IMG/VR virus record: IMGVR_UViG_3300005265_000549
Coordinates: 1 to 64,000 of that record
DNA from: a virus
Direction: 5' to 3' (one strand)
DNA length: 64,000 bases
The notes under the pieces are model-generated. The model did not search any database and was not told where the DNA came from. It worked only from the letters and a program-made list of their open reading frames with translations. Positions 1 through 64,000 of the stretch are shown piece after piece; position 1 is the stretch's first letter; each line of letters starts with the position of its first letter. The position numbers and the translations under genes were made by a program.

Positions 1-2
1 TT

Positions 3-362
3 GATAATCAAGAAGCTAGAACTTTAAATGATATGAAAGCAAGAAAATCAACTATGGATGCTAATGTTGATTTATTTTTTAAAATTGGTGCATCAAGAGG
101 TAAAGATATAATTCCTACTTTTGTTGCTGCGTTTGTAGAAAACGTTGATTATGCTATGCGTATTACTCAATGGGTCAGAGATATTCGAGGTGGTGCGGGA
201 GAACGACAATTATTTAAAGATATTCTTTCTTATTTAGAACAAAATGAACCTAATTTAGCAATAAAATTAATTAATAAAATTCCAGAACTTGGTCGTTGGG
301 ATGATATGTTAATTAATTATTCTAATAAAAATGTTGAAGATTATGCTTTCGAAAAGGTTTGA
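3..362 (+). pseudogene. Ro60-like RNA-binding protein, N-terminal fragment (runs in from left edge)
   Basis: The frame is open to the window edge: codons from position 3 read DNQEARTLNDMKARK before the first ATG at 33, so the true start lies outside. The sequence matches the N-terminal HEAT-repeat part of TROVE/Ro60-type proteins (VDLFFKIGASRGKD, RDIRGGAGERQLF, LGRWDDML). Ro60 family proteins form a ring that binds misfolded RNAs and Y RNAs. The frame ends at a TGA (360-362), and the protein continues in another reading frame in the next entry. The stretch expected between the two parts, normally containing a K-W-M-P-R-K-G segment, is largely missing. I read this as a deletion with frame change. 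Alternatives are a sequencing error or a genuinely split, translationally coupled pair (TGATG overlap). Confidence 0.7.
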
Positions 363-1354
363 TGGCTGTGAAGTTGCGTAACTTTTTTGAAATGACTCCT
401 AAACAATATCGTAAAACTTTAGTGAATTTAACAAAAGTTGTTGAAACTCAAATGTGTAAAAAAGAATGGGATGAAATTGATTTTTCAGCAGTTCCTTCAT
501 TAGCACATACTCGTTATAAATCAGCTTTTCAACGTAATTCAGTATCATATGGAAAATGGGTCGAAGCTTTAGTTAAACATGAAGATCCAAAAGTAAAAAT
601 TAATGCTGGAGCTGTTTATCCATATGATATATTAAAACAAGTGATATTAAATATGTTTGGTGGTTGGCAATTTAAACAATTTAATATTTCAGAAACTGAA
701 AGAAATGTTATTATTGAACAATGGAATGTATTACCTAATTATGTGAATGATGCAAAAGTTCTTCCAATGGTAGATGTTTCAGGTTCTATGTTTGGTTTAG
801 CAAGAGATAAAAATGTATCTCCAATACTTGTTGCTATTTCACTTGGATTATATTTTGCAGAAAAAAATACTGGTGATTTTAAAGATGTATTTTTAACTTT
901 TTCAGGTGATCCTGAATTAGTAAAATTAAATGGTGATATTGTTCAAAAAATTGAACAAATGGGAACTAGCAAATGGGGAATGAATACAAATCTCCATAAA
1001 GCTTTTGATAAAGTGTTAGAAATGGCTGTTAGTAAAAATGTAAAATCTGAAGATATGCCAAAAACAATTATTATTTTTTCAGATATGCAATTTGATAATT
1101 GTGTTAGATTTGATGATAATGCTTTAGAAATGATCGAACGTAAATATAATGATGCTGGTTATGAAGTACCTAATATTGTATTTTGGAACATTAATTCTCA
1201 TGACAATGTTCCTGTTAAATTTAATCAATCAAAAACAGCATTAGTATCAGGTTTTTCACCAACAATTGCTAAAACTATTTTAACAAATTTAGAAGATCTA
1301 TCACCAATTAAAATGATGTTAAATACTATTTTAGATAAAAGATATGATTATTAA
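362..1354 (+). pseudogene. Ro60-like protein, C-terminal fragment with VWA domain
   Basis: Continues the Ro60-like protein in a different frame. The codons just upstream of the ATG at 362 read R-K-G-L in this frame, matching the end of the usual M-P-R-K-G segment, so homology begins before the ATG. The first ~100 residues finish the HEAT-type region (MTPKQYRKTLVNLTKVVET). A von Willebrand A domain follows, with a MIDAS motif DVSGS near residue 137 and a downstream IIIFSDMQF strand, as in Ro60. Translation might restart at 362 through the TGATG overlap with the upstream fragment, giving a VWA-only product of 330 residues. Whether any functional ring forms is doubtful, because the joining segment is lost. 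Confidence 0.7.
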
Positions 1355-1378
1355 TAAAATTATTTGATGTAATTTATA

Positions 1379-1639
1379 ATGATTTGTGATGATAATAAAT
1401 ATTCATATAAGAAGATATCTAAAATATTTTATGTTTTTTTATATGATTCAAAAATTATTGGTGATGTTTTTAAATCGAATGACTCGTGGGGTTGTTTTTT
1501 ACATGAACCCCACGAGTTAAATCCAATTTTAGGTTTTAAGACGAAAAGATATGCTTCAGACTTTTTACTAAAATTGAGTAGTTTAAAAAAGAATAAGGAA
1601 AGAAAATTTTTAAAATTTAGAAAAAATAAATTAAGGTGA
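1379..1639 (+). CDS. Hypothetical protein, 86 aa
   Basis: I do not recognise this protein. It is small and basic, with a lysine-rich C-terminus. No convincing Shine-Dalgarno sequence precedes the ATG. It overlaps the next gene by four bases, typical of the phage's coupled genes. Its middle (codons for DSWGCF to HEPHEL) is made of a perfect 12-bp inverted repeat, listed separately, so part of the protein sequence may be dictated by an RNA structure. Confidence 0.5.
   Translation: MICDDNKYSYKKISKIFYVFLYDSKIIGDVFKSNDSWGCFLHEPHELNPILGFKTKRYASDFLLKLSSLKKNKERKFLKFRKNKLR
1482..1517 (+). other. Perfect 12-bp hairpin inside a coding region
   Basis: ACTCGTGGGGTT at 1482-1493 is followed after a 12-nt loop by AACCCCACGAGT at 1506-1517. 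The stem is GC-rich in an otherwise very AT-rich genome. The loop starts with GTTTTTT, not the T-run position of a classical terminator. It lies inside a 86-codon ORF. It could be an RNA processing site or an attenuating structure; function unknown. Confidence 0.8.
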
Positions 1640-1845
1640 ATATGAAGAGAATATTCGAAATATTAAAAGATGAAAAATGGATTCCTATTGAAATGGAATA
1701 TTTAAGAAAAGGTGATCAATTTAGAATTTTTGATCAATATGATGATGGTTTGCAAAAAGTTATTTTTGAAGATAAAGATGTTTTTACTTGTCTAGATGAT
1801 ACTTATAAAAATGAAAATGATTTATGGACAGTAAATATTAAATAA
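1636..1845 (+). CDS. Hypothetical protein, 69 aa
   Basis: Unrecognised acidic small protein (KDEKWIPIEMEYLRKGDQFRIF, with many D and E). Its start overlaps the previous stop by four bases, and an AAGGTGA purine stretch lies close upstream. The W-I-P-I-E-M-E-x-L-x-K-G-D-x-F-R pattern looks like a small beta-rich phage protein in which a 'threshold/parameter' strand precedes G-D, but I cannot assign a family. It directly precedes the tRNA island. Confidence 0.55.
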   Translation: MNMKRIFEILKDEKWIPIEMEYLRKGDQFRIFDQYDDGLQKVIFEDKDVFTCLDDTYKNENDLWTVNIK

Positions 1846-1850
1846 AAATA

Positions 1851-1929
1851 TCCGGGAGTAGCTCAGTCAGGTCAGAGTTCTCGCCTTGGAAGCGAGATGT
1901 CGTAGGTCCAAATCCTACCTTCCGGACCA
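1851..1929 (+). tRNA. tRNA-Pro (anticodon TGG)
   Basis: Full cloverleaf. Acceptor TCCGGGA pairs with TTCCGGA using G-T wobbles. The anticodon stem CTCGC/GCGAG encloses loop CTTGGAA, giving anticodon TGG. The T stem GTAGG/CCTAC encloses TCCAAAT, where the usual second T of the T loop is C. The 3' CCA is encoded. First gene of the tRNA island. Confidence 0.9.
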
Positions 1930-1940
1930 AAAAAATTAAT

Positions 1941-2013
1941 GGGGAATGCTCATGGGTGACACCGGACGTTTTGCAAGTGACTGGGGAGGGTTCAATTCCC
2001 TCATTCTCCACCA
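1941..2013 (+). tRNA. tRNA or tRNA-like gene with irregular D and anticodon arms (best guess Ala-TGC)
   Basis: Acceptor GGGGAAT/ATTCTCC and T arm GAGGG-TTCAATT-CCCTC are sound, and CCA is encoded. The centre is irregular. The only D-arm hairpin I can form is a 3-bp TCA/TGA stem with a 4-nt loop. The best anticodon stem (1965-1969 with 1977-1981) has an A-A mismatch and two wobbles around loop TTTGCAA, which would read TGC. The TTGCAAG register (GCA) pairs worse. It could be a functional but compact tRNA or a decaying copy. Confidence 0.55.
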
Positions 2014-2035
2014 TTTTTAAAAAGAGGAGTTGTGT

Positions 2036-2581
2036 ATGAGACATTTTTTAATTATGTTTTTTATTATGATTTTTTTATCATTTTCTGGTTGTTCTAGAGC
2101 TTATATGGTTAATGAAACTGGAGGATCAGATAGTTTAGTAGCTTGGGCTAATTTATCAAATAGTGGTGATTCAACAGAATTTGAATTTTTATCATTATTT
2201 TTAAATGAAAATATTGATAATTTAAATATAATGAAACTTGAAGATATGTCATTATGGGAAGAAGTTTATGATAATAATCCCAATACTAATCTTTGGGGAT
2301 ATAATTTTCAAAATGAAAATCCAGAATATTTTTTAGTTAAAACTGGAAATAATAATTTAAATGATTATAGATATTTTTTATATTTAAATAATGATTATAT
2401 TTCTTTTGGTGTTATTGATTTATTTGAATCATATGAAATTATTGAGATAGGAAAAATTAGTCATATAAGTTATGCAACACCAACAAATCCTGTTCCTGAA
2501 CCCAATAGTTTATTTTTATTAGGAATTGGTTTAATGTGTTTGGGAATAGTTGGAATAAAAAGAAAGAAAAAAGAAGATTAA
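2036..2581 (+). CDS. Secreted PEP-CTERM sorting-signal protein, 181 aa
   Basis: The start is set at ATG 2036, behind a good AAGAGGAG Shine-Dalgarno. The N-terminus is a hydrophobic export signal (residues 4-18) ending in a lipobox-like FSGC. The C-terminus has the three-part PEP-CTERM signature: V-P-E-P near residue 153-156, a hydrophobic segment SLFLLGIGLMCLGIVG, then a basic tail KRKKK. In PEP-CTERM systems this tripartite tail is recognised by a host exosortase (EpsH family), which processes the protein at the cell envelope or extracellular matrix. The central ~130 residues are rich in N, D, E and aromatic residues and resemble no enzyme I know. Lying among tRNA genes, it looks like acquired cargo. 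A phage coding for such a protein implies a host with an exosortase. The motif is seen directly; the role is inferred. Confidence 0.8.
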   Translation: MRHFLIMFFIMIFLSFSGCSRAYMVNETGGSDSLVAWANLSNSGDSTEFEFLSLFLNENIDNLNIMKLEDMSLWEEVYDNNPNTNLWGYNFQNENPEYFLVKTGNNNLNDYRYFLYLNNDYISFGVIDLFESYEIIEIGKISHISYATPTNPVPEPNSLFLLGIGLMCLGIVGIKRKKKED

Positions 2582-2588
2582 AATATTT

Positions 2589-2672
2589 TGAGGAGAATCT
2601 GGTGATGGCGATTAATTTAGTCATCGGTTCGATTCCTATTTGGAAATTCAGGTTCGATTCCTGACTCCTCAT
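2589..2672 (+). other. tRNA-like sequence with duplicated T-arm motif
   Basis: A perfect 7-bp acceptor TGAGGAG (2589-2595)/CTCCTCA (2665-2671) and a good T arm TCAGG-TTCGATT-CCTGA define a tRNA-like unit of class II length (84 nt). The 12-mer GGTTCGATTCCT occurs twice (2626-2637 and 2651-2662), so the middle looks like a tandem T-arm duplication rather than a variable arm. No canonical anticodon arm is evident (a GATGGC/GTCATC stem closes a 10-nt loop), and no CCA is encoded. Probably a degenerate tRNA or a tRNA-mimicking RNA. Confidence 0.5.
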
Positions 2673-2678
2673 TTTTTA

Positions 2679-2750
2679 GAAGGATATTTTCAGCAAAATA
2701 CTTTACTTTGATCGGTAGTCTTTATTGGTTCGAATCCAATCGTTTTTTTC
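2679..2750 (+). other. Degenerate tRNA-like sequence
   Basis: Contains a perfect T arm ATTGG-TTCGAAT-CCAAT (2724-2740). A weak acceptor can be drawn between GAAGGA (2679-2684) and TTTTTTC, mostly A-T and G-T pairs. The D region is a TTTT/AAAA mini-hairpin. No anticodon stem of 5 bp is found, although TTTGATCG is a possible Ile loop. No CCA end. Most likely a tRNA relic. Confidence 0.4.
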
Positions 2751-2883
2751 GGAAAATGTAGCTTAATTGGTAAAGCATTTAAATTAATATCCTGTTAAAT
2801 TTTTACCCTTGTATACCCTCTGGCTACGAACTAGTTGAAAGGTTAATGAATACATGCAGGTTTGAATCCTGTCAAGGGTTCCA
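2751..2883 (+). other. Composite tRNA-like sequence: 5' half of one tRNA joined to a scrambled Arg-like tRNA
   Basis: 2751-2800 looks like a tRNA 5' half (typical D arm TAGCTTAATTGGTAAAGCA, and CTGTTAA that would be an Asn loop) without a matching 3' half. 2805-2883 carries an acceptor ACCCTTG/CAAGGGT, T arm GCAGG-TTTGAAT-CCTGT and TCCA end almost identical to the tRNA-Arg at 4595. Its middle is rearranged: TACCCTCT, which in tRNA-Arg is the 3' side of the anticodon arm, follows directly after position 9. Likely products of recombination between tRNA genes. Confidence 0.45.
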
Positions 2884-2893
2884 TAAATAATTA

Positions 2894-2945
2894 AGGTTGT
2901 TTCCCACATATCAAATAAAAATTTTTTATTTTTAAATAACAACCT
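2894..2945 (+). other. Hairpin-forming spacer between tRNA-like genes
   Basis: AGGTTGTT (2894-2901) and AACAACCT (2938-2945) form a perfect outer stem. The inside contains a second, all-A/T self-complementary stretch (AAATAAAAA/TTTTTTATTT). No T-run follows, so it is not a standard terminator. It is a structured non-coding element of unknown role; a Y-RNA-like partner for the Ro60-like gene was considered but is unsupported. Confidence 0.45.
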
Positions 2946-2957
2946 GATTTAAATTTT

Positions 2958-3030
2958 GAGTCTGACAAGTGTTCTTGGGTTATGGCTGCAAACCATCTTC
3001 AAGAGGGTTAAATTCCCTCCAGACTCTCCA
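2958..3030 (+). tRNA. tRNA-Cys (anticodon GCA)
   Basis: Acceptor GAGTCTG/CAGACTC, discriminator T and encoded CCA. Anticodon loop CTGCAAA on an ATGG/CCAT stem; pair 27-43 is a mismatch. T arm GAGGG-TTAAATT-CCCTC has A instead of the conserved C56. The D arm is compact, without an obvious G18-G19. The ACAA...GGTTATG layout resembles bacterial tRNA-Cys. Confidence 0.82.
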
Positions 3031-3037
3031 TATTTAA

Positions 3038-3121
3038 GCCCTCGTGGTGGAACGGTTTACACAGTGGACTCAAAATCCATACCCTTATGGGTTCCCGGTT
3101 CGAATCCGGGCGAGGGTACCA
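3038..3121 (+). tRNA. tRNA-Leu (anticodon CAA)
   Basis: Class II tRNA with acceptor GCCCTCG/CGAGGGT. Anticodon stem TGGA/TCCA has loop CTCAAAA (CAA, reads TTG). The long variable arm is ACCCTTATGGGT, the T arm CCCGG-TTCGAAT-CCGGG, and ACCA is encoded. Standard in every respect. Confidence 0.93.
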
Positions 3122-3143
3122 TTTAAAAAGGAATAATAATAAT

Positions 3144-3512
3144 ATGAAGAAATTGTTTTATTTATGTATATTTTTATTGATAACAACTTCAACATTAGCT
3201 ATTGAATCACCAATAAAATTAACAGTCTTACAATCACCAACAAAAAATATTTTATTTGAAGTTAAAGAAGCAAAAAAACCAATAGTTAAATATAGTCATA
3301 TTATTCATAATAAAATCAAATGTATTAAATGTCATCATAAAATAAAAACTGGTGATACTAATATTAAAAGTTGTAATGAATGTCATAATACGACAAGTGA
3401 AATTAATTTAAAAAGTGCTTTACATAAAAATTGTAAAACTTGTCATAAAGAAATGAAAAAAGATAATAAAAAAACTGGTCCAATAACTTGTAGAGGATGT
3501 CATAAAAAATAG
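3144..3512 (+). CDS. Tetraheme cytochrome c3-like periplasmic protein, 122 aa
   Basis: The start is ATG 3144, with an AAAAAGGAA ribosome site; an in-frame upstream start would fall inside the tRNA-Leu gene. Residues 1-19 form a signal peptide (hydrophobic core LFYLCIFLLITT, then TLA). The mature part holds four CxxCH heme-attachment motifs at C60, C77, C97 and C116. It also holds exactly four further histidines (H52, H55, H65, H94) placed as distal ligands; the Y-S-H-x-x-H...C-x-x-C-H-H spacing is characteristic of class III cytochromes (c3/c7). The mature length of ~103 residues fits tetraheme c3. Such proteins shuttle electrons in the periplasm of sulfate and metal reducers. All four motifs are CxxCH, whereas classical c3 often has CxxxxCH at two sites. 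Function in infection (supporting host energy metabolism) is inference. Confidence 0.88.
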   Translation: MKKLFYLCIFLLITTSTLAIESPIKLTVLQSPTKNILFEVKEAKKPIVKYSHIIHNKIKCIKCHHKIKTGDTNIKSCNECHNTTSEINLKSALHKNCKTCHKEMKKDNKKTGPITCRGCHKK

Positions 3513-3572
3513 AGCGGGGTGATGCAGTGGTTAGCAGGTTAGCCTCATAAGCTAACAGTTGTGGGTTCAAAT
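3513..3572 (+). pseudogene. Truncated tRNA-Met copy (ends inside T loop)
   Basis: 60 nt identical except for one base (T for C) to the first 60 nt of the intact tRNA-Met at 3932. Homology stops in the T loop after GTGGGTTCAAAT; the 3' half of the T stem, the acceptor strand and CCA are absent. It cannot make a functional tRNA. Confidence 0.9.
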
Positions 3573-3589
3573 TTTGAAACAAGGAAAAG

Positions 3590-3847
3590 ATGGAATATTC
3601 TAAAGAACAAAAAAAGGAAATTGTTAAATGTAATGTGGATCAAGCCAAAAATATTTTAGTAAAAGCACAATTAATGAATAAAGGAATGTATTCACATCCA
3701 ATTAACAAAATGATACATCAATTATCTGATCTTCTCTCAAAAAAATCTATGTATAACTATGATGATGAGGAAGATATATTTTGGAAAATTGTGAAATTAA
3801 AACACTCGTTGGCTGGATATATGTTTTATGTAGATAATGAAATTTGA
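3590..3847 (+). CDS. Hypothetical protein, 85 aa (cassette between tRNA-Met repeats)
   Basis: Unrecognised. Starts at ATG 3590 behind AAGGAAAAG. Predicted all-alpha and charged (KEQKKEIVK, DDEEDIFWKIVKLKH). It is the only gene in the segment bounded by the partial and complete tRNA-Met copies, so it may have arrived with that insertion. Confidence 0.6.
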   Translation: MEYSKEQKKEIVKCNVDQAKNILVKAQLMNKGMYSHPINKMIHQLSDLLSKKSMYNYDDEEDIFWKIVKLKHSLAGYMFYVDNEI

Positions 3848-3931
3848 TTTTTTGGAGTTATTTAGTGGTGATTGGATTATGGCTAAACATATTAGTCATT
3901 AGAGATAATTACCAAAAGATCCTAATAATAC

Positions 3932-4007
3932 AGCGGGGTGATGCAGTGGTTAGCAGGTTAGCCTCATAAGCTAACAGTCGTGGGTTCAAATCCCACCCCC
4001 GCTACCA
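3932..4007 (+). tRNA. tRNA-Met-type (anticodon CAT)
   Basis: Acceptor AGCGGGG/CCCCGCT, D arm with GG, anticodon stem TTAGC/GCTAA with loop CTCATAA, T arm GTGGG-TTCAAAT-CCCAC, ACCA encoded. The first pair is A-T, so it lacks the C1-A72 mismatch of an initiator. It is elongator Met, or Ile2 if the C is lysidinylated. Confidence 0.92.
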
Positions 4008-4035
4008 AAATATTTAATTAAATAGTGTAAAAACC

Positions 4036-4064
4036 TTGACATTATCTTTTCTTTATGTTATTAT
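4036..4064 (+). promoter_or_regulatory. Class A early promoter, copy 1
   Basis: TTGACA (4036-4041), 17-bp spacer, TATTAT (4059-4064), preceded by AAACC. The spacer TTATCTTTTCTTTATGT is the same as in five other copies at 10189, 14278, 18193, 20467 and 24976. It drives the deoxyribosyltransferase-like gene and perhaps the tRNAs downstream. Confidence 0.85.
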
Positions 4065-4108
4065 GTGTTTATATAATTAACTTAAAGATGGAGGAAATAA
4101 AAAGTTAA

Positions 4109-4507
4109 ATGAAAGTTTTTTTAGGTGGAACTTGTAATGAAAGTAATTGGCGAAATCGTATGATGATTTATTTAACCAATTATGGGATTGATTATTTTAA
4201 TCCAGTTGTTGATGATTGGGATGAAAAAGCACAAAAAAATGAATTAAAAGAACGTGAAAAATGTGATGTTTGTCTTTATACAATTACACCAAAAATGTTA
4301 GGTTTTTATTCAATTGCTGAAGTAGTTGATGATAGTAACAAAAAACCAGAAAAAACTATTTTAATTCTTTTAAAAGAAGATGAATTTTATAAATTTAGTA
4401 AAGAGAAATGGAAATCTCTAAAAGCTGTAGCAAATTTAGTGAAAAGAAATGGTGGAAAAGTTTTTTATAATCTACATAATGCTGCAGTAGAAATTTCTAA
4501 AATATAA
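4109..4507 (+). CDS. Nucleoside 2-deoxyribosyltransferase-like protein, 132 aa
   Basis: Matches the small phage/bacterial family of nucleoside 2-deoxyribosyltransferase-like proteins. It begins with VFLGGTCNESNWR, followed by YFNPVVDDWD, a charged RE-K-CDVCLYTITPKM strand and GFYSIAEVVDDS. The family fold is a Rossmann-like alpha/beta fold acting on deoxynucleosides (base exchange or hydrolysis), fitting nucleotide salvage. The length is typical. The ATG is preceded by GATGGAGG and a class A promoter, so it should be expressed early. Confidence 0.8.
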   Translation: MKVFLGGTCNESNWRNRMMIYLTNYGIDYFNPVVDDWDEKAQKNELKEREKCDVCLYTITPKMLGFYSIAEVVDDSNKKPEKTILILLKEDEFYKFSKEKWKSLKAVANLVKRNGGKVFYNLHNAAVEISKI

Positions 4508-4510
4508 TTT

Positions 4511-4584
4511 GGGTGCGTAATTCAATAGTAGAATAGTGGACTTTTAATCCATCAACGAAGGGGCAGTACCTTCCGCACTCACCA
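4511..4584 (+). tRNA. tRNA-Lys (anticodon TTT) with non-canonical elbow
   Basis: Acceptor GGGTGCG/CGCACTC, anticodon stem TGGA/TCCA with loop CTTTTAA, CCA encoded. The T stem GAAGG/CCTTC encloses GGCAGTA instead of TTCRANT. The D loop (AATAGTA on a TTC/GAA stem) has no G18-G19. Both halves of the usual D-loop/T-loop contact are therefore missing together. Confidence 0.85.
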
Positions 4585-4594
4585 AAAAATATTT

Positions 4595-4671
4595 ACCCTT
4601 GTAGCTGAAATGGAACAGCAAGAGGTTTCTACCCTCTGTTAATGCAGGTTCGAGTCCTGTCAAGGGTTCCA
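4595..4671 (+). tRNA. tRNA-Arg (anticodon TCT)
   Basis: Acceptor ACCCTTG/CAAGGGT, D arm AGCTG...CAGC, anticodon stem AGAGG/CCTCT with loop TTTCTAC (TCT, reads AGA), T arm GCAGG-TTCGAGT-CCTGT, TCCA end encoded. AGA is expected to be the common Arg codon in such an AT-rich genome. Confidence 0.92.
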
Positions 4672-4677
4672 AAATAA

Positions 4678-4776
4678 TGTATTGGATTAATGTAAAAGTA
4701 ACAACAGAAGATAAACTTTTTGATGAATTTACTTTTATTATTAGTAAAGTATGTGGTTATTCAGATTATAATTAAA
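4678..4776 (+). CDS. Possible 32-aa ORF or gene remnant between tRNAs
   Basis: ATG 4678 opens a 32-codon frame (MYWINVKVTTEDKLF...). There is no Shine-Dalgarno sequence, as the ATG follows directly on the tRNA-Arg end. The amphipathic sequence could be the start of a larger lost gene. Low confidence that it is translated. Confidence 0.25.
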
Positions 4777-4795
4777 TATATTTTAAATGTTTCAT

Positions 4796-4872
4796 ACTCC
4801 GGTAGCTTAGTTGGTTAAAGCACTCAACTTATAATTGAGAGATTGATGGTTCGATCCCATCTCGGGGTACCA
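4796..4872 (+). tRNA. tRNA-Ile (anticodon TAT)
   Basis: Acceptor ACTCCGG/TCGGGGT (with wobbles), D arm containing TTGGTTAAAGC, anticodon stem CTCAA/TTGAG with loop CTTATAA (TAT, reads ATA), T arm GATGG-TTCGATC-CCATC, ACCA encoded. ATA decoding suits an AT-rich phage. Confidence 0.9.
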
Positions 4873-4882
4873 AAAATATTAT

Positions 4883-4958
4883 TCCCACCGACCGAGCAAG
4901 CGAACGGGCCTGACTGTTAATCAGAGATTGCCAGGGGCGGTACCTGGGGTGGGAGCCA
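4883..4958 (+). tRNA. tRNA-Asn (anticodon GTT) with non-canonical elbow
   Basis: Acceptor TCCCACC/GGTGGGA, anticodon stem CTGA/TCAG with loop CTGTTAA, GCCA end encoded. The T stem CCAGG/CCTGG encloses GGCGGTA instead of TTCRANT. The D loop AGCAAGCGAA on a CCG/CGG stem lacks GG. The same paired loss occurs in tRNA-Lys at 4511. Confidence 0.85.
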
Positions 4959-4968
4959 AAATTTTAAT

Positions 4969-5044
4969 GCTTCTGTAGTTAAACTGGCTATAACACTAGA
5001 CCGATAATCTAGAATTCCCTGTTCGAGTCAGGGTGGAAGCACCA
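4969..5044 (+). tRNA. tRNA-Ile (anticodon GAT) with C33
   Basis: Acceptor GCTTCTG/TGGAAGC (two G-T pairs), anticodon stem CTAGA/TCTAG with loop CCGATAA, T arm CCCTG-TTCGAGT-CAGGG, ACCA encoded. Position 33, almost always T, is C here. Confidence 0.87.
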
Positions 5045-5060
5045 ATTTTTAGAGGATAAT

Positions 5061-5261
5061 ATGGAAAAAAAATATAAAGTTGAAGCAATTTTTAGTATTC
5101 CAATTACTGCATATTTTAATGATGATAGTGTTAATGATCTTAATGATCAAGCTAGAAAAGCTGCAGAAGAATCATTATCTGTTGAAGCGGGATTAATATC
5201 AAATTTAACACTGAATAAATTTGAACTTGATTTTATGAAGAAAATCAAAATTTCTAAATAA
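5061..5261 (+). CDS. Hypothetical protein, 66 aa
   Basis: Unrecognised. Good ribosome site (AGAGGATAAT). The pattern YKVEAIFSIPITAYF...D...ARKAAEESL resembles small phage proteins of alternating beta strand and helix, with no catalytic signature. It closes the tRNA operon. Confidence 0.6.
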   Translation: MEKKYKVEAIFSIPITAYFNDDSVNDLNDQARKAAEESLSVEAGLISNLTLNKFELDFMKKIKISK

Positions 5262-5267
5262 AATATT

Positions 5268-5296
5268 TTTACATTATAATTATTTTATGTTAATAT
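5268..5296 (+). promoter_or_regulatory. Class B promoter (TTTACA-N17-TAATAT)
   Basis: TTTACA 5268-5273, 17-bp spacer ending TTTTATGT, TAATAT 5291-5296, just upstream of the DUF3307-like gene. Same layout as at 8129, 10450, 16213, 37002 and 42314. Confidence 0.65.
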
Positions 5297-5302
5297 TGTT
5301 TT

Positions 5303-5629
5303 ATGATAATAAATAATTTTATACAATTAATTTGGTTACATTTCGTTGCTGATTTTTTTTTACAAACACCAAATATGTCTTTAAAAAAATCTAAAAATAT
5401 TTGGTTTTTATTATATCATATCATTATATATTCAATTCCTTTTTTAATTTTCCTCCCTTTTAAATTTGTTTTAGTCAATAGTTTATCACATTTTTTAGTT
5501 GATTTTATTACTTCAAAATCAACACATTATTTGTATGAAAAAAAGAAATATCATTGGTTTTTTGTTGTAATAGGTTTTGATCAGGCTTTACATTTATCAA
5601 TTTTATATCTACTATGGAGAATATTATGA
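5303..5629 (+). CDS. DUF3307-like integral membrane protein, 108 aa
   Basis: Inner-membrane protein with about three to four hydrophobic segments. Family hallmarks are HFVADFFLQTP near the N-terminus, SHFLVDFITSK in the middle and FFVVIGFDQALHLSILY at the end. The conserved H, D and Q residues in membrane helices are typical of DUF3307, whose function is unknown. No Shine-Dalgarno is evident; the ATG at 5303 lies close to the promoter, so the message may be nearly leaderless. The stop overlaps the next start (ATGA). Confidence 0.75.
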   Translation: MIINNFIQLIWLHFVADFFLQTPNMSLKKSKNIWFLLYHIIIYSIPFLIFLPFKFVLVNSLSHFLVDFITSKSTHYLYEKKKYHWFFVVIGFDQALHLSILYLLWRIL

Positions 5630-5910
5630 GTGTTGATAATTGGGGTATTTGTCCAAAATGTATGGCAATTCAAGAAAAAAAGAAAGAAGAATTACGTAAG
5701 AAAATGGACTTATCTTATGGTAAAATTTCTGCAGAGGAATATCATGAGTTATTCCTCGAAATTACAAAACCAATTAATATAAAGTCAACTTTACGAGAAA
5801 ATTATGATATTTGGATAGATGAGGAGGGAAAATTTGAAATTGTATATTTAGCCTCATGCAATTCATGTGGTTTTAAGTTTGATTTTACAGAATGTCAACA
5901 AATTTTTTAA
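5626..5910 (+). CDS. Small zinc-ribbon-like protein, 94 aa
   Basis: Start chosen at ATG 5626, which overlaps the preceding TGA; ATG 5614 is an in-frame alternative. Two cysteine pairs (CPKC near residue 10, CNSC near residue 82) separated by a charged helix suggest a zinc-binding fold. The family is unknown. Confidence 0.6.
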   Translation: MSVDNWGICPKCMAIQEKKKEELRKKMDLSYGKISAEEYHELFLEITKPINIKSTLRENYDIWIDEEGKFEIVYLASCNSCGFKFDFTECQQIF

Positions 5911-5923
5911 GAAAGGAATTTTT

Positions 5924-6202
5924 ATGGTTATAAAATTACATACACTTAAAACTGATCCAGAAGTTTTTCAAGCTGTTATTAAAAAATTGAAAACTTATGA
6001 AATACGGAAAGATGATAGAGGATTTAATGTAGGTGATTTTCTTTTGTTACAAGAAACAAAATATACTGGTAAAGAAATGTTAAAAGGAAAACCACTTCAA
6101 TATACAGGAAGAGAGCTTGATGTAGAAGTTACGCATATTCTTCGTGGGCCTATTTATGGATTAGAAGATGGTTGGGTAATAATGAGTATAAAAGAATGTT
6201 AG
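5924..6202 (+). CDS. ASCH/DUF3850-family protein, 92 aa
   Basis: Start at ATG 5924 with GAAAGGAATT upstream. The motif series K-L-H-x-L-K-x-D-P-E-x-F, K-x-Y-E-I-R-K-D-D-R-G-F, VGDFLLLQE, VEVTHIL and GWVIMSI is that of DUF3850, a member of the ASCH superfamily (PUA-like beta barrel, predicted to bind RNA or modified nucleosides). Common in phages; precise role unknown. Confidence 0.82.
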   Translation: MVIKLHTLKTDPEVFQAVIKKLKTYEIRKDDRGFNVGDFLLLQETKYTGKEMLKGKPLQYTGRELDVEVTHILRGPIYGLEDGWVIMSIKEC

Positions 6203-6468
6203 ATGGTTCTCATTATTTTGAGTGTGCTTGTGGATCACCAGAGCATACGATTAGATTTATTTTAGATAAAGGTGAAAGGGGAGATTTCCCCTTGATTTTT
6301 TGTGATTTTTATTTAGATCAATATCTTCCTTGGTATAAAAGAATATGGGTAGCTATTAAATATGTTCTAATGTTTAAACCACACAACGAACATTTTGCTT
6401 CTTGGGTGATGAAAAATGAAGATGTAGAAAGATTACAAAAATTATGCAAAGAATTTAAAAATGAATAA
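6196..6468 (+). CDS. Hypothetical protein, 90 aa
   Basis: Start at ATG 6196 overlapping the previous stop; a TTG at 6172 is a weaker alternative. The pattern FECACGSPEHTIRF at the N-terminus (C-x-C...H) and a hydrophobic WYKRIWVAIKYVLMF segment are visible. It resembles a conserved phage protein of unknown function with a short Cys cluster and one interfacial helix. Confidence 0.65.
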   Translation: MLDGSHYFECACGSPEHTIRFILDKGERGDFPLIFCDFYLDQYLPWYKRIWVAIKYVLMFKPHNEHFASWVMKNEDVERLQKLCKEFKNE

Positions 6469-6622
6469 ACAAAAAAAATATTGGTATTATTATTCACATT
6501 GGATTTGTCCGGTTTGTTTTTATGAAAAAATTTATAAAGAAAGAATTTATAATAAACCAAAACCAAAAAATTATAGTAAAAGACATGAATTTCAAGTTTT
6601 TTATTGTGGATGTTCTGGATAG
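6461..6622 (+). CDS. Small zinc-ribbon protein, 53 aa
   Basis: ATG 6461 overlaps the end of the upstream gene by eight bases. The product has WICPVC near residue 15 and YCGCS at the C-terminus, a CxxC...CxC zinc knuckle, with a basic tyrosine-rich middle. The tight coupling and cysteine pattern support a real gene; function unknown. Confidence 0.6.
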   Translation: MNKQKKYWYYYSHWICPVCFYEKIYKERIYNKPKPKNYSKRHEFQVFYCGCSG

Positions 6623-6632
6623 AAAGGAAAGT

Positions 6633-6851
6633 ATGAAAGTAGAAATTTATGGAAGAATAATAGTTGAAGTAATTGAATTTTCTGAAGATTTTGACAGTTG
6701 TAAAGATTGTTATTTTTCACAATTTGATTCAAAAGTATGTGAAAATATTTATTGTACTGAAAAAGAAAGAAAAGATAAAAAATCAGTTATTTTTAGACGA
6801 TTATTAAAAAATGAAGCATTACAATGGGTAGAAAATATTTATGATGAATAA
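6633..6851 (+). CDS. Small Cys-rich hypothetical protein, 72 aa
   Basis: Start taken at ATG 6633 behind AAAGGAA; longer in-frame starts overlap the preceding gene. Contains C-x-x-C (CKDC) and two more cysteines (VCENIYC), a likely zinc site, in an acidic background. Unknown function. Confidence 0.6.
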   Translation: MKVEIYGRIIVEVIEFSEDFDSCKDCYFSQFDSKVCENIYCTEKERKDKKSVIFRRLLKNEALQWVENIYDE

Positions 6852-6865
6852 ATAAGGAGTTTAAG

Positions 6866-7504
6866 ATGAAAAATTCTTTGTATGATATTTTAGAAGTCGA
6901 TAAAAATTCTTCAAAAGAAGAAATTAAAAAATCTTATAGAAAAAAATCAAAAAAATGTCATCCAGATATGCCTGGTGGTAATACTGAAAAATTTAAAGAA
7001 TTATCTATAGCTTTTAATATTTTAATTGATGATTCAAAAAGAAAAAAATATGATGAAACAGGAAATGAAGATTTTGCTAATAAAATCGATGATTTAACTT
7101 CTGAAGCAATAAGAAGAATTTCAATGATTTTTACAAATTTTTTAGATAATTTAGCAAAAAATAATTTAAATTATAATATAATGGAATCAATAAAAAATAA
7201 TGCTATTCAAGTAATACATTCAAATAAAAAAGATATTAGAATTCAAAAAAAATTAAAGAAAAATGTTAATAATTATAAAAAAAGAATTAAATATAAAGGA
7301 AAAGATCAAAATATATTAATTATGTTTTGTGATAATAAAATAAAAGATATAGATTCAAAAATTCCTAATTTTTATCATGAAATTGAAGTTGCTAAAAAAG
7401 TTATAGAGTTGCTAGAAGGATATGATTTAGAAACAATTATAAATAATTCATCATATTCATCTTTAAATTCAACTTCAACATCAACAACGACATTTAGTTT
7501 TTAG
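6866..7504 (+). CDS. J-domain (DnaJ-like) co-chaperone, 212 aa
   Basis: Residues 3-65 form a J domain (SLYDILEVDKNSSKEEIKK, HPD at 32-34, FKELSIAFNIL). J proteins stimulate the ATPase of Hsp70 (DnaK), with HPD essential. The remainder (Lys/Asn-rich helices and a Ser/Thr-rich tail) has no Gly/Phe linker or zinc domain, so it is a specialised J protein that probably recruits host DnaK to a phage target. Good ribosome site AAGGAG. Confidence 0.9.
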   Translation: MKNSLYDILEVDKNSSKEEIKKSYRKKSKKCHPDMPGGNTEKFKELSIAFNILIDDSKRKKYDETGNEDFANKIDDLTSEAIRRISMIFTNFLDNLAKNNLNYNIMESIKNNAIQVIHSNKKDIRIQKKLKKNVNNYKKRIKYKGKDQNILIMFCDNKIKDIDSKIPNFYHEIEVAKKVIELLEGYDLETIINNSSYSSLNSTSTSTTTFSF

Positions 7505-7513
7505 AGGTCAATA

Positions 7514-8122
7514 ATGAAAATTGTAAATCAAGAAGTTAGATTAATTTGGGTTACACCTAGTGCAGAACAAATAATTGAACAAGCAGGAAGAACTTGTTAT
7601 AAAAGTGAAGAATTAATTGATAAATTTTCTGCCGCACTATTTATTCAAAAATTAATTAAAATGAAACATGATGCTATGCTTGAACATGCTTCAGCTTCAT
7701 TTCGTATTGTTTGTGATCGTGGAATTAGTCATGAAATTGTACGTCATAGGATTGCATCATACGCTCAGGAAAGTACAAGATACTGCAATTACAGTAAAAA
7801 TAAATTTAAAAATGAAATTACAGTAATTGAACCATTAGATTTATCTAATTTACAAGAAATAGATTGGAGAATAGCTTGCTCTTTTGCTGAAAAAAAATAT
7901 TTTGATATGATTAGAACTGGAACATCACCACAAATTGCTAGAAGTGTATTACCGACTTGTTTAAAAACTGAAATTGTTATGACTGCAAATTTTAGAGAAT
8001 GGAGACATTTTATTAAACTTAGAAGTTCTAAATCAGCTCATCCTCAAATTAGACCAATAGCAAAAAATATTTGTAAAATTTTAATGTCTTATGCTCCAAA
8101 TGTTTTCAATGATTTAATTTAG
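7514..8122 (+). CDS. thyX: Flavin-dependent thymidylate synthase
   Basis: Converts dUMP to dTMP using methylene-tetrahydrofolate, NADPH and FAD. The ThyX signature RHRxxSxxxxSxR is present as RHRIASYAQESTRY starting at residue 77, with S87 at the activating-serine position. HEIVRHR and the C-terminal WRHFIKLRSSKSAHPQIR block also match. At 202 residues it is typical for phage forms. It supplies dTMP for a very AT-rich genome. Preceded by AGAGGTC. Confidence 0.96.
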   Translation: MKIVNQEVRLIWVTPSAEQIIEQAGRTCYKSEELIDKFSAALFIQKLIKMKHDAMLEHASASFRIVCDRGISHEIVRHRIASYAQESTRYCNYSKNKFKNEITVIEPLDLSNLQEIDWRIACSFAEKKYFDMIRTGTSPQIARSVLPTCLKTEIVMTANFREWRHFIKLRSSKSAHPQIRPIAKNICKILMSYAPNVFNDLI

Positions 8123-8128
8123 AAAATT

Positions 8129-8157
8129 TTTACATTTTTCTTTTTTTATGTTATTAT
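8129..8157 (+). promoter_or_regulatory. Class B promoter
   Basis: TTTACA 8129-8134, 17-bp spacer ending TTTTATGT, TATTAT 8152-8157 (TATAAT three bases on). Precedes a string of small genes starting at 8191. Confidence 0.65.
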
Positions 8158-8190
8158 AATTTTATAAATTTAAATAAAAAGTTAATAAAA

Positions 8191-8424
8191 ATGAAATTCA
8201 AAACAAAAATTCCTAAAGAAATAAGTATACATGATATATCTTTTGTATTAGCACAAGACCCAGATTGTTGTGAGTCGAGTGCTAATGATTGTCAAGAATT
8301 AAAGATTAATGTTCAAAATAATGGAGTAGGTAATTTTGTAACTATTAAAACTGAACGTTGGGCATTTGATGGTGATGGAAGTGAAAAATGGTTTTTAGAT
8401 TTACTCAAGGAGATTTGTGAATGA
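8191..8424 (+). CDS. Hypothetical protein, 77 aa
   Basis: Unrecognised. Contains CCESSANDCQ and a C-terminal WAFDGDGSEKWFLDLL, a pattern seen in small conserved phage proteins with no assigned function. The stop overlaps the next start (ATGA). Confidence 0.6.
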   Translation: MKFKTKIPKEISIHDISFVLAQDPDCCESSANDCQELKINVQNNGVGNFVTIKTERWAFDGDGSEKWFLDLLKEICE

Positions 8425-8633
8425 AAATTACATATGAATTTGATACACAAGCTGATAATTTTGATGATGATGAATTTTATGATATTCAACATGCTACTGA
8501 CGCATTTTGTGCTTTATTAGAAATTAAAGATTATTTAAGAGAACAATGGAAATATAAGGAAATTCCGGATGATATAGATACAATTTATGATAAATTTTTT
8601 GAGATAATTAATAGCAATGGAATAGATATATGA
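8421..8633 (+). CDS. Hypothetical acidic protein, 70 aa
   Basis: Unrecognised, very acidic (DDDEFYDIQHATDAF...DDIDTIYDKF), predicted helical. Coupled by ATGA overlaps at both ends, so it belongs to the 8191-8958 operon. Confidence 0.6.
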   Translation: MKITYEFDTQADNFDDDEFYDIQHATDAFCALLEIKDYLREQWKYKEIPDDIDTIYDKFFEIINSNGIDI

Positions 8634-8773
8634 AATTGAAATATTTTGTAATGATAGTAATTATAATTATGCTTGCTTTAAGTAATTTTACAGTCAATGT
8701 TAAACATGACGTTACTATTAATGTTTATGATTGTATTGTTCCTATTGAAATATCAGCAAAAGTTGGAAAATGA
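8630..8773 (+). CDS. Small membrane or exported protein, 47 aa
   Basis: ATG 8630 overlaps the previous stop, and the stop overlaps the next start. Residues 1-20 form a signal-anchor (K-L-K then FVMIVIIIMLALSNF). The rest is a short polar beta segment with one cysteine. Possibly a periplasmic or inner-membrane peptide such as a spanin- or exclusion-type component; no family recognised. Confidence 0.6.
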   Translation: MKLKYFVMIVIIIMLALSNFTVNVKHDVTINVYDCIVPIEISAKVGK

Positions 8774-8958
8774 AATTACGTTGGTTACATTATAAAATTA
8801 TTGAACAATTACCACATTTACCAGGATTATGTGGACCAACTCATTCAGAAAAAATCGAACACAAAAAATTGCAATTTCAAGATGAATTTGGTGTTTGGCA
8901 AGATGTTCCTGATGTGAATAAAAAGGAGAATGATTATGTTCAAAAAAAATTTTTATAA
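8770..8958 (+). CDS. Small protein of the KLRW...LPG...LQ family, 62 aa (paralogue 1)
   Basis: Shares with 23810-23995 the plan K-L-R-W-x-x-Y, L-P-G, K-L-Q-[FY]-x-D-E, W-x-[DN]-V-P. Function unknown; the two copies point to a duplicated phage family that may form a small beta sheet. Overlaps the next gene. Confidence 0.65.
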   Translation: MKLRWLHYKIIEQLPHLPGLCGPTHSEKIEHKKLQFQDEFGVWQDVPDVNKKENDYVQKKFL

Positions 8959-9385
8959 TGAATATATTCGTTATTCTAAAATTGGTTGTCTTATTTCAAA
9001 TATTCGTATATTTTATTATAATTTAAAGTATGGTCTTATTAATCTTTGGGTTTGGCGAAAAGTCGTATGGCGAAATCGAGGTTGGGATCATAGTTTTATA
9101 TATGATGTATTAGAACATCAATTGAAAATACAAGAAAAATATATTCGTAATGGTTACAATATTCGTGCTGAACAAGTTGCTAATGATATTAAAAAAACTA
9201 GACTTGCTCTTACTCGTTTAAAAGAAGATGAGTATATTATGCAAACTGATCTTGTATTTAATATTAAAAATAAATACTTAAAAAAATTTAGTAATAATAA
9301 ACTTTTTGAACAATATATGATTCAACAGGATTTAGATTATGTTTTTAATATGATGAAAAAACATATACAAGAATGGTGGGATTAA
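8936..9385 (+). CDS. Conserved phage hypothetical protein, 149 aa
   Basis: ATG 8936 is preferred over 8930 because it sits at proper distance from AAAGGAG. The protein is basic and rich in aromatic residues. LWVWRKVVWRNRGWDHSFIYDVL is followed by a helical region (HQLKIQEKYIRNGYNIRAEQVA). RGWD-x-S...LE-x-QL-K patterns recur in T4-like phages without known function. Confidence 0.7.
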   Translation: MFKKNFYNEYIRYSKIGCLISNIRIFYYNLKYGLINLWVWRKVVWRNRGWDHSFIYDVLEHQLKIQEKYIRNGYNIRAEQVANDIKKTRLALTRLKEDEYIMQTDLVFNIKNKYLKKFSNNKLFEQYMIQQDLDYVFNMMKKHIQEWWD

Positions 9386-9386
9386 A

Positions 9387-9569
9387 ATGAATAATAATGA
9401 AAAACAAATATTTATAGAATGGTTACGAACTGAAATATATGATATGGGTATTTTAATTGAACAAATGGAAAAATTACCAAATATGGACTCAATGCTTTCT
9501 CATTATAGAGAAAAAGTTATGGGATATTCTATTGTTCTTATAGATTTAGAAAATCGTCATGAAGGATAA
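9387..9569 (+). CDS. Hypothetical protein, 60 aa
   Basis: Unrecognised, predicted two-helix acidic protein. It starts one base after the preceding stop and overlaps the following gene by 11 bases, consistent with a compact operon. Confidence 0.55.
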   Translation: MNNNEKQIFIEWLRTEIYDMGILIEQMEKLPNMDSMLSHYREKVMGYSIVLIDLENRHEG

Positions 9570-9783
9570 AATATATTGTAAAAATTGCAAGTATTTTACA
9601 TATCCTTCAACTTTAGATATTTATTTTAGTTGTAAATGTATGGCGCCTACAGGAAAAATTATTAAAGATTATATTTTTGGGGATCGAATTCAACGAATTA
9701 ACCTTTATGTAGGAGATAATTACTATCCTAATAAAAATGGTGAATGTAAATATTATAAAAGAAAATGGTGGAAATTATACTAG
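9559..9783 (+). CDS. Cys-rich small protein, 74 aa (tandem paralogue 1)
   Basis: Shares with the next gene the order C-x-x-C-K-Y-F, C-x-A-P-T-G-K-I, I-F-G-D, I-N-L-Y-V-G-D, Y-P-N, C-K-Y-Y-K-R-K-W-W-K-L. Four conserved cysteines suggest a zinc site. Together they are a recent tandem duplication; function unknown. Confidence 0.7.
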   Translation: MKDKIYCKNCKYFTYPSTLDIYFSCKCMAPTGKIIKDYIFGDRIQRINLYVGDNYYPNKNGECKYYKRKWWKLY

Positions 9784-9797
9784 ACAAGAGAGAATAA

Positions 9798-10040
9798 ATG
9801 AAAAGTAAAAAAGTATACTGTAAAGATTGCAAGTATTTTTTAAAATATATACCACTTTTTGATGAATCTTTCAGGTATAAATGTATTGCTCCTACAGGAA
9901 AAATTATTACAAATTATATTTTTGGGGATTACAAAGAGCTTATTAATCTTTATGTAGGAGACAAAAATTATCCGAACAATAAAGATACTAATGGATGTAA
10001 ATATTATAAAAGAAAATGGTGGAAATTATGCTTAAAATAG
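9798..10040 (+). CDS. Cys-rich small protein, 80 aa (tandem paralogue 2)
   Basis: Second copy of the family described at 9559, with all four cysteines kept and variation mainly in the loop after C-K-Y-F. Preceded by AAGAGAGAA. Overlaps the next small gene by 13 bases. Confidence 0.7.
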   Translation: MKSKKVYCKDCKYFLKYIPLFDESFRYKCIAPTGKIITNYIFGDYKELINLYVGDKNYPNNKDTNGCKYYKRKWWKLCLK

Positions 10041-10192
10041 GAAAGTTTACAGTAGATAACTTTGAATTTGTAGAACCAGATCAATTACTTTTTGACATTG
10101 ATCCAATACCAACAAAAGAAGAAGAAAAAGAAATTCAAGAAATTGTATTGACAGCATTGAAAGAAGGATTAAAATATAATAAAAAACCTTGA
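10028..10192 (+). CDS. Hypothetical acidic protein, 54 aa
   Basis: ATG 10028 lies inside the end of the previous gene. The product has a beta-like N-terminus (LKIGKFTVDNFEFVEP) and an acidic helix. Its TGA stop is contributed by the -35 box (ccTTGAct) of the class A promoter at 10189, an arrangement repeated at 24979. Confidence 0.55.
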   Translation: MLKIGKFTVDNFEFVEPDQLLFDIDPIPTKEEEKEIQEIVLTALKEGLKYNKKP

Positions 10193-10232
10193 CTTTATCT
10201 TTTCTTTATGTTATTATCTTATTATAAATAAT
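10189..10232 (+). promoter_or_regulatory. Class A early promoter, copy 2, with dyad over the -10 region
   Basis: TTGACT 10189-10194, 17-bp conserved spacer, TATTAT 10212-10217. The sequence TGTTATT before and AATAACA after the -10/start region form an inverted repeat, a possible operator. Confidence 0.85.
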
Positions 10233-10253
10233 AACAAATTGAAAGGATTTAAG

Positions 10254-10442
10254 ATGCTTAGAAATGTAAAAGTTGTAAAAACAGAAAAATTTTTTAGAGA
10301 AGAACTTCAAGTTACTTTTCCTGAAGTTTGGGTTGTTGAAGATGAAACTGGTGAAAGATGGTTAATTGCTTCTGGAAAAGTAACTAAAAATGAAGCTATT
10401 AAAATTGCTGAAGATTATGGTTTTATTGTAGATTTAAATTAA
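10254..10442 (+). CDS. Hypothetical protein, 62 aa
   Basis: Start at ATG 10254, about 8 bases after AAAGGA. The TTG at 10239 lies before this ribosome site and is unlikely. Predicted beta-rich (VWVVEDETGERWLIASG) with a C-terminal helix. Unrecognised; directly driven by class A promoter copy 2. Confidence 0.65.
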   Translation: MLRNVKVVKTEKFFREELQVTFPEVWVVEDETGERWLIASGKVTKNEAIKIAEDYGFIVDLN

Positions 10443-10449
10443 AATATTT

Positions 10450-10478
10450 TTTACATTTAAATGATTTCGTGTTAATAT
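10450..10478 (+). promoter_or_regulatory. Class B promoter with downstream dyad
   Basis: TTTACA 10450-10455, 17 bp, TAATAT 10473-10478. AATATGTT...AACATATT form an inverted repeat overlapping the -10 and the start region, similar to the class A dyads. Drives the DUF932-like gene. Confidence 0.65.
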
Positions 10479-10516
10479 GTTTTATAAATAATAACATATT
10501 GAAAAAGGAGTTCAAG

Positions 10517-11287
10517 ATGGAAAATATTAAAGCATTAGTTCCCGCAGCATTTAGCACAGAAAAAGCTCCCATTCGTTCAAACAAATACAACTTCATTTCC
10601 ACAAAAGAAATAATTAATGTTCTACAAGATAACAATTGGTTTCCAGATGTCGTTTCTCAAACTCGAGTTCAAAAACGACATCTAGAACGTGTCAATTTTG
10701 TAAAACATATGATTACTTTTCAAAATCCCAATGTTGAAACAATTAATAAATCCATTCCTCAGATAGTTATTGTTAATAGTCATGATGGTTCTACTCCATT
10801 TAAAATGTTTGCAGGACTGTTTCGAATTATTTGTTCAAATGGATTAATTGTTTCATCTAATGAATTTTCTTCTATTAGCATTAGACATAGTTCATTAGCT
10901 CCAGAATTGATAGAAAATGGAGTAGAAGAAATTGTTCATATCGTTCCTGAAATTGCAGCTAAAGCTAATGTTATGGAAAATATTAAAATTTCGGTAGTCG
11001 ATCAATTAGATCTGTGTGGAAATATTATTAAAAGTATTTGGAAAGAACAAAAAAATTGTCCTTTTGAAGCGGCTCAGTTGTTACAACTTCGTAGAAATGA
11101 AGATAAAGAATCTACTTTGTGGAATACGTTTAATGTGATTCAAGAAAACCTTATTAAAGGTGGAATTATTGGAACTACTGCTACAAATAAAAAACGTAAA
11201 TTCAAAGGAATTACAAATATTGATAAAAATATTAGTATAAATCAAAAAATTTGGAAAGAAGCAGAAAAGTTTGCATTAGCAGCTTAA
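10517..11287 (+). CDS. DUF932-like protein, 256 aa
   Basis: ATG 10517 follows AAAAAGGAG. The pattern (FISTKEIINVLQDNNWFP, RVNFVKHMITFQNP, QIVIVNSHDGSTPFKMFAGLFRIICSNGLIV) is that of DUF932/DUF945-type proteins found on plasmids and phages, whose molecular role is unknown. Third-position C is noticeably commoner here than in neighbouring genes, hinting at a different origin or higher expression. Confidence 0.8.
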   Translation: MENIKALVPAAFSTEKAPIRSNKYNFISTKEIINVLQDNNWFPDVVSQTRVQKRHLERVNFVKHMITFQNPNVETINKSIPQIVIVNSHDGSTPFKMFAGLFRIICSNGLIVSSNEFSSISIRHSSLAPELIENGVEEIVHIVPEIAAKANVMENIKISVVDQLDLCGNIIKSIWKEQKNCPFEAAQLLQLRRNEDKESTLWNTFNVIQENLIKGGIIGTTATNKKRKFKGITNIDKNISINQKIWKEAEKFALAA

Positions 11288-11298
11288 AGGAAATTACA

Positions 11299-11760
11299 AT
11301 GAAAATTATTTTTTTAGATATTGATGGTGTACTTAATACTGCAGAAAATTTTGTTGAAGGGAATCTTCCAAGTAATCCAACTATGGAAGAAATTAATCTT
11401 TCAATGTTAGATGAAAGATTAATTAAAAATTTAAATACAATTATAGAAGAAACTGGTGCAAAAGTTGTTGTTTCATCAACTTGGAGAATGGGACGTTCAA
11501 TAGAAGAATTAAAATGTTTATTAGATAAAAAAGGATTTGTTGGTGAAATAATTGGTAAAACTCCGATATTGAATGATGACCGTGGTATAGAAATTCAAAA
11601 ATTTATTGATGAATCATCATTCAATATAGATTCATTTACTATATTAGATGATGACAGTGATATGTGTCATCTAATGGATAAATTAATTCAAACAAATTTT
11701 ATAGAAGGTTTAAATAATATAACAGTTAAAAATGCAATTAAAATGCTAAAGGAACTTTAA
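11299..11760 (+). CDS. HAD-superfamily phosphatase, 153 aa
   Basis: The N-terminus FLDIDGVLNT carries the HAD nucleophile D7 and acid D9. SSTWR around residue 60 is motif II and ILDDDSDM near residue 127 is the metal-binding motif. The S-S-T-W-R form is typical of the HAD domain found in 'Swiss army knife' RNA-repair proteins and stand-alone phage phosphatases. It may act on nucleotide or RNA phosphates, which would fit the RNA ligase at 17044. Substrate unknown. Confidence 0.82.
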   Translation: MKIIFLDIDGVLNTAENFVEGNLPSNPTMEEINLSMLDERLIKNLNTIIEETGAKVVVSSTWRMGRSIEELKCLLDKKGFVGEIIGKTPILNDDRGIEIQKFIDESSFNIDSFTILDDDSDMCHLMDKLIQTNFIEGLNNITVKNAIKMLKEL

Positions 11761-11761
11761 G

Positions 11762-12508
11762 ATGATTTTACTTAATAAACAAAAAGTTGAATTCAAACAA
11801 TTTCCTAATGGTGAACTTTATTTTAATAATGAAGATTTATATATTCGTCAAGTTAATTATATTGCATGGGAATATGAAAATAATGAAGATTTGATTAAAC
11901 TCATGTTTTTAAAGAGATACTTGGATGATGATTATCGAACAGTAAATCTTTATATTAAATATTTACCGTATTCTCGAATGGATAGAAAAAATCCTTCGTA
12001 TCCATTTACATTAAAATATATTTGTGAATTTATTAATAATTTGAATTTCTTTAATGTAACAATTCAAGATGTACATTCTGATGTATCTTCTGCACTATTA
12101 AATAAAAGTACTGATATATCGTGGGTTGTTCCTACTGCTAAAAAGTTAATTGAAACTTTAGATATTGATACAATATTTTATCCTGATGCTGGTGCTCAAA
12201 AAAGATTTAATATTGATTTTGATAACATTGCTGTTGGTTTTAAACAAAGAGATTTTAGATCTGGAAAAATTGTTGATTATAAAATCTCTGGAAAAATTTT
12301 TGGAAATGTAATGATTGTTGATGATATGTGTAGTCGTGGTGGAACATTTATTGAAGCAGTAAAACATTTTCCAAAAGTTGTTAATAAAATTTATCTTTTA
12401 GTTTCGTATTTGGAAGAAAATGTTTTTACAGGCAATCTTGAAGCATATATAACTAAAGTTTTTCATAATAATAAGGTGTCTGATAATTTTTTTATTGAGC
12501 AATTATAG
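11762..12508 (+). CDS. Ribose-phosphate pyrophosphokinase-like enzyme (Prs, or ADP-ribose pyrophosphokinase type)
   Basis: Phosphoribosyltransferase-fold protein of 248 residues. YLPYSRMDRKN (about residue 67) matches the ATP-loop segment of Prs, and VMIVDDMCSRGGTF (about residue 183) is the PRPP/ribose-5-phosphate site. It is shorter than cellular Prs (~310). Ten bases downstream lies a NAMPT gene. In the described phage NAD+-restoring pathway NARP1, a gene annotated as Prs makes ADP-ribose pyrophosphate and a NAMPT-annotated partner joins it to nicotinamide. The adjacency here fits either that chemistry or ordinary PRPP supply for NAMPT; sequence alone does not decide. Confidence 0.85.
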   Translation: MILLNKQKVEFKQFPNGELYFNNEDLYIRQVNYIAWEYENNEDLIKLMFLKRYLDDDYRTVNLYIKYLPYSRMDRKNPSYPFTLKYICEFINNLNFFNVTIQDVHSDVSSALLNKSTDISWVVPTAKKLIETLDIDTIFYPDAGAQKRFNIDFDNIAVGFKQRDFRSGKIVDYKISGKIFGNVMIVDDMCSRGGTFIEAVKHFPKVVNKIYLLVSYLEENVFTGNLEAYITKVFHNNKVSDNFFIEQL

Positions 12509-12517
12509 GAGAGATTA

Positions 12518-14005
12518 ATGAATTATTTTCCAGCAACTCTTTTGTGTGATTTTTATAAAGTTTCTCATCGGGAACAATATCCTGATGGAACTGAATATGT
12601 TTATTCTACTTGGACTCCGAGAAGTAATAGTCATCATCCTACGTCTAAATATGTTATTGCTTTTGGTTTTCAAGCATTTATTAAAAAGTATATGATTGAT
12701 TATTTTAATGAAAATTTTTTCAATCATAATTTATCTGCAGTTATTGCGGAATATACTAGATATATTAAATATACACTATCAATTGAAAAACCTTATACTA
12801 AACATATTGAAGATCTTTGGCGTCTACAGTATTTGCCAATTAAAATTAAAGCATTACCAGAAGGAACAAAAGTACCATTTCGAGTTCCAATGTTAACTAT
12901 TGAAAATACTCATCCTGATTTCTTTTGGCTTACTAATTATTTTGAAACTTTGATGTCTGCTGAAATGTGGATGCCATCGACTTCTGCAACTATTTCCAAT
13001 GAATATCGAAAAATTATTGAGAGATATGCTGAAGAAACTGGTGCTGATAAAGAACTTATTCAATTTCAAGCACATGATTTTAGTATGCGAGGTTGTGTCG
13101 GACTTGAAGCATCTAATTTAGTTGGTGCTGGTCATTTACTTTCTTTTACTGGTACCGATAATATTCCTGCAATTGGATATTTAGAAAATTATTATTATGC
13201 AAATATTGAAAAAAAATTAGTAGGTTGTTCTATTCCAGCAACTGAGCATTCGGTTATGTGTGCAGGTGGAGCAGATAATGAATTTAAAACATATAAACGA
13301 TTAATTACTGAAGTTTATCCAAATGGAATGATTTCTATTGTTAGTGATACTTGGGATCTTTGGAATACAATCACTAATATTTTACCACAATTAAAAAATG
13401 AAATTATGAATCGAGATGGAAAAGTTGTAATTCGTCCTGATAGTGGAGATCCAGTTGATATTATTTGTGGTTTAAATAGTAATTCTTATGCTGCTTGTTT
13501 TAAAAAAGATTATAATCCTGAAGATAAAGGTGTAATTCAATTGCTTTGGGAAATTTTTGGTGGAACTATTAATGAAAAAGGTTATAGAGTTCTCGATCCT
13601 CATATCGGTGCTATTTATGGTGATGCTATAACTTTAGATAGAGCTAAAGAAATTTTAAAAAGATTAAAAAATAAAGGATTTGCGAGTTCTAATATTGTAT
13701 TTGGTGTCGGTTCTTATACATATCAATATAATACTCGTGATACTTTTGGTTTTGCATTAAAATCTACTGCATGTATTATTAATGGAAAAGAATTTAAGAT
13801 TTATAAAGATCCTAAAACTGATAATGGAATTAAAAAATCCCAAAAAGGAAAAATAGTAGTCTTAGAAAAAGATGGAAAATTAATTTACGAAGATATGTAT
13901 AATTGGAATGATAAAGTTAGTGAAGATCTTTTAGAAGTTATTTATGAAGATGGTTTTTTAATAAAAAAACAATCTTTAGAAGAAATTCGTCAACGAATTA
14001 TTTAA
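12518..14005 (+). CDS. nadV: Nicotinamide phosphoribosyltransferase-like enzyme
   Basis: 495 residues, full length for NAMPT/NadV. The N-terminus (LLCDFYKVSHREQYPDGTE), DFSMRGCVGLEAS, a conserved ATEHSVMCAGG, VIRPDSGDP and GVGSYTYQYNTRDTFGFA are classic NAMPT blocks. It condenses nicotinamide with PRPP to NMN, or, if it is a NARP1 Namat, with ADP-ribose pyrophosphate to NAD+ directly. It follows the Prs-like gene and starts after AGGAGAG. An NMN adenylyltransferase-like gene at 34945 could complete the classical route. Confidence 0.94.
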   Translation: MNYFPATLLCDFYKVSHREQYPDGTEYVYSTWTPRSNSHHPTSKYVIAFGFQAFIKKYMIDYFNENFFNHNLSAVIAEYTRYIKYTLSIEKPYTKHIEDLWRLQYLPIKIKALPEGTKVPFRVPMLTIENTHPDFFWLTNYFETLMSAEMWMPSTSATISNEYRKIIERYAEETGADKELIQFQAHDFSMRGCVGLEASNLVGAGHLLSFTGTDNIPAIGYLENYYYANIEKKLVGCSIPATEHSVMCAGGADNEFKTYKRLITEVYPNGMISIVSDTWDLWNTITNILPQLKNEIMNRDGKVVIRPDSGDPVDIICGLNSNSYAACFKKDYNPEDKGVIQLLWEIFGGTINEKGYRVLDPHIGAIYGDAITLDRAKEILKRLKNKGFASSNIVFGVGSYTYQYNTRDTFGFALKSTACIINGKEFKIYKDPKTDNGIKKSQKGKIVVLEKDGKLIYEDMYNWNDKVSEDLLEVIYEDGFLIKKQSLEEIRQRII

Positions 14006-14015
14006 GGAGATTTTA

Positions 14016-14273
14016 ATGAAAGATTTAACAATTGAAAGAGCTTTTTTAAATTTAATTGATGGTTGTTATGATATTTCGCCAATGCCAATGTATGAAAATA
14101 TTGATTCATTTAGATTAGGAATAACTAATCTTGATTATAATGAAGATGAAAATATTTTATGGATTTATCTTCGCCGTCCTGGTTTATTAATTGGACATCA
14201 AGGAAAAACAATAAAAAGTATTCAAAATAATTTAAATGTTAAGATAAATATTGTTGAAGTTAATTTAATATAA
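14016..14273 (+). CDS. KH-domain RNA-binding protein, 85 aa
   Basis: The second half has LRRPGLLIGHQGKTIKSIQ, a KH G-x-x-G loop (I-G-H-Q-G-K-T-I), as in type II KH proteins such as ribosomal protein S3. Small single-KH proteins occur in T4-like phages. It probably binds single-stranded RNA; target unknown. AGGAG ribosome site. Confidence 0.82.
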   Translation: MKDLTIERAFLNLIDGCYDISPMPMYENIDSFRLGITNLDYNEDENILWIYLRRPGLLIGHQGKTIKSIQNNLNVKINIVEVNLI

Positions 14274-14277
14274 AACC

Positions 14278-14306
14278 TTGACTTTCTCTTTTTTTTATGT
14301 TATTAT
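14278..14306 (+). promoter_or_regulatory. Class A early promoter, copy 3, upstream of the structured RNA
   Basis: TTGACT 14278-14283, conserved 17-bp spacer (with one run of T), TATTAT 14301-14306. Transcription would start near 14313, about 50 bp before the closing stem of the RNA at 14362, and continue into the gene at 14527. Confidence 0.83.
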
Positions 14307-14361
14307 GTGTTTATAAATAATAACAAATTTTAATTTTGAGAAGGGAATTTTAATTATTTAA

Positions 14362-14511
14362 TATATTGTGTCATTACAGAGTGGGATGTAGTTTGGAATA
14401 GCTACATGATAGCTGTGCTTAAAGATTTAGTCACTTTAATTAAAAGCTATTTGAAATGGATTGACCTCCAGGAGAGATTTAGCTCCACTCACTCTGTAAT
14501 GACACAATGTA
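14362..14511 (+). ncRNA. Structured RNA with a 19- to 22-bp closing stem and three inner hairpins
   Basis: ATTGTGTCATTACAGAGTG (14365-14383) is the exact reverse complement of 14490-14508; wobble and A-T pairs extend the stem to about 22 bp. Inside are ATGTAG/CTACAT (14386-14391 with 14402-14407), ATAGCT/AGCTAT (14409-14414 with 14445-14450) enclosing TTAAAG/CTTTAA, and GGAG/CTCC (14471-14474 with 14483-14486). Together they make a four-way junction. The inner sequence is less AT-rich than its surroundings. There is no ORF. It may be a free small RNA from the class A promoter or a long 5' leader of the gene at 14527. No known RNA family recognised. Confidence 0.8.
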
Positions 14512-14526
14512 AATAAAGGAAAAAAA

Positions 14527-14958
14527 ATGATAACTAAATTTGATAAAGTATGGACAGAAAAAAAATTAGAAGAAATTCTAAAGTTAAAAAATGATTTTGA
14601 AAAAGAATTAGATATTTTATGTAAAGTTTTTTCTACAGCTTTTGATTCTAAACTTATTGAATCATTTTATCATTTATTTGAATCTTATTGTAAAAATATT
14701 TCAGAAGTAAGTGGAATTTCTGAAGAAGCAATATTTTGGTTTTTTTATGATAATGATGCAGGTAAAAATAAATATGAAGTGAATGATATTGTAATAGATT
14801 CAATAAAATCTTTTGTTGATTTTGAAATGGATCAACCAAAAATTAGATGTGATTGTTGTTTAGAAGAATATGATAAAAAAGATATTATAATTGATGATAT
14901 AATAACAATTTGTAAACATTGTAATGAATACGCTTTTGAATCAATAAAATATGATTAA
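14527..14958 (+). CDS. Hypothetical protein with C-terminal zinc ribbon, 143 aa
   Basis: The N-terminal ~100 residues are helical (KFDKVWTEKKLEEILKLKND...), followed by CDCC (about residue 111) and CKHC (about residue 129), a four-cysteine zinc ribbon. Unknown function. It follows the structured RNA by 18 bases with AAAGGA as ribosome site, so its translation could depend on that structure. Confidence 0.65.
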   Translation: MITKFDKVWTEKKLEEILKLKNDFEKELDILCKVFSTAFDSKLIESFYHLFESYCKNISEVSGISEEAIFWFFYDNDAGKNKYEVNDIVIDSIKSFVDFEMDQPKIRCDCCLEEYDKKDIIIDDIITICKHCNEYAFESIKYD

Positions 14959-14965
14959 TAATTAT

Positions 14966-15322
14966 GGGGATAATTTGGGTTCGACAGGAAAAGGAAAAAT
15001 AAAATAACATTTAGAGGATTCTTTTTGTTACTCTTAAAACCAAAAAGATTAAAAAAGAATTGACGAAAACTTTTCTTACGCTATGGCAGCTTAGCCATTG
15101 TTCATCTTAATTTTGTTTATTGGATTTAGAATGAGCATCATTTTAAATAAACTAAATTTTATTTATTGTTTTTGTAAATAAAATTGAATTTTTTAAAAAA
15201 CTCGTTAATATAATTTTTTGATTTTATTTATATTAATTAAAAAATAAAAAATCAAAAATAAATGTAAATTATTTTATTTAGATATTTTTTGGACGCGGGT
15301 TCGATTCCCGCTATCTCCATCA
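14966..15322 (+). ncRNA. ssrA: tmRNA (transfer-messenger RNA)
   Basis: The 5' end GGGGATA (14966-14972) pairs with TATCTCC (15312-15318) as the tRNA-like acceptor. The hallmark TTTGGGTTCGACAGG follows the 5' strand, and the 3' end has a T arm GCGGG-TTCGATT-CCCGC. A tag frame ends GAC GAA AAC TTT TCT TAC GCT ATG GCA GCT TAG (15062-15094), i.e. ...DENFSYAMAA, close to the bacterial consensus ending YALAA read by ClpXP. An in-frame TAA at 15050 limits the tag to at most KRIDENFSYAMAA; the resume codon is uncertain. The discriminator A is followed by TCA instead of CCA, so CCA would need to be added after processing. It rescues stalled ribosomes and tags truncated proteins. Length about 354 nt. 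Confidence 0.95.
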
Positions 15323-15335
15323 GAAAGAAAAAAAA

Positions 15336-15584
15336 ATGTTTAAAAAATCAACAAATTATTTTCAAATGATTTCAACTACAGCAAAGTTTGCTTGGTTGTT
15401 TCTAGGTGCAGCTAAAGTTTGTGGTATATTTGCAGTATTTTGTTTAATTTTAAATGAATTAAAATCAGTGAAAATTTTTTTAATATTTTGGATTATTCTT
15501 TTAATTATTTCTGTTATTTTAGCATTGAGATCTAAAAAATATGAACTAGAAATAAAAGAATGGTGGAGATATTATTTATATTAA
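15336..15584 (+). CDS. Small membrane protein, 82 aa
   Basis: Two predicted membrane helices (about residues 17-42, FAWLFLGAAKVCGIFAVFCLIL, and 46-64, IFLIFWIILLIISVILAL), then a basic/aromatic tail ending WWRYYLY. No family recognised; it could be a holin-like or superinfection-exclusion protein. Starts 13 bases after the tmRNA end with AGAAAGAAA upstream. Confidence 0.6.
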   Translation: MFKKSTNYFQMISTTAKFAWLFLGAAKVCGIFAVFCLILNELKSVKIFLIFWIILLIISVILALRSKKYELEIKEWWRYYLY

Positions 15585-15585
15585 A

Positions 15586-15615
15586 TTCTCCTTTATAAAT
15601 AATAAAAAAGGAGAA
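15586..15615 (+). promoter_or_regulatory. Hairpin hiding the ribosome site of the gene at 15620
   Basis: TTCTCCTTT (15586-15594) pairs with AAAGGAGAA (15607-15615), which contains the Shine-Dalgarno AAAGGAG of the next gene. The loop is ATAAATAATAAA. The same design, extending over the start codon, occurs at 26131 and 27073. Confidence 0.65.
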
Positions 15616-15619
15616 AAAA

Positions 15620-15820
15620 ATGCATAAAATTTATTTGACTTGTTTGACTTGTAAAAAATATTTTTCACAATATACAGATGGAATTCATTTTTCTAAATAT
15701 TGTGAAAAATGTAAAAAAGAAAAAACTCCTCTAGAAACTCACCTTAAAAATTTAAAGGAATTATCTTTAGAAGAAAGAGTAACTTTATTAGAAGCTGAAT
15801 TATTTAACAATCAAAAATAA
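15620..15820 (+). CDS. Small zinc-finger protein, 66 aa
   Basis: C-x-x-C (CLTC) near the N-terminus and CEKC near residue 30 form a zinc ribbon (TCKKYFSQYTDGIHFSKYCEKC). It ends in an acidic helix (LKELSLEERVTLLEAELF). Function unknown; translation probably gated by the preceding hairpin. Confidence 0.65.
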   Translation: MHKIYLTCLTCKKYFSQYTDGIHFSKYCEKCKKEKTPLETHLKNLKELSLEERVTLLEAELFNNQK

Positions 15821-15831
15821 AGGAGATAATA

Positions 15832-16014
15832 TTGCTAAATACTATTAGTTCAGAAGAAATTAATATGTTTGGTGAAAAATTTAAAATTGGACCAATTCAT
15901 TCAAAAAGATTATTGTTAATAAAAAAAATAGAAGAGAAAATTAAATTAATTAAAGATAATGAAAATAAAGAATTATGTTATCTTTTGTTGCAACTTATAA
16001 AGATGGGTAGATAA
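15832..16014 (+). CDS. Hypothetical protein, 60 aa (TTG start)
   Basis: TTG at 15832 follows AAAGGAGATAAT at suitable spacing; the first ATG in frame is 33 bases further and has no ribosome site. Predicted helical and basic (SKRLLLIKKIEEKIKLIKDNENK). Unrecognised. Next gene starts directly after its stop. Confidence 0.5.
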   Translation: MLNTISSEEINMFGEKFKIGPIHSKRLLLIKKIEEKIKLIKDNENKELCYLLLQLIKMGR

Positions 16015-16209
16015 ATGGAAACATTATATCGTAAAATTGAAAGAAATGAATGTGTAACTTTTGTTCCTATTATGATTCCAAAAAATGAAAATAAAATTCA
16101 TAAACAAATAATCGATAAAATAAATTTAGAAGAAAAATTATTGATTTCTATATTACTAATTAAAGAACCAAAAGAATTAGTAAAAAAAATTATGAGTTTG
16201 ATTTATTAA
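16015..16209 (+). CDS. Hypothetical protein, 64 aa
   Basis: Unrecognised; alternates a short beta segment (CVTFVPIMIPKNE) with helices rich in L, I and K. Abuts the preceding stop, so likely coupled. Confidence 0.5.
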   Translation: METLYRKIERNECVTFVPIMIPKNENKIHKQIIDKINLEEKLLISILLIKEPKELVKKIMSLIY

Positions 16210-16212
16210 AAT

Positions 16213-16241
16213 TTTACAAATTTATTTAATAATGTTATTAT
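16213..16241 (+). promoter_or_regulatory. Class B promoter
   Basis: TTTACA 16213-16218, 17-bp spacer ending AATGT, TATTAT 16236-16241, immediately upstream of the 16258-18188 gene group (RNA ligase operon). Confidence 0.6.
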
Positions 16242-16257
16242 TTTAAAAGAGGTGAAA

Positions 16258-16419
16258 ATGTTAAAAAGAGATATTAAAAAAATTAAATGTGAAGAAGCGA
16301 TATTAAGAAATGAAAAATGGAATTCTTTATCTACCAAACAAAAAATTAAAAAATTAGATAATAGACTTGGTAAAGGTGTCGGAGCAATAAAACAAAGAAA
16401 ACGATTAGAAGAATTATGA
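16258..16419 (+). CDS. Small basic protein, 53 aa
   Basis: ATG 16258 follows AGAGGTG. The C-terminal half KQKIKKLDNRLGKGVGAIKQRKRL fits a motif common in phage genomes (L-x-x-K-x-x-x-L-D-x-R-L-G-x-G-x-G-A-x-K-x-R-x-R-L) of unknown role. The stop overlaps the following ATG (ATGATG). Confidence 0.65.
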   Translation: MLKRDIKKIKCEEAILRNEKWNSLSTKQKIKKLDNRLGKGVGAIKQRKRLEEL

Positions 16420-16621
16420 TGAATATTGGATATGAAAAAACACATATAAGATTAATTAAAATTAAACATAGAATAGCTTTTCGACCAGGCAATTCCAAAA
16501 AAATATTAATGATATGCTAAATAATATTCCAGATGATGCGATTGTTGATAAAATTATTGATTCTAATGATGAAACTGATATTACTACTATTGAATTTATT
16601 GAAAAAATAAAGGAATTATAA
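16419..16621 (+). pseudogene. Frameshifted small gene (break at an A7 run)
   Basis: ATG 16419 opens a 33-codon frame that stops at 16520. From ATG 16514 another frame continues to 16621 with an acidic tail (IPDDAIVDKIIDSNDETD...FIEKIKEL) typical of a real C-terminus. Adding one A to the AAAAAAA run near 16498-16504 joins them into one ~67-residue protein reading GNSKKNINDMLNNIPDD. It could be a true mutation, a sequencing indel or ribosomal slippage. Stop overlaps the next ATG (TAATG). Confidence 0.55.
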
Positions 16622-17034
16622 TGAAAAAAATAAAAGTTTTTTGTAATTATTTTGATTATTCAATTTTGTGTGATTCTTTAGTTGAACAATTAAAAACAAA
16701 TAAACAATTAAAATTTATTTATGGAATTCCTACAGGTGGTTTACCATTAGCAGTTCATTTAGCAAAACATTTGAATTTAGAATTATTAGATGAAGAAGAT
16801 CTTTATTGGAACTGGAATTCTAAAGAATTATTAATTTGTGATGATATTATTGATACTGGAATTACTTTAGAAACTTTTTTTAAAGAAAGAGAATGGCTTA
16901 AAGAAGCTTTAATTGTTAGTTTATATTGGAAATATAATTTGTCAATTAAACCTAATTATTTTGCTAAAATTGCTAAAGAATATGAATGGATTGTTTTTCC
17001 TTGGGAACCAAAAAATGAAGAAATGAATAGATAA
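16621..17034 (+). CDS. Phosphoribosyltransferase, 137 aa
   Basis: FIYGIPTGGLPLAVHLAKHL (residues 33-52) and the PRPP-binding loop ICDDIIDTG (72-80) place it in the type I phosphoribosyltransferase family, nearest to small hypoxanthine/xanthine or orotate-type enzymes. It probably salvages a base to a nucleotide; base specificity cannot be told. The WNWNSKELL and WIVFPWEP segments are distinctive. Coupled to the previous frame by TAATG. Confidence 0.82.
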   Translation: MKKIKVFCNYFDYSILCDSLVEQLKTNKQLKFIYGIPTGGLPLAVHLAKHLNLELLDEEDLYWNWNSKELLICDDIIDTGITLETFFKEREWLKEALIVSLYWKYNLSIKPNYFAKIAKEYEWIVFPWEPKNEEMNR

Positions 17035-17043
17035 AGAGGAAAT

Positions 17044-17985
17044 ATGTTTAAAAAATATCCAAGTATTACCAATCATTATCTTGAATCAGATATTGATTAT
17101 TTTCAAAAATATTTTAGTTATGATTTACTTAATACTGATTGGATACTTCAAGAAAAAATTCATGGTGCGAATATTTCTATTCTTTTAAATAAAAATGAAG
17201 ACCCTCAATTTTTCTCTAGAAATAATAAAATTGATCCAGCTAAATTTTACAATTCAACTAAAGTTTTTTCAGATATAATTAATGAATTTCAACCTTTTCA
17301 AAAAATTATTAATAAAGCTGGTTTTTCAATACGACTTTATGGTGAATTATTTGGTATGGGTATTCAAAAAGGAGTAAAATATGGACCTGAAAAACAAATT
17401 TTATTTTTTGATATGTTAATTAATGATAAATTCATTTCACCTTATGAAATGGAAGTTATATTTTTAAAAAATCGATTGCAACATTTATTGATTCCTAAAG
17501 TTGATGTCGTTTCAGATTTAAAAACTGCTATTAATTATGATATTAAATTTAATTCAAAAATTTTAAGAATTGAAGATAACATTTGTGAAGGAGTTGTTAT
17601 AAAACCTTGGAATAAAATTTTTGTTACTTCTAATGGTTCAATATTTTATATTAAAAAGAAAAATGAAGAATTCAAAGAAAAACAAAAAATAAAAAAACCA
17701 AAAGTTCTTAAAGATTATGGAGAAGAAGTAAACCAATGGCATGAAATTTTTATTTCGTATATTCATAAAGAAAGATTAGAATCTGTTTTTTCAAAAATTG
17801 GAAGAATTAATCATCCAAAAGATCTAGGAAAATATATACATGAAGTTTATAAAGATGTTATTGAAACTTTTTTAAAAGAAGAAAATTTTGATGAAGAAAA
17901 ATTCTCAAAAAAAGAAAGAAAATTTATAATGAATGGTAATAAAGAAATTGCTAAACTTTTGAAAAAAGAATTAGGAATGGTATAA
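17044..17985 (+). CDS. RNA ligase, T4 Rnl2-like
   Basis: 313 residues. Nucleotidyltransferase motif I is E-K-I-H-G-A-N with K38 as adenylated lysine. FSRNNKID is motif Ia, SIRLYGELFGMG motif III, EGVVIKPW motif IV and FYIKKKNEEF motif V. A C-terminal helical domain (~90 residues) as in Rnl2 follows. It seals 3'-OH/5'-phosphate nicks in duplex RNA using ATP. It most likely repairs tRNA or mRNA cleaved by host defence nucleases, with the kinase at 23997 and nucleotidyltransferase at 22860 as possible partners. AGAGGA ribosome site. Confidence 0.92.
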   Translation: MFKKYPSITNHYLESDIDYFQKYFSYDLLNTDWILQEKIHGANISILLNKNEDPQFFSRNNKIDPAKFYNSTKVFSDIINEFQPFQKIINKAGFSIRLYGELFGMGIQKGVKYGPEKQILFFDMLINDKFISPYEMEVIFLKNRLQHLLIPKVDVVSDLKTAINYDIKFNSKILRIEDNICEGVVIKPWNKIFVTSNGSIFYIKKKNEEFKEKQKIKKPKVLKDYGEEVNQWHEIFISYIHKERLESVFSKIGRINHPKDLGKYIHEVYKDVIETFLKEENFDEEKFSKKERKFIMNGNKEIAKLLKKELGMV

Positions 17986-18188
17986 TGAAAGTTATTATTG
18001 AAAATAAAAAAGTGAAAGTTCGAATTAAAGAAATTTTTGATGGAGTAAAAACTTATTATATACCACAATTTCGTTATTTATTTTTTTGGAGTGATCTTCC
18101 TAAAAAATTTTTTAATTATGATGATTGTGAAAATTTCTTAAAATCATTAAGAGGAAAATATACAAAAATTCATTATTTAAATGATTAA
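17985..18188 (+). CDS. Hypothetical protein, 67 aa
   Basis: Overlaps the ligase stop by one base (TAATG). Basic and aromatic, with two predicted beta strands and a helix (DDCENFLKSLRG). Unrecognised. Its stop lies just before class A promoter copy 4. Confidence 0.55.
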   Translation: MKVIIENKKVKVRIKEIFDGVKTYYIPQFRYLFFWSDLPKKFFNYDDCENFLKSLRGKYTKIHYLND

Positions 18189-18192
18189 AACC

Positions 18193-18221
18193 TTGACTTT
18201 ACCTTTTCTTTATGTTATTAT
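18193..18221 (+). promoter_or_regulatory. Class A early promoter, copy 4
   Basis: TTGACT 18193-18198, 17-bp conserved spacer, TATTAT 18216-18221, followed by AAACAATAACAAATTGAAAGGAG, the shared leader and ribosome site. Confidence 0.85.
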
Positions 18222-18258
18222 CTTATTATAAACAATAACAAATTGAAAGGAGTATATA

Positions 18259-18510
18259 ATGGAAATTGCAACTGGATGGAGATTTCATGCAGCAGATTTT
18301 TCAGTACAAGCAAGTGGAAAAGAACATGTCACGGGTTTTGTAACTCTCATTAGAGATCCTGAACATCAAGCTTTGTGGTATAATCTGCCTGAAGAAATGA
18401 TTGAAGATGAAAATGGTCCACCACTGTTTGTTTTTGGACATGGAATGACTATTGAAGAAGCTGTAGAAAATGCAAATATTATGGCTAGACACGCTAAACC
18501 TATTGTGTAA
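18259..18510 (+). CDS. Hypothetical protein, 83 aa
   Basis: First gene after class A promoter copy 4. Unusually balanced composition compared with neighbours (WRFHAADFSVQASGKEHVTGF; C-terminal GMTIEEAVENANIMARHAKP helix). Possibly a small early host-takeover protein; no family recognised. Confidence 0.7.
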   Translation: MEIATGWRFHAADFSVQASGKEHVTGFVTLIRDPEHQALWYNLPEEMIEDENGPPLFVFGHGMTIEEAVENANIMARHAKPIV

Positions 18511-18519
18511 GGATTAAAT

Positions 18520-18771
18520 ATGAATAAAGCAGCAGAAGCATTAAAAATGAAAAATATATTAAAAAAATTAAATTTAGTAATTTTTTCATGTAATACTTTT
18601 GATCAATTAGAAGTAGCAAAAAATTATAAAGAATTGGTTTTGAAAAGATTAAATTTTTCTAATCTTGATTCTTTATATAATATTGTTATTAAATTTCAAA
18701 AATATAAAATTGAGTATAATTTAAATAATAATATTTCTATTAATATTCCAATAAATATTCAAATATGGTAA
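18520..18771 (+). CDS. Hypothetical protein, 83 aa
   Basis: Predicted helical, Asn/Lys/Leu-rich (NKAAEALKMKNILKKL...DQLEVAKNYKELVLKRL). The helix-turn-helix-like spacing is not convincing. Unknown function. Confidence 0.6.
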   Translation: MNKAAEALKMKNILKKLNLVIFSCNTFDQLEVAKNYKELVLKRLNFSNLDSLYNIVIKFQKYKIEYNLNNNISINIPINIQIW

Positions 18772-18785
18772 AAAAGGAGAACATT

Positions 18786-19310
18786 ATGAGATTATATGAT
18801 TATATTGCAATGTATGATAACTCAACTATTTTAATTAATACATTTTATTATTTTCCAAATATAAAGAAATATATCAATGAAATTGAATCAGTATTAAATT
18901 TCATTCGAGCAGAACAACCATCTTTTGAACCAAAACAAAATTGTGAAGTTAGATTATTTGTTAATAAAGATGAAGAATTTAATATTGATTCATTTATTGT
19001 TTATTTTACTAAATCAAGAAATTTATATTTTGATATTATAAATCTTATTGATATTTCAAATATTGATATTAAGATTGAAAGTAAAAATTTTGTTGATTGT
19101 GCTTTTGATAATTTAAATATTATTTCTTATTTAATTGCATTTGTTTATGAACAATATTCAAAAATTGAAAAAGAAATGAATGATAATGAAATTTCTAATT
19201 TTGAAGAAGAATTAACTAAATTATTCAAGAAAAATGATAATTTTGAAAAGAAATTTGGTCTTAGTAGTGAATTTTTATCAAAATTTATTATTGAATGTTT
19301 AGAAAAATAG
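18786..19310 (+). CDS. Hypothetical protein, 174 aa
   Basis: ATG 18786 follows AAAAAGGAGAAC; the earlier in-frame start overlaps the previous gene and lacks a ribosome site. Mixed alpha/beta and acidic, with no motif I recognise. It precedes the MazG-like gene. Confidence 0.65.
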   Translation: MRLYDYIAMYDNSTILINTFYYFPNIKKYINEIESVLNFIRAEQPSFEPKQNCEVRLFVNKDEEFNIDSFIVYFTKSRNLYFDIINLIDISNIDIKIESKNFVDCAFDNLNIISYLIAFVYEQYSKIEKEMNDNEISNFEEELTKLFKKNDNFEKKFGLSSEFLSKFIIECLEK

Positions 19311-19318
19311 GTTAAAAT

Positions 19319-19606
19319 ATGAATCGAAAAGAATATTTATTAACTTGTTTAGCTGAAGAAGCTAGTGAAATTGTTAAAGCTGTAACAAAAACTTTAAGAT
19401 TTGGTGAATCAAGTGTTTATAATAATGTTACTAATAAAAAACGTTTAGAAGAAGAAATTATTGATTTTATCACTATTGTTTCAATGTGTTATTCTGATGA
19501 ATATATTAATTTTGATGAAGAAGAATTAAAAATTCAGTTCAAGTTAAAACAAGATAAAATTTTTAAATACATGGAACTTTCAAAAAATTCAGGAAATTTA
19601 ACTTAG
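19319..19606 (+). CDS. MazG-like nucleotide pyrophosphohydrolase, 95 aa
   Basis: All-alpha NTP pyrophosphatase signature: CLAEEASEIVKAVTKTLRFG (E-x-x-E at residues 13-16) followed by KKRLEEEIIDFITIVSMC (E-E-x-x-D). These acidic residues bind Mg2+ and cleave (d)NTP to (d)NMP and pyrophosphate. In phages MazG-like enzymes may adjust dNTP pools or lower ppGpp. Typical length for the single-domain form. Confidence 0.85.
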   Translation: MNRKEYLLTCLAEEASEIVKAVTKTLRFGESSVYNNVTNKKRLEEEIIDFITIVSMCYSDEYINFDEEELKIQFKLKQDKIFKYMELSKNSGNLT

Positions 19607-19625
19607 TTTTATTTAAAATTAATTT

Positions 19626-19674
19626 TTTACAATATCCTCTTGTTTATGTTAATATTTTATAAATAAGAGGATAT
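19626..19674 (+). promoter_or_regulatory. Class B promoter overlapped by a 10-bp inverted repeat
   Basis: TTTACA 19626-19631, 18 bp, TAATAT 19650-19655. ATATCCTCTT (19632-19641) in the spacer and AAGAGGATAT (19665-19674) downstream of the start are exact complements. On DNA this could be an operator. In any longer transcript it would hide the AAGAGG ribosome site of the leader ORF at 19683. Confidence 0.6.
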
Positions 19675-19682
19675 TTCTTTTA

Positions 19683-19733
19683 ATGTTATATAAAAAGTAC
19701 ATAAAGGCTTTATATGTTAGTTATATGTCATAA
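19683..19733 (+). CDS. Possible 16-residue leader peptide
   Basis: ATG 19683, eleven bases after AAGAGGATAT, encodes MLYKKYIKALYVSYMS and ends inside the following zinc-finger gene, whose ATG (19714) it overlaps. The Tyr-rich peptide and overlap suggest translational coupling, but there is no independent evidence that it is made. Confidence 0.35.
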   Translation: MLYKKYIKALYVSYMS

Positions 19734-19881
19734 TTGTGGAAAAGAAATATTGACTGAAGCTGATACTTTTGTTTTTCAACATAGATTTGATAAAGATTAT
19801 TATTCTTGTGGTTGTAAAGAATTTAAAAAAGAAATTCTTGATAAACGAAAAAATTATAAGGAGAAATTAAATGGAAAGTAA
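19714..19881 (+). CDS. Small zinc-finger protein, 55 aa
   Basis: ATG 19714 with ATAAAGG upstream. C-x-x-C (CHNC) at residues 5-8 and C-x-C (CGC) at 32-34 form a zinc knuckle. A basic helix follows (FKKEILDKRKNYKEK). Overlaps the next gene by 11 bases. Confidence 0.6.
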   Translation: MLVICHNCGKEILTEADTFVFQHRFDKDYYSCGCKEFKKEILDKRKNYKEKLNGK

Positions 19882-20098
19882 TGTTGAAGAAAATAAAGAA
19901 GAAATGGTGGAAATTCCTGTAAAAATTGAACCAAAAAATTTTATTAAATGTGCTAATTGTGGACGATCAGTTGGTCAATTAAGAAAAGTTATAAATGATG
20001 GTGAAAAAAAATATATTCATAAAAATTGTGATGAAGATGTAAAAGCTTTTTACACCAATCAAGCTAGAAAAATAAGATTATCTAATGAACTTTTATAA
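19871..20098 (+). CDS. Small zinc-finger protein, 75 aa
   Basis: KCANCGRSVGQLRKV followed by KYIHKNC gives a C-x-x-C...H-x-x-C treble-clef-like zinc site. The N-terminal 20 residues are acidic. It probably binds nucleic acid or protein; unknown family. AAGGAG ribosome site. Confidence 0.65.
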   Translation: MESNVEENKEEMVEIPVKIEPKNFIKCANCGRSVGQLRKVINDGEKKYIHKNCDEDVKAFYTNQARKIRLSNELL

Positions 20099-20267
20099 AG
20101 AAATAAATGTTTTAAACAAAAAAGATAAGATATACGCTAATTATTCAACAAAGGAATTAGAAGATTATTTTAAAGAAAATCTTCATTTTAATCTTCCACC
20201 TATTGCCGAAATAATGTTTAATGAATTAATAGAAAGAAGTTATAAATTAGAGAAATTACAATGTTAA
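20085..20267 (+). CDS. Hypothetical protein, 60 aa
   Basis: Starts 14 bases inside the end of the preceding gene. YSTKELEDYFKENLHFNLPPIAEIMFNELIERSY suggests two or three helices. Unknown function. Confidence 0.55.
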   Translation: MNFYKEINVLNKKDKIYANYSTKELEDYFKENLHFNLPPIAEIMFNELIERSYKLEKLQC

Positions 20268-20458
20268 CAGCAATTTTAAAAAATGATATTCTTGGATTTG
20301 CTAAAGCAAATGAATTAATTTGGTATGATTTAATTCGAGAACCAAAATTATTAACAGAATTAAAAACTGAATGGTTTTTTGAATTAAAAAATAAAAATGG
20401 AAAAATAATAACTGTACCTGCTGACGAAAAAATATTTCGTCTTTATGCTATAAAATAG
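20261..20458 (+). CDS. Hypothetical protein, 65 aa
   Basis: Overlaps the previous stop by seven bases. Helical start, then beta hairpin (TEWFFELKNKNGKIITVP). Unknown. Ends just before class A promoter copy 5. Confidence 0.55.
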   Translation: MLTAILKNDILGFAKANELIWYDLIREPKLLTELKTEWFFELKNKNGKIITVPADEKIFRLYAIK

Positions 20459-20466
20459 TAAAAAAC

Positions 20467-20495
20467 CTTGACATTATCTTTTCTTTATGTTACTA
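20467..20495 (+). promoter_or_regulatory. Class A early promoter, copy 5
   Basis: TTGACA 20467-20472, identical 17-bp spacer to copy 1, TACTAT 20490-20495. The -10 variant TACTAT is shared with copy 6. Confidence 0.82.
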
Positions 20496-20536
20496 TGTGA
20501 CTATAAACAATAACAAATTGAAGATGGAGGTACAAA

Positions 20537-20794
20537 ATGAATGATTTAACTGCACTAATGGATGAAATTGAAGAGAATGTAAAAGTAAAAGATTATAATT
20601 GTTTGACTAATTTGATTGTTGATGACATCAAACAGAAAGTACACAATGATAAGAAAGAGACAGCTCAGTCTATTCAGCAACAGTTTAATAACGAAGCTAA
20701 TAACGTCAATACAAACGATATATTTAAACTTGTTGCAGCGGGTGTGGTTTCTGTTGTTGTTTTGTTTTTTGCGATACATTATTTTTTGGTTTAA
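20537..20794 (+). CDS. Single-pass membrane protein, 85 aa
   Basis: Cytoplasmic acidic/polar N-terminus (about 60 residues) and one C-terminal membrane helix (KLVAAGVVSVVVLFFAIHYF). The tail-anchored layout suggests an inner-membrane early protein. No family recognised. Good ribosome site GATGGAGG. Confidence 0.68.
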   Translation: MNDLTALMDEIEENVKVKDYNCLTNLIVDDIKQKVHNDKKETAQSIQQQFNNEANNVNTNDIFKLVAAGVVSVVVLFFAIHYFLV

Positions 20795-20798
20795 GAAA

Positions 20799-20876
20799 AT
20801 GATTAAAACTTTTTTAGAATGTTTAACTTTGTTGATTGTATTATTTATTAATTGTTTTCTTTTGATGTGTTGCTAA
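20799..20876 (+). CDS. Tiny hydrophobic peptide, 25 aa
   Basis: ATG 20799, just after the preceding stop, encodes MIKTFLECLTLLIVLFINCF and five more residues ending LLMCC. A single membrane helix with cysteines. Too short to be sure, but the position between two genes and the composition fit a small membrane peptide. Confidence 0.35.
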   Translation: MIKTFLECLTLLIVLFINCFLLMCC

Positions 20877-20888
20877 AAGGAAACTATT

Positions 20889-21161
20889 ATGAAAGTTCGT
20901 AAATTTAAGAATTTGACTAAACAACAAAAACTTTGTTTATTTTTTAAAGAAAACAATTATAATAAAGTTAAATCACAAATTGCAAAATACACCGTTTTTA
21001 CCAACAATAGTCAATATATTTTTGTTGGTAAAAACGGTGCGGTTCGAATTAATTCTAGAAATTCAGTAAGTGGTTCAATTTCTTTTACTAAACGATATGA
21101 TAGAATTTTAAGAGAATTTGAAAAATCAGTTTCACCTGAAAGGAAAATAATATTAAAATGA
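20889..21161 (+). CDS. Hypothetical protein, 90 aa, with an internal hairpin
   Basis: Basic protein ending near a coupled start of the ligase gene (ATGA). SQYIFVGKNGAVRINSRNSVSGSISFT suggests a beta-rich core. I recognise no family. An 18-bp perfect inverted repeat lies within the gene (20990-21039), spanning the codons for YTVFTNN to FVGKNGA. Confidence 0.65.
   Translation: MKVRKFKNLTKQQKLCLFFKENNYNKVKSQIAKYTVFTNNSQYIFVGKNGAVRINSRNSVSGSISFTKRYDRILREFEKSVSPERKIILK
20990..21039 (+). other. Perfect 18-bp hairpin inside a coding region
   Basis: CACCGTTTTTACCAACAA (20990-21007) and TTGTTGGTAAAAACGGTG (21022-21039) flank a 14-nt loop. A perfect stem this long cannot be explained by coding need alone. 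It could be an RNase III site, a termination/antitermination structure or a remnant of a mobile element end. Confidence 0.8.
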
Positions 21162-22867
21162 AAAATTTAAAAGATAAAGCAAATGAAACATATTATAATT
21201 CTGGTGAAACTATTCTTACTGATAAAGAATTTGATCTTTTAGCTGATAATGGGTTGGAAATAAAAAGTTTTCATAAAAAAGTAAAACATTTTCAACCTAT
21301 GGGATCATTAAATAAAATTAAAACTGAAAAAGAATTTAATAAATGGTTTAATAATGCTAATATATGTAAAGTTTCACCAAAACTTGATGGTAATAGTGTA
21401 GAATTAATATTTGAAAATAAAAAACTTATTCAAGCAATAACTAGAGGAAATGGATTTGAAGGTAACGATATAACAGAAAAAATTAAATATACTAAATATA
21501 AACTTCCTTTGACAAATGAACTTCAATCAATAAAATGTGAAGCAATTTTACCTAAAGAATTTCAAACAAAATTTGATAAAAATATTAGAAATATTGTTGC
21601 TGGTGTTCTTAATAAAAAAGATATTGATATCGATATCTTAAAAGAAATTCATGTTATTGATTTTAATAGTATTTGGCTTTATTATACGGATTTAAATTAT
21701 AATTTAGTCGAAGGATTATTTCAAGATTGGAAAGAAAATTTCTATTTTGAAATAGATGGAATTGTAGTAGAATTAATTGAAAAAATACATGAAGAAAAAG
21801 ATCCTTTGTTACCAACAAATATTTTAGCATTAAAATTTAATAAAAAAGGTGTTGATGCTGAAATAGGTTTTCATTCTTGGAAACTTGGAAAGCATTCTAA
21901 ATTAACACCAGTTCTTATTTTAAAAGAAGCAGTTGAAATCGATGGAACACAAGTGAAAAGAGTTTCAGCTTCAAATTATTCTTTATTAAAAGCTGCTGGT
22001 TTAGGTATTGGAGCTAAAGTAAAAGTAATAAAATCCGGTGATATTATTCCTTATATTTCAGAAGTAATTGAACCATCAAAAGAAATACAAATCGTAACTT
22101 GTCCTGAATGTGGAGTGTTTGCAGAAATAAATGAATCTAAAGTTGATTTGATTTGTCCGAATGAACATTGTCAAGGAAAAACAATAAATAAATTGCAACA
22201 TATTTTTAAGATATTTGATTTAGAATTTATTTCTGATGCAACTGTTAAAACTTTATATTATAATGGTTTTGAACATCTTGAAGATTTTTTCAAAGCTAAA
22301 GAAGAAGATTTTACAAGTGTTGAAGGATTTGGAAAAAGAAAATCTCAAAATATCATTTCAAAATTAAAAAATTTAAAAATTACTGAATCTCAAGTTTTAG
22401 AATGTGCTCAAGTTCATGGTATTGGTCGTAAACAATGTGAAAAATTAATTGAACATTTTGGTTTAGATAAATTTTTAAATGGGTTCATTGTAGAAGAAGA
22501 TATTGAAAAAATTGATTCATTTGGAGAAATTCATGCAAAAACTATTATTAAAAATTTAGAAAATTTTGATGAAATGTATAATGTTATTTTAGATTGTAAA
22601 ATTAAAATTAAGAAGAATAATTTTACAAAAAAAGAAAATAAAGTTAATATTGTTTTTACTGGAAAATGTGAACAATATGGAAGAAAAGAATTAACTAATC
22701 TTTTGAATGATAAAGGGTATAATGTTCAATCTGGAATTAAAAAAGATACAAACATTTTATTAACAAATGATATTAACAGTAATTCTTCTAAATTAAAAAA
22801 GGCAAAAGAATATAATATTAAAATTATTGATTATAATAATTTTTTTAAAGGAATTGAAGATGAATAA
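21158..22867 (+). CDS. ligA: NAD-dependent DNA ligase
   Basis: 569 residues. The adenylation domain has K75-L-D-G (motif I), TRGNGFEGND (motif III region), and FEIDGIVVEL (motif IV). An OB domain, a four-Cys zinc finger (CPEC...CPNEHC, about residues 315-340), helix-hairpin-helix repeats and a C-terminal BRCT domain (NIVFTGKCEQYGRKEL, from about residue 500) follow. It is shorter than cellular LigA (~670), mainly through a trimmed Ia domain. It seals replication nicks using NAD+ rather than ATP, which makes the phage sensitive to NAD+ loss and fits its NAD+ synthesis genes. T4 itself uses an ATP ligase. Confidence 0.95.
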   Translation: MKNLKDKANETYYNSGETILTDKEFDLLADNGLEIKSFHKKVKHFQPMGSLNKIKTEKEFNKWFNNANICKVSPKLDGNSVELIFENKKLIQAITRGNGFEGNDITEKIKYTKYKLPLTNELQSIKCEAILPKEFQTKFDKNIRNIVAGVLNKKDIDIDILKEIHVIDFNSIWLYYTDLNYNLVEGLFQDWKENFYFEIDGIVVELIEKIHEEKDPLLPTNILALKFNKKGVDAEIGFHSWKLGKHSKLTPVLILKEAVEIDGTQVKRVSASNYSLLKAAGLGIGAKVKVIKSGDIIPYISEVIEPSKEIQIVTCPECGVFAEINESKVDLICPNEHCQGKTINKLQHIFKIFDLEFISDATVKTLYYNGFEHLEDFFKAKEEDFTSVEGFGKRKSQNIISKLKNLKITESQVLECAQVHGIGRKQCEKLIEHFGLDKFLNGFIVEEDIEKIDSFGEIHAKTIIKNLENFDEMYNVILDCKIKIKKNNFTKKENKVNIVFTGKCEQYGRKELTNLLNDKGYNVQSGIKKDTNILLTNDINSNSSKLKKAKEYNIKIIDYNNFFKGIEDE

Positions 22868-23813
22868 AAAATTTCTAAGTAATGTAACAAAAGATATTGA
22901 TGTAATTATGTTAACTGAATTTGGTTCTCATCTTTATGGAACTGATACACCAACTTCGGATAGGGATTATAAAGGAATTTTTATGCCAACGGAAAAACAA
23001 ATTCTTTTGAATAAAATTCCTAAATCAATAAGGTTTGATACAAATAAAACAAATAAGAAAAATTCAACTGAAGATATTGATTGTGAATTATATTCTTTAC
23101 ATTATTTTTTCGATTTAGCTAAAAAAGGAGAAACTGTTTCTATTGATATGCTACATTCTTCTCCAATTATTAGTTCAAAAATTTGGAAAGATATTTTTGC
23201 TTTCCGTTCAAATTTTTATTGTACTAATATGAAATCTTTGATGGGATATGCAAAACATCAAGCTGCAAAATATGGAATTAAAGGAAGTCGTTTATATTCA
23301 GCTGAAAAATTAAAAACTTTTTTAAATGAATTTGATTCAAATTTAAAAATGAAATTTGTATGGGATAAATTACCAATTGATGAAAATATTAAATTTATAA
23401 ATGACAATCAAAAAATTAAATCTTTAAATTTTTGTGGAAAAATTCTTCAAGATTCTATTAAAATTAGTTATGCTTTAGATATTATTGAAACTTTTATTAA
23501 TAATTATGGTGCAAGAGCAAAATTAGCAAAAGAGAATAAAGGAGTAGATTTTAAAGCTCTTCACCATGCTTTAAGAGCAGCTTTTCAGTTAGAAGAAATT
23601 TTCCTAACTGGTGATTTAAAATTTCCTTTAAAAACTGCACCATTTTTAAAGTGTATTAAACAAGAAAGATATTCTTATAATTTTGTGATAGAATATTTAG
23701 AAGATAAAATTGATAAAGTTGAAAAATTAAGTTTGGAAAGTAATCTTCCAAGTGAAATTAATACTGAAAAAATTGATGATTTTTTATTTAATATCATCAA
23801 GGAGGAAATATGA
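22860..23813 (+). CDS. RlaP-like nucleotidyltransferase, 317 aa
   Basis: ATG 22860 overlaps the ligase end. FGSHLYGTDTPTSDRDYKGI gives the nucleotidyltransferase G-S...D-x-D (G22-S23, D34, D36) of the RlaP family (RNA-ligase-associated polymerase-like, Pol beta fold). A helical second domain follows. RlaP members occur next to RNA ligases, and an RNA-end extending or nucleotidylating role is proposed. Here the Rnl2-like ligase is 5 kb upstream and a P-loop kinase is two genes downstream. Confidence 0.85.
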   Translation: MNKKFLSNVTKDIDVIMLTEFGSHLYGTDTPTSDRDYKGIFMPTEKQILLNKIPKSIRFDTNKTNKKNSTEDIDCELYSLHYFFDLAKKGETVSIDMLHSSPIISSKIWKDIFAFRSNFYCTNMKSLMGYAKHQAAKYGIKGSRLYSAEKLKTFLNEFDSNLKMKFVWDKLPIDENIKFINDNQKIKSLNFCGKILQDSIKISYALDIIETFINNYGARAKLAKENKGVDFKALHHALRAAFQLEEIFLTGDLKFPLKTAPFLKCIKQERYSYNFVIEYLEDKIDKVEKLSLESNLPSEINTEKIDDFLFNIIKEEI

Positions 23814-23995
23814 GTATAAAATTGCGTTGGTATCAATATTTACCAGATAATGTTCAACCTTATCTTCCAGGAATTTATCCTACTGAAATTCCATCTGTTA
23901 TAGAAAATTTTAAATTACAATATTGGGATGAAGAAGATAATTGTTGGAATAATGTTCCAAGTGTTATAGAATTAAAACCTAAAAAAGAGGATTAA
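23810..23995 (+). CDS. Small protein of the KLRW...LPG...LQ family, 61 aa (paralogue 2)
   Basis: Same plan as 8770-8958: IKLRWYQY, YLPGIYP, FKLQYWDEEDNCW, NVPSV. Coupled to the nucleotidyltransferase by ATGA overlap. Function unknown. Confidence 0.65.
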   Translation: MSIKLRWYQYLPDNVQPYLPGIYPTEIPSVIENFKLQYWDEEDNCWNNVPSVIELKPKKED

Positions 23996-23996
23996 T

Positions 23997-24452
23997 ATGC
24001 AACCTAATTTAACTATTATTCGTGGATTACCTGGTTCTGGTAAATCTACAAGAGCAAAAGAACTTATGCAAGAAAAAAGAAATAATGGACGAAAAGTTAG
24101 TAACTTGGAATCTGATATGTTCTTTATGTTCAATAATAAATATATATTTAATAAAAATCATTTAAATTATTCTCATTTATGGTGTTTATCAAATGCTGCT
24201 TATTATTTAAATCAAGGATATGATGTTATTGTTTCAAATACTTTTGTTACAAAAGATGAAATCTTTCCTTATAATAAAATGGCTGCAGCAATAGATATTA
24301 ATGATATTTCTATTATTACTTGTTTTGGTAAATTTAGGAATATCCATAATGTTCCTATCAAAGTTATTGAACATATGAAAGAAAAATGGGAAGATTTTAA
24401 TCAAGAAGAATATTCAAATTATTTAATTAAAAAAATGAAAGAAGAAATATGA
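23997..24452 (+). CDS. P-loop kinase (polynucleotide kinase-like), 151 aa
   Basis: LTIIRGLPGSGKSTRAKEL is a Walker A typical of the AAA_33/PNK-like kinases. SDMFF at about residue 40 resembles the D-x-D/F acceptor region of these small kinases. It lacks an attached phosphatase domain. It could phosphorylate RNA 5' ends for the Rnl2-like ligase or act on a small molecule. Overlaps the following gene (ATGA). Confidence 0.78.
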   Translation: MQPNLTIIRGLPGSGKSTRAKELMQEKRNNGRKVSNLESDMFFMFNNKYIFNKNHLNYSHLWCLSNAAYYLNQGYDVIVSNTFVTKDEIFPYNKMAAAIDINDISIITCFGKFRNIHNVPIKVIEHMKEKWEDFNQEEYSNYLIKKMKEEI

Positions 24453-24979
24453 TAAAAACTTTTATTATTAATGGTGCTGGTGGTTCAGGTAAAGATACAT
24501 TTATTGCTTTTGTTGAAAATTATATTAATTCATTAAATTTAAATCCTCCTTGGTATGTTCGTAATAATTCTGCTATTGATGAAATTAAAGAAATTGCTAT
24601 CAAATATTTTGGTTGGAATAAAATTAAAACAAATATAAATCGAAGATTATTATCTGATTTAAAAGAAATGCAAATTACTTCTTGTGATGGACCTTATAAA
24701 TATATTCTTAATTTATATAAAACATATAAATTTTATGAAAATAATAATTGTTTATTTTTTCATATTCGTGAAATTCCTGAAATAAAAAAAATTAAAGATG
24801 AAATAAAAGCTAAAACTATTTTAGTTTATCGTAATGATGTTAAATATGGAAATAGAAGTGATGATGATATATTAAAGTATCATTATGATTATATCATTAA
24901 TAATCATGGTGATCTAAAAGATTTAAAACAATTAGCAATTAATTTTACTAATGAAAATATAATTAATAAAAAACCTTGA
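24449..24979 (+). CDS. Deoxynucleotide-kinase-like P-loop protein, 176 aa
   Basis: IINGAGGSGKDTFI is a Walker A of the nucleoside monophosphate kinase group (G-x-x-G-S-G-K-D). HIREIPEI around residue 110 and LVYRND near 130 fit the following strands, as in phage dNMP kinases related to T4 gp1. Its stop codon is the TGA of class A promoter copy 6 (ccTTGAct), giving an N-K-K-P end identical to that at 10192. Confidence 0.75.
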   Translation: MIKTFIINGAGGSGKDTFIAFVENYINSLNLNPPWYVRNNSAIDEIKEIAIKYFGWNKIKTNINRRLLSDLKEMQITSCDGPYKYILNLYKTYKFYENNNCLFFHIREIPEIKKIKDEIKAKTILVYRNDVKYGNRSDDDILKYHYDYIINNHGDLKDLKQLAINFTNENIINKKP

Positions 24980-25004
24980 CTTTATCTTTTCTTTATGTTA
25001 CTAT
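24976..25004 (+). promoter_or_regulatory. Class A early promoter, copy 6
   Basis: TTGACT 24976-24981, conserved spacer, TACTAT 24999-25004, leader ending AACAAATTGAAAGGA. It overlaps the stop codon of the upstream gene. Confidence 0.83.
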
Positions 25005-25041
25005 GTAATTATAAACAATAACAAATTGAAAGGAAAAAGAC

Positions 25042-26127
25042 ATGGCTAAAAAATTTGTTAGAAAGTATTTGAAACAAAAAGCTTCGGAAATTATTGAACC
25101 AGATGTTTCAAATGCAACATCAGATAAAAGTATTAAGATTTTTAATTGGTATAATGTTTCTGATTTTAATGATAAAGAAAGAAAAAAATGGGTAATAGAA
25201 TATGCTAAAGAAAAAAATATGGAATGGCGTTGGATTAGTAAAATTAATGAAAAAAATATAATTTCAACTCTTTCAACTATTTGTCGAATTGCTTCACGTG
25301 GATGTACAATTACTGAAAAACATCAAAAATTTATTGAACAAAAATTTGAAGAATTAAAAAAAATCATTCCTGTAGAAACTTCTAAAACTGAAACAAATAA
25401 ACCTAAATTTAATATTCAAGAAAGAATTTATGAACAAGCTGGTGAAGTTATGGCTGAAGTTCATGAATTTGTTGATGCTTTTGTAGAACAAGGAATTGAA
25501 AATAAAATTATTAATTCTTTAGATAAAAAAGGTTTTGGTCGTCCTCAAACAAAACATATTATTAACTTAATTGAACGTTATATTGAAGAATTTATTACTG
25601 TTAAAAATGCGAAAGTTGATGATAAAGAATTATTTGAATCTTATAATTTAAGTATTCGAAAAATTAATTCAATTATAAAATATTTAGAAAGTTTAAAAGT
25701 TGAATGTGAAAAATGGATTTTAGTTAAGAAAAAAATTAAAAAATTATCAGAAACAAAAATTAAGACTCCTTATGAATTATGTAAAAATGTAAAAATAAAT
25801 AAAAATACTGAAATTAAACCAGAAAAAGTTGTTGGAGCAATGGCAACTGTTCTTCAAAATACTCGTAATAAATCATTAATGTTTTTAGTTTATGAAGATA
25901 AATTTTTAAGCATTAAAGGAACCACTATTACTAATGTTGATTTAAATAAATCAACACGATATATAATTAAAAATAAGTTTAAAGAAAAAGCAATAAAAGA
26001 ATTAAGAAAAATTAAAAATATTTCAAAGTTAAAAACATTTTTAAACAATGAAGAAAAATTCAAAAAATCAAAACAATCATGCACTGGACGATTGGGAGCT
26101 TATAGTAATATTATATTAGTGATTTAA
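25042..26127 (+). CDS. Hypothetical protein, 361 aa
   Basis: Very basic, largely helical protein with no enzyme motif. Segments such as FNWYNVSDFNDKERKKWVIEY and ERIYEQAGEVMAEVHEFVDAF are regular helices. I do not recognise the family. It is transcribed from class A promoter copy 6 and is followed directly by the hairpin-controlled capsid-like gene, so it may be a head or DNA-associated protein; that is only positional inference. Confidence 0.7.
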   Translation: MAKKFVRKYLKQKASEIIEPDVSNATSDKSIKIFNWYNVSDFNDKERKKWVIEYAKEKNMEWRWISKINEKNIISTLSTICRIASRGCTITEKHQKFIEQKFEELKKIIPVETSKTETNKPKFNIQERIYEQAGEVMAEVHEFVDAFVEQGIENKIINSLDKKGFGRPQTKHIINLIERYIEEFITVKNAKVDDKELFESYNLSIRKINSIIKYLESLKVECEKWILVKKKIKKLSETKIKTPYELCKNVKINKNTEIKPEKVVGAMATVLQNTRNKSLMFLVYEDKFLSIKGTTITNVDLNKSTRYIIKNKFKEKAIKELRKIKNISKLKTFLNNEEKFKKSKQSCTGRLGAYSNIILVI

Positions 26128-26130
26128 TGA

Positions 26131-26195
26131 CATAATTCTTCTCTTGATAAATATATTATATTTAATTATTATATATTTAAAGGAGAAGAATTATG
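26131..26195 (+). promoter_or_regulatory. Hairpin hiding ribosome site and start codon of the gp23-like gene
   Basis: CATAATTCTTCTC (26131-26143) is the exact complement of GAGAAGAATTATG (26183-26195), which includes part of AAAGGAG and the ATG at 26193. Wobble pairing extends it by two pairs, and the A/T interior (AAATATAT...ATATATTT) can also pair. The 5' arm begins three bases after the preceding stop. Confidence 0.8.
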
Positions 26196-27062
26196 TCAAC
26201 AGATAATACCAATTTAGGTACATTAGAATCAGTAACAAGTGAGTTAACAGAATTAATTAAAGCAAATAGTATTGCTTATCAAGTTTGTGGTATTCAACAA
26301 ACAACCACTTCAACTCCAGTAGTTTTTGGAATTAAAAAAACATCTGGTACAACTGGATTTCAAATTGTTAAAAAAGATACAGTTAAAAAAGCGTCAACAA
26401 ATTCTGAAGGTTTTACAGATGAATTAATGGAAGATGTTTTTTCATTATTTGGAAAAAATGCTAAAGAATATTTAAAAATTATTTCAGCAAATGATTTAAT
26501 TGATTCATTAGATGATGAAATAATTTCATATATGTCTAGTATAGCAACAGTAGAAAATGCAGTAACTTATGATTTTTCTACAACTACAGATCATAGACAA
26601 ATAATCCATAATTTACTTTTAAAAATAAATAAAACAAGAGTTAGTATGGCAAACGATTTAAAACGTGGTCTTCCAAAAATTTTAATCGTTTCAAGTGCTA
26701 TAGCAGCTTTATTAATCACAAATAAAATGATTAGTGGGAATGATTCTGATTTTGTTGCAGGTGGAGCAGAAAATGTTAAATTTGTTGGTAAGATGGGTGA
26801 TATGCTTGTTTATCAAGATTTTGATGCAGCAGCAGATTATGTTTTAATTGCTCATAAATCATATATTCCTGGAGATGCAAGTATTATTTTAATTCCTATT
26901 AATGAACCGGTTGCGAATATTAGAAGAGATGATGAAACTGGTCAACCTAAATATCATTATAGAATGAGACATGCTTATTCTAGAAATCCTGTTGATTCAG
27001 GTTCTTCTACTGCGGATTCAGATTTTATTAGAAAATTTGCTGTTACATTAACTGATTTCTAA
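26193..27062 (+). CDS. T4 gp23/gp24-family capsid-like protein, 289 aa
   Basis: The C-terminal half follows the T4 capsid pattern: FVGKMGDMLVYQDFDAAADYVLIAHKS, IILIPINEPVANIRRDDETGQPKYHYRMRHAY. In gp23/gp24 this region forms the P-domain core. At 289 residues it is much shorter than gp23 (~520) and lacks an obvious insertion domain, so it may be a vertex (gp24-like) or accessory head protein rather than the main shell protein. It lies far from the minus-strand head genes. Start embedded in a 13-bp hairpin. Confidence 0.68.
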   Translation: MSTDNTNLGTLESVTSELTELIKANSIAYQVCGIQQTTTSTPVVFGIKKTSGTTGFQIVKKDTVKKASTNSEGFTDELMEDVFSLFGKNAKEYLKIISANDLIDSLDDEIISYMSSIATVENAVTYDFSTTTDHRQIIHNLLLKINKTRVSMANDLKRGLPKILIVSSAIAALLITNKMISGNDSDFVAGGAENVKFVGKMGDMLVYQDFDAAADYVLIAHKSYIPGDASIILIPINEPVANIRRDDETGQPKYHYRMRHAYSRNPVDSGSSTADSDFIRKFAVTLTDF

Positions 27063-27072
27063 AAATAAAAAT

Positions 27073-27119
27073 CATGGTTTATTCTTCAAGATAAATATAA
27101 ACAAGGAGAATAAACCATG
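27073..27119 (+). promoter_or_regulatory. Hairpin hiding ribosome site and start codon of the gene at 27117
   Basis: CATGGTTTATTCT (27073-27085) is the exact complement of AGAATAAACCATG (27107-27119), covering the ATG at 27117. Two more pairs bring in AAGGAG. Same architecture as 26131 but unrelated stem sequence, so the structure itself is what is conserved. Confidence 0.8.
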
Positions 27120-27488
27120 ATTAAACAAACTAAAGAATTATATAAAAATATTCCCTATTGGGTAAAATTAGTTTCTTCAATTTTAGCTGTTACGATAACT
27201 TTAGGTGGAGCTGTTTTAGCAATGGAAGATCGTTATGTTTCTGAAAAAGAAGAAATTAAAACTCTTCAAATTTTTAATTCAAATATTCAACAAAATTTTA
27301 GATTAATGAATTTAAAAATTTTTCAATTACAATATGATCATTTAACAGATTCTTATTATCAATATAAAAAATTAAGAAGAAACCAACCAAATGATATTGA
27401 AATACAAGAAGAATTTGAAAGAATTAAAAATGAAAGAAAATTAATAAAAGAAAAAATAAATAAATTATTAGAAGAAAGAAATAAATGA
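27117..27488 (+). CDS. Membrane-anchored coiled-coil protein, 123 aa
   Basis: One membrane helix (about residues 15-36: WVKLVSSILAVTITLGGAVLAM) near the N-terminus, then a long charged coiled coil (EEFERIKNERKLIKEKINKLLEERNK). The arrangement resembles small phage inner-membrane or Rz-like proteins. Unknown function. Overlaps the next gene (ATGA). Confidence 0.65.
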   Translation: MIKQTKELYKNIPYWVKLVSSILAVTITLGGAVLAMEDRYVSEKEEIKTLQIFNSNIQQNFRLMNLKIFQLQYDHLTDSYYQYKKLRRNQPNDIEIQEEFERIKNERKLIKEKINKLLEERNK

Positions 27489-28393
27489 AATCATTTTCTA
27501 CTGTATTTCAAGAAATGAAACAAACTAAAAGAGTTGGAATTCAACATCTAAATCAATTAAAACCATTAGATTTTATTAAATTAGTTAAATTAGTAAAAGA
27601 AGAAATGGGTGGTAAGATTTCTAAAACTAATTCTTCTGTATCCCTTAAAGTTGATGGTTTTGGATTAAGATTTGGATTAAATAACAAGGATGAATTTTTT
27701 ATTGAATCTTCTAATAGTGGCCCACAATTTAAAGTTGATGCTTTTTCAGAATACACAAAAAATAAAAAAGGTGAGGTTGATAAAATTTCAATTGCTTATG
27801 ATCAAGTATTTAAATCATTGAAATCAAATAAAAAACTTCAAAAGATTTTAAAAGAAAATAATACTGATTCAGGAATTAAAATTATTTGTGAATGTCTTTA
27901 CACTCCAATAGGTAAAAAAGATAAAGATAAAATTAAGTTTGTTAGTATAAATTATGATCAAAAAAAATTAGGTGAAATAGCAACTTTTGTATTAATTAAA
28001 GTTATTGATGGTGATAATAATATCTTAGATCAGAACATTCTAGAATACGTCAAAGAGCTATCTAGTAAACAATTTTTATTCACAGATGCTACTGTTACTT
28101 TAGATGATATTGATTTAACTATTGAAATTGATAATGTATTAAAATTTGTTAAAAAATATCCTGATTTAGATAAGATAGTATTAAGTAGAAAAAAAGTTGA
28201 TAAAGAAATAAAAAATTTAATTAAAGATACATTGAAAAATTATCAAGAACAAATGAGTGATAAATTATTGAAATCAATAAAATCAACTAAATTTGGAGAT
28301 GAATTTGAAGGAATAGTATTCAACTTATTAAAAGGAAAATCTTTTAAAGTAATTTCAAAATCTTTTAGTCAAGGTATTAAATTTAAACCATAA
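27485..28393 (+). CDS. Ligase-fold nucleotidyltransferase-like protein, 302 aa, with capsid-targeting-like N-terminus
   Basis: S-L-K-V-D-G (K55-V-D-G58) resembles motif I of covalent nucleotidyltransferases (K-x-D-G). FFIESSNSG resembles motif Ia, ICECLYTP motif III, F-E-G-I-V-F (about 275) motif IV, and KVISKSF a final lysine motif. This supports an RNA or DNA ligase-like enzyme, although motif spacing is loose. The N-terminus M-K-S-F-S-T-V-F-Q-E resembles the short leader shared by the following genes. First enzyme of the proposed injected-cargo block. Confidence 0.65.
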   Translation: MKSFSTVFQEMKQTKRVGIQHLNQLKPLDFIKLVKLVKEEMGGKISKTNSSVSLKVDGFGLRFGLNNKDEFFIESSNSGPQFKVDAFSEYTKNKKGEVDKISIAYDQVFKSLKSNKKLQKILKENNTDSGIKIICECLYTPIGKKDKDKIKFVSINYDQKKLGEIATFVLIKVIDGDNNILDQNILEYVKELSSKQFLFTDATVTLDDIDLTIEIDNVLKFVKKYPDLDKIVLSRKKVDKEIKNLIKDTLKNYQEQMSDKLLKSIKSTKFGDEFEGIVFNLLKGKSFKVISKSFSQGIKFKP

Positions 28394-28406
28394 ATAGGAT
28401 TAATAA

Positions 28407-29354
28407 ATGATTAATTTTAAAACTTTTTTACTTGAAATAAAAATTGAAAAAGAAATTAATGATAAATTATTATCTATTATTAATCGACTTGGTTATAATG
28501 ATATCAAAACAAATTCAAAATTTTATTTTTCTATTTTGACAAATAAAAATCGTATAGAAGTAATGAAAGAACTTGAAAAGGAAATTCAAAAAGAAATTCC
28601 AGAAGCAAAATGGGATATTTCCAGTTCCGGTTCTTCTATAGGAAATATTGTTATAGGTAAATTTAAGTTGGGAGTCAAACCAAAATCTAGACAAGGAAAA
28701 TCATCATTTGGTTTAGAAAATGAAATGACATTATTTAATATTCTTGATGAAATATTAATTAATAAACCAATCAATATAATTTTTTCTACTGGTAAAAAAG
28801 AATTTAAAATTGAAAATGCTGTAAGTTATAAAGATGTCGGAAATAATACAAAAAATAGAAAAAAAGCTGATATAATAATATTTGATGATAAAGGAAAAAA
28901 ATATTCTATTTCAATTAAGAAAGATAATGCTGAAAATTGGGAATCTGCTGATTCTTATTATGCTGATAAAGCAAAAAAAATAATAGATAAATTAATTTCT
29001 CAAGATAAAATTAAATTAGAGCCATATAGAAAAGGATTTAAATTAAATAAAAATATTGGAATTCTTGCAAATAAAAAAGAAATTAAAGATGTGGTTTTTG
29101 GAAGTGATATTTTAGGAAATGGTTGTGTAATTAAAAAAACATTTGATGGAAAATATGTGATAAAAGATGAAAATGTGATTATAAAAGTTTCTGAAATTAT
29201 TACAAACCTTTCTGAAATTCCAGAAAATGAAAAAGTATATTTTTTAATAAGAAATGATATCACAAGAAATAATCCTAAATTATATAAAGGAATTAGAATA
29301 TTAGCTGTTATGAAATCACGAATCAATAAATCAATTTTATTATATAAAGGATAA
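28407..29354 (+). CDS. PD-(D/E)XK-like nuclease, 315 aa, with capsid-targeting-like N-terminus
   Basis: The central block has KKADIIIFDDKGKKYSISIKK: an aspartate (about 155) in a beta strand, a turn, then an S-x-K in the next strand (K about 171). This is the layout of PD-(D/E)XK restriction-type nucleases, where E is sometimes replaced. SWESADSYY-like acidic residues follow. The N-terminus M-I-N-F-K-T-F-L-L-E contains an L-x-E site. It could degrade host DNA on entry or defend against competitors. Alternative: a nucleic-acid-binding protein of the same fold without activity. Confidence 0.62.
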   Translation: MINFKTFLLEIKIEKEINDKLLSIINRLGYNDIKTNSKFYFSILTNKNRIEVMKELEKEIQKEIPEAKWDISSSGSSIGNIVIGKFKLGVKPKSRQGKSSFGLENEMTLFNILDEILINKPINIIFSTGKKEFKIENAVSYKDVGNNTKNRKKADIIIFDDKGKKYSISIKKDNAENWESADSYYADKAKKIIDKLISQDKIKLEPYRKGFKLNKNIGILANKKEIKDVVFGSDILGNGCVIKKTFDGKYVIKDENVIIKVSEIITNLSEIPENEKVYFLIRNDITRNNPKLYKGIRILAVMKSRINKSILLYKG

Positions 29355-29387
29355 AAATGTTAAAAAAAACTTTTAAGGATTTTTATC

Positions 29388-29555
29388 ATGTTGAAAATCC
29401 TACATCATTTATTAATTCAAGAATTAATTAAAATTTCATTTGAAAAAGAAAGTTATGATGTACTTTCTACTTTTTATAAGAAACATCCTTATTCGTTAAT
29501 AACTATTGATAAATATATTTCTAATATGTTAAATAAAAAAATAAGAAAAAAGTAA
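29388..29555 (+). CDS. Hypothetical protein, 55 aa
   Basis: ATG 29388 with AAGGA eight bases upstream. Helical, basic at the end (NMLNKKIRKK). Unknown. It may instead be one of two short frames (the other starts at 29357) left from a decayed gene. Confidence 0.4.
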   Translation: MLKILHHLLIQELIKISFEKESYDVLSTFYKKHPYSLITIDKYISNMLNKKIRKK

Positions 29556-29599
29556 AAAAACATTTTTTAAATTTTATAAAAAACAAAAAATAAAATGGA

Positions 29600-30733
29600 A
29601 TGATAATGGGTGGTAATATTAAATTAATAAAATTTAAATCTTTTTGTTTACAAGAAGGTGGAAATGTTCATGTGGGTGATGTATCAGCACAACAAATCAC
29701 ATCTAAAGTGAATCGAACCAAATTAGTAAACGATTTAATTAAAAATCTTTTGATTTTAAATAATCAATTCCAAAAAGAATATGGATTGAAAATTTGGAAA
29801 AATGAATCATATCTTAAATCAGGTGAAGTTTTTTCTGGTTCTTCAGAACATTTTATTAATTTAAATATTTCTGATGAAGAATATTTAAAACATAAACCAA
29901 AAACTGGTGATATTGATATACAAATAGATAAATCTTTAGAAACTAATTTACATGATTTTTTTAAAAAACATAATAAATTTGGAACTATGGAATATCTAGG
30001 TCAATCTCAAACAGCTATTGGACAAATTTCTTCTTTATTTAAAATTGATGGATATATGGAAAAATCTGAAAAGAAAAGAAGATTAGTTAAAAAGAAAATT
30101 CTGATCCAATTAGATTTTGAATTTGTAGATGTTGATGAAAAAGGTAAACCAACTGAATGGTCTAAATTTTCTAGATCATCTAATTGGAGTGATATTGAAA
30201 ATGGAATAAAAGGTGTTTTTCATAAATTTGCATTAGCAAATATCGATCATGTGTTTACTAAAAAAATTAAAATTAAAAAAGGTAAACGTAATCCAAAAAT
30301 TATAGAACAAGAAATTCATTTTTTTGCATTCTCAGTACAAAATGGATTAAGACCTAAATATCGTCCTGTTCCAAATGAAAAAGATGTATGGGAAGCAATA
30401 CCTTCTAAAGAAGGAAATTATACACAAGATATTTCACAAATTTTTGAAACTCTTTTTAGAAAAAAACCAGGAAAAACTGATCGGGATTTATTTAATTCAT
30501 TTGTTGGTATTATTGAATTAGTTAAAAAATATTTTAATAAAAAACAACAACAAAAATTTGTTAATGCTTTTGTTGAGTTTATTTGGGGCAAAAATGCTCA
30601 AAAATTATATAGAGGTAACCCTCTACAAGATGCTGAAGTTAAAAATGCAGCAATGAATTATATTGAAAAAAAATTAAAAATTAAAAAGTCTAAATATGAT
30701 TCTATTATAAATAATTATTATAAAAATTATTAA
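29600..30733 (+). CDS. Nucleotidyltransferase-like phage protein, 377 aa, with capsid-targeting-like N-terminus
   Basis: F-K-S-F-C-L-Q-E-G-G-N-V at the N-terminus (L-x-E site) begins a protein with SGSSEHF followed by KTGDIDIQIDKSL (about residue 102), a G-S...G-D-x-D pattern as in Pol beta-type nucleotidyltransferases. WSDIENGIKGVFHKFALANIDHV and the KLYRGNPLQDAEVK segment match a conserved family in large myophages, known to me only as uncharacterised. ATG 29606 is an alternative start. Metal-binding D-x-D suggests catalysis; the substrate is unknown. Confidence 0.68.
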   Translation: MIMGGNIKLIKFKSFCLQEGGNVHVGDVSAQQITSKVNRTKLVNDLIKNLLILNNQFQKEYGLKIWKNESYLKSGEVFSGSSEHFINLNISDEEYLKHKPKTGDIDIQIDKSLETNLHDFFKKHNKFGTMEYLGQSQTAIGQISSLFKIDGYMEKSEKKRRLVKKKILIQLDFEFVDVDEKGKPTEWSKFSRSSNWSDIENGIKGVFHKFALANIDHVFTKKIKIKKGKRNPKIIEQEIHFFAFSVQNGLRPKYRPVPNEKDVWEAIPSKEGNYTQDISQIFETLFRKKPGKTDRDLFNSFVGIIELVKKYFNKKQQQKFVNAFVEFIWGKNAQKLYRGNPLQDAEVKNAAMNYIEKKLKIKKSKYDSIINNYYKNY

Positions 30734-30754
30734 GGTATGAGAGAAGGAAAAACG

Positions 30755-31090
30755 ATGGATAAATTTGAAACTTTCTTATTGGAAAAAACAATAAAATTTC
30801 CAACTGATGAATTTGATGAATATAAAAATAGAATTCCTGTTCCGGAAGATTTTAATATATTTATTAAATCTTGGTTAATAAAAAATTCAAATAGATTAAA
30901 AGATGAATTTATTATTCAAGCAATTGAAGATGTAGCTTTTAGTTTAAATAAAAAATATAGTTATATTCCAGGAATAAATTTTGAAGTTGCAGGAAAAAAA
31001 TTAAGTATTTATACTAAATCAGGTCAATTTGTTTTCACTTGTGATCAAAAAATAACGTTTAAAAAAATTAAAAAATTAATAGGAATTTAA
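30755..31090 (+). CDS. Hypothetical protein, 111 aa, with capsid-targeting-like N-terminus
   Basis: Start at ATG 30755 behind AGAAGGAAA; the ATG at 30737 lies before this ribosome site. N-terminus M-D-K-F-E-T-F-L-L-E (L-x-E). The body has an acidic helix and a beta-hairpin end (NFEVAGKKLSIYTKSGQFVF). Unknown function; abuts the giant ADP-ribosyltransferase gene. Confidence 0.62.
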   Translation: MDKFETFLLEKTIKFPTDEFDEYKNRIPVPEDFNIFIKSWLIKNSNRLKDEFIIQAIEDVAFSLNKKYSYIPGINFEVAGKKLSIYTKSGQFVFTCDQKITFKKIKKLIGI

Positions 31091-34000
31091 ATGAATAGTT
31101 TAAATAAATTATTTGAAAATAGTTTATATAGTAATGATCAAGAAAAATCTGATTTTGTTAATTCAGAAAAACTTGTTCATATTGCTTTTTGGATTGGTTT
31201 TTTAGGTCCTATTTTTCTTTATATTAATAGTGATAATCCAGTAATTAAAAAATATTTTAAAAGTGATAAAAAATTAAGAATAGATGCTATTACTGATGAT
31301 AATAATGATACTTCTTTAACTCTAAGTTTAATTAAAACATCTATACCTCCGGCTTTAGTTAATAAAATTACAAGATTTCTTGTAAGACTTAAATCTGGTC
31401 AAAAAATTGATGAAGATCTTTTTAAGAAAGAAATATTTGATCCATTATATAAAAAAACAATTAATTTAACTTTAAGTCCTCAAATTAAACGAACATTAAA
31501 AAGTTATTATAATGGTAATCTTTCAAGTTTAGATGTAGTAAAAACATTCATTATTAATGCTAGAAGATGGAAAATTTGTAATGAATTTAAATTTTTAGCT
31601 AGAAAATGTAAAATTAAAGGTGAAGTAAAAATTTCAAAAGATACTTCTAATGATTCGAATATAATTAAAAAAGATAATAAAGATGGTGCTTCTACTGATA
31701 CAACTGTGATTAAACCACCTATTCCTGCCTGGGAAAATTATCTTATTGATTTTGCTAGTAAAATTAATAATAAAGAAATTAGAGCAATTTTTGAAGAAGA
31801 TCTAATTTCTTACTTTAAAGGTGAAATGTATGGACAAACATATCGAAATATCACGTTTCGTAATATGGATGTTTTTTTTGATTTAGTTTTAAGTTTAGAT
31901 AAAAATCAACTACCAGACGTTAAATTTAACATTAGATTAATGGAAATAAAATCATTTCATTTACCATTAATTTTATTATCTTTGAATCCAAAATTAACTG
32001 ATAAAATTAAACAAACATCTTTTAGTAATATTGAACATACTGGATTGGATTATTTCAATCCAATCTTTTATTTAATGTTTTTTTATAAATTTAGTTCAGC
32101 AAGAATTATAACTGAAAAATGTTTTGCTGAAATGTCTATTGATTTATATTATAATACAATAGTTAAAGAAATGGCTGCAAATTCAAAAGGAATAGAATTT
32201 TTTACAATAGATTGGATTGCTGATTTTTTCTTTAATAACTTATATAAATTGGAAGATAAAGATTATTTTGTTTCTTTAATTAAATTTTTAATTAATAATC
32301 TTACATCTAAAGAATTTATTATGCTTAAATCAAAAGTGAATGATAATTTAAAAAACCGTTTAATTAAATATGGACTCTATCATTTATTTGAAAAACTACC
32401 TATTGATAAAATTAAAATGTATGATTTTCAACAATTTATAGAAACTATTATGTCATCATCTTATAGTATGAATAAAATTTTTGAAGATTATAGAAAAGAA
32501 TATTTACCAGATAATTCTCTAGAAGAAATAAAAAAAATATTCTTAAATCAAGATTTTAATGATCTTGATTTCAGTCGATTGAATAATGCTTTATCTTATA
32601 TTTCTGTATATGATCCTATTTTTATTGAAAAATTATGTGAATTTTTTAATAATGAGAAAAAAATTGTAGATTTAATTGATAAAATGATTAAAAATTTTAA
32701 TAATAATGATAATTCTTTAAATCGTTTAAGATCTCATTTTATTATTTTATTTCCTAATTACTTTTCTGAAAAAGAAAGAAATGAAATTTTTGAAAAAAAT
32801 ATCATTTCTTTAATAAATGTATTACAATATTGTCATGATAATAAATCATTATCAAATTTAGAAAATTGGAAATATGAATATTGTGAAAAAATAATTAATT
32901 ATTTAACAAATAATAATAAATTCGATAAGAAAGAAAATTCAATTATTTCAAATATTAATTTAAATTTATTCAAACTTTTTGGTGATGTCTGGGCTAAAAA
33001 ATTATTTTCTAAATTTAAAGATAATTTTCTAAAAAATTATTTTCTAATTTCTTCTATTTATTCTAAAAATAAATTAAAAATTGAAATTTTACGTTTTAGT
33101 AAAATTTTAGATAAAAATATTATTTTTAAAATAATTAGTGATAGTGATGATAATGATCAAAAAGAATTAACATTACAAAAAATTAATGAGTTATTTATAA
33201 CAATCGTTGATAAATTTGATAATTCAATAGATATAGAAAGTTTAGAAAAAATTATTGAAACATTAAATGAAAAATTAGAATTTTCTAGTGATATGAATCA
33301 ATATCAAAAAAAATTCATAACTATTGAATTGCTTACAAAAAATATAAAATATAAAAATAATAAAATAATTGAAAATTTTTATGTTAATTTATTTAAACAA
33401 AATCCAGGATTTTTTTGTAAATTAAATTTAAAAAATTTAAAAGATTTAGAAGAAATAATTAAAAAACATCTTTCAAAAAAACAAATTGCAGAAATTTTTA
33501 AAAATAAAAGTACAGAAGATATTATAGGTGAAAGATTTAATATAAATAATATAAATTTTATAAATTTAATAGACGATAATGATAAAAAAATTGAATTTTT
33601 TAAAAAATATATTAATGAATATAAACGTCAAGTGAATTCTTCTTTAAAAAGAGGTGGAATTATTCCTAAAATTAATAATTTTGCTTTTGATTTATATCAA
33701 AAAGATCCAAAAATTATTGATAAATTATTTGATGAATTAGATCTTTCAACTAAAAATCAATTATTTGCTGAATTAAGAACTTTTGTTACTATAGCACCAT
33801 TATTAAGCAATATACATACTTCACCAGTTGTTCCATTAAAAAAATTAAAATCTGAAGATATTAGAAATGCTTTAAAATATAATAAATTTGAAATTGCAGA
33901 AGTTATAAAAGTTAGAAAAAGAAAAGGTGAAACATATTCTGAAACATTGAAAAGAACTATTAAAATTGCTGATGCTTCACAAAATAAAATTCCTAAACAA

Positions 34001-34948
34001 AAAGTTGAAGAAGTAGAATTAACTGAAAAAGAAATAGCTGAAAAAACTTATAATTTAAATAAAAAATATCATGCAGGAAAACATGGAAGTATTGGAATTC
34101 AATTACTAAAAGAATTTAATGTATCATTACCTGAAGAAGAATGGAAAGCTTTTAGAGAAGAATGGAAAGATAAAGGTGATGGAATTTTATATCCTATGTT
34201 TCATGGAACAAATGGAACAGCTGCTTCAATGATTTTAAGATTTGGTTTTGCTATTTTATCTGTTAAAGAATTATCTTCAGCCGGTGGAAAATATGCTGGT
34301 AATATGTTAGGTGCTGGTGTTTATACTGCTCCTAACATGGATAAAGTTGCTAATTATATTGGTGAACAAAATTATGGACAATTAGGTTCTATTGGATATT
34401 TATTTGAAATTGATCAAACTTTAGGTGAAAAAAATAATCATTATCGAACAATGGGGCATGGTGGAGATAGAATTCGTTCACCTGAATATTGTTCTAAATA
34501 TCCTAGAAAACAATTAAAAATTGTAAAATGTTATAAAGCAGTAAAATCATCATTAAAACATATTTCAAAAACTGCTAGTAAAAATGGAGTAAAATTAGAT
34601 GAAGCTTTTGAAAATCAAATACATAAAGGAATTTTAATGGAAAGTGATGAATTAGATATGATAATTGATGAAGGTTGGACTAATTTTATTTTTATGGATG
34701 GTTATATTCCTATTGGTAATAATGATGCTTTAAATTTCAGTTTTGTAACTTCTCAATTTTATGATGATATTCAAATTACACAAAATCAAGATGGTATAGT
34801 ATATTCAATAAAAAATGATATAGGTAATTTTGAAACTTTTAAAATTCCAGATACTTTTTTTGCTATTGAAGAAAAAGATCCTATTATATCAAAATTTTTA
34901 AATATGACAAAAGATAAATTAATTATTGATAAAGAAGAAATAAAATGA
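31091..34948 (+). CDS. Giant PARP-like ADP-ribosyltransferase, 1285 aa
   Basis: About 1000 residues of alpha-helical, Asn/Lys-rich sequence precede a C-terminal catalytic region. There YPMFHGTNGTAASMILRFGF holds the NAD-binding H1038-G-T, GAGVYTAPNMDKVANYI (about 1075-1090) supplies the tyrosine, and a distal NFIFMDGYIP takes the place of the usual N-E-x-x-V-Y. This is a PARP-type (H-Y-x) fold. The normal catalytic Glu is not obvious, so it may do mono-ADP-ribosylation. The N-terminus M-N-S-L-N-K-L-F-E fits the L-x-E leader. T4 Alt, an ADP-ribosyltransferase injected with the DNA, is the functional precedent. An NMNAT-like gene overlaps its stop (ATGA). Confidence 0.75.
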   Translation: MNSLNKLFENSLYSNDQEKSDFVNSEKLVHIAFWIGFLGPIFLYINSDNPVIKKYFKSDKKLRIDAITDDNNDTSLTLSLIKTSIPPALVNKITRFLVRLKSGQKIDEDLFKKEIFDPLYKKTINLTLSPQIKRTLKSYYNGNLSSLDVVKTFIINARRWKICNEFKFLARKCKIKGEVKISKDTSNDSNIIKKDNKDGASTDTTVIKPPIPAWENYLIDFASKINNKEIRAIFEEDLISYFKGEMYGQTYRNITFRNMDVFFDLVLSLDKNQLPDVKFNIRLMEIKSFHLPLILLSLNPKLTDKIKQTSFSNIEHTGLDYFNPIFYLMFFYKFSSARIITEKCFAEMSIDLYYNTIVKEMAANSKGIEFFTIDWIADFFFNNLYKLEDKDYFVSLIKFLINNLTSKEFIMLKSKVNDNLKNRLIKYGLYHLFEKLPIDKIKMYDFQQFIETIMSSSYSMNKIFEDYRKEYLPDNSLEEIKKIFLNQDFNDLDFSRLNNALSYISVYDPIFIEKLCEFFNNEKKIVDLIDKMIKNFNNNDNSLNRLRSHFIILFPNYFSEKERNEIFEKNIISLINVLQYCHDNKSLSNLENWKYEYCEKIINYLTNNNKFDKKENSIISNINLNLFKLFGDVWAKKLFSKFKDNFLKNYFLISSIYSKNKLKIEILRFSKILDKNIIFKIISDSDDNDQKELTLQKINELFITIVDKFDNSIDIESLEKIIETLNEKLEFSSDMNQYQKKFITIELLTKNIKYKNNKIIENFYVNLFKQNPGFFCKLNLKNLKDLEEIIKKHLSKKQIAEIFKNKSTEDIIGERFNINNINFINLIDDNDKKIEFFKKYINEYKRQVNSSLKRGGIIPKINNFAFDLYQKDPKIIDKLFDELDLSTKNQLFAELRTFVTIAPLLSNIHTSPVVPLKKLKSEDIRNALKYNKFEIAEVIKVRKRKGETYSETLKRTIKIADASQNKIPKQKVEEVELTEKEIAEKTYNLNKKYHAGKHGSIGIQLLKEFNVSLPEEEWKAFREEWKDKGDGILYPMFHGTNGTAASMILRFGFAILSVKELSSAGGKYAGNMLGAGVYTAPNMDKVANYIGEQNYGQLGSIGYLFEIDQTLGEKNNHYRTMGHGGDRIRSPEYCSKYPRKQLKIVKCYKAVKSSLKHISKTASKNGVKLDEAFENQIHKGILMESDELDMIIDEGWTNFIFMDGYIPIGNNDALNFSFVTSQFYDDIQITQNQDGIVYSIKNDIGNFETFKIPDTFFAIEEKDPIISKFLNMTKDKLIIDKEEIK

Positions 34949-35508
34949 TATCATTTAAAAAATATTTAGAAGAAGCACTTTCATTAGATAATGTAAATAA
35001 AACACCTGGTAAAAATAAAGTTGTTGTAATGATGGGTCGTTTTCAACCACCGACTATCGCACATTTAGATATAATTGAAAAAGCATATAAAAAATATAAA
35101 CTTCCTGTTATTATTGCAATAGTAAAATCAAAAAATAAAAATTCACCTTTTTCAGTAGATATAATTAAAAAAATGATTAAAGAATCTATTAAAGGAAAAA
35201 TAGAATTTTTAGAACTTTCAAGTGGTTTTATTGGAGATTTTATTTCTCCATTAAGAGATAAAAATTTAGAACCAACAATTTTATTTGCTGGTTCTGATCG
35301 AATAAAAAGTTATGAAAATCAAATTGAACGATATAAAGAATTATTTGATTTAAATTTAACAGTAGAAGAAATAAAACGAAATGATGATGATGTTTCAGCA
35401 TCAAAAGTCAGAGATGCTTTAAAGAATAATGATGAAGAAAGTTTTAAAAAATTAATGTCAAAAAATTTACATAAATATTTTAAAAAATTAAAAGGGATGA
35501 TGGTATGA
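34945..35508 (+). CDS. Nicotinamide-nucleotide adenylyltransferase-like protein, 187 aa
   Basis: MMGRFQPPTIAHLDII is the nucleotidyltransferase G-x-F-x-P-x-x-x-x-H motif (T-I-A-H replacing H-x-G-H). LFAGSDR and the C-terminal SASKVRDAL (I-S-S-T-x-x-R type) complete the fold. The closest function is NMN adenylyltransferase (NMN + ATP to NAD+), which would pair with NAMPT at 12518; pantetheine or glycerol nucleotides are alternatives. The N-terminus M-I-S-F-K-K-Y-L-E-E-A resembles the T4 capsid-targeting sequence, suggesting the enzyme may enter with the DNA. Overlaps the PARP-like gene. Confidence 0.78.
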   Translation: MISFKKYLEEALSLDNVNKTPGKNKVVVMMGRFQPPTIAHLDIIEKAYKKYKLPVIIAIVKSKNKNSPFSVDIIKKMIKESIKGKIEFLELSSGFIGDFISPLRDKNLEPTILFAGSDRIKSYENQIERYKELFDLNLTVEEIKRNDDDVSASKVRDALKNNDEESFKKLMSKNLHKYFKKLKGMMV

Positions 35509-35699
35509 AAACATATAAAGAGATTTTAAATGAAAGATTGGGAAAAGGTACTGGTAGAGAATTTGATGATGGTGAAGATACTTGTAAATGTCCTAAATGT
35601 GGATTTGAAACAGAACATAAAGCTGGAACTCCTTGTTTAGAAACAAAATGTCCTAAATGTGGAACAGCAATGAAAGGAAAAAGCAAAGTAAATGATTAA
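35505..35699 (+). CDS. Zinc-ribbon protein, 64 aa, with capsid-targeting-like N-terminus
   Basis: M-K-T-Y-K-E-I-L-N-E is nearly the T4 internal-protein leader, with an L-x-E site. Then two zinc-binding halves: CKCPKCG and CLETKCPKCG. After cleavage at L-N-E a ~54-residue zinc ribbon would remain. Probably binds DNA, RNA or a host transcription component. ATGA coupling with its upstream neighbour. Confidence 0.7.
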   Translation: MKTYKEILNERLGKGTGREFDDGEDTCKCPKCGFETEHKAGTPCLETKCPKCGTAMKGKSKVND

Positions 35700-36024
35700 T
35701 TATAAAGAAATTCTAGAAGCAAAAAAGAAAACTGCAAGAGAATTGAAAAAAATTTTAGAAAGTTCTGATTTTGGTTATACAGAAGCTGGTGGAAATGGTC
35801 GATGTAAAATTAAAGGTAAAAACCTTATTGTTTATAATTCTTATTGGGCAGGGAGCCAAAGACATCTTGATAATTTAATCAAATCTTGGTCTCCAAAAGG
35901 ATCAAATTATGAATATTTTAAAGAAGAAGGTTTTGATATAAAAATAATTAATTCTGGTTCTGAACCTAAAAGTAAAATTTATAAAGGTGAACCATCTGTT
36001 TGGGTTGAATTATCTGTAACTTGA
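35692..36024 (+). CDS. Hypothetical protein, 110 aa, with capsid-targeting-like N-terminus
   Basis: N-terminus M-I-N-Y-K-E-I-L-E-A. The body has a beta-rich core (GRCKIKGKNLIVYNSYW, WVELSVT) after a basic helix. No family recognised. Overlaps the zinc-ribbon gene by eight bases. Followed by a 159-bp gap carrying a dispersed repeat. Confidence 0.62.
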   Translation: MINYKEILEAKKKTARELKKILESSDFGYTEAGGNGRCKIKGKNLIVYNSYWAGSQRHLDNLIKSWSPKGSNYEYFKEEGFDIKIINSGSEPKSKIYKGEPSVWVELSVT

Positions 36025-36066
36025 TAAAAATATCACTACTTTTTAAAAAAATCAAATGAATTACTT

Positions 36067-36149
36067 TTTTCTATTTTTTTATTAATAAAATTAAATACTT
36101 ACAATACACTTTTTTCAAAAAAAGTAAAAACATACCAAGGTGTATGTTA
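36067..36149 (+). repeat. Dispersed intergenic repeat, copy 1
   Basis: About 69 alignable bases shared with 58804-58872, from TTTTCT-A-TTTTTT through ATTAATAAAATTAAATACTTA and CAATACAC to GGTGTATGTTA. This copy has a 14-nt insertion before CAAGG. ATACAC and GTGTAT can pair (ATACGC in the other copy keeps pairing through G-T), suggesting a conserved hairpin. Both copies sit in the few non-coding gaps of this region. Confidence 0.75.
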
Positions 36150-36183
36150 GATTTCTATAAATTTTAAATTAAAAGACTTTTTT

Positions 36184-36999
36184 ATGAAAAACTTTAAAGA
36201 TTACATTAGGTTACACGAATCATTAATTACTTTTGGTGGAAAGACTTTTCCAAAATTTAATAATATAGTAATTATTGCTGGTGGTCCCGCATCCGGAAAG
36301 AGTTTTATTAGAAAATATTTATTAGGTTTATCTGGAAAAATATTTGATGTTGATCAATTAAAAGATTTAACATTATTAACTATCGAATTAAAAAATAAAA
36401 TTAAAGAAAAGTTTGCTATTGATTTAGATAATTTTGATTTTAATGATGCTGAAAAAGTTTCTGAATTACATTCAATTTTGAGGGGAATGAAAATTCAAGA
36501 TAAAAAAATTAAAACTTTTCTTTTGAATACAGTAGGTAATAAAAATAAACCTAATATAATTTTTGATTTAACTTTAGATTCTTTATATTCATTAAATACT
36601 ATTACTAAATTAGTCATTCCTTATGGTTATGATAAAAAAAATATTCATATTGTTTGGGTTGTTAAAGAAATAAAAGAAGCTATTAAATTAAATAAAACAA
36701 GAGAAAGAAATATAGATCCAGATATTTTAATTAATAAACATGAAAATGTTGCTAATACATTCAAAAATATTTTATCAAATAAATCTAGATTTCAAAAATG
36801 GGTTGATGGTGATATTTGGGTTGTTTTTAATAAAACTGATGTTGATACTATTTTAAAAAATTCTGGAAATGGTGGTAGTTATATTGAAAAAGCATTAACA
36901 ATAAAAATTAAAGAACAGGGTAAAAAAATTAAAGATAGAAAAAGTATGGATAAAGATTTTTTACATAAATTATCTAAATATACTAAAAGACATTTTTAA
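36184..36999 (+). CDS. P-loop kinase (zeta-toxin-like), 271 aa, with capsid-targeting-like N-terminus
   Basis: VIIAGGPASGKSFIRKYL is a Walker A of the zeta-toxin/uridylate-kinase-like type. FDVDQLKDL supplies the acceptor-binding acidic residues and VWVVKEIKEAIKLNKTRERN (R-x-x-R) a lid-type arginine segment. The N-terminus M-K-N-F-K-D-Y-I-R-L-H-E contains an L-x-E site. Phosphotransfer to a nucleotide or sugar nucleotide is likely; the target is unknown. Last gene of the proposed cargo block. Confidence 0.72.
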   Translation: MKNFKDYIRLHESLITFGGKTFPKFNNIVIIAGGPASGKSFIRKYLLGLSGKIFDVDQLKDLTLLTIELKNKIKEKFAIDLDNFDFNDAEKVSELHSILRGMKIQDKKIKTFLLNTVGNKNKPNIIFDLTLDSLYSLNTITKLVIPYGYDKKNIHIVWVVKEIKEAIKLNKTRERNIDPDILINKHENVANTFKNILSNKSRFQKWVDGDIWVVFNKTDVDTILKNSGNGGSYIEKALTIKIKEQGKKIKDRKSMDKDFLHKLSKYTKRHF

Positions 37000-37001
37000 A
37001 T

Positions 37002-37030
37002 TTTACATTTTTAATCATTTATTATATAAT
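37002..37030 (+). promoter_or_regulatory. Class B promoter for the deazaguanine operon
   Basis: TTTACA 37002-37007, 17-bp spacer, TATAAT 37025-37030, 30 bases before the queD start with GAGGAGG ribosome site. Confidence 0.7.
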
Positions 37031-37059
37031 TAATTAAAAACTTTTGAGGAGGAGTTTTT

Positions 37060-37566
37060 ATGATTATCAGAAAAAAGTATAAATTTGAATCCGCTCACAT
37101 TGTCAGAAATTGTTCATCAATTCGTTGTTCAGAATCAATTCATGGTCACTCATATATTGTAGAAGTTTTTATAAAATCAAATCATTTAGATAATGGTCAG
37201 ATGGTCTACGATTTTGGTTTAATGACTCCAATTAAAAATTTTATTGATAGATTTGATCATTCATATGTTTTTTGGAAAGATGAAAGTTCAGATTTTAAAA
37301 AATTTATTCGTCTTTTTTCTGATAGATGGATTGAAATGCCATTATCACCGACTGCTGAATGTTTTTCTTTAATATTTTTTAAATTTATAGATGAAATATT
37401 AAATAATACTAAATTTAAAAATGGTGAAAAACGAGTTGAACTTCATTCAGTAAGAGTACATGAAACAGCAACTGGTTATGCTGAATGTTTTAAAAATGAT
37501 ATGCATCTTATTAATAAATATGAAACAGAAGATATTAAATTTAGTGAATCTATAATGAAAGGATAA
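37060..37566 (+). CDS. queD: 6-carboxy-tetrahydropterin synthase (QueD)
   Basis: PTPS/QueD fold: FESAH (H13) and SIHGHSY (H28, H30) provide the zinc histidines, and C23 lies at the catalytic-cysteine region. DFGLMTPIKNFIDRFDHSYVF and the terminal VRVHETATGYAE (catalytic E) match QueD. It converts dihydroneopterin triphosphate to carboxy-tetrahydropterin, the second step of 7-deazaguanine synthesis. 168 residues, slightly longer than bacterial QueD through an insertion near RLFSDRWIEM. Start with GGAGGAG. Confidence 0.92.
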   Translation: MIIRKKYKFESAHIVRNCSSIRCSESIHGHSYIVEVFIKSNHLDNGQMVYDFGLMTPIKNFIDRFDHSYVFWKDESSDFKKFIRLFSDRWIEMPLSPTAECFSLIFFKFIDEILNNTKFKNGEKRVELHSVRVHETATGYAECFKNDMHLINKYETEDIKFSESIMKG

Positions 37567-37569
37567 AAA

Positions 37570-38346
37570 ATGTTTGTTGATGAAATTTTTTATGGTTTAC
37601 AAGGAGAAGGAAATCGTATGGGTTTCCCATCTGTTTTTATTAGAATAGGAGGATGTAATTTATGTTGCAAAGGATTTGGTTGTAAAACCATTTCACCAAA
37701 AACAGGCGAAATATTATATGGTTGTGACACAATTCATGCAGCAAATACTGAACATTTTATTAGAACTTGGACAGATTATAAAAAATCTTTTGATATAATT
37801 AATATTGTTTTAAATCAAGTTCCTAAAAATCGTCCTTATAATGAAGAAAGAGTTGATATTATTTTTACTGGTGGAGAACCATTTTTATTCCATAAAAATA
37901 AAATAATGATTGAAGTTGTTGAATATTTTATATCAAGAGGACATAAAGTTTATTTTGAAACTAATGGAACAATTAATATTGATTTTAATGAATTTGATAT
38001 TTATAAAAAAGTTTCAATGAGTATAAGTGTAAAAATGAGCAATAGTGGTGAAGAAAAACGTAAAAGATGGAGACCAGAAGTCGTTAATAATTATCTAAAA
38101 CATACTAAAGATTCTTATTTTAAATTTGTTATGAGTAAAGATAATTTAGAAAATGAAAGTGATGAAATTTTTGAATTTCTTAGTTTAGTTCCTACTTATG
38201 GAACAGTTTATTGTATGCCTAAAGGTGAAACTCAAAAAGAATTAAAAGAAAATAGTAAAGCAATTTATGAATTTGTTTCTAAACAAGGTTTTCGTTATTC
38301 AGATAGATTACATATTAGAATTTTTAGTGATAAAAGAGGAGTTTAA
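37570..38346 (+). CDS. queE: 7-carboxy-7-deazaguanine synthase (QueE)
   Basis: Radical SAM enzyme making the 7-deazaguanine core (CDG). FYGLQGEGNRMGFPSVFIRIGGCNL is the QueE N-terminus, with cluster cysteines C29, C33 and C38 (and C32), a variant spacing of the usual CX3CX2C. IIFTGGEPFLF is the SAM-binding GGEP motif and YFETNGT is also characteristic. 258 residues, with an insertion after the cysteines (ILYGCDTIHAANTEHF). Lies three bases behind queD. Confidence 0.93.
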   Translation: MFVDEIFYGLQGEGNRMGFPSVFIRIGGCNLCCKGFGCKTISPKTGEILYGCDTIHAANTEHFIRTWTDYKKSFDIINIVLNQVPKNRPYNEERVDIIFTGGEPFLFHKNKIMIEVVEYFISRGHKVYFETNGTINIDFNEFDIYKKVSMSISVKMSNSGEEKRKRWRPEVVNNYLKHTKDSYFKFVMSKDNLENESDEIFEFLSLVPTYGTVYCMPKGETQKELKENSKAIYEFVSKQGFRYSDRLHIRIFSDKRGV

Positions 38347-38348
38347 AT

Positions 38349-38729
38349 ATGAATAAAAAACAATTTATTTTTACGACATTTCAACGTGAAGGATATCATT
38401 ATTATCCTGGAGCTAATATTAATTCAAAAACAGCAACAAATGATCGTTTTGATGTATCACATCTTGCTAATCTTCATATGCATTATTTTAATTTCAAAGT
38501 TTGGATTGAAGTCAAAGATACAAATAGAGAAATTGAATTTATTCAATTACGTCGATGGATTGAAGATTTATATACAAATGATACTTTAAAATTAGATTAT
38601 AAATCTTGTGAAATGATTTCAGATGATTTATATTATGAATTAAGTAAAAAATATTCTAATTTAGAAATTAGAATTGAAATTAGTGAAGAAGGTATTAATG
38701 GAAGTTTTACTGAATATAAGGTTAATTAA
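38349..38729 (+). CDS. PTPS-like protein linked to the deazaguanine operon, 126 aa
   Basis: FTTFQREGYHYYPGA, VSHLANLHMHYFNFKVWIEV (H-x-H before a beta strand), EFIQLRRWIEDLY, LDYKSCEMISDDL and IRIEISEEGINGSF recall the T-fold topology of PTPS/QueD enzymes with shifted metal ligands. It may be a second, diverged QueD-like enzyme or a QueF-like T-fold protein. Frequently neighbours queuosine genes in phages as far as I recall. Activity unproven. Confidence 0.6.
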   Translation: MNKKQFIFTTFQREGYHYYPGANINSKTATNDRFDVSHLANLHMHYFNFKVWIEVKDTNREIEFIQLRRWIEDLYTNDTLKLDYKSCEMISDDLYYELSKKYSNLEIRIEISEEGINGSFTEYKVN

Positions 38730-38731
38730 TA

Positions 38732-39787
38732 ATGAAACAATTTATAATTTTTTCATTAGAACAATTAGAATCTAGATATACAAAAGAATGGTTTGATCAT
38801 CTACCTTTATTATTTAATGATAAATTAGGTGATAAATTTGAAATTATTCAAATTAATGGTGAAACCACATCTAATGTTCCAACTCCTGGAGCATTTCTAG
38901 ATTTTGCCGCAACTAATTTATGGAAAAATGAACAAATAAATAAATTTTTTCATATGTTAGAAAATATAAAAAATGATGCTTTTATTTTATTTACTGATGC
39001 TTGGAATCCAACTATATTAGAAATAAAATATATTAAAGATTTATTGAAAAAAAATTGGACTATTATGTCTTTTTGGCATGCTGGATCTTATATTAATTCT
39101 GATCCCTTAGGACAATTAATTTCAGATAAAAATTGGTCTTATTCAGCAGAATTATCATTTTTTCATGCTTGTGATTATAATATTTTTGCCACAAATGATC
39201 ATATAAAACAATTTAAAAAAGTATTAAATATAGGAGAAAATTTTAATCATAAAATAATTCGATCAGGATTTCCAATGGAATATATTCAAAAAATTCCTTT
39301 TCTTAATATTGGGAAAAAAAATACGATTGTTTTTGCTGCAAGAAATTCTCCTGAAAAACAACCTGAGATTTTTGATATAATTTCAAAAAAATGTCCAGAA
39401 TATAAATGGGTTAATTGTCAACAAGAAAATTTTACAAAAAGTCAATATCATAATATTCTAGCAGAATCTAAAATATGTATTTCTTTTGCTTTATTAGAAA
39501 CTTTAGGAATTATTCAACATGAAGCCTTACAAGCTAGATCAATTCCTTTAGTTCCTAATCATTTATGTTATCCAGAAGAATATCTTCCTAATTGTAATTT
39601 TTTGTATGATGCTGATATCATAAAAGGTGAAATAAATTATTATAAAATTATTGAAATGATTCATAATTTCATAAATAATTATAATAAATATCAAAATGAA
39701 TTAGAAGAAAATTTAATATATCAAAGAAAAAATTATTTTTCATGTGATATTTTAATTCAAAAAATTAAAGGAGTTTATTATGAATGA
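38732..39787 (+). CDS. GT-B glycosyltransferase-like protein, 351 aa
   Basis: Two Rossmann-like halves. The C-terminal one has TIVFAARNSPEKQPEIF, WVNCQQENFTKSQYHNILAESKICISFALLETLGIIQHEALQARSIPLVP, the acceptor/donor loop typical of GT4-type enzymes (E...G...E-A-L-x-x-x-x-x-x-V). The N-terminus begins FSLEQLESRYTKEW. Inside the deazaguanine operon it might attach a sugar to a modified base or protein. The assignment to DNA is inference from position. Confidence 0.68.
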   Translation: MKQFIIFSLEQLESRYTKEWFDHLPLLFNDKLGDKFEIIQINGETTSNVPTPGAFLDFAATNLWKNEQINKFFHMLENIKNDAFILFTDAWNPTILEIKYIKDLLKKNWTIMSFWHAGSYINSDPLGQLISDKNWSYSAELSFFHACDYNIFATNDHIKQFKKVLNIGENFNHKIIRSGFPMEYIQKIPFLNIGKKNTIVFAARNSPEKQPEIFDIISKKCPEYKWVNCQQENFTKSQYHNILAESKICISFALLETLGIIQHEALQARSIPLVPNHLCYPEEYLPNCNFLYDADIIKGEINYYKIIEMIHNFINNYNKYQNELEENLIYQRKNYFSCDILIQKIKGVYYE

Positions 39788-40544
39788 AAATTTTGAATCA
39801 ATAGATTTAAAAGAGTTTTTATTAAAACATTGGTATGAAAAATATCATAATTATGAAAACTTTGAAAAAACAATGAATAATTATAAAAATTTACCAATCT
39901 TTAAAGCTAATGAAAATGTTTTTGAAATGGGTTATAAATTTGATGATGAAACTCATTTTCTTATGCGAATGATAACACAATATTTTATTACACAAGCTTT
40001 TAAAGCTATGAAAATTGATATGAATGATGATAATATAGCTGAAAATTTTAATGAAGAAAACATTGGAACACCTGGGAGAATTGCAAAAATTTGGTGTGGT
40101 AAAAATACTGAAGATGATTCAGAATTAGGTAGTGGTAGATGGTGTAAACCACCAAGATTAGCAAAATTTAAAAATGTAAACGATCAACATTTTGTGATTG
40201 AAAAAACAATCGAATTGACTTCAAGTTGTTCACATCATTTTCTTCCTTTTAGTACATTATTTAATGATAGATCTTTTTGTACTATTAAATATATTCCTAA
40301 AGATTATGTTATTGGAATCAGTAAATTAAAAAGATTTATTAATGATTTTATTGCTAAAAGATTTTATTTGCAAGAAGATTTAACAAAAAATATTGGTGAT
40401 GCTTTACAATATATTACACAATCTGATGATGTTTATGTTAAATTATATAAACTTCAACATAGTTGTGAAAAATTTCGTGGCGCTAAAGATTCTCAAGGTG
40501 CAATGACAACAGAATATAAAACAGGAAAATTTTTAAATGAATAA
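39780..40544 (+). CDS. folE: GTP cyclohydrolase I (FolE-like)
   Basis: Residues 148-155 S-S-C-S-H-H-F-L-P-F carry the zinc Cys150 and His pair of GTP cyclohydrolase I (normally C-E-H-H-L-x-P-F), followed by VIGISKLKRFINDFIAKRFYLQEDLTKNI and a late cysteine (HSCEKFRGA). It makes dihydroneopterin triphosphate from GTP, the entry step to deazaguanine. An N-terminal ~60-residue extension is unusual. The start overlaps the glycosyltransferase stop and the end overlaps the DpdA-like gene. Confidence 0.88.
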   Translation: MNENFESIDLKEFLLKHWYEKYHNYENFEKTMNNYKNLPIFKANENVFEMGYKFDDETHFLMRMITQYFITQAFKAMKIDMNDDNIAENFNEENIGTPGRIAKIWCGKNTEDDSELGSGRWCKPPRLAKFKNVNDQHFVIEKTIELTSSCSHHFLPFSTLFNDRSFCTIKYIPKDYVIGISKLKRFINDFIAKRFYLQEDLTKNIGDALQYITQSDDVYVKLYKLQHSCEKFRGAKDSQGAMTTEYKTGKFLNE

Positions 40545-41799
40545 ATGCTCTTTCGAATATATTGCTTCAGGATGTAGTCATATTAGAATTGTTTTTAAAG
40601 AAGCTTATGAAAATAAAAATTGTTTAGCTTATTTAAAAAAATCTTTTAATTATCTTAATACTTTTTCTAAACATCATAAATTTTCTCTTTTGGCTAATGC
40701 TTGGACTGAACCTAATTTTGGTGAAATTTTCCAAAATTATAAACCAAGTATTAATCAAGTTATGTTAGATTCTGGTGGACTTCAAATTGTGACCCAAGGA
40801 ATGTTTATTACTGATAAAATTAAAGAAAAAATTTATTCTATTCAAAGTAAATGGTCTGATTCTGCTATGTGCTTTGATGAAATACCTCTTTCATTTAATG
40901 GTGATACATCTTCCAGAACTGATATTTCAAATAGATGGTTTGATAAAGATAAATTTAAAAATTGTGCTAAAATAACTGGAAAAAATGTTACTAGACAAAT
41001 TGAAATATTTTTAGATGAAAAAAGTCAAACAAAACCATTTGTTATTGTTCAAGGAAATTGTTTAGAAACATATTGTGAATGGATTGAATTAGTTCTAAAA
41101 GAAATTCCATTATCATATCATAAATATATTCAAGGTGTTGCTATGGGTGCTGCATCTTTAGGATATGGAGTTCTAGAAGACATTAAAAAAGCTTTCTATT
41201 TTACACAATTACCAATAGAATGTAATAATCTACATATTTTAGGAGTTGGATCAATATCTAGATTACTTCCATTTATAATTTTTTCACAATCAGGATTATA
41301 TAAAAATATCCACATTTCATATGATTCTTCTACACACACTTCAGGAATAAATATGGGTAGATATTTTATTAATGGTAAAAACTTTAATTTTCCTAAAGTT
41401 TTAGATCATAAAATTTGGAATATTATGTATGAAGATGTTAAGAAAAACGGATTTTCTAATAATGAATCCATCAAACATTTTTTTATTCCTTTTTCTATAC
41501 CAAGTATGGAATTTAAAGAAAAATATGGTTCTAGAGTTCCTTTTATAAAAATTATTAATTCAGTTTTTTGCTCAATAATAAAAAATTTTATAACAGAAGT
41601 TGATAAATGTTTTGATGAAAAATCTTATTTGATAAATAAATATACAAATGTGAAAACAAAAAATAGTTTTCTTTCATTGTATAACATTAAAAATAAAGAA
41701 GATTTTAAAAGTTGGGAGAAAAATATTAGTCGATTTATTAATTCAAAATTTATCGCTTCACACAAAAGAAAAGAAACAGATTTAGATAATTTATTTTAG
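40537..41799 (+). CDS. DpdA-like DNA/tRNA-guanine transglycosylase, 420 aa
   Basis: Belongs to the TGT/DpdA superfamily. VMLDSGGLQIVTQG holds the catalytic-base Asp and substrate loop, FDEIPLSF the second conserved acidic region, and YIQGVAMGAASLGYG and LHILGVGSISRLLPFIIF the barrel strands lining the base pocket. Phage DpdA proteins exchange guanine in DNA for a deazaguanine. With FolE, QueD and QueE next to it, DNA is the likely substrate. QueC (to preQ0) is not in this window, so the inserted base could be CDG-derived or QueC may lie elsewhere. Confidence 0.82.
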   Translation: MNKCSFEYIASGCSHIRIVFKEAYENKNCLAYLKKSFNYLNTFSKHHKFSLLANAWTEPNFGEIFQNYKPSINQVMLDSGGLQIVTQGMFITDKIKEKIYSIQSKWSDSAMCFDEIPLSFNGDTSSRTDISNRWFDKDKFKNCAKITGKNVTRQIEIFLDEKSQTKPFVIVQGNCLETYCEWIELVLKEIPLSYHKYIQGVAMGAASLGYGVLEDIKKAFYFTQLPIECNNLHILGVGSISRLLPFIIFSQSGLYKNIHISYDSSTHTSGINMGRYFINGKNFNFPKVLDHKIWNIMYEDVKKNGFSNNESIKHFFIPFSIPSMEFKEKYGSRVPFIKIINSVFCSIIKNFITEVDKCFDEKSYLINKYTNVKTKNSFLSLYNIKNKEDFKSWEKNISRFINSKFIASHKRKETDLDNLF

Positions 41800-41808
41800 G
41801 GAGAAAAA

Positions 41809-42252
41809 ATGAAAACGTATAAAGAACAAATGGAAGCTGAAATATTAGAACAAGAAAATGTTGATGATGAACTTTATGATAAAATTTTAGATTTTTTAAT
41901 TAGTTTAGATCCTGATGTTTTACCAGAAGATCAGGCTGATCTTCTTCATGAAATCTTAGATGAATTATTTGATGATTTTGATGATCTTTATGATGATGAT
42001 GATGTTGGCGATGGCGATGAAATTGAAGGTGAAACTATTACAACTGAAGCTTTTGCTGCAAAGAAAAAAAGAATTTCACCCGCTGAAAAAAATAAACGTA
42101 AAAGATTATATCGTAAAAATAAATCAAAAATTAAGATGAAAGCTAAAAAACGTAGAAAGACAGCTTCTTTCAAACGTTATAAAAAGAAAGCAAAAAGAAT
42201 GGCTAAAAAAGGTAAGACTGCTTCAGGTAAACGTCGTACTAAATTTATCTAA
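41809..42252 (+). CDS. Internal-head-type basic protein, 147 aa, with capsid-targeting-like N-terminus
   Basis: M-K-T-Y-K-E-Q-M-E-A-E-I-L-E at the N-terminus resembles the T4 internal protein leader and has an I-x-E site. An acidic middle (about residues 20-75, rich in D) is followed by an extremely basic Lys/Arg tail (from KKKRISPAEKNKRKR to GKRRTKF). Separate acidic and basic halves suggest a prohead core or DNA-condensing protein processed by the prohead protease. Function inferred only. Confidence 0.62.
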   Translation: MKTYKEQMEAEILEQENVDDELYDKILDFLISLDPDVLPEDQADLLHEILDELFDDFDDLYDDDDVGDGDEIEGETITTEAFAAKKKRISPAEKNKRKRLYRKNKSKIKMKAKKRRKTASFKRYKKKAKRMAKKGKTASGKRRTKFI

Positions 42253-42313
42253 TTGTTACTTATAATATATATTTAAGCTGTTTTGTTTAGAATAGTTAAC
42301 ACTTTTAATATAA

Positions 42314-42342
42314 TTTACAAAAAGTGATTTATCATATATAAT
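42314..42342 (+). promoter_or_regulatory. Class B promoter for the clamp/clamp-loader operon
   Basis: TTTACA 42314-42319, 17-bp spacer, TATAAT 42337-42342, 40 bases upstream of the gp45-like gene (ribosome site GAGGAG). Confidence 0.68.
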
Positions 42343-42381
42343 ATATTTTTAACTTTTAATATGAATGAGGAGATTTAAAAT

Positions 42382-43047
42382 ATGAATTTATCAAACCAAA
42401 CTATCAATTTCTTAAAAAACTTTGCTTTAATTAATAATTCAATACATATTGATGAAGAGGGTTATTTAAAAACAAAAACACCCAATGCTTCAAATATTAT
42501 TGGTATTGCTAAAATTGATGAAAAATTACCAACACTTTCAATATATTCTTTAGATGAATTATTAGGTTCAATGTCATTATTTGAACAATCAAATATTGAA
42601 TATACTATTAATGATGATTATATTATCATGACAGATGGTAAAATGAAAATTAATTATCGTTTATCTGACCCCGAACATATTTTAACAAAATGTAAAGCTG
42701 CTAAACAATATGAAGAATATGATGATTTTGATTGTTCTTTTAAATTAACTGAAGAACAATTAATTTCTATTCAAAAAGCATCTAGAATTTTAAAAGCTGA
42801 TGCTTTTTGTATTGATATGAAAAATGGTCAAGGTAAAATCAGTTTAATTAATTCTGAATTACCGATGACAAATAGTTTTGAGTTAGAAGTAAAAGGTAAA
42901 GGTGAAAGTTCAGTAAAAATCTGGGTTGATAATCTTTTAATTATGAATTCTGATTATACTGTAAATGTTTCCAATAATAAAGTTGTAAAATTTTCAAGTG
43001 ATTCATTACCGGTTTTTTATATGTTAGCTACTGCAATTCTTAATTAA
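42382..43047 (+). CDS. 45: DNA polymerase sliding clamp (T4 gp45-like)
   Basis: 221 residues, the size of T4 gp45 (228). The N-terminal LSNQTINFLKNFALINNSIHI, the PHILTKCKAA-like linker and the C-terminal LPVFYMLATAIL (the conserved final helix/loop) match gp45. It forms a trimeric ring that holds the polymerase and also activates late transcription in T4. First gene of the order 45-44-62-regA, identical to T4. Confidence 0.9.
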   Translation: MNLSNQTINFLKNFALINNSIHIDEEGYLKTKTPNASNIIGIAKIDEKLPTLSIYSLDELLGSMSLFEQSNIEYTINDDYIIMTDGKMKINYRLSDPEHILTKCKAAKQYEEYDDFDCSFKLTEEQLISIQKASRILKADAFCIDMKNGQGKISLINSELPMTNSFELEVKGKGESSVKIWVDNLLIMNSDYTVNVSNNKVVKFSSDSLPVFYMLATAILN

Positions 43048-43061
43048 TTGAAAGGAATAAG

Positions 43062-44027
43062 ATGACAGAAACTTTACATGGAAGATTATTTGATGATTTC
43101 ATCTGGGGATTAAAATATAGACCAAGATTTATTGATGATTTAGTATTACCAAAAAGAATTAAAATTTATATTAAAAATATTATTGATAGTGAAAGAATTC
43201 CTAATATGTTATTATCTGGTCCTGCTGGTACTGGAAAAACTTCAGCAGCTATTGTTATGTGTTGCGCATTAGATTTAGAATATCTTTATATTAATGCTAG
43301 TGAACAAACAGGAATTGATGTCTTAAGAACAAATGTTAGACAATTTATTACTAATAAATCTTGGGATGATAATGGAAAAATTGTTATTTTAGATGAATTT
43401 GATCGAGCTAGTCCTCAATTTCAAGATGCATTAAAATCAACTTTAGAACAATTTTCTAAATCATGTAATTTTATTTTTATATCAAATCATAAAAATAAGA
43501 TTATTGCACCACTTCAATCAAGATTACAAACTATTGAATTTAAATTTTCTTTAGAAGAAACAAATAAATTAAAAAAAGAATTCTTTAAAAAATGTATTGA
43601 AATTTTAAAGAAAGAAAAAGTAAAATATTCAGATAAAATTGTTGCACAAATAGTTAATAATATTTTCCCAGATATGAGAAAAATATTAAATGAATTACAA
43701 AAATTATCTCAACAAGATCAATTAGATAATTTTGATGCTATTAACAATATTATTACAGATGTTGATGATTATTATAAAATAATAAAATCAAGAAAATATA
43801 AAGATCTTTTAAAATATATTGCTCAATTACCAGGAGATCCTCAAGGATTTTATGCTAATCTTTATGATTCAGCATTAAAATATATTACTTCAGAATCTGT
43901 TCCAGATTTTATTATTTTATTAGGAAAATATTCATATGAATCAGCTTTCGTTGTAGACTCAAGAATTAATATTGCTTCATTTTCAACTGAAGTAATGACT
44001 AATTGTAAGATAAAAGAAGAACTTTAA
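43062..44027 (+). CDS. 44: Clamp loader large subunit (T4 gp44-like)
   Basis: AAA+ ATPase of 321 residues. Walker A GPAGTGKT at 53-60, Walker B ILDEFDRAS (D111-E-F-D114), sensor region FIFISNHKNKIIAPLQSR with S-R arginine finger. The N-terminus WGLKYRPRFIDDLVLP is typical of gp44. With gp62 it opens and loads the clamp. Confidence 0.94.
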   Translation: MTETLHGRLFDDFIWGLKYRPRFIDDLVLPKRIKIYIKNIIDSERIPNMLLSGPAGTGKTSAAIVMCCALDLEYLYINASEQTGIDVLRTNVRQFITNKSWDDNGKIVILDEFDRASPQFQDALKSTLEQFSKSCNFIFISNHKNKIIAPLQSRLQTIEFKFSLEETNKLKKEFFKKCIEILKKEKVKYSDKIVAQIVNNIFPDMRKILNELQKLSQQDQLDNFDAINNIITDVDDYYKIIKSRKYKDLLKYIAQLPGDPQGFYANLYDSALKYITSESVPDFIILLGKYSYESAFVVDSRINIASFSTEVMTNCKIKEEL

Positions 44028-44028
44028 T

Positions 44029-44448
44029 ATGAAAATAATGGAAAAAGATAATGTAAATTTGTTTGATTTTTTAAAATCTATTTCTGAAACAAAAGAAGAA
44101 TTATTTGAATTAGAAGATTTTGAGAAAAAATATCCTTCATTCATGGTTAATAGATTTTTATGTGCTTTACAAGAAACTTTATTTTTTTCAAATATAATGT
44201 CACAAATGTCACATTTACCAAAAATATTACAATACGCTTTTTATTTTTATGGAATAGAAAAAAAGCGTAGATATTTTCATTATGAAGGAAAAGGAAAAGG
44301 AAATAAAACTGAAGATATAAACAGTATTGTTAAATATTATCAATGTAATAGAGAACAAGCTATTGAATATCAAAACATTTTAACTAAAGAACAAATTGAA
44401 TTAATAAAAAATATTTATTCAAAAAGAATAGAAAGGGATAGAAGATGA
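44029..44448 (+). CDS. 62: Clamp loader small subunit (T4 gp62-like)
   Basis: 139 residues. Recognisable gp62 pattern NLFDFLKSI, KKYPSFMVNRFLCALQETLFF, HLPKILQYAFYFYGI-KKRRYFHY and YYQCNREQAIEYQNILTKEQI. It is shorter than T4 gp62 (187) but complete at the C-terminus. Lies between gp44 and regA as in T4; start overlaps or abuts both. Confidence 0.9.
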   Translation: MKIMEKDNVNLFDFLKSISETKEELFELEDFEKKYPSFMVNRFLCALQETLFFSNIMSQMSHLPKILQYAFYFYGIEKKRRYFHYEGKGKGNKTEDINSIVKYYQCNREQAIEYQNILTKEQIELIKNIYSKRIERDRR

Positions 44449-44819
44449 ATAAAATTCCAGGAATTGAAATTTCATTAAAAGAACATTTTTCTATTGTAAG
44501 AGAATCACTTGATAGAATTGGAATTGCTAATAAAGAGAAAAAAATTTTAAATCCAAGTTGTTATTTATTACATAAACGAGGAAAATATTACATTATTCAT
44601 TTTAAAAATCTTTTACAATTAGATGGAAAACGAACTAATTATTCAGAAGAAGATGATATCAGACAATCATCTATTGCTAGATTATTAGAAAATTGGGGGT
44701 TAATTTCTATTAAAAATAAAGAAGAATTAAATGAAAAAAATACTTTTGTTTTTGTATTACCATATTCAATGAAAAAGAATTGGACAATTATTCATAAATA
44801 TTCAATTGGTAAAAAATAA
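44445..44819 (+). CDS. regA: Translational repressor RegA
   Basis: 124 residues (T4 RegA 122). IEISLKEHFSIVRESLDRIGIANKEKK, CYLLHKRGKYYIIHFK, EEDDIRQSSIARLLENWGLI and the final KYSIGKK align closely in order with T4 RegA. It binds early mRNA start regions and blocks ribosomes. In T4 it also represses its own operon (45, 44, 62), the same neighbours as here. Confidence 0.95.
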   Translation: MNKIPGIEISLKEHFSIVRESLDRIGIANKEKKILNPSCYLLHKRGKYYIIHFKNLLQLDGKRTNYSEEDDIRQSSIARLLENWGLISIKNKEELNEKNTFVFVLPYSMKKNWTIIHKYSIGKK

Positions 44820-44821
44820 GT

Positions 44822-45397
44822 ATGAGTCAAATTTGGTTTTCTTCTGATTTTCATTTTTATCATTTTAATATTTTAAAATATTGTAATAGACCTTTTAAAA
44901 ATTTAGAAGAAATGCATATTACTATTTTAAATAATATAAATTCAACTGTGAATGAAAATGATATTTTTTTCATTGTTGGTGATATGACAATAAAACGTGG
45001 AAGTAAACATAAACCTTATCTTTCAAAATTATTTGGAGAATTACCAGGACAAAAACATTTGATTGTTGGAAATCATGATTATTACACAAGAAAATTTTAT
45101 ATTGAACAATGTGGTTTTTTAAGTGTTAATAGAAAAATCACAACTAAACAATATATAATTACTCATGATCCAAAAGATTTTGGTGGAGAATGTATTTTTG
45201 AAAATAAAATTTTAATCCATGGACATACTCATACACATCATCCAGTTTTATTATTTAATGAATTATCAATGTTAAATGGAGAAGCAACCTATGATGTTGG
45301 TGTTGATGCAAATAATTTCAAACCAGTTTCTTTAAAATATATCAAAGAATATTTTAAAAAACCTTACGAAAGAAAACCAAAATATTCTACAAATTAA
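44822..45397 (+). CDS. Calcineurin-like metallophosphoesterase, 191 aa
   Basis: Metal ligands are clear: SSDFHFYH (D9, H11), GDMTI, GNHDYY, and HGHTHTHH near residue 137. Such phage enzymes can act on 2',3'-cyclic or other phosphodiesters. The closeness to RegA and a DHH phosphoesterase suggests nucleotide or RNA turnover. Substrate unknown. Confidence 0.87.
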   Translation: MSQIWFSSDFHFYHFNILKYCNRPFKNLEEMHITILNNINSTVNENDIFFIVGDMTIKRGSKHKPYLSKLFGELPGQKHLIVGNHDYYTRKFYIEQCGFLSVNRKITTKQYIITHDPKDFGGECIFENKILIHGHTHTHHPVLLFNELSMLNGEATYDVGVDANNFKPVSLKYIKEYFKKPYERKPKYSTN

Positions 45398-45414
45398 TAT
45401 TTTTTTGTTATAAT
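45386..45414 (+). promoter_or_regulatory. Class B-like promoter
   Basis: TCTACA 45386-45391, 17 bp, TATAAT 45409-45414, ahead of the DHH gene (ribosome site AAAAAGGAT). The -35 overlaps the end of the preceding gene. Confidence 0.55.
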
Positions 45415-45434
45415 GTAAATAAAAAGGATAAAAG

Positions 45435-46358
45435 ATGTCAAAAATATTTAACGGTGAGCCTTTTGTTTTATTAACCCATTATGATTTAGATGGAGTTGGT
45501 TGTGCATTACTTTTAGAAAAAGTAGCACAAGATCAAATTTTAAATATGACTCCAACTGGTTATAATTCAATTGAAAAAAATGTTAAAAAATTCAATAATA
45601 ATAAAAATTTAATAATTACTGATTTTTCTCCTCATCAAAATATAATTGATATTTTAAATGAAAAATTTGAAAATGTTATTATTATTGATCATCATTTAAG
45701 TTCTTTAGAAGTAGATTTTCCCAAACATTGGAAAACATATATTAACATGAAAGCTTCCGGAACTAAATTATTATATCTTTATCTTAAAAAATTAGGTTAT
45801 AATTTAGAAGGAACAAAACAATTCGTTGAATGTGTTAATGATTATGATTATGTGATGTGGGAAAATATAGATCATTTTAATGATGAAAAACAAAGATGGA
45901 TGAATGCGATATATTTAAATAATATATTTTGGAATTTAAAATTCTTTCCATTTAATCAAAAATTTAAAAACTTTTCATGGACTCCAAATTTATGGAAAAA
46001 AGCTAAAGATCTACAAAATATTAAAGAGCGTGAAATTTCAGAATTTGATAATTATTTAATTGATGATTTTCTACGAATTGTTATGGCGAAAAATTATATA
46101 AGTGATATTTCTTTATTTTACACAAATGAAAAACATTTTGTTATAATGAGGAATAAAAATGAAATGAGTTTTAGATCTAAATTTAATCTAAAATCGTTTT
46201 ATACACAATTAAATGATATAGGTATTCCTGCTGGGGGACATAAAAATGCTGGTGGTGTAAATTTAAAAAATACTGATTATGCTGGTAAAGAGATGGAAGT
46301 GATTGAATTATTTTATAATTTTTTAAAGGAGAATATGAATGGACAAGCAAACAAATAA
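45435..46358 (+). CDS. DHH-family phosphoesterase, 307 aa
   Basis: DHH domain: THYDLDGVGCALLL (H15, D17, D19), IITDFSP, IIDHHLSS near residue 82, and CVNDYDYVMWEN. DHHA1 end: AGGHKNAGGVNL. The family includes RecJ and NrnA-type nucleases hydrolysing ssDNA, nanoRNA or cyclic dinucleotides. The short DHHA1 and length (~310) favour an NrnA-like oligonucleotide or cyclic-nucleotide hydrolase. A cyclic-dinucleotide-degrading (anti-CBASS) role is possible but unproven. Confidence 0.85.
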   Translation: MSKIFNGEPFVLLTHYDLDGVGCALLLEKVAQDQILNMTPTGYNSIEKNVKKFNNNKNLIITDFSPHQNIIDILNEKFENVIIIDHHLSSLEVDFPKHWKTYINMKASGTKLLYLYLKKLGYNLEGTKQFVECVNDYDYVMWENIDHFNDEKQRWMNAIYLNNIFWNLKFFPFNQKFKNFSWTPNLWKKAKDLQNIKEREISEFDNYLIDDFLRIVMAKNYISDISLFYTNEKHFVIMRNKNEMSFRSKFNLKSFYTQLNDIGIPAGGHKNAGGVNLKNTDYAGKEMEVIELFYNFLKENMNGQANK

Positions 46359-46488
46359 AGAATATATGAAAAATGATCAATTCATTAAAGATTGTAAAAA
46401 AGTTGGTATTGAACCAACTAGTCGTCAAGCATCAAAATATAAAATGAAAAAAGGAAAAGTATATAAAACATTAAATAAATTATTTTAA
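46339..46488 (+). CDS. Small basic protein, 49 aa
   Basis: ATG 46339 overlaps the end of the DHH gene by 20 bases; AAGGAG lies upstream. FIKDCKKVGIEPTSRQASKYKMKKGKVYK has the R-Q-A-S-K pattern of a small conserved phage protein of unknown role. Strongly basic, possibly nucleic-acid binding. Confidence 0.6.
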   Translation: MDKQTNKEYMKNDQFIKDCKKVGIEPTSRQASKYKMKKGKVYKTLNKLF

Positions 46489-46499
46489 AAAGGAAATAT

Positions 46500-46733
46500 A
46501 TGAATTCAAAAGTATTTATTAAAAAGGTATATAACAGTTTTAAAATTGATAAAATGAATATTTTTGAAACTATTTTAGCAATTCAAGAAAAATATAATTT
46601 AACAGTTGAAGAAATAGTTGAAATATTAAAAGAAGAAAAAACTTTATTAAAAGATTTAGAATCACATTGTTTAAAGAATGGTTTATTAAAGAATAATAAT
46701 AAAATATTTAATATTGATAATTTATTTTTATGA
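46500..46733 (+). CDS. Hypothetical protein, 77 aa
   Basis: Helical, with KYNLTVEEIVEILKEEKTLLKDLESHCLKNGLL suggesting a short helix-turn-helix-like pair. Unrecognised. Overlaps the next start (ATGA). AAAAGGAAA ribosome site. Confidence 0.55.
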   Translation: MNSKVFIKKVYNSFKIDKMNIFETILAIQEKYNLTVEEIVEILKEEKTLLKDLESHCLKNGLLKNNNKIFNIDNLFL

Positions 46734-47362
46734 AAATAACTGGTTTCAATGCTTATGTAATTTATATTGCTATTAAAAATATTCATTTTTCAAATAGTAA
46801 ATTTGACATCACAAAACATAAAGAAATTCCTTTTAAAGATAAATTAATAAATAACTGGAATAAAACTCGAAGATTAAAAGATGGTAATAAATTTTATGAA
46901 ATAGAAAAAAAATTCAATACATTAAACAGTTTAACTTTCTTATATAGTTCTTATTATATTCATAATTCAAATTTTTATATTCAAGAAATTTTAGAAGATA
47001 ATTTTAATAAAGTTAAGAAAAATTTAGCTGAATTAAAAAATATTAAAGACATTTACACAAATGATTTTTATGATGTTATAATATATTGTAAAGAAAATAA
47101 TTTAAAAGCAAAAGATCTATTTTTTAATGAAGGACGAATTCCTCCAATATTTAATTTAGATATATCGATAAATAGTTTAATAATTTTAAATGAATTATTT
47201 GATATTGTTAAATTAAATGAAAAAAATAAAATTAATGATCTTGAGAAAGAGAGGTGGTTATCTTTTAAAATAATATTGAATAAATACAAACTTATAATTA
47301 ACAATTTTATTACTCAAGAAAATTGGAAAAAAATAACTAATAATATAATAAAAAAAAATTAG
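46730..47362 (+). CDS. Hypothetical protein, 210 aa
   Basis: Lys/Asn-rich, largely helical. KSKFDITKHKEIPF-type start, AKDLFFNEGRIPPIFNLDISINSLIIL in the middle. It resembles T4-like proteins lying just upstream of gene 32 (the gp59 helicase-loader neighbourhood; T4 gp59 is 217 residues and helical), so a gp59-like helicase loader is a reasonable guess from size, composition and position, not from motifs. Confidence 0.5.
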   Translation: MKITGFNAYVIYIAIKNIHFSNSKFDITKHKEIPFKDKLINNWNKTRRLKDGNKFYEIEKKFNTLNSLTFLYSSYYIHNSNFYIQEILEDNFNKVKKNLAELKNIKDIYTNDFYDVIIYCKENNLKAKDLFFNEGRIPPIFNLDISINSLIILNELFDIVKLNEKNKINDLEKERWLSFKIILNKYKLIINNFITQENWKKITNNIIKKN

Positions 47363-47402
47363 TCATGCCGTAAGGTGGACGAAAAATTAAAAGGAAATAA
47401 AA

Positions 47403-48254
47403 ATGAATTTCAAAGATTTTAAAAAACAGCAACAAGAATTTACTGAATCAGTAAAAAAATTAATTCAACCTGCAAAAAATAATTACAAAGATGACCGCTT
47501 TTGGAAATTTACAAAAGATGCTGCAGGTAATGCAAATGCAATAATTAGATTTCTCCCACAAAAAGATTTATCAAAATCTCCTGTTCAATTAATTTATAAA
47601 CATGGTAGTCAAATTAAAGGACGTTGGTTAATTGATGAATGTCCCGTAACTATTGGAAAAAAATGTCCTATTTGTGAATATGCTGGAGAAATCTGGGATT
47701 CAAATGAAGACCTTGCTAGAAAATTATATCGAAGTAAAAGATATGTTGCTAATATTCTAGTTATTGATGATCCTTCTGAACCAGAAAATAATGGCAAAAT
47801 ATTTTTATTTTCATTTGGAAAGAAAATTTATGATAAAATTTTAGAAATTATTGCACCAGAAGACGAAGACGAAGAAAGTTTTAATATTTTTGATTTTGAT
47901 GAAGGTGTTAATTTCAAACTTAAAATAACTCAAGTTGGTGGTCATAATAACTATGATAAATCTAAATTTTTATTAACCAAGAAATCTATTGGTGACGATA
48001 AAAAACAAGAAGAAGTATTTAATTCTTTATATGATCTTGATAAATTTTTAGATCCAGAATTATTTAAAACATATGAAACTTTACAACAAAAATTGAATAG
48101 TATTTTAAATAATACTAATGTTACAACTAAAAATATTCAAGAAGAAATTAAAAAGGAAACTAAATTAGAACCTGTAGAAGAAGTTTCTGAGGAAAATGTA
48201 GAAGAAGTTGATGAAGAAGATATTGATTTTGACGCTTTATTAGCTGACGATTAA
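47403..48254 (+). CDS. 32: Single-stranded DNA-binding protein (T4 gp32-like)
   Basis: 283 residues (T4 301). The basic N-terminus (MNFKDFKKQQQEF) for cooperativity, an OB-fold core with zinc ligands H67, C80, C88 and C91 matching the T4 H-C-C-C order, and an acidic C-terminal tail (EEVSEENVEEVDEEDIDFDALLADD region) for protein contacts. Coats ssDNA in replication, repair and recombination. Followed by a strong terminator. Confidence 0.94.
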   Translation: MNFKDFKKQQQEFTESVKKLIQPAKNNYKDDRFWKFTKDAAGNANAIIRFLPQKDLSKSPVQLIYKHGSQIKGRWLIDECPVTIGKKCPICEYAGEIWDSNEDLARKLYRSKRYVANILVIDDPSEPENNGKIFLFSFGKKIYDKILEIIAPEDEDEESFNIFDFDEGVNFKLKITQVGGHNNYDKSKFLLTKKSIGDDKKQEEVFNSLYDLDKFLDPELFKTYETLQQKLNSILNNTNVTTKNIQEEIKKETKLEPVEEVSEENVEEVDEEDIDFDALLADD

Positions 48255-48275
48255 TTTTTTATAATTACTTATATT

Positions 48276-48332
48276 ATAGAGGAAGAAGATTTAATTTGTT
48301 CCAGTTTTTAAATCTTCTTCCTCTATTTTTTT
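48276..48332 (+). terminator. Rho-independent terminator between convergent regions
   Basis: ATAGAGGAAGAAGATTTAA (48276-48294) pairs exactly with 48308-48326 (19 bp) around a 13-nt loop and is followed by TTTTTT. It terminates plus-strand transcription after gene 32. The stem overlaps the last codons of the minus-strand small terminase gene, so it may also act on the opposing transcript, though there is no long T-run on that side. Confidence 0.88.
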
Positions 48333-48722
48333 GATTAATTCAGAAAGAGTTGAACGAATAATTTTTTTATCAATATTTTCATTATTTTCATTATTTTCTA
48401 ATTTTTCAGAATTATTTTTATCTATATCTCTAATTTTTTCATGTAAATCTAATAAACTTTTTGATGAATCTGTTAATACTTTTACTGCATTAGCTGCTGC
48501 TTCAACAGCTCTAGGAGAAGGAGAAGTTTTTGCTTCTTGAACAGAAGTATCAATTAATTCTGATCCTCTAACAATAGAACGAATTAAATTTTCACGAACA
48601 AAATTATAATCATCTAATATATCTTCAACAGTTCCTTTTGATTCGACTTCAACAGCATCTAATTCAGCAGGTTCTCTTAAATTTTCATCTTCTTCAAATA
48701 TATCATTTATATTTCTAGACAT
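48291..48722 (-). CDS. 16: Terminase small subunit (T4 gp16-like)
   Basis: 143 residues. DYNFVRENLIRSIVRGSELIDTSVQEAKTSPSPRAVEAAANAVKVLTDSSKSLLDLHEKI is the coiled-coil core pattern of T4 gp16 (D-Y-x-x-x-R...E-A-x-x-S-x-x-P-R-A-x-E-x-A), flanked by acidic ends. It recognises DNA and regulates the large terminase ATPase. Its gene is ~8 kb away from gp17, unlike T4, where 16 and 17 are adjacent. Confidence 0.82.
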   Translation of the reverse strand: MSRNINDIFEEDENLREPAELDAVEVESKGTVEDILDDYNFVRENLIRSIVRGSELIDTSVQEAKTSPSPRAVEAAANAVKVLTDSSKSLLDLHEKIRDIDKNNSEKLENNENNENIDKKIIRSTLSELIKKIEEEDLKTGTN

Positions 48723-48723
48723 T

Positions 48724-49425
48724 TTAATTCTCCGTAATAGTAGTCACAATATTTGGATCATGCCAATCATGACTAATATTTGCTATAATTTTATCTTGTT
48801 CATTTTGAAAATTAACATCAATATGTTCAATTAATGATTCAGGTAAATCTGAAGGATAAATAAATCCTTTTAAAGTCAAACTTAATGTTGCTTGAAAATT
48901 TCTAAAAGATTCTTCTTCTCTTGTTAATTCCAATTCATTTTCTAAAGAAACATCATTTAAAACTATATTAACATCTCTAATAAAATTTAAATAAGGTAAT
49001 TCTTTTACATCAAAATTTAAATCAGGTTTAAAAAAATATAAAATTTGTTCTAAAATTTGCCAAAAATCATTTTGATATTTTGTTCTTACTGTTACTTCAA
49101 AATTAAAATTATATGGTATTCCTTCAAACATATATTTTCCATCTTCAACATTAATAGTATTTAAACTATTCATTTTTCTTACTGGATCATATTGAAGTCC
49201 AGTAATGATAAATCCAATGACTGGTAATATTAAAGAACTAGCACCAACATCATCTTTTTGTGTAAGCATATAACTAATTTTATTTTTTGATGCATATATT
49301 AAAGGTACTTTAATATTTTTAATTTCATTATCATCATCATCTAATCGTTTAACATTTATATCTGAAAATATTTTTGAAATAACAATAATATATGTTCTAA
49401 CTATATTGTGGTACCAATATGCCAT
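48724..49425 (-). CDS. 15: Tail completion/sheath stabilizer (T4 gp15-like)
   Basis: 233 residues. The N-terminal YWYHNIVRTYIIVISKIFSDINVKRL, then IKVPLIYASKNKISYML, SLILPVIGFIITGLQYDPVRKMN and a beta-rich end resemble the T4 gp15 tail-terminator family, which caps the tail tube and contracts sheath and binds the neck. Match by pattern only. One base after the small terminase start. Confidence 0.72.
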   Translation of the reverse strand: MAYWYHNIVRTYIIVISKIFSDINVKRLDDDDNEIKNIKVPLIYASKNKISYMLTQKDDVGASSLILPVIGFIITGLQYDPVRKMNSLNTINVEDGKYMFEGIPYNFNFEVTVRTKYQNDFWQILEQILYFFKPDLNFDVKELPYLNFIRDVNIVLNDVSLENELELTREEESFRNFQATLSLTLKGFIYPSDLPESLIEHIDVNFQNEQDKIIANISHDWHDPNIVTTITEN

Positions 49426-51117
49426 TTAAATTGCTCCCATAATTAAAGATAAAGTATCATCATCCGAAGAAACTTTCATGTCTGGTGGTTGAATAATATT
49501 ATTTGTATTTAATAAATTATTTGTATTTTGAACATTTTCTGTTCTAATTATTTTTTCTTCATTTACTAAATTAGATATTTGTTTAGTTTTTTGTTTTAAT
49601 CTTTCATCTTTCTTAAGTTGTAATTCTTTTTTAGGTATTTCTTGACTATAACCAAATTCATCAATTTGTGAAATTTCTTTTGGTTGTGTTTCATTATCTG
49701 AAGTAAACCAACTAAACAATCTATCTTTTATTTTCAATACAAAACTTCGAATTAATTTCATTAAATCTAAATCAGGAATTTTAATATTATCAAGACTAAA
49801 TTTTTCTTTTAAAGAAATAAATATTTCTTTTATATATTCATATAAACTTTCAAATGGTGAAAATATAATATCACTTAAATTATTAAATAATGCTGCTGCT
49901 GATGATTTTACTAAATCTAAATTACCTGTGAATATTCCTTTAATTAAATCAATAAAACTTCTAATAGAAGATGTAACATTTTCTAAAAATACATTAACAG
50001 ATGTAGTTATTTTAGTAGCTAAATCAGAAAAACCAAGAAAATTCAATATCCATGAAGCAGCTCCTGTTAACATTTTAATTAAACCACCAATTAAAGAATC
50101 AAATATTCCAATTAAACCTTCTTTTATTCCACCAATAATACCATCTTTTTTAAATCCTTTCATAAAACCTTTTACAAAAGAATAAGCACTCATAATCACT
50201 GTTAAAGGTAAAGTGATTTTTCCTAAGATTTCACCAAAACTTTTAGAAAATTTTAATACTTTTCCTATTATTCCTCCTACTTTTTTAGAATCTTTTGCTA
50301 ATTTAAATGTCCATTTAAAAAAATTTATAATAGGATCAATAATTTTTCTAATTACTTTAATAAAACCCTTTACAAAACCACCCATTTTTTTAATAATTTT
50401 TATTTCACTAACAGCTTTTTTTACATCTAAAAATAAATCAACTAATGGTTTAAATAATTTAAATAATTTTCCACCAGTTATTTTATTTAAATACTTAAAA
50501 CTTTTTGTTAAACCTTCAAGATATCCTTTGACAACCATAAAAGGTACAACTAATGCTGCAACAATAATTCCTATCGTTGTCAATATTCCTTTAACAAAAT
50601 TATTTTCAATTTTTGGTTTTTCTTTACCTTGATCTACTAAATCTTCTAATAATTCATTAGTTTTTTCTGAAGTTCTTATTTGTTCTTCTTGTTTTTGTTC
50701 AGCAAAAAAATCATTTTTAGGAGTAGTATTTTTAATAATATTATCTAATTTTTCATTTGTATCTTCTGAATTATCATTTAATTCTTCTTGATTTTCTTCA
50801 CTTTCATTTAAATCATCATTAGCATCTGTTTTTTCAAATTTTAATAAATCATTTATTTTATCACCAAGTAAGGCTAACATAGGTGAGCCTGTTGATAAAC
50901 CAATTCCTTTCAATAAAGATCCTGGTCTTAACAGACTTTTAAAAGAAGTAAGCTGTTTTGCGGCATTTTGAGCGAGTTGTGTGCGATAACCTTCAGAACT
51001 TTTTTCTGATGCTTTTTGAGTCTTAACAATTTTTTCACCAACTTCTTTAATTGTTTTTTCAGAAGCTGGTTGATTTTCTTTATTTATTTTACTTTTAACT
51101 TCTTTACTATTTTCCAC
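49426..51117 (-). CDS. Probable tail tape-measure protein
   Basis: 563 residues, like T4 gp29 (590). Long helical, with repeated hydrophobic Gly/Phe/Ile-rich segments (about 175-420, e.g. GILTTIGIIVAALVVPFMVV, KVLKFSKSFGEILGKITLPLTVI) between polar coiled coils. Such membrane-like segments are typical of tape measures, which set tail length and may help DNA pass the inner membrane. The two small/medium genes after it (upstream in transcription) look like a tape-measure chaperone and a gp26-type assembly protein, the usual neighbours. Alternative: a baseplate hub component. Confidence 0.68.
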   Translation of the reverse strand: MENSKEVKSKINKENQPASEKTIKEVGEKIVKTQKASEKSSEGYRTQLAQNAAKQLTSFKSLLRPGSLLKGIGLSTGSPMLALLGDKINDLLKFEKTDANDDLNESEENQEELNDNSEDTNEKLDNIIKNTTPKNDFFAEQKQEEQIRTSEKTNELLEDLVDQGKEKPKIENNFVKGILTTIGIIVAALVVPFMVVKGYLEGLTKSFKYLNKITGGKLFKLFKPLVDLFLDVKKAVSEIKIIKKMGGFVKGFIKVIRKIIDPIINFFKWTFKLAKDSKKVGGIIGKVLKFSKSFGEILGKITLPLTVIMSAYSFVKGFMKGFKKDGIIGGIKEGLIGIFDSLIGGLIKMLTGAASWILNFLGFSDLATKITTSVNVFLENVTSSIRSFIDLIKGIFTGNLDLVKSSAAALFNNLSDIIFSPFESLYEYIKEIFISLKEKFSLDNIKIPDLDLMKLIRSFVLKIKDRLFSWFTSDNETQPKEISQIDEFGYSQEIPKKELQLKKDERLKQKTKQISNLVNEEKIIRTENVQNTNNLLNTNNIIQPPDMKVSSDDDTLSLIMGAI

Positions 51118-51313
51118 TATTTTTTGCTCTCTTTTTTTCTTCTTTTAGTTGTTTTAATAATATAGAAGAATAAATTTCCATTTCATAAGGAATCATATTT
51201 TCAACTTCAGTTAATGAATAATCTGAATATCTAACAAAATCAGCAATACTTTCATATAAATCTACTAAAGATTTACTTTTATATAATTCTATAATAAATT
51301 CAAAAAATGACAT
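51107..51313 (-). CDS. Possible tape-measure chaperone / assembly protein, 68 aa
   Basis: Helical; the C-terminal MIPYEMEIYSSILLKQLKEEKKRAK fits the P-Y-x-E...Y...E-K-K pattern of small tail-assembly chaperones encoded before tape measures. Overlaps the tape-measure start by 11 bases and abuts the gp26-like gene. Confidence 0.55.
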   Translation of the reverse strand: MSFFEFIIELYKSKSLVDLYESIADFVRYSDYSLTEVENMIPYEMEIYSSILLKQLKEEKKRAKNSGK

Positions 51314-52002
51314 TAGAAAAAATCTATAATTTCTTCAGTTTCAAATTCGTTTTCTTTACCACAATTAGTACAAATAAATTTAAAAGCTATTTTAATTTTA
51401 GGTAATCTTTCTAAACCATCAGATATTTTTTTAATTTCTTGGTTTGTTAAATTAAAAAGAATATTTTCTTTAAATTCTTTAATAGTAAAATCATTATAAA
51501 CTATTTCCTCATAAACAATTGATTTTATTGAAGAACATATTAAATCAATTACTTCAAGTTTATCATTTTCAAAAAGAAGATTAATATTGGGTAAAATCAT
51601 CTGAACAACTAATTTATCATTCACAGAAACTGTTTCTATTTCTTTATTAATATTTTCAAATTTTAAAGATTCTTCTAAATTAACAGCGAACAAAGTATTT
51701 TTTTTACAATATTTACATTTTAAACTACCTTCAATTTCTTCACCAGTTGATTTCATTCTAATACTTAAAATTAGATAAAAGAAATCAACCATATTTAATT
51801 CTTTTATATTAAAATCTTTAGTAACTACACAATTTTCAATTAGAATATTGAATATTTTTAATATTTCTTCTTTATTTTCTGTATTGATTGATGTTAATAA
51901 AGATTTTTCTTCTTTAATAACAAAAGGTTTTATTTCAATAATTTTTTTTGAAACTGGTAACGTTATTGAATGTATTGGAACTTGTAAAATAGGTAATGCC
52001 AT
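51313..52002 (-). CDS. 26: Baseplate hub assembly protein (T4 gp26-like)
   Basis: 229 residues. IEIKPFVIKEEKSLLTSINTENKEEILKIFNILIENCVV and DFFYLILSIRMKSTGEEI match the T4 baseplate family (R-P-F-x-x-K-E-E-K-x-L-L...L-R-x-K-S-x-G-E). Two zinc pairs, CKYCKK (about residue 100) and CTNCGK near the C-terminus, support a treble-clef insertion. It helps assemble the central hub. GGAGATAG ribosome site on the minus strand. Confidence 0.8.
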   Translation of the reverse strand: MALPILQVPIHSITLPVSKKIIEIKPFVIKEEKSLLTSINTENKEEILKIFNILIENCVVTKDFNIKELNMVDFFYLILSIRMKSTGEEIEGSLKCKYCKKNTLFAVNLEESLKFENINKEIETVSVNDKLVVQMILPNINLLFENDKLEVIDLICSSIKSIVYEEIVYNDFTIKEFKENILFNLTNQEIKKISDGLERLPKIKIAFKFICTNCGKENEFETEEIIDFF

Positions 52003-52020
52003 AATCTATCTCCTCGATAA

Positions 52021-52878
52021 TCATTTAAAAAAAGTTTTTGCTTTTTCAATCATACCCTTAGTAAAAGATTGTTTCTTTTCTTCTAATACTGGTGGAATAT
52101 ATTTTTTAACTTCAGTTGCTGCATGTTTTACATCTTCAGGAATTAAATTATTTATATGTGATGGAATATTTTTAATATTCTCTGGTATAGGAATTTGTTT
52201 TGTAATAGATAATGGATCATGTGAAACTTCTTCCGGAATCCATTTTTCTATTTCAAGTGGTAATTTAGGAATTTCAAATGGTAATTTAAGAATCTTAAAC
52301 GTTGATTTATTTGTATCTTCTTCATGATGCAAAGGACTTTTAGCAGCAACTGAATGATTAACTTCTATATTTTCATATTCTAATTTAAGAAAATTAAATG
52401 ATATTGAATATTCTAATAAAGTATCTGAATTTTCCCATGCTAAATCTAAAGCTGAAATATTTGTTGGATATGCTTCAATTATTTTTACCTTATGAATAAC
52501 ATTACCAATTCTATCTAATAAATCAATATCAATATTACAACTATATGATTCTTTGAAACCATATTTACCTTCACTAAAAATATAAGCTGACCATTGAGTA
52601 AATAATTTGGTGATAAAACCATCACCATCAATAAAAAAATTTATAGTAATAGGATCATAATCAGCTCCACTAACAAACTTTCTATAATAACCATCAACTA
52701 AAAATTTAGATTCATTAAATGTAACTCCAGGGATTTGAATATTTTTACAAGCAAAAGATAATAATTCAGAATGTGGTAATTCTGGAAGATTAAAAAAATT
52801 CACTCTAAATAAATTAGATCTCGCAAAACCTGAAGAAAATTTTTGAACAAAATCATTTATAGAAAGATTATTTGCCAT
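52021..52878 (-). CDS. Long tail-tube paralogue (gp19/gp54-type), 285 aa
   Basis: The N-terminal ~180 residues repeat the gp19 plan seen at 53140: VQKFSSGFARSNLFRVNF, SFACKNIQIPGVTFNESKFLVDG, ITINFFIDGDGFITKLFTQW, AYPTNISALDLAWENSDTLLEYSISFNFL. A ~100-residue Pro/Glu/Lys extension with P-x-x-I-P repeats follows (PFEIPKLPLEIEKWIPEEV). Most likely a baseplate protein that starts the tube (gp54- or gp48-like role), or a tube protein with an outer arm. Confidence 0.75.
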   Translation of the reverse strand: MANNLSINDFVQKFSSGFARSNLFRVNFFNLPELPHSELLSFACKNIQIPGVTFNESKFLVDGYYRKFVSGADYDPITINFFIDGDGFITKLFTQWSAYIFSEGKYGFKESYSCNIDIDLLDRIGNVIHKVKIIEAYPTNISALDLAWENSDTLLEYSISFNFLKLEYENIEVNHSVAAKSPLHHEEDTNKSTFKILKLPFEIPKLPLEIEKWIPEEVSHDPLSITKQIPIPENIKNIPSHINNLIPEDVKHAATEVKKYIPPVLEEKKQSFTKGMIEKAKTFFK

Positions 52879-53121
52879 TTATAATGATTCTTTCAAACCT
52901 TTATTTAATGTTCTCAATAGTTCTTTAACCATTTTTTTATTTTCTAATAATTTTTTAGAAAACATCAATGGATAAAAACCTTTACCATCTAATTTATATG
53001 TGACAGTGATATAATCATTTTTATCTGGTTTTGACATTCCAGTATATTCTAAAATTTCACCAGATTGAGTTGTTGTTGTTTCTTCATTTAATTCATTGAA
53101 TATTTCATTAAAAGATTTCAT
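52879..53121 (-). CDS. Small protein with capsid-targeting-like N-terminus, 80 aa
   Basis: M-K-S-F-N-E-I-F-N-E-L-N-E-E resembles the leader of the cargo block and contains L-N-E. The rest is a beta segment (DYITVTYKLDGKGFYPLMF) and a basic helix. Placed between two tail-tube-type genes. Possibly head-packaged, or the leader similarity is chance. Confidence 0.55.
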   Translation of the reverse strand: MKSFNEIFNELNEETTTTQSGEILEYTGMSKPDKNDYITVTYKLDGKGFYPLMFSKKLLENKKMVKELLRTLNKGLKESL

Positions 53122-53139
53122 TTAATATTTTCCTTTTTA

Positions 53140-53637
53140 TCAAGATCTTTCCCAATGACTAAAACTAAATGTTACACCATATTCTAAAATAGTATCAGCA
53201 TTTTCAAAACCTAAGTCCATAGGATCAATAGTTGTAGGCCAACAATTAATTAATTTATATTTTCCATTATCTGATTCAGAACCATCACGATTTAATTGAA
53301 TAACTTGAGCGGTTCTAAAATATTCTGATAATTGACCTGCACCTTTAGCTTCACCATTAGCAATAATATCAGTTTGCCATTTATCTAATTGAGTTCTAAT
53401 TAAATAATCTTCATCATTTAGAATTGTTATAGTCCAATCATCAAATGTAATATCTCCACCAATTTTTATTGTGTTATTAAGATATTTCACTTCTATTGGA
53501 TTTATTGTTTTACCTGGAATTTGAGCAGCTTTACAAGTGAATTCAAGTTTTTGGCTTAAACCATCAATAAAAACTTTATATAAATTTGCTCTTGCTCCAA
53601 TAGTAAAATTTGAAACAAAATCATTAACTGTACTCAT
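53140..53637 (-). CDS. 19: Tail tube protein (T4 gp19-like)
   Basis: 165 residues, exactly T4 gp19 size (163). NDFVSNFTIGARANLYKVFI, FTCKAAQIPGKTINPIEVKY, DWTITILNDEDYLIRTQLDKW and LGFENADTILEYGVTFSFSHWE are gp19 features. Hexameric rings of it form the inner tube. Ribosome site AGGAGA. Confidence 0.92.
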   Translation of the reverse strand: MSTVNDFVSNFTIGARANLYKVFIDGLSQKLEFTCKAAQIPGKTINPIEVKYLNNTIKIGGDITFDDWTITILNDEDYLIRTQLDKWQTDIIANGEAKGAGQLSEYFRTAQVIQLNRDGSESDNGKYKLINCWPTTIDPMDLGFENADTILEYGVTFSFSHWERS

Positions 53638-53650
53638 TTAATTTTCTCCT

Positions 53651-55375
53651 TTATGAATTATATTTAAATATAAAATTTCCACAATCCCATATTCTATCAT
53701 ATCCATTTTGTTGCATATTTTCCCATTCAGTTAAATTTACATCAAAATTTTCTGATTTATTTTTCAATTTATGTTTCATATAATTAGCTCTATGTTCTAA
53801 TTCTATATAATTTTTAGTATACCAATAATTAGGAAGACTTTCATGTGAATATTTAAATCCTAATTTATAATACAATTTTCCTATGCTAAATCTTTTATCT
53901 GCATAGGTAATAATTTCTTGATTTTTCCAGAAATTATTTAAAAAATGTTTAAACAATCTAGAAGCAGAACCTATTACATTAGTATTTATCAAATTACAAA
54001 ATCTTATTAATTCAAAAGAAGTTTTTCCTGTAATTCGTCTACTACCAAAAGTCATCAAAGAAACTAATTTATTATCATAATATAAACCTAGTCTAATACT
54101 AGAATTATCTTTTCCTTGAAGATGATTATTATTTAGAAAATCATTTTTTTCTTTTCTTTTTACTTCTTTAATAATACATTTTCTTGCATAAATTTTATTA
54201 GGTGTTTTTCCTAATTTATTTTTAATAATAGATTTAATTATATCTTGTTTATTATTCCATTCAGAATCAAAGATATGAATTAAATCTATTCCTAATTGTT
54301 CTTTTGCTTGTTCAGTTTTCCATAGGTGGTAATTTCTATCTTTACTACCTGATAATTCTGTGTGATAATAAATACCATCACACTCAATTCCTAAATTATA
54401 AGAAGGAATTAATATATCTATTTCTAAATTACCTTTATTTCCAGATTGTGTGAAATCTTTAATAGGTTTTGTATTATTAATTGTTTCTATATTTAATGAA
54501 TGAATAAAAAAACAAACTTCTTCTTCAAAATTAGATTTAGTAAAACATTTTGGACATGAAAAATTTTTTCTATTACTTATATAATTTAATCTAAATATAT
54601 TACCACATTTATTATGTTTTATATTAAAATATCCTGTATTAACATATTCTTCTTTATTTGTTAATACTTTAAATATTTTTTTTTCTTCTATATCATTTTT
54701 ATAATTTTTATAATTATTATTTCTATCTTTAATTCGTTTTATATTTTCTTTATTAATTGTACCACATGATTTAGAACAAACACCCGAATATCCATTTTTT
54801 AATCCATTAAAATTTTGATTTTTAATTCCACAGACTTTACATTTAGGTATTTCTTTCAAATCATTTATTATAATATAACACTTTTCAATTAATGTATTTC
54901 CTGGATATTCATAAATTGCTCTTAAAAGATTTGGATTTTTTTTAAATAAAGAATATTTTAAATTAGGAATATCTAAAAGTAGTAAAATTTCTTGAACTTT
55001 CAATTTTATATTTTTAATTTCTGAGTATTTTATTTCAAATATTTCTTTATCTGATACTACATTATTGGGCTTATGACCTTTTATTCTAAATCCTTTATAT
55101 TTATTATCTTTACCAGTGCATTTTCTTGAACAATAAATAGCATATCCAAGTCTTTTATTTCCACCAAAAGAAACTTTTTTTCTACAAACTTTACATCTTG
55201 GAATTTCAGTAATATTAAAAAAATAATTATAACATTGTTGACTTATAGAAATATCACCAAAATTATATTGTGTATTATATAATTTAATCTTTTCATATAT
55301 TTTTAAAGAACGAATTATTTTTGAAAATTGTCTTGGTTTTTCAAATCTTAATTTTAAATATTCTTGTTTTGTCAT
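53651..55375 (-). CDS. Free-standing homing endonuclease, EDxHD (Vsr-like) type, 574 aa
   Basis: The N-terminal ~280 residues hold several zinc fingers (CKVCRKK, YCSRKC, CKVCGIK, VCSKSC, CPKC), probably DNA-binding. The nuclease core (about 290-390) has SNFEEEVCFFI, LEIDILIPSYNLGIECDGIYYH (D and C-D-G-x-Y-x-H) and DLIHIFDSEWNNKQDII, the Vsr/EDxHD layout of I-Bth0305I-type endonucleases. A C-terminal domain (GKDNSSIRLGLYYDNKLVSLMTFGSRR) recurs in this group. Inserted between gp18 and gp19; not inside an intron. Its target is likely this junction in related phages. Confidence 0.87.
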   Translation of the reverse strand: MTKQEYLKLRFEKPRQFSKIIRSLKIYEKIKLYNTQYNFGDISISQQCYNYFFNITEIPRCKVCRKKVSFGGNKRLGYAIYCSRKCTGKDNKYKGFRIKGHKPNNVVSDKEIFEIKYSEIKNIKLKVQEILLLLDIPNLKYSLFKKNPNLLRAIYEYPGNTLIEKCYIIINDLKEIPKCKVCGIKNQNFNGLKNGYSGVCSKSCGTINKENIKRIKDRNNNYKNYKNDIEEKKIFKVLTNKEEYVNTGYFNIKHNKCGNIFRLNYISNRKNFSCPKCFTKSNFEEEVCFFIHSLNIETINNTKPIKDFTQSGNKGNLEIDILIPSYNLGIECDGIYYHTELSGSKDRNYHLWKTEQAKEQLGIDLIHIFDSEWNNKQDIIKSIIKNKLGKTPNKIYARKCIIKEVKRKEKNDFLNNNHLQGKDNSSIRLGLYYDNKLVSLMTFGSRRITGKTSFELIRFCNLINTNVIGSASRLFKHFLNNFWKNQEIITYADKRFSIGKLYYKLGFKYSHESLPNYWYTKNYIELEHRANYMKHKLKNKSENFDVNLTEWENMQQNGYDRIWDCGNFIFKYNS

Positions 55376-55396
55376 AAGATTGGTCCTTAAAATAAA

Positions 55397-55457
55397 AAAG
55401 TGAGTAAGACAATAAGACCAATTTATTGTCGGGATAGCTAATCCTTGTCCTCACTTT
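55397..55457 (-). terminator. Three-way-junction terminator between tail sheath and homing endonuclease
   Basis: On the minus strand AAAGTGAG (55457-55450) pairs with CTCACTTT (55404-55397). It encloses GGAT-TAGCT-ATCC and GACAATAA-ATTGGTC-TTATTGTC, and TTTTTTATTTT follows directly. It should stop or reduce readthrough from gp18 into the endonuclease and gp19. It may have arrived with the endonuclease. Confidence 0.72.
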
Positions 55458-55479
55458 CAATTTATTTTTTTTTTAATAT

Positions 55480-57132
55480 TTAGAATGATTTACCAATAAA
55501 TTCAGCAAAATCAACACCTGTACGAGTGGCGATAAAATTTAATGAAATAAATTCTGCGGTTCTAGTAGGTTGAATAAAAATATCACATACTAATTCATTA
55601 GCATCAATTACTGCTGGAGTATTATTAGTATCATCACAAACTACTAAGAATTCATTGATTCCTTCTCTACCTTGAACTCTTCTTAAAAATGGTTCGATCA
55701 TACCTATAATTTGTCTACGAGTAAAAGCTGTATTTTTCTCAAAAATAAAATATTTTGAAGCTGTACTTATTGCTTTTTCAAGAATAATAAATAATCGTCT
55801 TACATCAATTCTATCAAAAGCTGAAGGTTTATTTTGCATTGTTTTTTGTCCAAAAACTGTTGCACCATCACCAGCAAAAATTGTAATAGGATTAACTTGT
55901 TTTTTATATAAAGTATCTCTTTGAGCTCTATTTGGACTAAAAGCTAATTTAATAACATTTTTAATAATTCCACGATTTAAACCAGCTGGGGCAAACCAAG
56001 GATCTCTAGTATTATCAGTATATGCAAAAATACCAGCTACATCACCAGTGATTGGAACCCAACGATATTTATCATTGAATTTATCATATTGATATTTCCA
56101 ATTTCCATATAATGCAGCATATGATGATGAAGTTAAAATAGTATCTCTATAATCTGTACAATTTGTTGTAGCTGTTCCTGCCGGAATATTTACGACATCA
56201 ATTTTTGGAACACCTAATATTCCCATACAATCTTTTCTAGAAGATGCTATTGAAATAATTTCTGCTTGAACTGTAATATTAGTAGATGCTGCATCTAAAA
56301 TTAAATTAATATCAAATTCTTCTGGATTAGCAAATAAATCTAATCCAAGAATAATATCATCATTTCCAGGTGCACCTTCAACTCCACCAGCTAATGCAGT
56401 TGCTTCAAATGCTAAAATTTCATCATCATCATCATCATTAGCATAAGCAAGTAAATATGAAGAATATCTATTAACATAATCTTCAACATAAATTGAAGTT
56501 CCTTCAAAATTTGTATCTGTTTCATTAAAAGAAACAATCATTTGTTCTAAAATTTGATCATCAGAATCTAAAACTACGATAGCAAATTGATCAGTAGTTT
56601 CTGGACCAAATTCAAATTCATCGGCAAATTTAGTTGTTCCAACAATATTAGCTGAAGCAAATTCAGCATAATTTGCTATTGCTACTTTATATGTATTTCC
56701 TTTGATACCAGGATATTTTGCGACTAATAATAATTTTTGATCTTCATCGGCCGCTGTATAAGTATAAACATCCGCTGCATCACTATTTGGAATATATACT
56801 GGTTTTGTTGCTGGCACACCAGCACCTGTAGTATCTTCACATTCCAATCCAGCATTAAGAGCTGAGCTATCATCAACTGCTCTTACAATATAAAGTGTAT
56901 TTCCATATTGTAAAAAATTCCAAGCTGTAAACCAATCTTGATAATTAGCATCAGTTGGATATCCAAAAATGGTTAAAAGATCTTTTTCGCTTGTTACAAG
57001 TTTTTTGTCAAATGCTGGTCCCCATTCAAATTGACCAGACATTCCAGCTATTGAAGTTGAAACTGCTGGAATAGAAGTTGTTAAATCAATTTCTTTTACA
57101 TTGACAGATGGTGAAAGATTGAAGCCCATCAT
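55480..57132 (-). CDS. 18: Tail sheath protein (T4 gp18-like)
   Basis: 550 residues. The N-terminal SPSVNVKEIDLTTSIPAVSTSIAGMSGQFEWGP is the sheath start, and the C-terminal domain (RIDVRRLFIILEKAISTASKYFIFEKNTAFTRRQII, and FIQPTRTAEFISLNFIATRTG) is the conserved sheath core. Slightly shorter than T4 gp18 (659), with a compact outer domain. Two adjacent ATGs (57132, 57129) follow GGAGAAT. Forms the contractile sheath. Confidence 0.95.
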   Translation of the reverse strand: MMGFNLSPSVNVKEIDLTTSIPAVSTSIAGMSGQFEWGPAFDKKLVTSEKDLLTIFGYPTDANYQDWFTAWNFLQYGNTLYIVRAVDDSSALNAGLECEDTTGAGVPATKPVYIPNSDAADVYTYTAADEDQKLLLVAKYPGIKGNTYKVAIANYAEFASANIVGTTKFADEFEFGPETTDQFAIVVLDSDDQILEQMIVSFNETDTNFEGTSIYVEDYVNRYSSYLLAYANDDDDDEILAFEATALAGGVEGAPGNDDIILGLDLFANPEEFDINLILDAASTNITVQAEIISIASSRKDCMGILGVPKIDVVNIPAGTATTNCTDYRDTILTSSSYAALYGNWKYQYDKFNDKYRWVPITGDVAGIFAYTDNTRDPWFAPAGLNRGIIKNVIKLAFSPNRAQRDTLYKKQVNPITIFAGDGATVFGQKTMQNKPSAFDRIDVRRLFIILEKAISTASKYFIFEKNTAFTRRQIIGMIEPFLRRVQGREGINEFLVVCDDTNNTPAVIDANELVCDIFIQPTRTAEFISLNFIATRTGVDFAEFIGKSF

Positions 57133-57191
57133 ATTCTCCTTTAATCTATATTGTTAATTTTCTTCAAATAATTAATATAATTATTTATCTT

Positions 57192-58754
57192 TTAAAAAAA
57201 ATATTCTAATGGTATTGAATTATCTTCTTTTTTCATTGAATCTGGAAAAAAGCCTACTGGTAATAAATTATTTTCTATTTCCTCCATTGCTTTAGAATAA
57301 ATTTTTCCCAAAATATTTTCTTGTTCTAACCAAATATCAACTAATTGTTCATTTGACATAAAATATGAAAATAAAATTAATGGAGTAATTAAATCATCAT
57401 GTTTTGTTTTAGCAGCAGAAAACGTTCCATTTTTCTGCTTCTCAAAATAACTAAATTGTTCGATTGTTTCAAAATTTAATATATTTAATTTATTTAATTC
57501 TATAAATGTTTTAAGATGTGAACAACCTAATCGTTTTGAACCTCTAGTCATCCTAATTCCAAATTTTTTATTATAAAAAAATAAATTTTCATATTCATAA
57601 TCATAATTCAAAGAATTTAAAACTGATTCACCAATAGAATTATTTTCAACAATTACTAATGAATTATTATAAGCTTTTCCTATATTATTTATCACATTAG
57701 AAAATAAATTAGTTTTAATCAAATTATCATTAAATACTGCTACTTGCTTCCATGGAATCGTTGTGACATCAATAATTTGAATTGTAGAATAATCACCACC
57801 AACACCTTCAGCTACATCACAAACAGAAATATAACTATGATTTTTAATTGGATTTTCATAAATTTTTAAGTTATCATTATTTATTGAAATTGGGTCTTCA
57901 AATACCATATTTCTTATTGTATTTACATCAATTAAAGTATTAGATGATCCTAAAAATTCAGATTCAAATTCTTGTCGGAATCTTTCAATTCCTATTTCAG
58001 AAATCATTTTTTCACGCCAAGCTTCATCTCGACCAGGAACTTCATTCCATTTTATACTAAAATATTTATAACCATTTATTCCTTTTTCTGCTTCAATCCA
58101 AAATTTATAAAAGTGATTTAATCCCCAAGGAGTAGAAACCATTAAAATTTTAGCTTCTTTTGATGTTGAAATAGTTGGATAAACAGATTGAATGAAGTCT
58201 TCAAAAACACCATGATGAATAAATGCAAATTCATCAAGTGCTAAAAAATTTATTGCCATACCACGAATGGCTGATGAACTTGTTGCTGCTGTAACTATTC
58301 TAGAACCATTATCAAATTCAACAGTTCCTTTATTCCATTCAACAACTCCAGGTTTTAACCATTTTGGAAGATTTTCAAACATTATTTTTATTCTATATAA
58401 TATTTCTCTAGCTGTCTTATCTTTATTACCTAAAATTGCTGCAGTTTTATTTTCATTGAATATTATATAATGACACATATAAGCTGCAAAAGATGCAGTC
58501 TTTCCTGATTGTCTTCCAAGCTTTGCTATAATTCTTTTATTATTATGTATTAAATTAATAAATTTAGTTTGATAATCATATAAATCAAATTTAATTAATC
58601 CATCATCCAAATTTACAATATAAATATAATTTTTTATAAAATAAATTGGATCAAATTTACAACGAATTATTTCTCTAATTTGTTCTTTAGTATAATTTTC
58701 TTTGAAACCTTTAGGGTTTAGATTTATATTACCTTGATAAGATACTTTATTCAT
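57192..58754 (-). CDS. 17: Terminase large subunit (T4 gp17-like)
   Basis: 520 residues (T4 610). ATPase: Walker A GRQSGKT (80-86), Walker B FLALDEF (LALDE 172-176), coupling motif VSTPWG. Nuclease: SVCDVAEGVGGDYS (first Asp), IVENNSIGESV, and HDDLITPLILF (final acidic pair). Packages DNA into proheads and cuts headful ends. The start is separated from gp14 by a ~250-bp gap with a terminator and a dispersed repeat. Confidence 0.95.
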   Translation of the reverse strand: MNKVSYQGNINLNPKGFKENYTKEQIREIIRCKFDPIYFIKNYIYIVNLDDGLIKFDLYDYQTKFINLIHNNKRIIAKLGRQSGKTASFAAYMCHYIIFNENKTAAILGNKDKTAREILYRIKIMFENLPKWLKPGVVEWNKGTVEFDNGSRIVTAATSSSAIRGMAINFLALDEFAFIHHGVFEDFIQSVYPTISTSKEAKILMVSTPWGLNHFYKFWIEAEKGINGYKYFSIKWNEVPGRDEAWREKMISEIGIERFRQEFESEFLGSSNTLIDVNTIRNMVFEDPISINNDNLKIYENPIKNHSYISVCDVAEGVGGDYSTIQIIDVTTIPWKQVAVFNDNLIKTNLFSNVINNIGKAYNNSLVIVENNSIGESVLNSLNYDYEYENLFFYNKKFGIRMTRGSKRLGCSHLKTFIELNKLNILNFETIEQFSYFEKQKNGTFSAAKTKHDDLITPLILFSYFMSNEQLVDIWLEQENILGKIYSKAMEEIENNLLPVGFFPDSMKKEDNSIPLEYFF

Positions 58755-58803
58755 AAAAATTCTCCATAGTCTATAAATTTTAAAAAAAATCGTTTAATCG
58801 TCA

Positions 58804-58872
58804 TTTTCTGTTTTTTCATTAATAAAATTAAATACTTACAATACGCTTTTTTCAAAAACAAGGTGTATGTTA
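58804..58872 (+). repeat. Dispersed intergenic repeat, copy 2
   Basis: Second copy of the element at 36067-36149, without its 14-nt insertion. Here it lies just upstream of the large terminase gene, reading opposite to transcription. On the minus strand both copies contain TTGAAA followed 17 bp later by TTTAAT, a possible weak promoter. Other roles such as origin or packaging site are possible. Confidence 0.75.
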
Positions 58873-58946
58873 AAAATAAGTAAAATTTTATTTATTTGAT
58901 TTTTTTATAAAACTTTAATAATTTCATTAACTTACATAAATAAAAA

Positions 58947-58977
58947 TTGGGATTTTCCCTCACAAAGAAAATCCCAA
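58947..58977 (-). terminator. Rho-independent terminator after gp14
   Basis: On the minus strand TTGGGATTTTC (58977-58967) and GAAAATCCCAA (58957-58947) form an 11-bp stem with a 9-nt loop, followed by TTTTTATTT. It ends the neck gene transcript before the terminase gene. The stem is G/C-richer than anything nearby. Confidence 0.88.
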
Positions 58978-59010
58978 CGAGGAGGACACATATTTCATCT
59001 TCAATAACTT

Positions 59011-59604
59011 TTAAAATCCATCGTTAAATGGATCAGTTTCATTAAATTCTAATATATCTGTAAAAGTTTGAATTGAATCATCTTTAGCTGATATTTTATC
59101 TTCTAATATATCAATATTAATATCACCTGTATCAAGAATTTCTCCTGAATAATTCCATTTTTTAGCTGAAAAAGTAAATAAAGTTTGTCCTCCAGCTAAA
59201 TAAAATATTTCTTCATCTTCTACAAATGATATTTCAAAAATCACTTTATTAAATTTAAATTGAATTAAATCTCCAATCTCTGGTAATTCACCACCTAATA
59301 ATTCAATCATATAATTTTGTTGAATTTTTAATTTTAATGTATCATCAATTTCTAAACCAAATTTAGAAAAGAAATCTTGTTGACCACCAAAAGCTGTATA
59401 ATCATCTAATAACATCTTACATTCAATTTTTTCATCAAATGTTGATAAATCATCTTCACCAAATAAATCATCTTGAGCTATAGATGTTCTTGGTAAATAA
59501 ATTACAGGAATACCATATTGTTCAATATATTCTAAAGTATTATCATTATATAAAGCATATTCATTTGAAGAATTTTCTTCAAAAAAATTAAAATAACCCA
59601 TCAT
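59011..59604 (-). CDS. 14: Neck / head completion protein (T4 gp14-like)
   Basis: 197 residues. NEYALYNDNTLEYIEQYGIPVIYLPRTSIAQDDLFGEDDLSTFDEK is the gp14 N-terminal pattern (Y-N-x-x-x-x-x-x-I-x-x-Y-G-x-x-V-x-Y-L-P-R...G-E-D). Gp14 with gp13 joins the head to the tail. Ordered gp13-gp14 in transcription as in T4. Confidence 0.85.
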   Translation of the reverse strand: MMGYFNFFEENSSNEYALYNDNTLEYIEQYGIPVIYLPRTSIAQDDLFGEDDLSTFDEKIECKMLLDDYTAFGGQQDFFSKFGLEIDDTLKLKIQQNYMIELLGGELPEIGDLIQFKFNKVIFEISFVEDEEIFYLAGGQTLFTFSAKKWNYSGEILDTGDINIDILEDKISAKDDSIQTFTDILEFNETDPFNDGF

Positions 59605-59640
59605 TTTATCCTATTAAATAAATCTTCATAAATTTTTATT

Positions 59641-60339
59641 TTAACCCCACATAAAGTCAATTGGTTCTTGATAACGATTATATAATTCTTCTTCTAATAA
59701 TTCTTTTTCTGTTTTACCTTCTTCTAAAATAGATCCATAATTTAATGAAACTCCACCTGGTAAAGTGGCTCCTTCATATTTTCCAATATTACCAGCCCAG
59801 ATAATTTTACTTAAAGCTGCAGCGTATTTTTTTACCCAAAGATTTTCATATAATAATGTTTCATCTACTGGTGAAGAATATACTTGTAGAGCAACTTTTT
59901 CATCTGAAGTTATTTTAAAAAATTTAATTAAATGAGTTGTTGAATTAAAATCAAATGATTTTTGTCTTTTAAGATAATTTTCGGTATTTGAAATATTTTG
60001 ATAAAACATTTCCAAATCTAAAACACTAGAAGAATAAGTCGGAGTCATATTATTAATTAAATAAGGATTAATTAATAAAGGTTCATCAGTAATTAAAGAA
60101 TCAGTAATTGATAAAACTCGTAAAACTGTTTTTATATTAATAGGTAAATTATATTCTAAAGTATCTTTTATTAAATTTAAAAAAACAAAACCTTCATCTA
60201 AACCATCATAATGAACTTCAACAAATTTATCAATCGTATCTTGGATTGCGATATCTAACTGTTCATCAGCAATTTCAATATTAATAACTGGTGATCCTAG
60301 ACGTTGCATTATATGCTGTTTGAATTCTACTTTTGTCAT
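59641..60339 (-). CDS. 13: Neck protein (T4 gp13-like)
   Basis: 232 residues. FKQHIMQRLGSPVINIEIADEQLDIAIQDTIDKFVEVHYDGLDEGF is the gp13 N-terminus (L-G-x-P-V-I-x-I-E-x-x-x-x-Q-x-D-x-A-I). The end has GGVSLNYGSILEEGKTEKELLEEEL. Overlaps the preceding small gene by four bases. Forms the portal-proximal neck ring. Confidence 0.88.
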   Translation of the reverse strand: MTKVEFKQHIMQRLGSPVINIEIADEQLDIAIQDTIDKFVEVHYDGLDEGFVFLNLIKDTLEYNLPINIKTVLRVLSITDSLITDEPLLINPYLINNMTPTYSSSVLDLEMFYQNISNTENYLKRQKSFDFNSTTHLIKFFKITSDEKVALQVYSSPVDETLLYENLWVKKYAAALSKIIWAGNIGKYEGATLPGGVSLNYGSILEEGKTEKELLEEELYNRYQEPIDFMWG

Positions 60340-60650
60340 ACTAATTTTACCTTAAAAGAAGGCATCCATTGTATTCCAGCAGGTGCCGTAGGTTTATATA
60401 TTGTAACTGATGCGTCATATGTGCCTTCTTGTAAATCTGGAACATTTAAAATTTTAATTGTAATAGTTCCATTATTAGCTGACCAATCAAAAGCATCAGT
60501 TATTATATCTGAATCAATAACAACTTCACCCAATTCCATCACAACTCTTGTGACAGTTGATAAATCCGCCGGGGCAAAAACCCCGGTAGAATTATCACTT
60601 AATTTTATTTTTTGAACATTTTCTTTACCAATTGCAAATGTTAAAGTCAT
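60336..60650 (-). CDS. Hypothetical structural protein, 104 aa
   Basis: All-beta sequence (VTRVVMELGEVVIDSDIITDAFDW, GTITIKILNVPDLQEGTYDASVTIY) that looks like an immunoglobulin- or BppU-like fold: GTYDASVTIY is typical of such domains. Near neck genes it may be a small virion decoration or fibre-attachment protein. No family proven. Confidence 0.65.
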   Translation of the reverse strand: MTLTFAIGKENVQKIKLSDNSTGVFAPADLSTVTRVVMELGEVVIDSDIITDAFDWSANNGTITIKILNVPDLQEGTYDASVTIYKPTAPAGIQWMPSFKVKLV

Positions 60651-60663
60651 TTAATTTAACCTA

Positions 60664-61455
60664 TTAATTTAGTGATGTTACAAATTGTCCAGCTAAAAAT
60701 TTAACATCATCATTTAATCCTACAGCTTGATCGACTACATTCGTATTATCATACATCAACATATTACCGGCATTTAAATCATCACATAATGCTGTTGCAA
60801 CAATAGTTCCCCAAGAACCAGAAGGTGTATTAAATTGAATGTTTGTATTATTATTCAATGTTCCAGTTGTTGCAGTTGACCAATCTGAAAAAGCTTTTCT
60901 AGCATAGTTATTTCCAGCAGGATCTGAAACTGTTGATCCTGTATCTGAATCTGAAACAGTAGCGGTAACCAATGCAACATAAATTGATGGTTGTGCATAA
61001 GATGTATTTTTGAACATAAATTCTAATAATGCATTTGCTAAATAATCTGACATTCCTGTTCCAGAACCAGCATTTACACTAATAACAACTTCACCAGATG
61101 CAATTGATGGGGTACTATTAACAACGACATTAATATCATTATTTAATGAACCATAAGCTAACATATTACCACCTGAAGAAGCATCAAATATAGCATAATA
61201 ACCATATGTTTCATCTCCAGAAGTAGATTTTGGAAAAGTAACTGTTCCAGATTGTGTTATTGCTCTTGATGCTGCTGCGCCAAATGTAATAGCTTTTCTT
61301 GTATAAGAACCATACGTTGCTTCAGTCCATCCTGAAGCATCTTCACCAGCATCTGTAGAACTTAATGCAACATAAACAGTAGAAACTTGTGAATAAGAAG
61401 TATTCCCAAAAATATGATTTAAGATTGCATTTTCTGCATAATTTGTTAAACTCAT
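60664..61455 (-). CDS. Virion fibre-like protein with two repeated domains, 263 aa
   Basis: Residues 6-128 and 138-263 are two copies of one domain. Each starts YAENAILNHIFGNTSYSQVSTVYVAL or YLANALLEFMFKNTSYAQPSIYVAL, followed by Y-x-R-K-A, and G-x-M-L-x-Y-x-x-L/N. Similar units occur in phage tail fibre and virion proteins that bear N-L-L-x-x-x-L-G-x-T-A-Y-x-x-P-x-x-x-Y-V-x-L. The Ala/Ser/Thr/Gly-rich composition contrasts with the Lys/Asn-rich rest of the genome. Likely an exposed structural protein. Confidence 0.75.
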   Translation of the reverse strand: MSLTNYAENAILNHIFGNTSYSQVSTVYVALSSTDAGEDASGWTEATYGSYTRKAITFGAAASRAITQSGTVTFPKSTSGDETYGYYAIFDASSGGNMLAYGSLNNDINVVVNSTPSIASGEVVISVNAGSGTGMSDYLANALLEFMFKNTSYAQPSIYVALVTATVSDSDTGSTVSDPAGNNYARKAFSDWSTATTGTLNNNTNIQFNTPSGSWGTIVATALCDDLNAGNMLMYDNTNVVDQAVGLNDDVKFLAGQFVTSLN

Positions 61456-61463
61456 TTTTTACC

Positions 61464-64000
61464 TCATTTTTGAATATTGATTACTATTAGTGGGAAATCT
61501 TTTTCCTCACTTACATTTTCAATTTTTTGTTTATAATCAATTAATTTTTCTAATTTAAAATTAATACTCTCATTATTTATCAAACTAAAATATTCTTTAT
61601 TTATTTTTCGTTTTTCACTAACATTTTCTAATTTTCTAAAAATAGTTTTATTTATTTTTTGTTTATCAAGAACTTCATAATAATTTTTCTCTAGAGGAAT
61701 TCTTAATAATTTTGTGAATATACTATTATTATTTATATGTCTGAAAATTGAAACATTTTCAATTTTTGAAAAATCAGAAATATTTTTAATTCTTGTTTTA
61801 AGTATTTCACCTAAATAATCCCATAATAAAATAATATCATTATTAATAAATTCTAATTCATTAATATTAGATAAAAATTCTCTATAACAAAAAATATCAA
61901 TATTTGAAAAATCAAAATTAACATTAATACTATTTTCAAATGTTTTTGTAATTATCGCATTGATTACATCAATGACAATATTATTATTTATATTATTTAG
62001 TAATTCAGAAATTTTAAATATTTGAATATCTGAAATATTTAAACTATTTAATTTATTAAATTCTAATAATCTTTCAATCGAAATAACAATATTATCATTA
62101 ATATTAAATTCAATATCATTAACACTATTAAATTCTCTATCTATATTAATTAATAATGATGATACATTAATATTATTATTAATATTTGAATTTATTGCCC
62201 AATAATTATATAAATTAAAAGTATTTAAATTAAATTGTAATTCTAATTGACTTAATAAATTTCTTTCAATTGAAACAATAATAATATTATTATTATTAAA
62301 TTCATTTTCAATATTAGAAATTATTTCTCTATCAACAGTAATATCAACATTTGTAATATCTAAAATTGAAGTTGCTTCACAAGAAAATTTATGAAGATTT
62401 TTAACTTCAATATCTTTTGAAGTAACAATATTATCTATTGTTGAAATTAATAATCTTTCATTTGAAACAATACTATTTGAAAGACTAATTATATTTTCAA
62501 CTTCAAATTTTCTTCTACTATGTTTTATTTCCCGTAAAACAACTGCTGCTGCATCTGAAGTAACAAAATATCCTAATGCTGGTTGAAGAAGAAGTTCTCT
62601 ATTATTAAGATATCTTATAACAAATGCATCAACAATATTTGTTTCTGTATTGATTTGAATATTTGCATTGAAAAATCTATCAGTAACTTCAATTGCATTA
62701 ACAATATTTGTTTCTGTATTGATTTGAATATTTGCATTTAATTCAATATTTCTAGAAACTATTACAATACTATTTGATAATGAAGTTTCTATTGAAATAT
62801 TTGAATTAAAAAATCTTTCAGTAACTGAAATTGCTTCAATATCTGATGCATCAATATTATTTTCAATGAATGCTACAAGTGGAATACCTGTAATTTCTGA
62901 TGCTTTAATATCATTAACATTAAATTCTATTTGAATATTAGAAGTTAATGCTTTTTCTTGTGCAATATAAATTTCTGAACATATAAATGAAGAATTTATT
63001 TCACAACTATAAGTTGAAGCAATATTAACATCACTACAAATAAATAATTCTTCGTGTCCTGGATAAAATACTTCATTTGGAAAAATTCTTTCACCAGGAT
63101 ATTTACTTTTTAATATATCTGCTTTTAAGAAAACATCTTTAACACTTTTAGCATCAATATCTGTAACTGTTATTTCATTATTAATTGTTGCTGATAATGA
63201 ATTTTCTAATGAAACATCTATATTATTATTAATAACAGTATGTCTAATTGTTGAACGTAAATTTATATCAGTAACTTCAATTGCATTAATTTTAGAACAA
63301 ACAAATTGATCTTGTAAACCAGGATAAAAACCATTATTAGGATAACTATTATTTGTTGGATAATCTTGTCTAAAAATATTAGCTTTAAATTGTCTAATAT
63401 TTGTTAATGAAATATCAGTTATAGAATAACAATTTTCAATAAATGCTACAAGTGGAATACCTGTTATTTCAACTGCTTCAATATTTGAAAGATTTATTAC
63501 TGATTGAATATTTGTATTAAAATCAGTAATAAAATAAAATTCAATATTTGAATTTATAAAATTAGTAAGAATATTAGTTCTTAAACTTGTTTCTGTGACT
63601 TCTTGAACATCTAAATTAGAAGTTATAAAATCATTGACAATATTTGAAATAAAATAATAATTATTTCTACAAAGTACTAGTGATATATCAAAATCATTTT
63701 TGATATCAGCAATTAATGGAATTATATTTTCAGCTATTGGAACTGATAATTTAACTGTATGTCTGATTATTGAACGTAAAGTTCTTTCAGTAGATTCAAT
63801 TGCTTTAGCTGATGAACAAACAAATTGATCTCTTAAACCAGGATAAAAATCATTATTAGGTAAATTTGATACTTTTGGATAAGTTTGTTTATGAATATCA
63901 GCAGCTAATAATCTTTCAACTGAAATACTAATTTCAGAATTATCAATAGTATTTTCAATAAATGAATTAAATAATATTCCTTGTTCTACTTCTACTTTTA
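61464..64000 (-). CDS. Large repetitive fibre-like protein, C-terminal 845 residues (runs off the right edge)
   Basis: In one minus-strand frame I traced about 1.1 kb upstream of the TGA at 61466-61464 codon by codon without a stop, and spot reading to 64000 remained in frame. The start lies outside the window. No in-frame ATG was seen, which is why ordinary ORF calling misses it. The sequence is a monotony of short beta-type units rich in I, N, S, E (NANIQINTETNIV, SVTERFFNSNI, EITGIPLVAFIEN, DQFVCSK, LRSTIRHTV). Nested repeats of 23 and 173 codons are listed separately. Probably a tail fibre, whisker or other elongated virion protein. Confidence 0.75.
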   Translation of the reverse strand, partial: KVEVEQGILFNSFIENTIDNSEISISVERLLAADIHKQTYPKVSNLPNNDFYPGLRDQFVCSSAKAIESTERTLRSIIRHTVKLSVPIAENIIPLIADIKNDFDISLVLCRNNYYFISNIVNDFITSNLDVQEVTETSLRTNILTNFINSNIEFYFITDFNTNIQSVINLSNIEAVEITGIPLVAFIENCYSITDISLTNIRQFKANIFRQDYPTNNSYPNNGFYPGLQDQFVCSKINAIEVTDINLRSTIRHTVINNNIDVSLENSLSATINNEITVTDIDAKSVKDVFLKADILKSKYPGERIFPNEVFYPGHEELFICSDVNIASTYSCEINSSFICSEIYIAQEKALTSNIQIEFNVNDIKASEITGIPLVAFIENNIDASDIEAISVTERFFNSNISIETSLSNSIVIVSRNIELNANIQINTETNIVNAIEVTDRFFNANIQINTETNIVDAFVIRYLNNRELLLQPALGYFVTSDAAAVVLREIKHSRRKFEVENIISLSNSIVSNERLLISTIDNIVTSKDIEVKNLHKFSCEATSILDITNVDITVDREIISNIENEFNNNNIIIVSIERNLLSQLELQFNLNTFNLYNYWAINSNINNNINVSSLLINIDREFNSVNDIEFNINDNIVISIERLLEFNKLNSLNISDIQIFKISELLNNINNNIVIDVINAIITKTFENSINVNFDFSNIDIFCYREFLSNINELEFINNDIILLWDYLGEILKTRIKNISDFSKIENVSIFRHINNNSIFTKLLRIPLEKNYYEVLDKQKINKTIFRKLENVSEKRKINKEYFSLINNESINFKLEKLIDYKQKIENVSEEKDFPLIVINIQK
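62631..62738 (-). repeat. 69-bp tandem repeat within the fibre-like gene
   Basis: A 39-base stretch (AACAATATTTGTTTCTGTAT and continuing) is identical at 62631-62669 and 62700-62738, period 69 bp, encoding 23-residue units containing A-N-I-Q-I-N-T-E-T-N-I-V. Confidence 0.9.
63241..63862 (-). repeat. 519-bp repeat unit within the fibre-like gene
   Basis: Blocks at 63241-63260 and 63295-63350 recur at 63760-63779 and 63814-63862 with constant offset 519 bp (173 codons), encoding LRS.IRHTV and FYPGL.DQFVCS. A further related block (GCTACAAGTGGAATACCTGT at 62872 and 63445) is offset 573 bp, so the units differ in length. Confidence 0.8.

Follow-up and report, generated by a model that had tools for sequence, protein, structure and literature searches.

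A tetraheme class III cytochrome gene in a T4-like phage and its relatives in other viral genomes

The stretch of DNA analysed here (the window, 64,000 nucleotides, positions 1 to 64,000 of IMG/VR record IMGVR_UViG_3300005265_000549) carries at 3144..3512 on the plus strand a gene whose product, P0001, is a tetraheme cytochrome of class III (c3-type), as established by translation, a PF02085 profile match and alignment to c3. The family identity is firm, while heme binding is inferred from sequence and so is function. What stands as shown at the sequence level is the family, four heme sites with a full set of bis-His ligands, a predicted secretion signal, stable residence in a phage genome and recurrence in other phages. 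On this basis we favour, with moderate confidence, an auxiliary periplasmic electron carrier that would sustain or redirect anaerobic respiration.

The cytochrome and its heme ligands

Translation of the reading frame gives 122 residues (MKKLFYLC...CRGCHKK), as a first-pass annotation, made from the letters without database searches, had proposed. A ribosome-binding-like AAGGA (3128..3132, plus strand, by sequence reading) precedes the ATG at 3144, whereas a second in-frame ATG at 3087 falls within a tRNA-Leu gene (3038-3121), and so 3144 is the likelier start. Residues 1-20 (3144..3203, plus strand) form a signal peptide predicted by hydropathy only: the mean Kyte-Doolittle value is 2.1 over residues 4-19 and at most 0.45 in later 16-residue stretches. 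This hydrophobic N-terminus closes with an AxA-like TLA, after which we infer cleavage. Both features agree with the signal peptide claimed in the first-pass annotation; secretion to the periplasm is inferred from them and has no experiment behind it.

The four heme sites, all on the plus strand, are CIKCH (heme I, residues 60-64, 3321..3335), CNECH (heme II, residues 77-81, 3372..3386), CKTCH (heme III, residues 97-101, 3432..3446) and CRGCH (heme IV, residues 116-120, 3489..3503). By analogy with c3, their putative distal ligands are His 52, His 65 (in CHH), His 55 and His 94, respectively, a pairing which we take to be that of c3 generally and which was not computed for P0001. The mature protein has 8 cysteines in total, all in the four CxxCH motifs (residues 60, 77, 97 and 116), and the histidines are likewise 8 in all, namely the proximal 64, 81, 101 and 120 and the distal 52, 55, 65 and 94. 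Every His and Cys of mature P0001 is thus accounted for as a heme ligand or attachment site, and the earlier claim of four CxxCH motifs with distal H52, H55, H65 and H94 held exactly. Shuffling the mature sequence 100,000 times never produced four CxxCH motifs, and shuffling the window 100 times gave no chance match to a DNA pattern built on the last two heme sites.

Assignment to the class III cytochromes, also claimed previously, held in the profile search, where PF02085 (Cytochrom_CIII) matched P0001 with an E value of 1.8e-15 and 57.5 bits against a curated cut-off of 22.9. A six-frame search of the full record with the same profile found one place only (57.6 bits). Furthermore, a profile of the phage tetraheme proteins matched the c3 structure 2cy3 at 59.8 bits, with the 4 heme-binding motifs and 4 distal histidines in register. 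The mature protein is strongly basic (23 K+R vs 8 D+E).

Structure prediction, proposed in the first-pass annotation as a check on heme placement, was too poor to serve. An AlphaFold model of P0001 on a shallow phage alignment reached a pLDDT of 63.7 and a pTM of 0.41, and a second run with the mature protein a pLDDT of 49.7, both of low confidence. With the first model, the top three Foldseek matches were two c3 and one c7, all at E >=0.047 and TM below 0.36, the matches to c3 being weak with TM under 0.3. The models thus neither support nor refute heme placement, and the case rests on sequence evidence.

Genomic context and relatives in other phages

The source record comprises 89,201 bases at 24.5% GC. 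Among its T4-like genes are a terminase large subunit (57192..58754, minus strand), which marks the contig as phage, a tail sheath (55480..57132, minus strand), two tail tubes, a sliding clamp, a clamp loader and a gp32-like protein. The left flank of the cytochrome holds a phage RNA-binding protein gene (phrog_850, 33..1354, plus strand) in two overlapping frames. On the right, a tRNA array is followed by a phrog_2470 membrane protein, ThyX and NAMPT. The array comprises six tRNAs (ARAGORN) over 1852-5044, on both sides of the cytochrome; a tRNA-Leu (caa) lies directly upstream (3038..3121, plus strand; ARAGORN, Rfam 57.2 bits). Just past the cytochrome stop is a truncated second tRNA-Met copy (3505..3572, plus strand), 96% identical to 3924-3991; the intact tRNA-Met gene is at 3932-4007. 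The GC3 of the cytochrome is 0.073 vs 0.078 for long ORFs of the same phage. The T4-like hallmarks, the phage families on both flanks and GC3 thus support a phage-encoded cytochrome, as first claimed, and together with the phage homologues described below they meet the criterion for an auxiliary metabolic gene, that is, a bacterial metabolic-type gene inside a phage genome.

A neighbouring gene (2036..2581, plus strand) encodes a secreted protein with a PEP-CTERM sorting signal (PF07589, 26.8 bits, cut-off 20.7; TIGR02595, 26 bits, cut-off 16), which we regard as a second host-envelope-type cargo gene. No ORF of the 89-kb contig other than the cytochrome contains a CxxCH motif, and no maturation gene was seen. 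The cytochrome lies on a plus-strand arm with tRNA and nucleotide-metabolism genes, opposite to the structural genes, which occupy the minus strand from 48 kb on; this layout suggests, by inference, early or middle expression. Matches to the T4 late-promoter motif TATAAATA in the window were below chance expectation, none within 3.9 kb of the cytochrome, so that the scan is uninformative.

Several other features of the window deserve mention. The phrog_850 gene is split near 360, so it is frameshifted or mis-assembled. Behind it, at 2722-2876, come a degenerate tRNA-like stretch and a YrlA-like Rfam match that is only weak (27.5 bits, gathering 69), which together with the protein make a possible Ro60/Y-RNA-like phage pair. 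The 68-nt tRNA-Met repeats (3505-3572 and 3924-3991) flank an ORF at 3590-3847, which points to the tRNA array as a hot spot of insertion. PRPP-synthetase-like, NAMPT and nucleotidyltransferase-like genes (11762-14005 and 34945-35508) may serve NAD+ salvage, of a kind known against NAD-depleting defences. At 37060-41799 are QueD-like (PTPS), QueE-like (Fer4_12, by sequence appearance), GTP cyclohydrolase and phrog_10773 genes, which could modify the phage DNA with 7-deazaguanine. A large minus-strand ORF (53651-55375), inserted between the genes for tail sheath and tail tube, has weak Mom-like and restriction-endonuclease-like matches below cut-off and shares 52% identity with an ORF in the corresponding position of a 236-kb phage (G019, below).

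To find relatives, 2.9 million viral contigs (IMG/VR) were scanned with motifs and profiles, the relatives being recovered by inspection of the ORFs hit by a degenerate DNA pattern for heme sites III and IV. Eight records, representing seven distinct other T4-like phages, carry small tetraheme c3 or triheme c7 cytochromes. The tetraheme ones are G012 (3300033146_001603), G016 (3300033146_001170) and G013 (3300035158_000869); the triheme ones are G014 (3300033146_001182), G015 (3300035034_000988, a 12-kb fragment), G017 (3300025997_000004, 164 kb), G018 (3300007987_000016, its cytochrome identical to that of G017) and G019 (3300037424_000434, 236 kb). Six of the seven distinct relatives score as Cytochrom_CIII above the Pfam cut-off, and G015 as Cytochrome_C7 above its own. 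Profile-derived scans returned the same eight records and added none. As all these scans require exact or near-exact motifs, the counts are lower bounds, with at least this many phage cytochromes present. The queried cytochromes had no match among 50,697 GenBank phages. The rarity of such cargo, claimed in the first-pass annotation, therefore held, at about eight c3/c7 records in 2.9 million; the window cytochrome is not unique, since seven other T4-like phages carry relatives. A single-sequence pattern scan with P0001 gave no close relatives in viral contigs or plasmids. Its sole hit in bacterial genome contigs (L015) matched only in the signal peptide and is no cytochrome, and most DNA-pattern matches in viral contigs were Cys/His-rich chance frames, equally discarded.

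Shared gene content ties these phages together to different degrees. G016 and the window phage have 16 common best hits, including terminase (39%), sheath, tube and clamp loader, and G012 is a sister of G016 (28 common best hits). G017 and G019 have 118, with sheath, terminase, gp25-like and clamp-loader homologues; best hits common with these two number 55-68 for G014, 23-26 for G013 and 12-13 for G015. The GC3 of each relative's cytochrome is within about 1.4 sd of that of its own phage. Among the seven phages the gene occupies three neighbourhoods. It comes after a kinase and a membrane protein in G012 and G016, and adjoins 5'-3' exonuclease-like and ribonucleotide-reductase-like genes (named by sequence appearance only) in G013. 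In G014, G015, G017 and G019, the triheme gene lies 3' of tRNA/tmRNA genes or a conserved small ORF and is followed directly, or almost so, by a GH108 endolysin (PF05838; the two that were tested scored 85 and 80 bits). Across 80 records with related endolysins, a small cytochrome is found upstream only where endolysin identity is >=67%, and 50 of the remaining records have no c3/c7 above the Pfam cut-offs, so the cytochrome is stable in one phage group and optional elsewhere. It is optional around the window phage too, being present in 0 of the 11 closest terminase relatives among viral contigs (mostly fragments).

The ligands are conserved across this set. H52, H55, H94, three heme sites and P113 are invariant in nine phage proteins, and H65 and the second heme in the four tetraheme ones, heme II being missing from the triheme relatives. 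That all four tetraheme proteins keep the four distal histidines at 34-38% identity suggests selection for heme ligation. Two additional genes were observed in these phages: in G017 a second triheme protein (paired CxxCH, PF09699, 27.5 bits) is encoded directly behind the c7 (L276:9786-10049), and G014 encodes a secreted PEP-CTERM protein (87179-87913; 29.6 bits, cut-off 20.7).

A different multiheme protein occurs in G020 (IMGVR_UViG_3300008086_000010), a T4-like phage of 118 kb and 27% GC with 21 ORFs in common with the window phage and 26 with G016. Near its endolysin, on the minus strand (67968-69590; L320:4412-6034), is the gene for an octaheme reductase-like secreted protein of 540 aa with nine CxxCH motifs, matching octaheme tetrathionate reductase (1sp3, E 2.2e-50) and PF11783 (86 bits), and without a match among GenBank phages. 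With this protein the phenomenon takes in a possible reductase besides electron carriers.

Origin, host and comparison with known cytochromes

A phylogeny, suggested in the first-pass annotation as a route to the host lineage, leaves the origin unresolved. In a tree of 15 sequences, the four triheme phage proteins (G014, G015, G017, G019) form one group (93/92) that joins bacterial c7 (95/94), and the tetraheme phage proteins fall among c3 and HmcA without resolution. A single clade is not rejected, either for all phage cytochromes (p-AU 0.19) or for the four tetraheme ones (0.23), and thus the tree does not decide between a common and an independent origin. The core of P0001 is 32-45% identical to c7/c3 of several bacterial lineages (c7 3bxu 45%, c3 2cy3 37%, 1aqe 33%) and 31-42% identical to its phage relatives. 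With similarity to bacterial lineages about equal to that within the phages, the gene is a weak host marker and not the strong one first proposed. The host might be an anaerobe rich in periplasmic cytochromes, Desulfobacterota-like, a possibility inferred from the c3/c7 families and unproven. PEP-CTERM proteins imply an exosortase system, and their presence in the window phage and G014 makes hosts with such a system probable. The nearest named-phage terminases, those of Methylophilales phage Melnitz and cyanophages, are at about 43% identity, too distant for a host to be read from them.

Among known proteins, c3 and c7 serve sulfate and metal reducers as electron carriers in the periplasm. The c3 of sulfate reducers (PF02085; 2cy3 and 1w7o of Desulfomicrobium, 1gyo, 1czj) shares with P0001 the four heme sites, the bis-His pattern, about 100 mature residues and secretion, which for P0001 is a prediction. 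P0001 differs in being a phage gene and in having CxxCH at every site, where 2cy3 and 1aqe have CxxxxCH at the second. The best NCBIfam equivalog is the acidic tetraheme c3 TmcA (NF045722), at 51.5 bits over nearly the full length; an assignment as TmcA was rejected, the score being far under the 114-bit cut-off and P0001 being basic. The c7 proteins (the PpcA family of Geobacter; c551.5 of Desulfuromonas acetoxidans) are, among solved structures, nearest to the triheme phage proteins (1ehj, 40.6 bits), and G012 ends in a similar way, with a C-terminal GPTKCGECH. They bind three hemes and lack heme II, in contrast to the fourth site of P0001, which was likewise rejected as a Geobacter c7 (NF043011, 21.3 bits vs a cut-off of 120; four heme sites). 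The best single-sequence PDB match is HmcA (1h29, 1gws), at 57.9 bits summed over several c3-like domains; this protein holds sixteen hemes in one chain of >500 residues, and P0001 corresponds to one of its domains.

Phage-borne electron carriers are a known category of auxiliary gene, to which we assign P0001. Plastocyanin and ferredoxin genes, for instance, are electron-transfer cargo of cyanophages. Their products are, as inferred for P0001, small soluble electron carriers from T4-like phages; unlike them, P0001 is multiheme, inferred to be periplasmic, anaerobic, and inferred to need host heme attachment. The open-licence literature that we searched yielded no description of a class III cytochrome encoded by a phage, although an earlier mention elsewhere is possible. 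A study of oxygen-minimum-zone viruses did not observe cytochromes in its phages (PMC8115048), and phage heme-biosynthesis genes have been described in habitats rich in multiheme cytochromes (PMC11480375).

Possible roles during infection

Under the carrier hypothesis, the host Sec system would export P0001 and the host cytochrome c maturation machinery would load its hemes, the latter inferred because the contig shows no other CxxCH gene or maturation gene. The protein may then act as an extra shuttle in the host periplasm, of putatively low potential, linking host dehydrogenases or quinone-linked complexes to terminal reductases or extracellular-transfer chains. Electron flow would thereby be kept up or redirected once host gene expression drops, sustaining the proton-motive force and ATP supply on which phage production depends. 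In favour of this reading are the PF02085 score, the complete ligand set, the phage context, the phage-like codon use and the recurrence in seven phages. The triheme gene, moreover, keeps its place upstream of the endolysin in 4 of the 4 distinct phages of its group, and a multiheme cytochrome of another kind occurs in G020, a T4-like relative of low GC. Its limits are the absence of expression, heme-loading, redox or host evidence, the low-confidence model and the optional nature of the gene. A role in electron transfer during infection, as the first-pass annotation had it, remains unproven, inferred from the family.

The main rival, which remains possible, is a non-respiratory secreted cytochrome: an electron sink or decoy drawing electrons from host partners or, in variants, a periplasmic detoxifier of metals or reactive nitrogen/oxygen species, or an envelope factor for lysis or superinfection exclusion. 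It draws support from the GH108 endolysin neighbourhood in G014, G015, G017 and G019 and from the surface-type PEP-CTERM protein beside the window cytochrome, with another in G014; decoy binding would also be compatible with an unchanged family signature. Against it, the cytochrome is not adjacent to an endolysin in the window phage, G012, G016 and G013, and the tRNA region and lysozyme gene are often close in T4-like phages anyway. Furthermore, the 50 related-endolysin viral records without c3/c7 above the Pfam cut-off indicate that lysis itself has no need of a cytochrome. Membership of a lysis cassette is positionally true in four phages and was rejected for the window phage.

A chance passenger without benefit to the phage is unlikely. 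The rare and patchy distribution, the location in a tRNA array with duplicated tRNA fragments, typical of an insertion hot spot, and the unresolved origin would fit such a gene. However, its composition is fully adapted to the 24.5% GC genome, the reading frame is intact with all heme sites kept, and several phage lineages retain relatives with every ligand, where a neutral passenger would be expected to decay.

Least tenable is a chimera joining bacterial DNA with its cytochrome to a phage, which the first-pass annotation had named as a refutation and which, judged from sequence without read coverage data, is very unlikely: the gene is just 3.1 kb from the left contig end and covered by one assembly only, since the independent record that corroborates the right part (L004, G001; identical terminase, overlap at ~56-89 kb, >=99.5% over long aligned blocks) does not reach it, yet the left flank is of a phage family, tRNA genes stand on both sides, the sequence of the intact tRNA-Met recurs behind the cytochrome, GC3 agrees with the phage value, and the family recurs in seven other phages, one with an identical gene in two separate metagenome records.

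Returning to the auxiliary carrier that we prefer, a bolder reading, which we hold slightly less likely than not, is that several T4-like lineages on anaerobic cytochrome-rich hosts share a recurring secreted multiheme set (tetraheme c3, triheme c7, paired-CxxCH triheme and octaheme reductase-like proteins) with which they would seize periplasmic or extracellular electron transfer. If true, this would be an anaerobic counterpart of the cyanophage photosynthesis genes; carriers are known in viruses of photosynthetic bacteria and are essentially unreported for anaerobic respiration in the searchable literature. The phage c3/c7 proteins are small and testable with the expression systems already available for c-type cytochromes, and the phage homologues listed here offer several independent starting points. 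Should phages indeed supply c3/c7 to their hosts, they could directly influence sulfate, iron and other anaerobic respirations, and could carry multiheme cytochrome genes from one bacterium to another.
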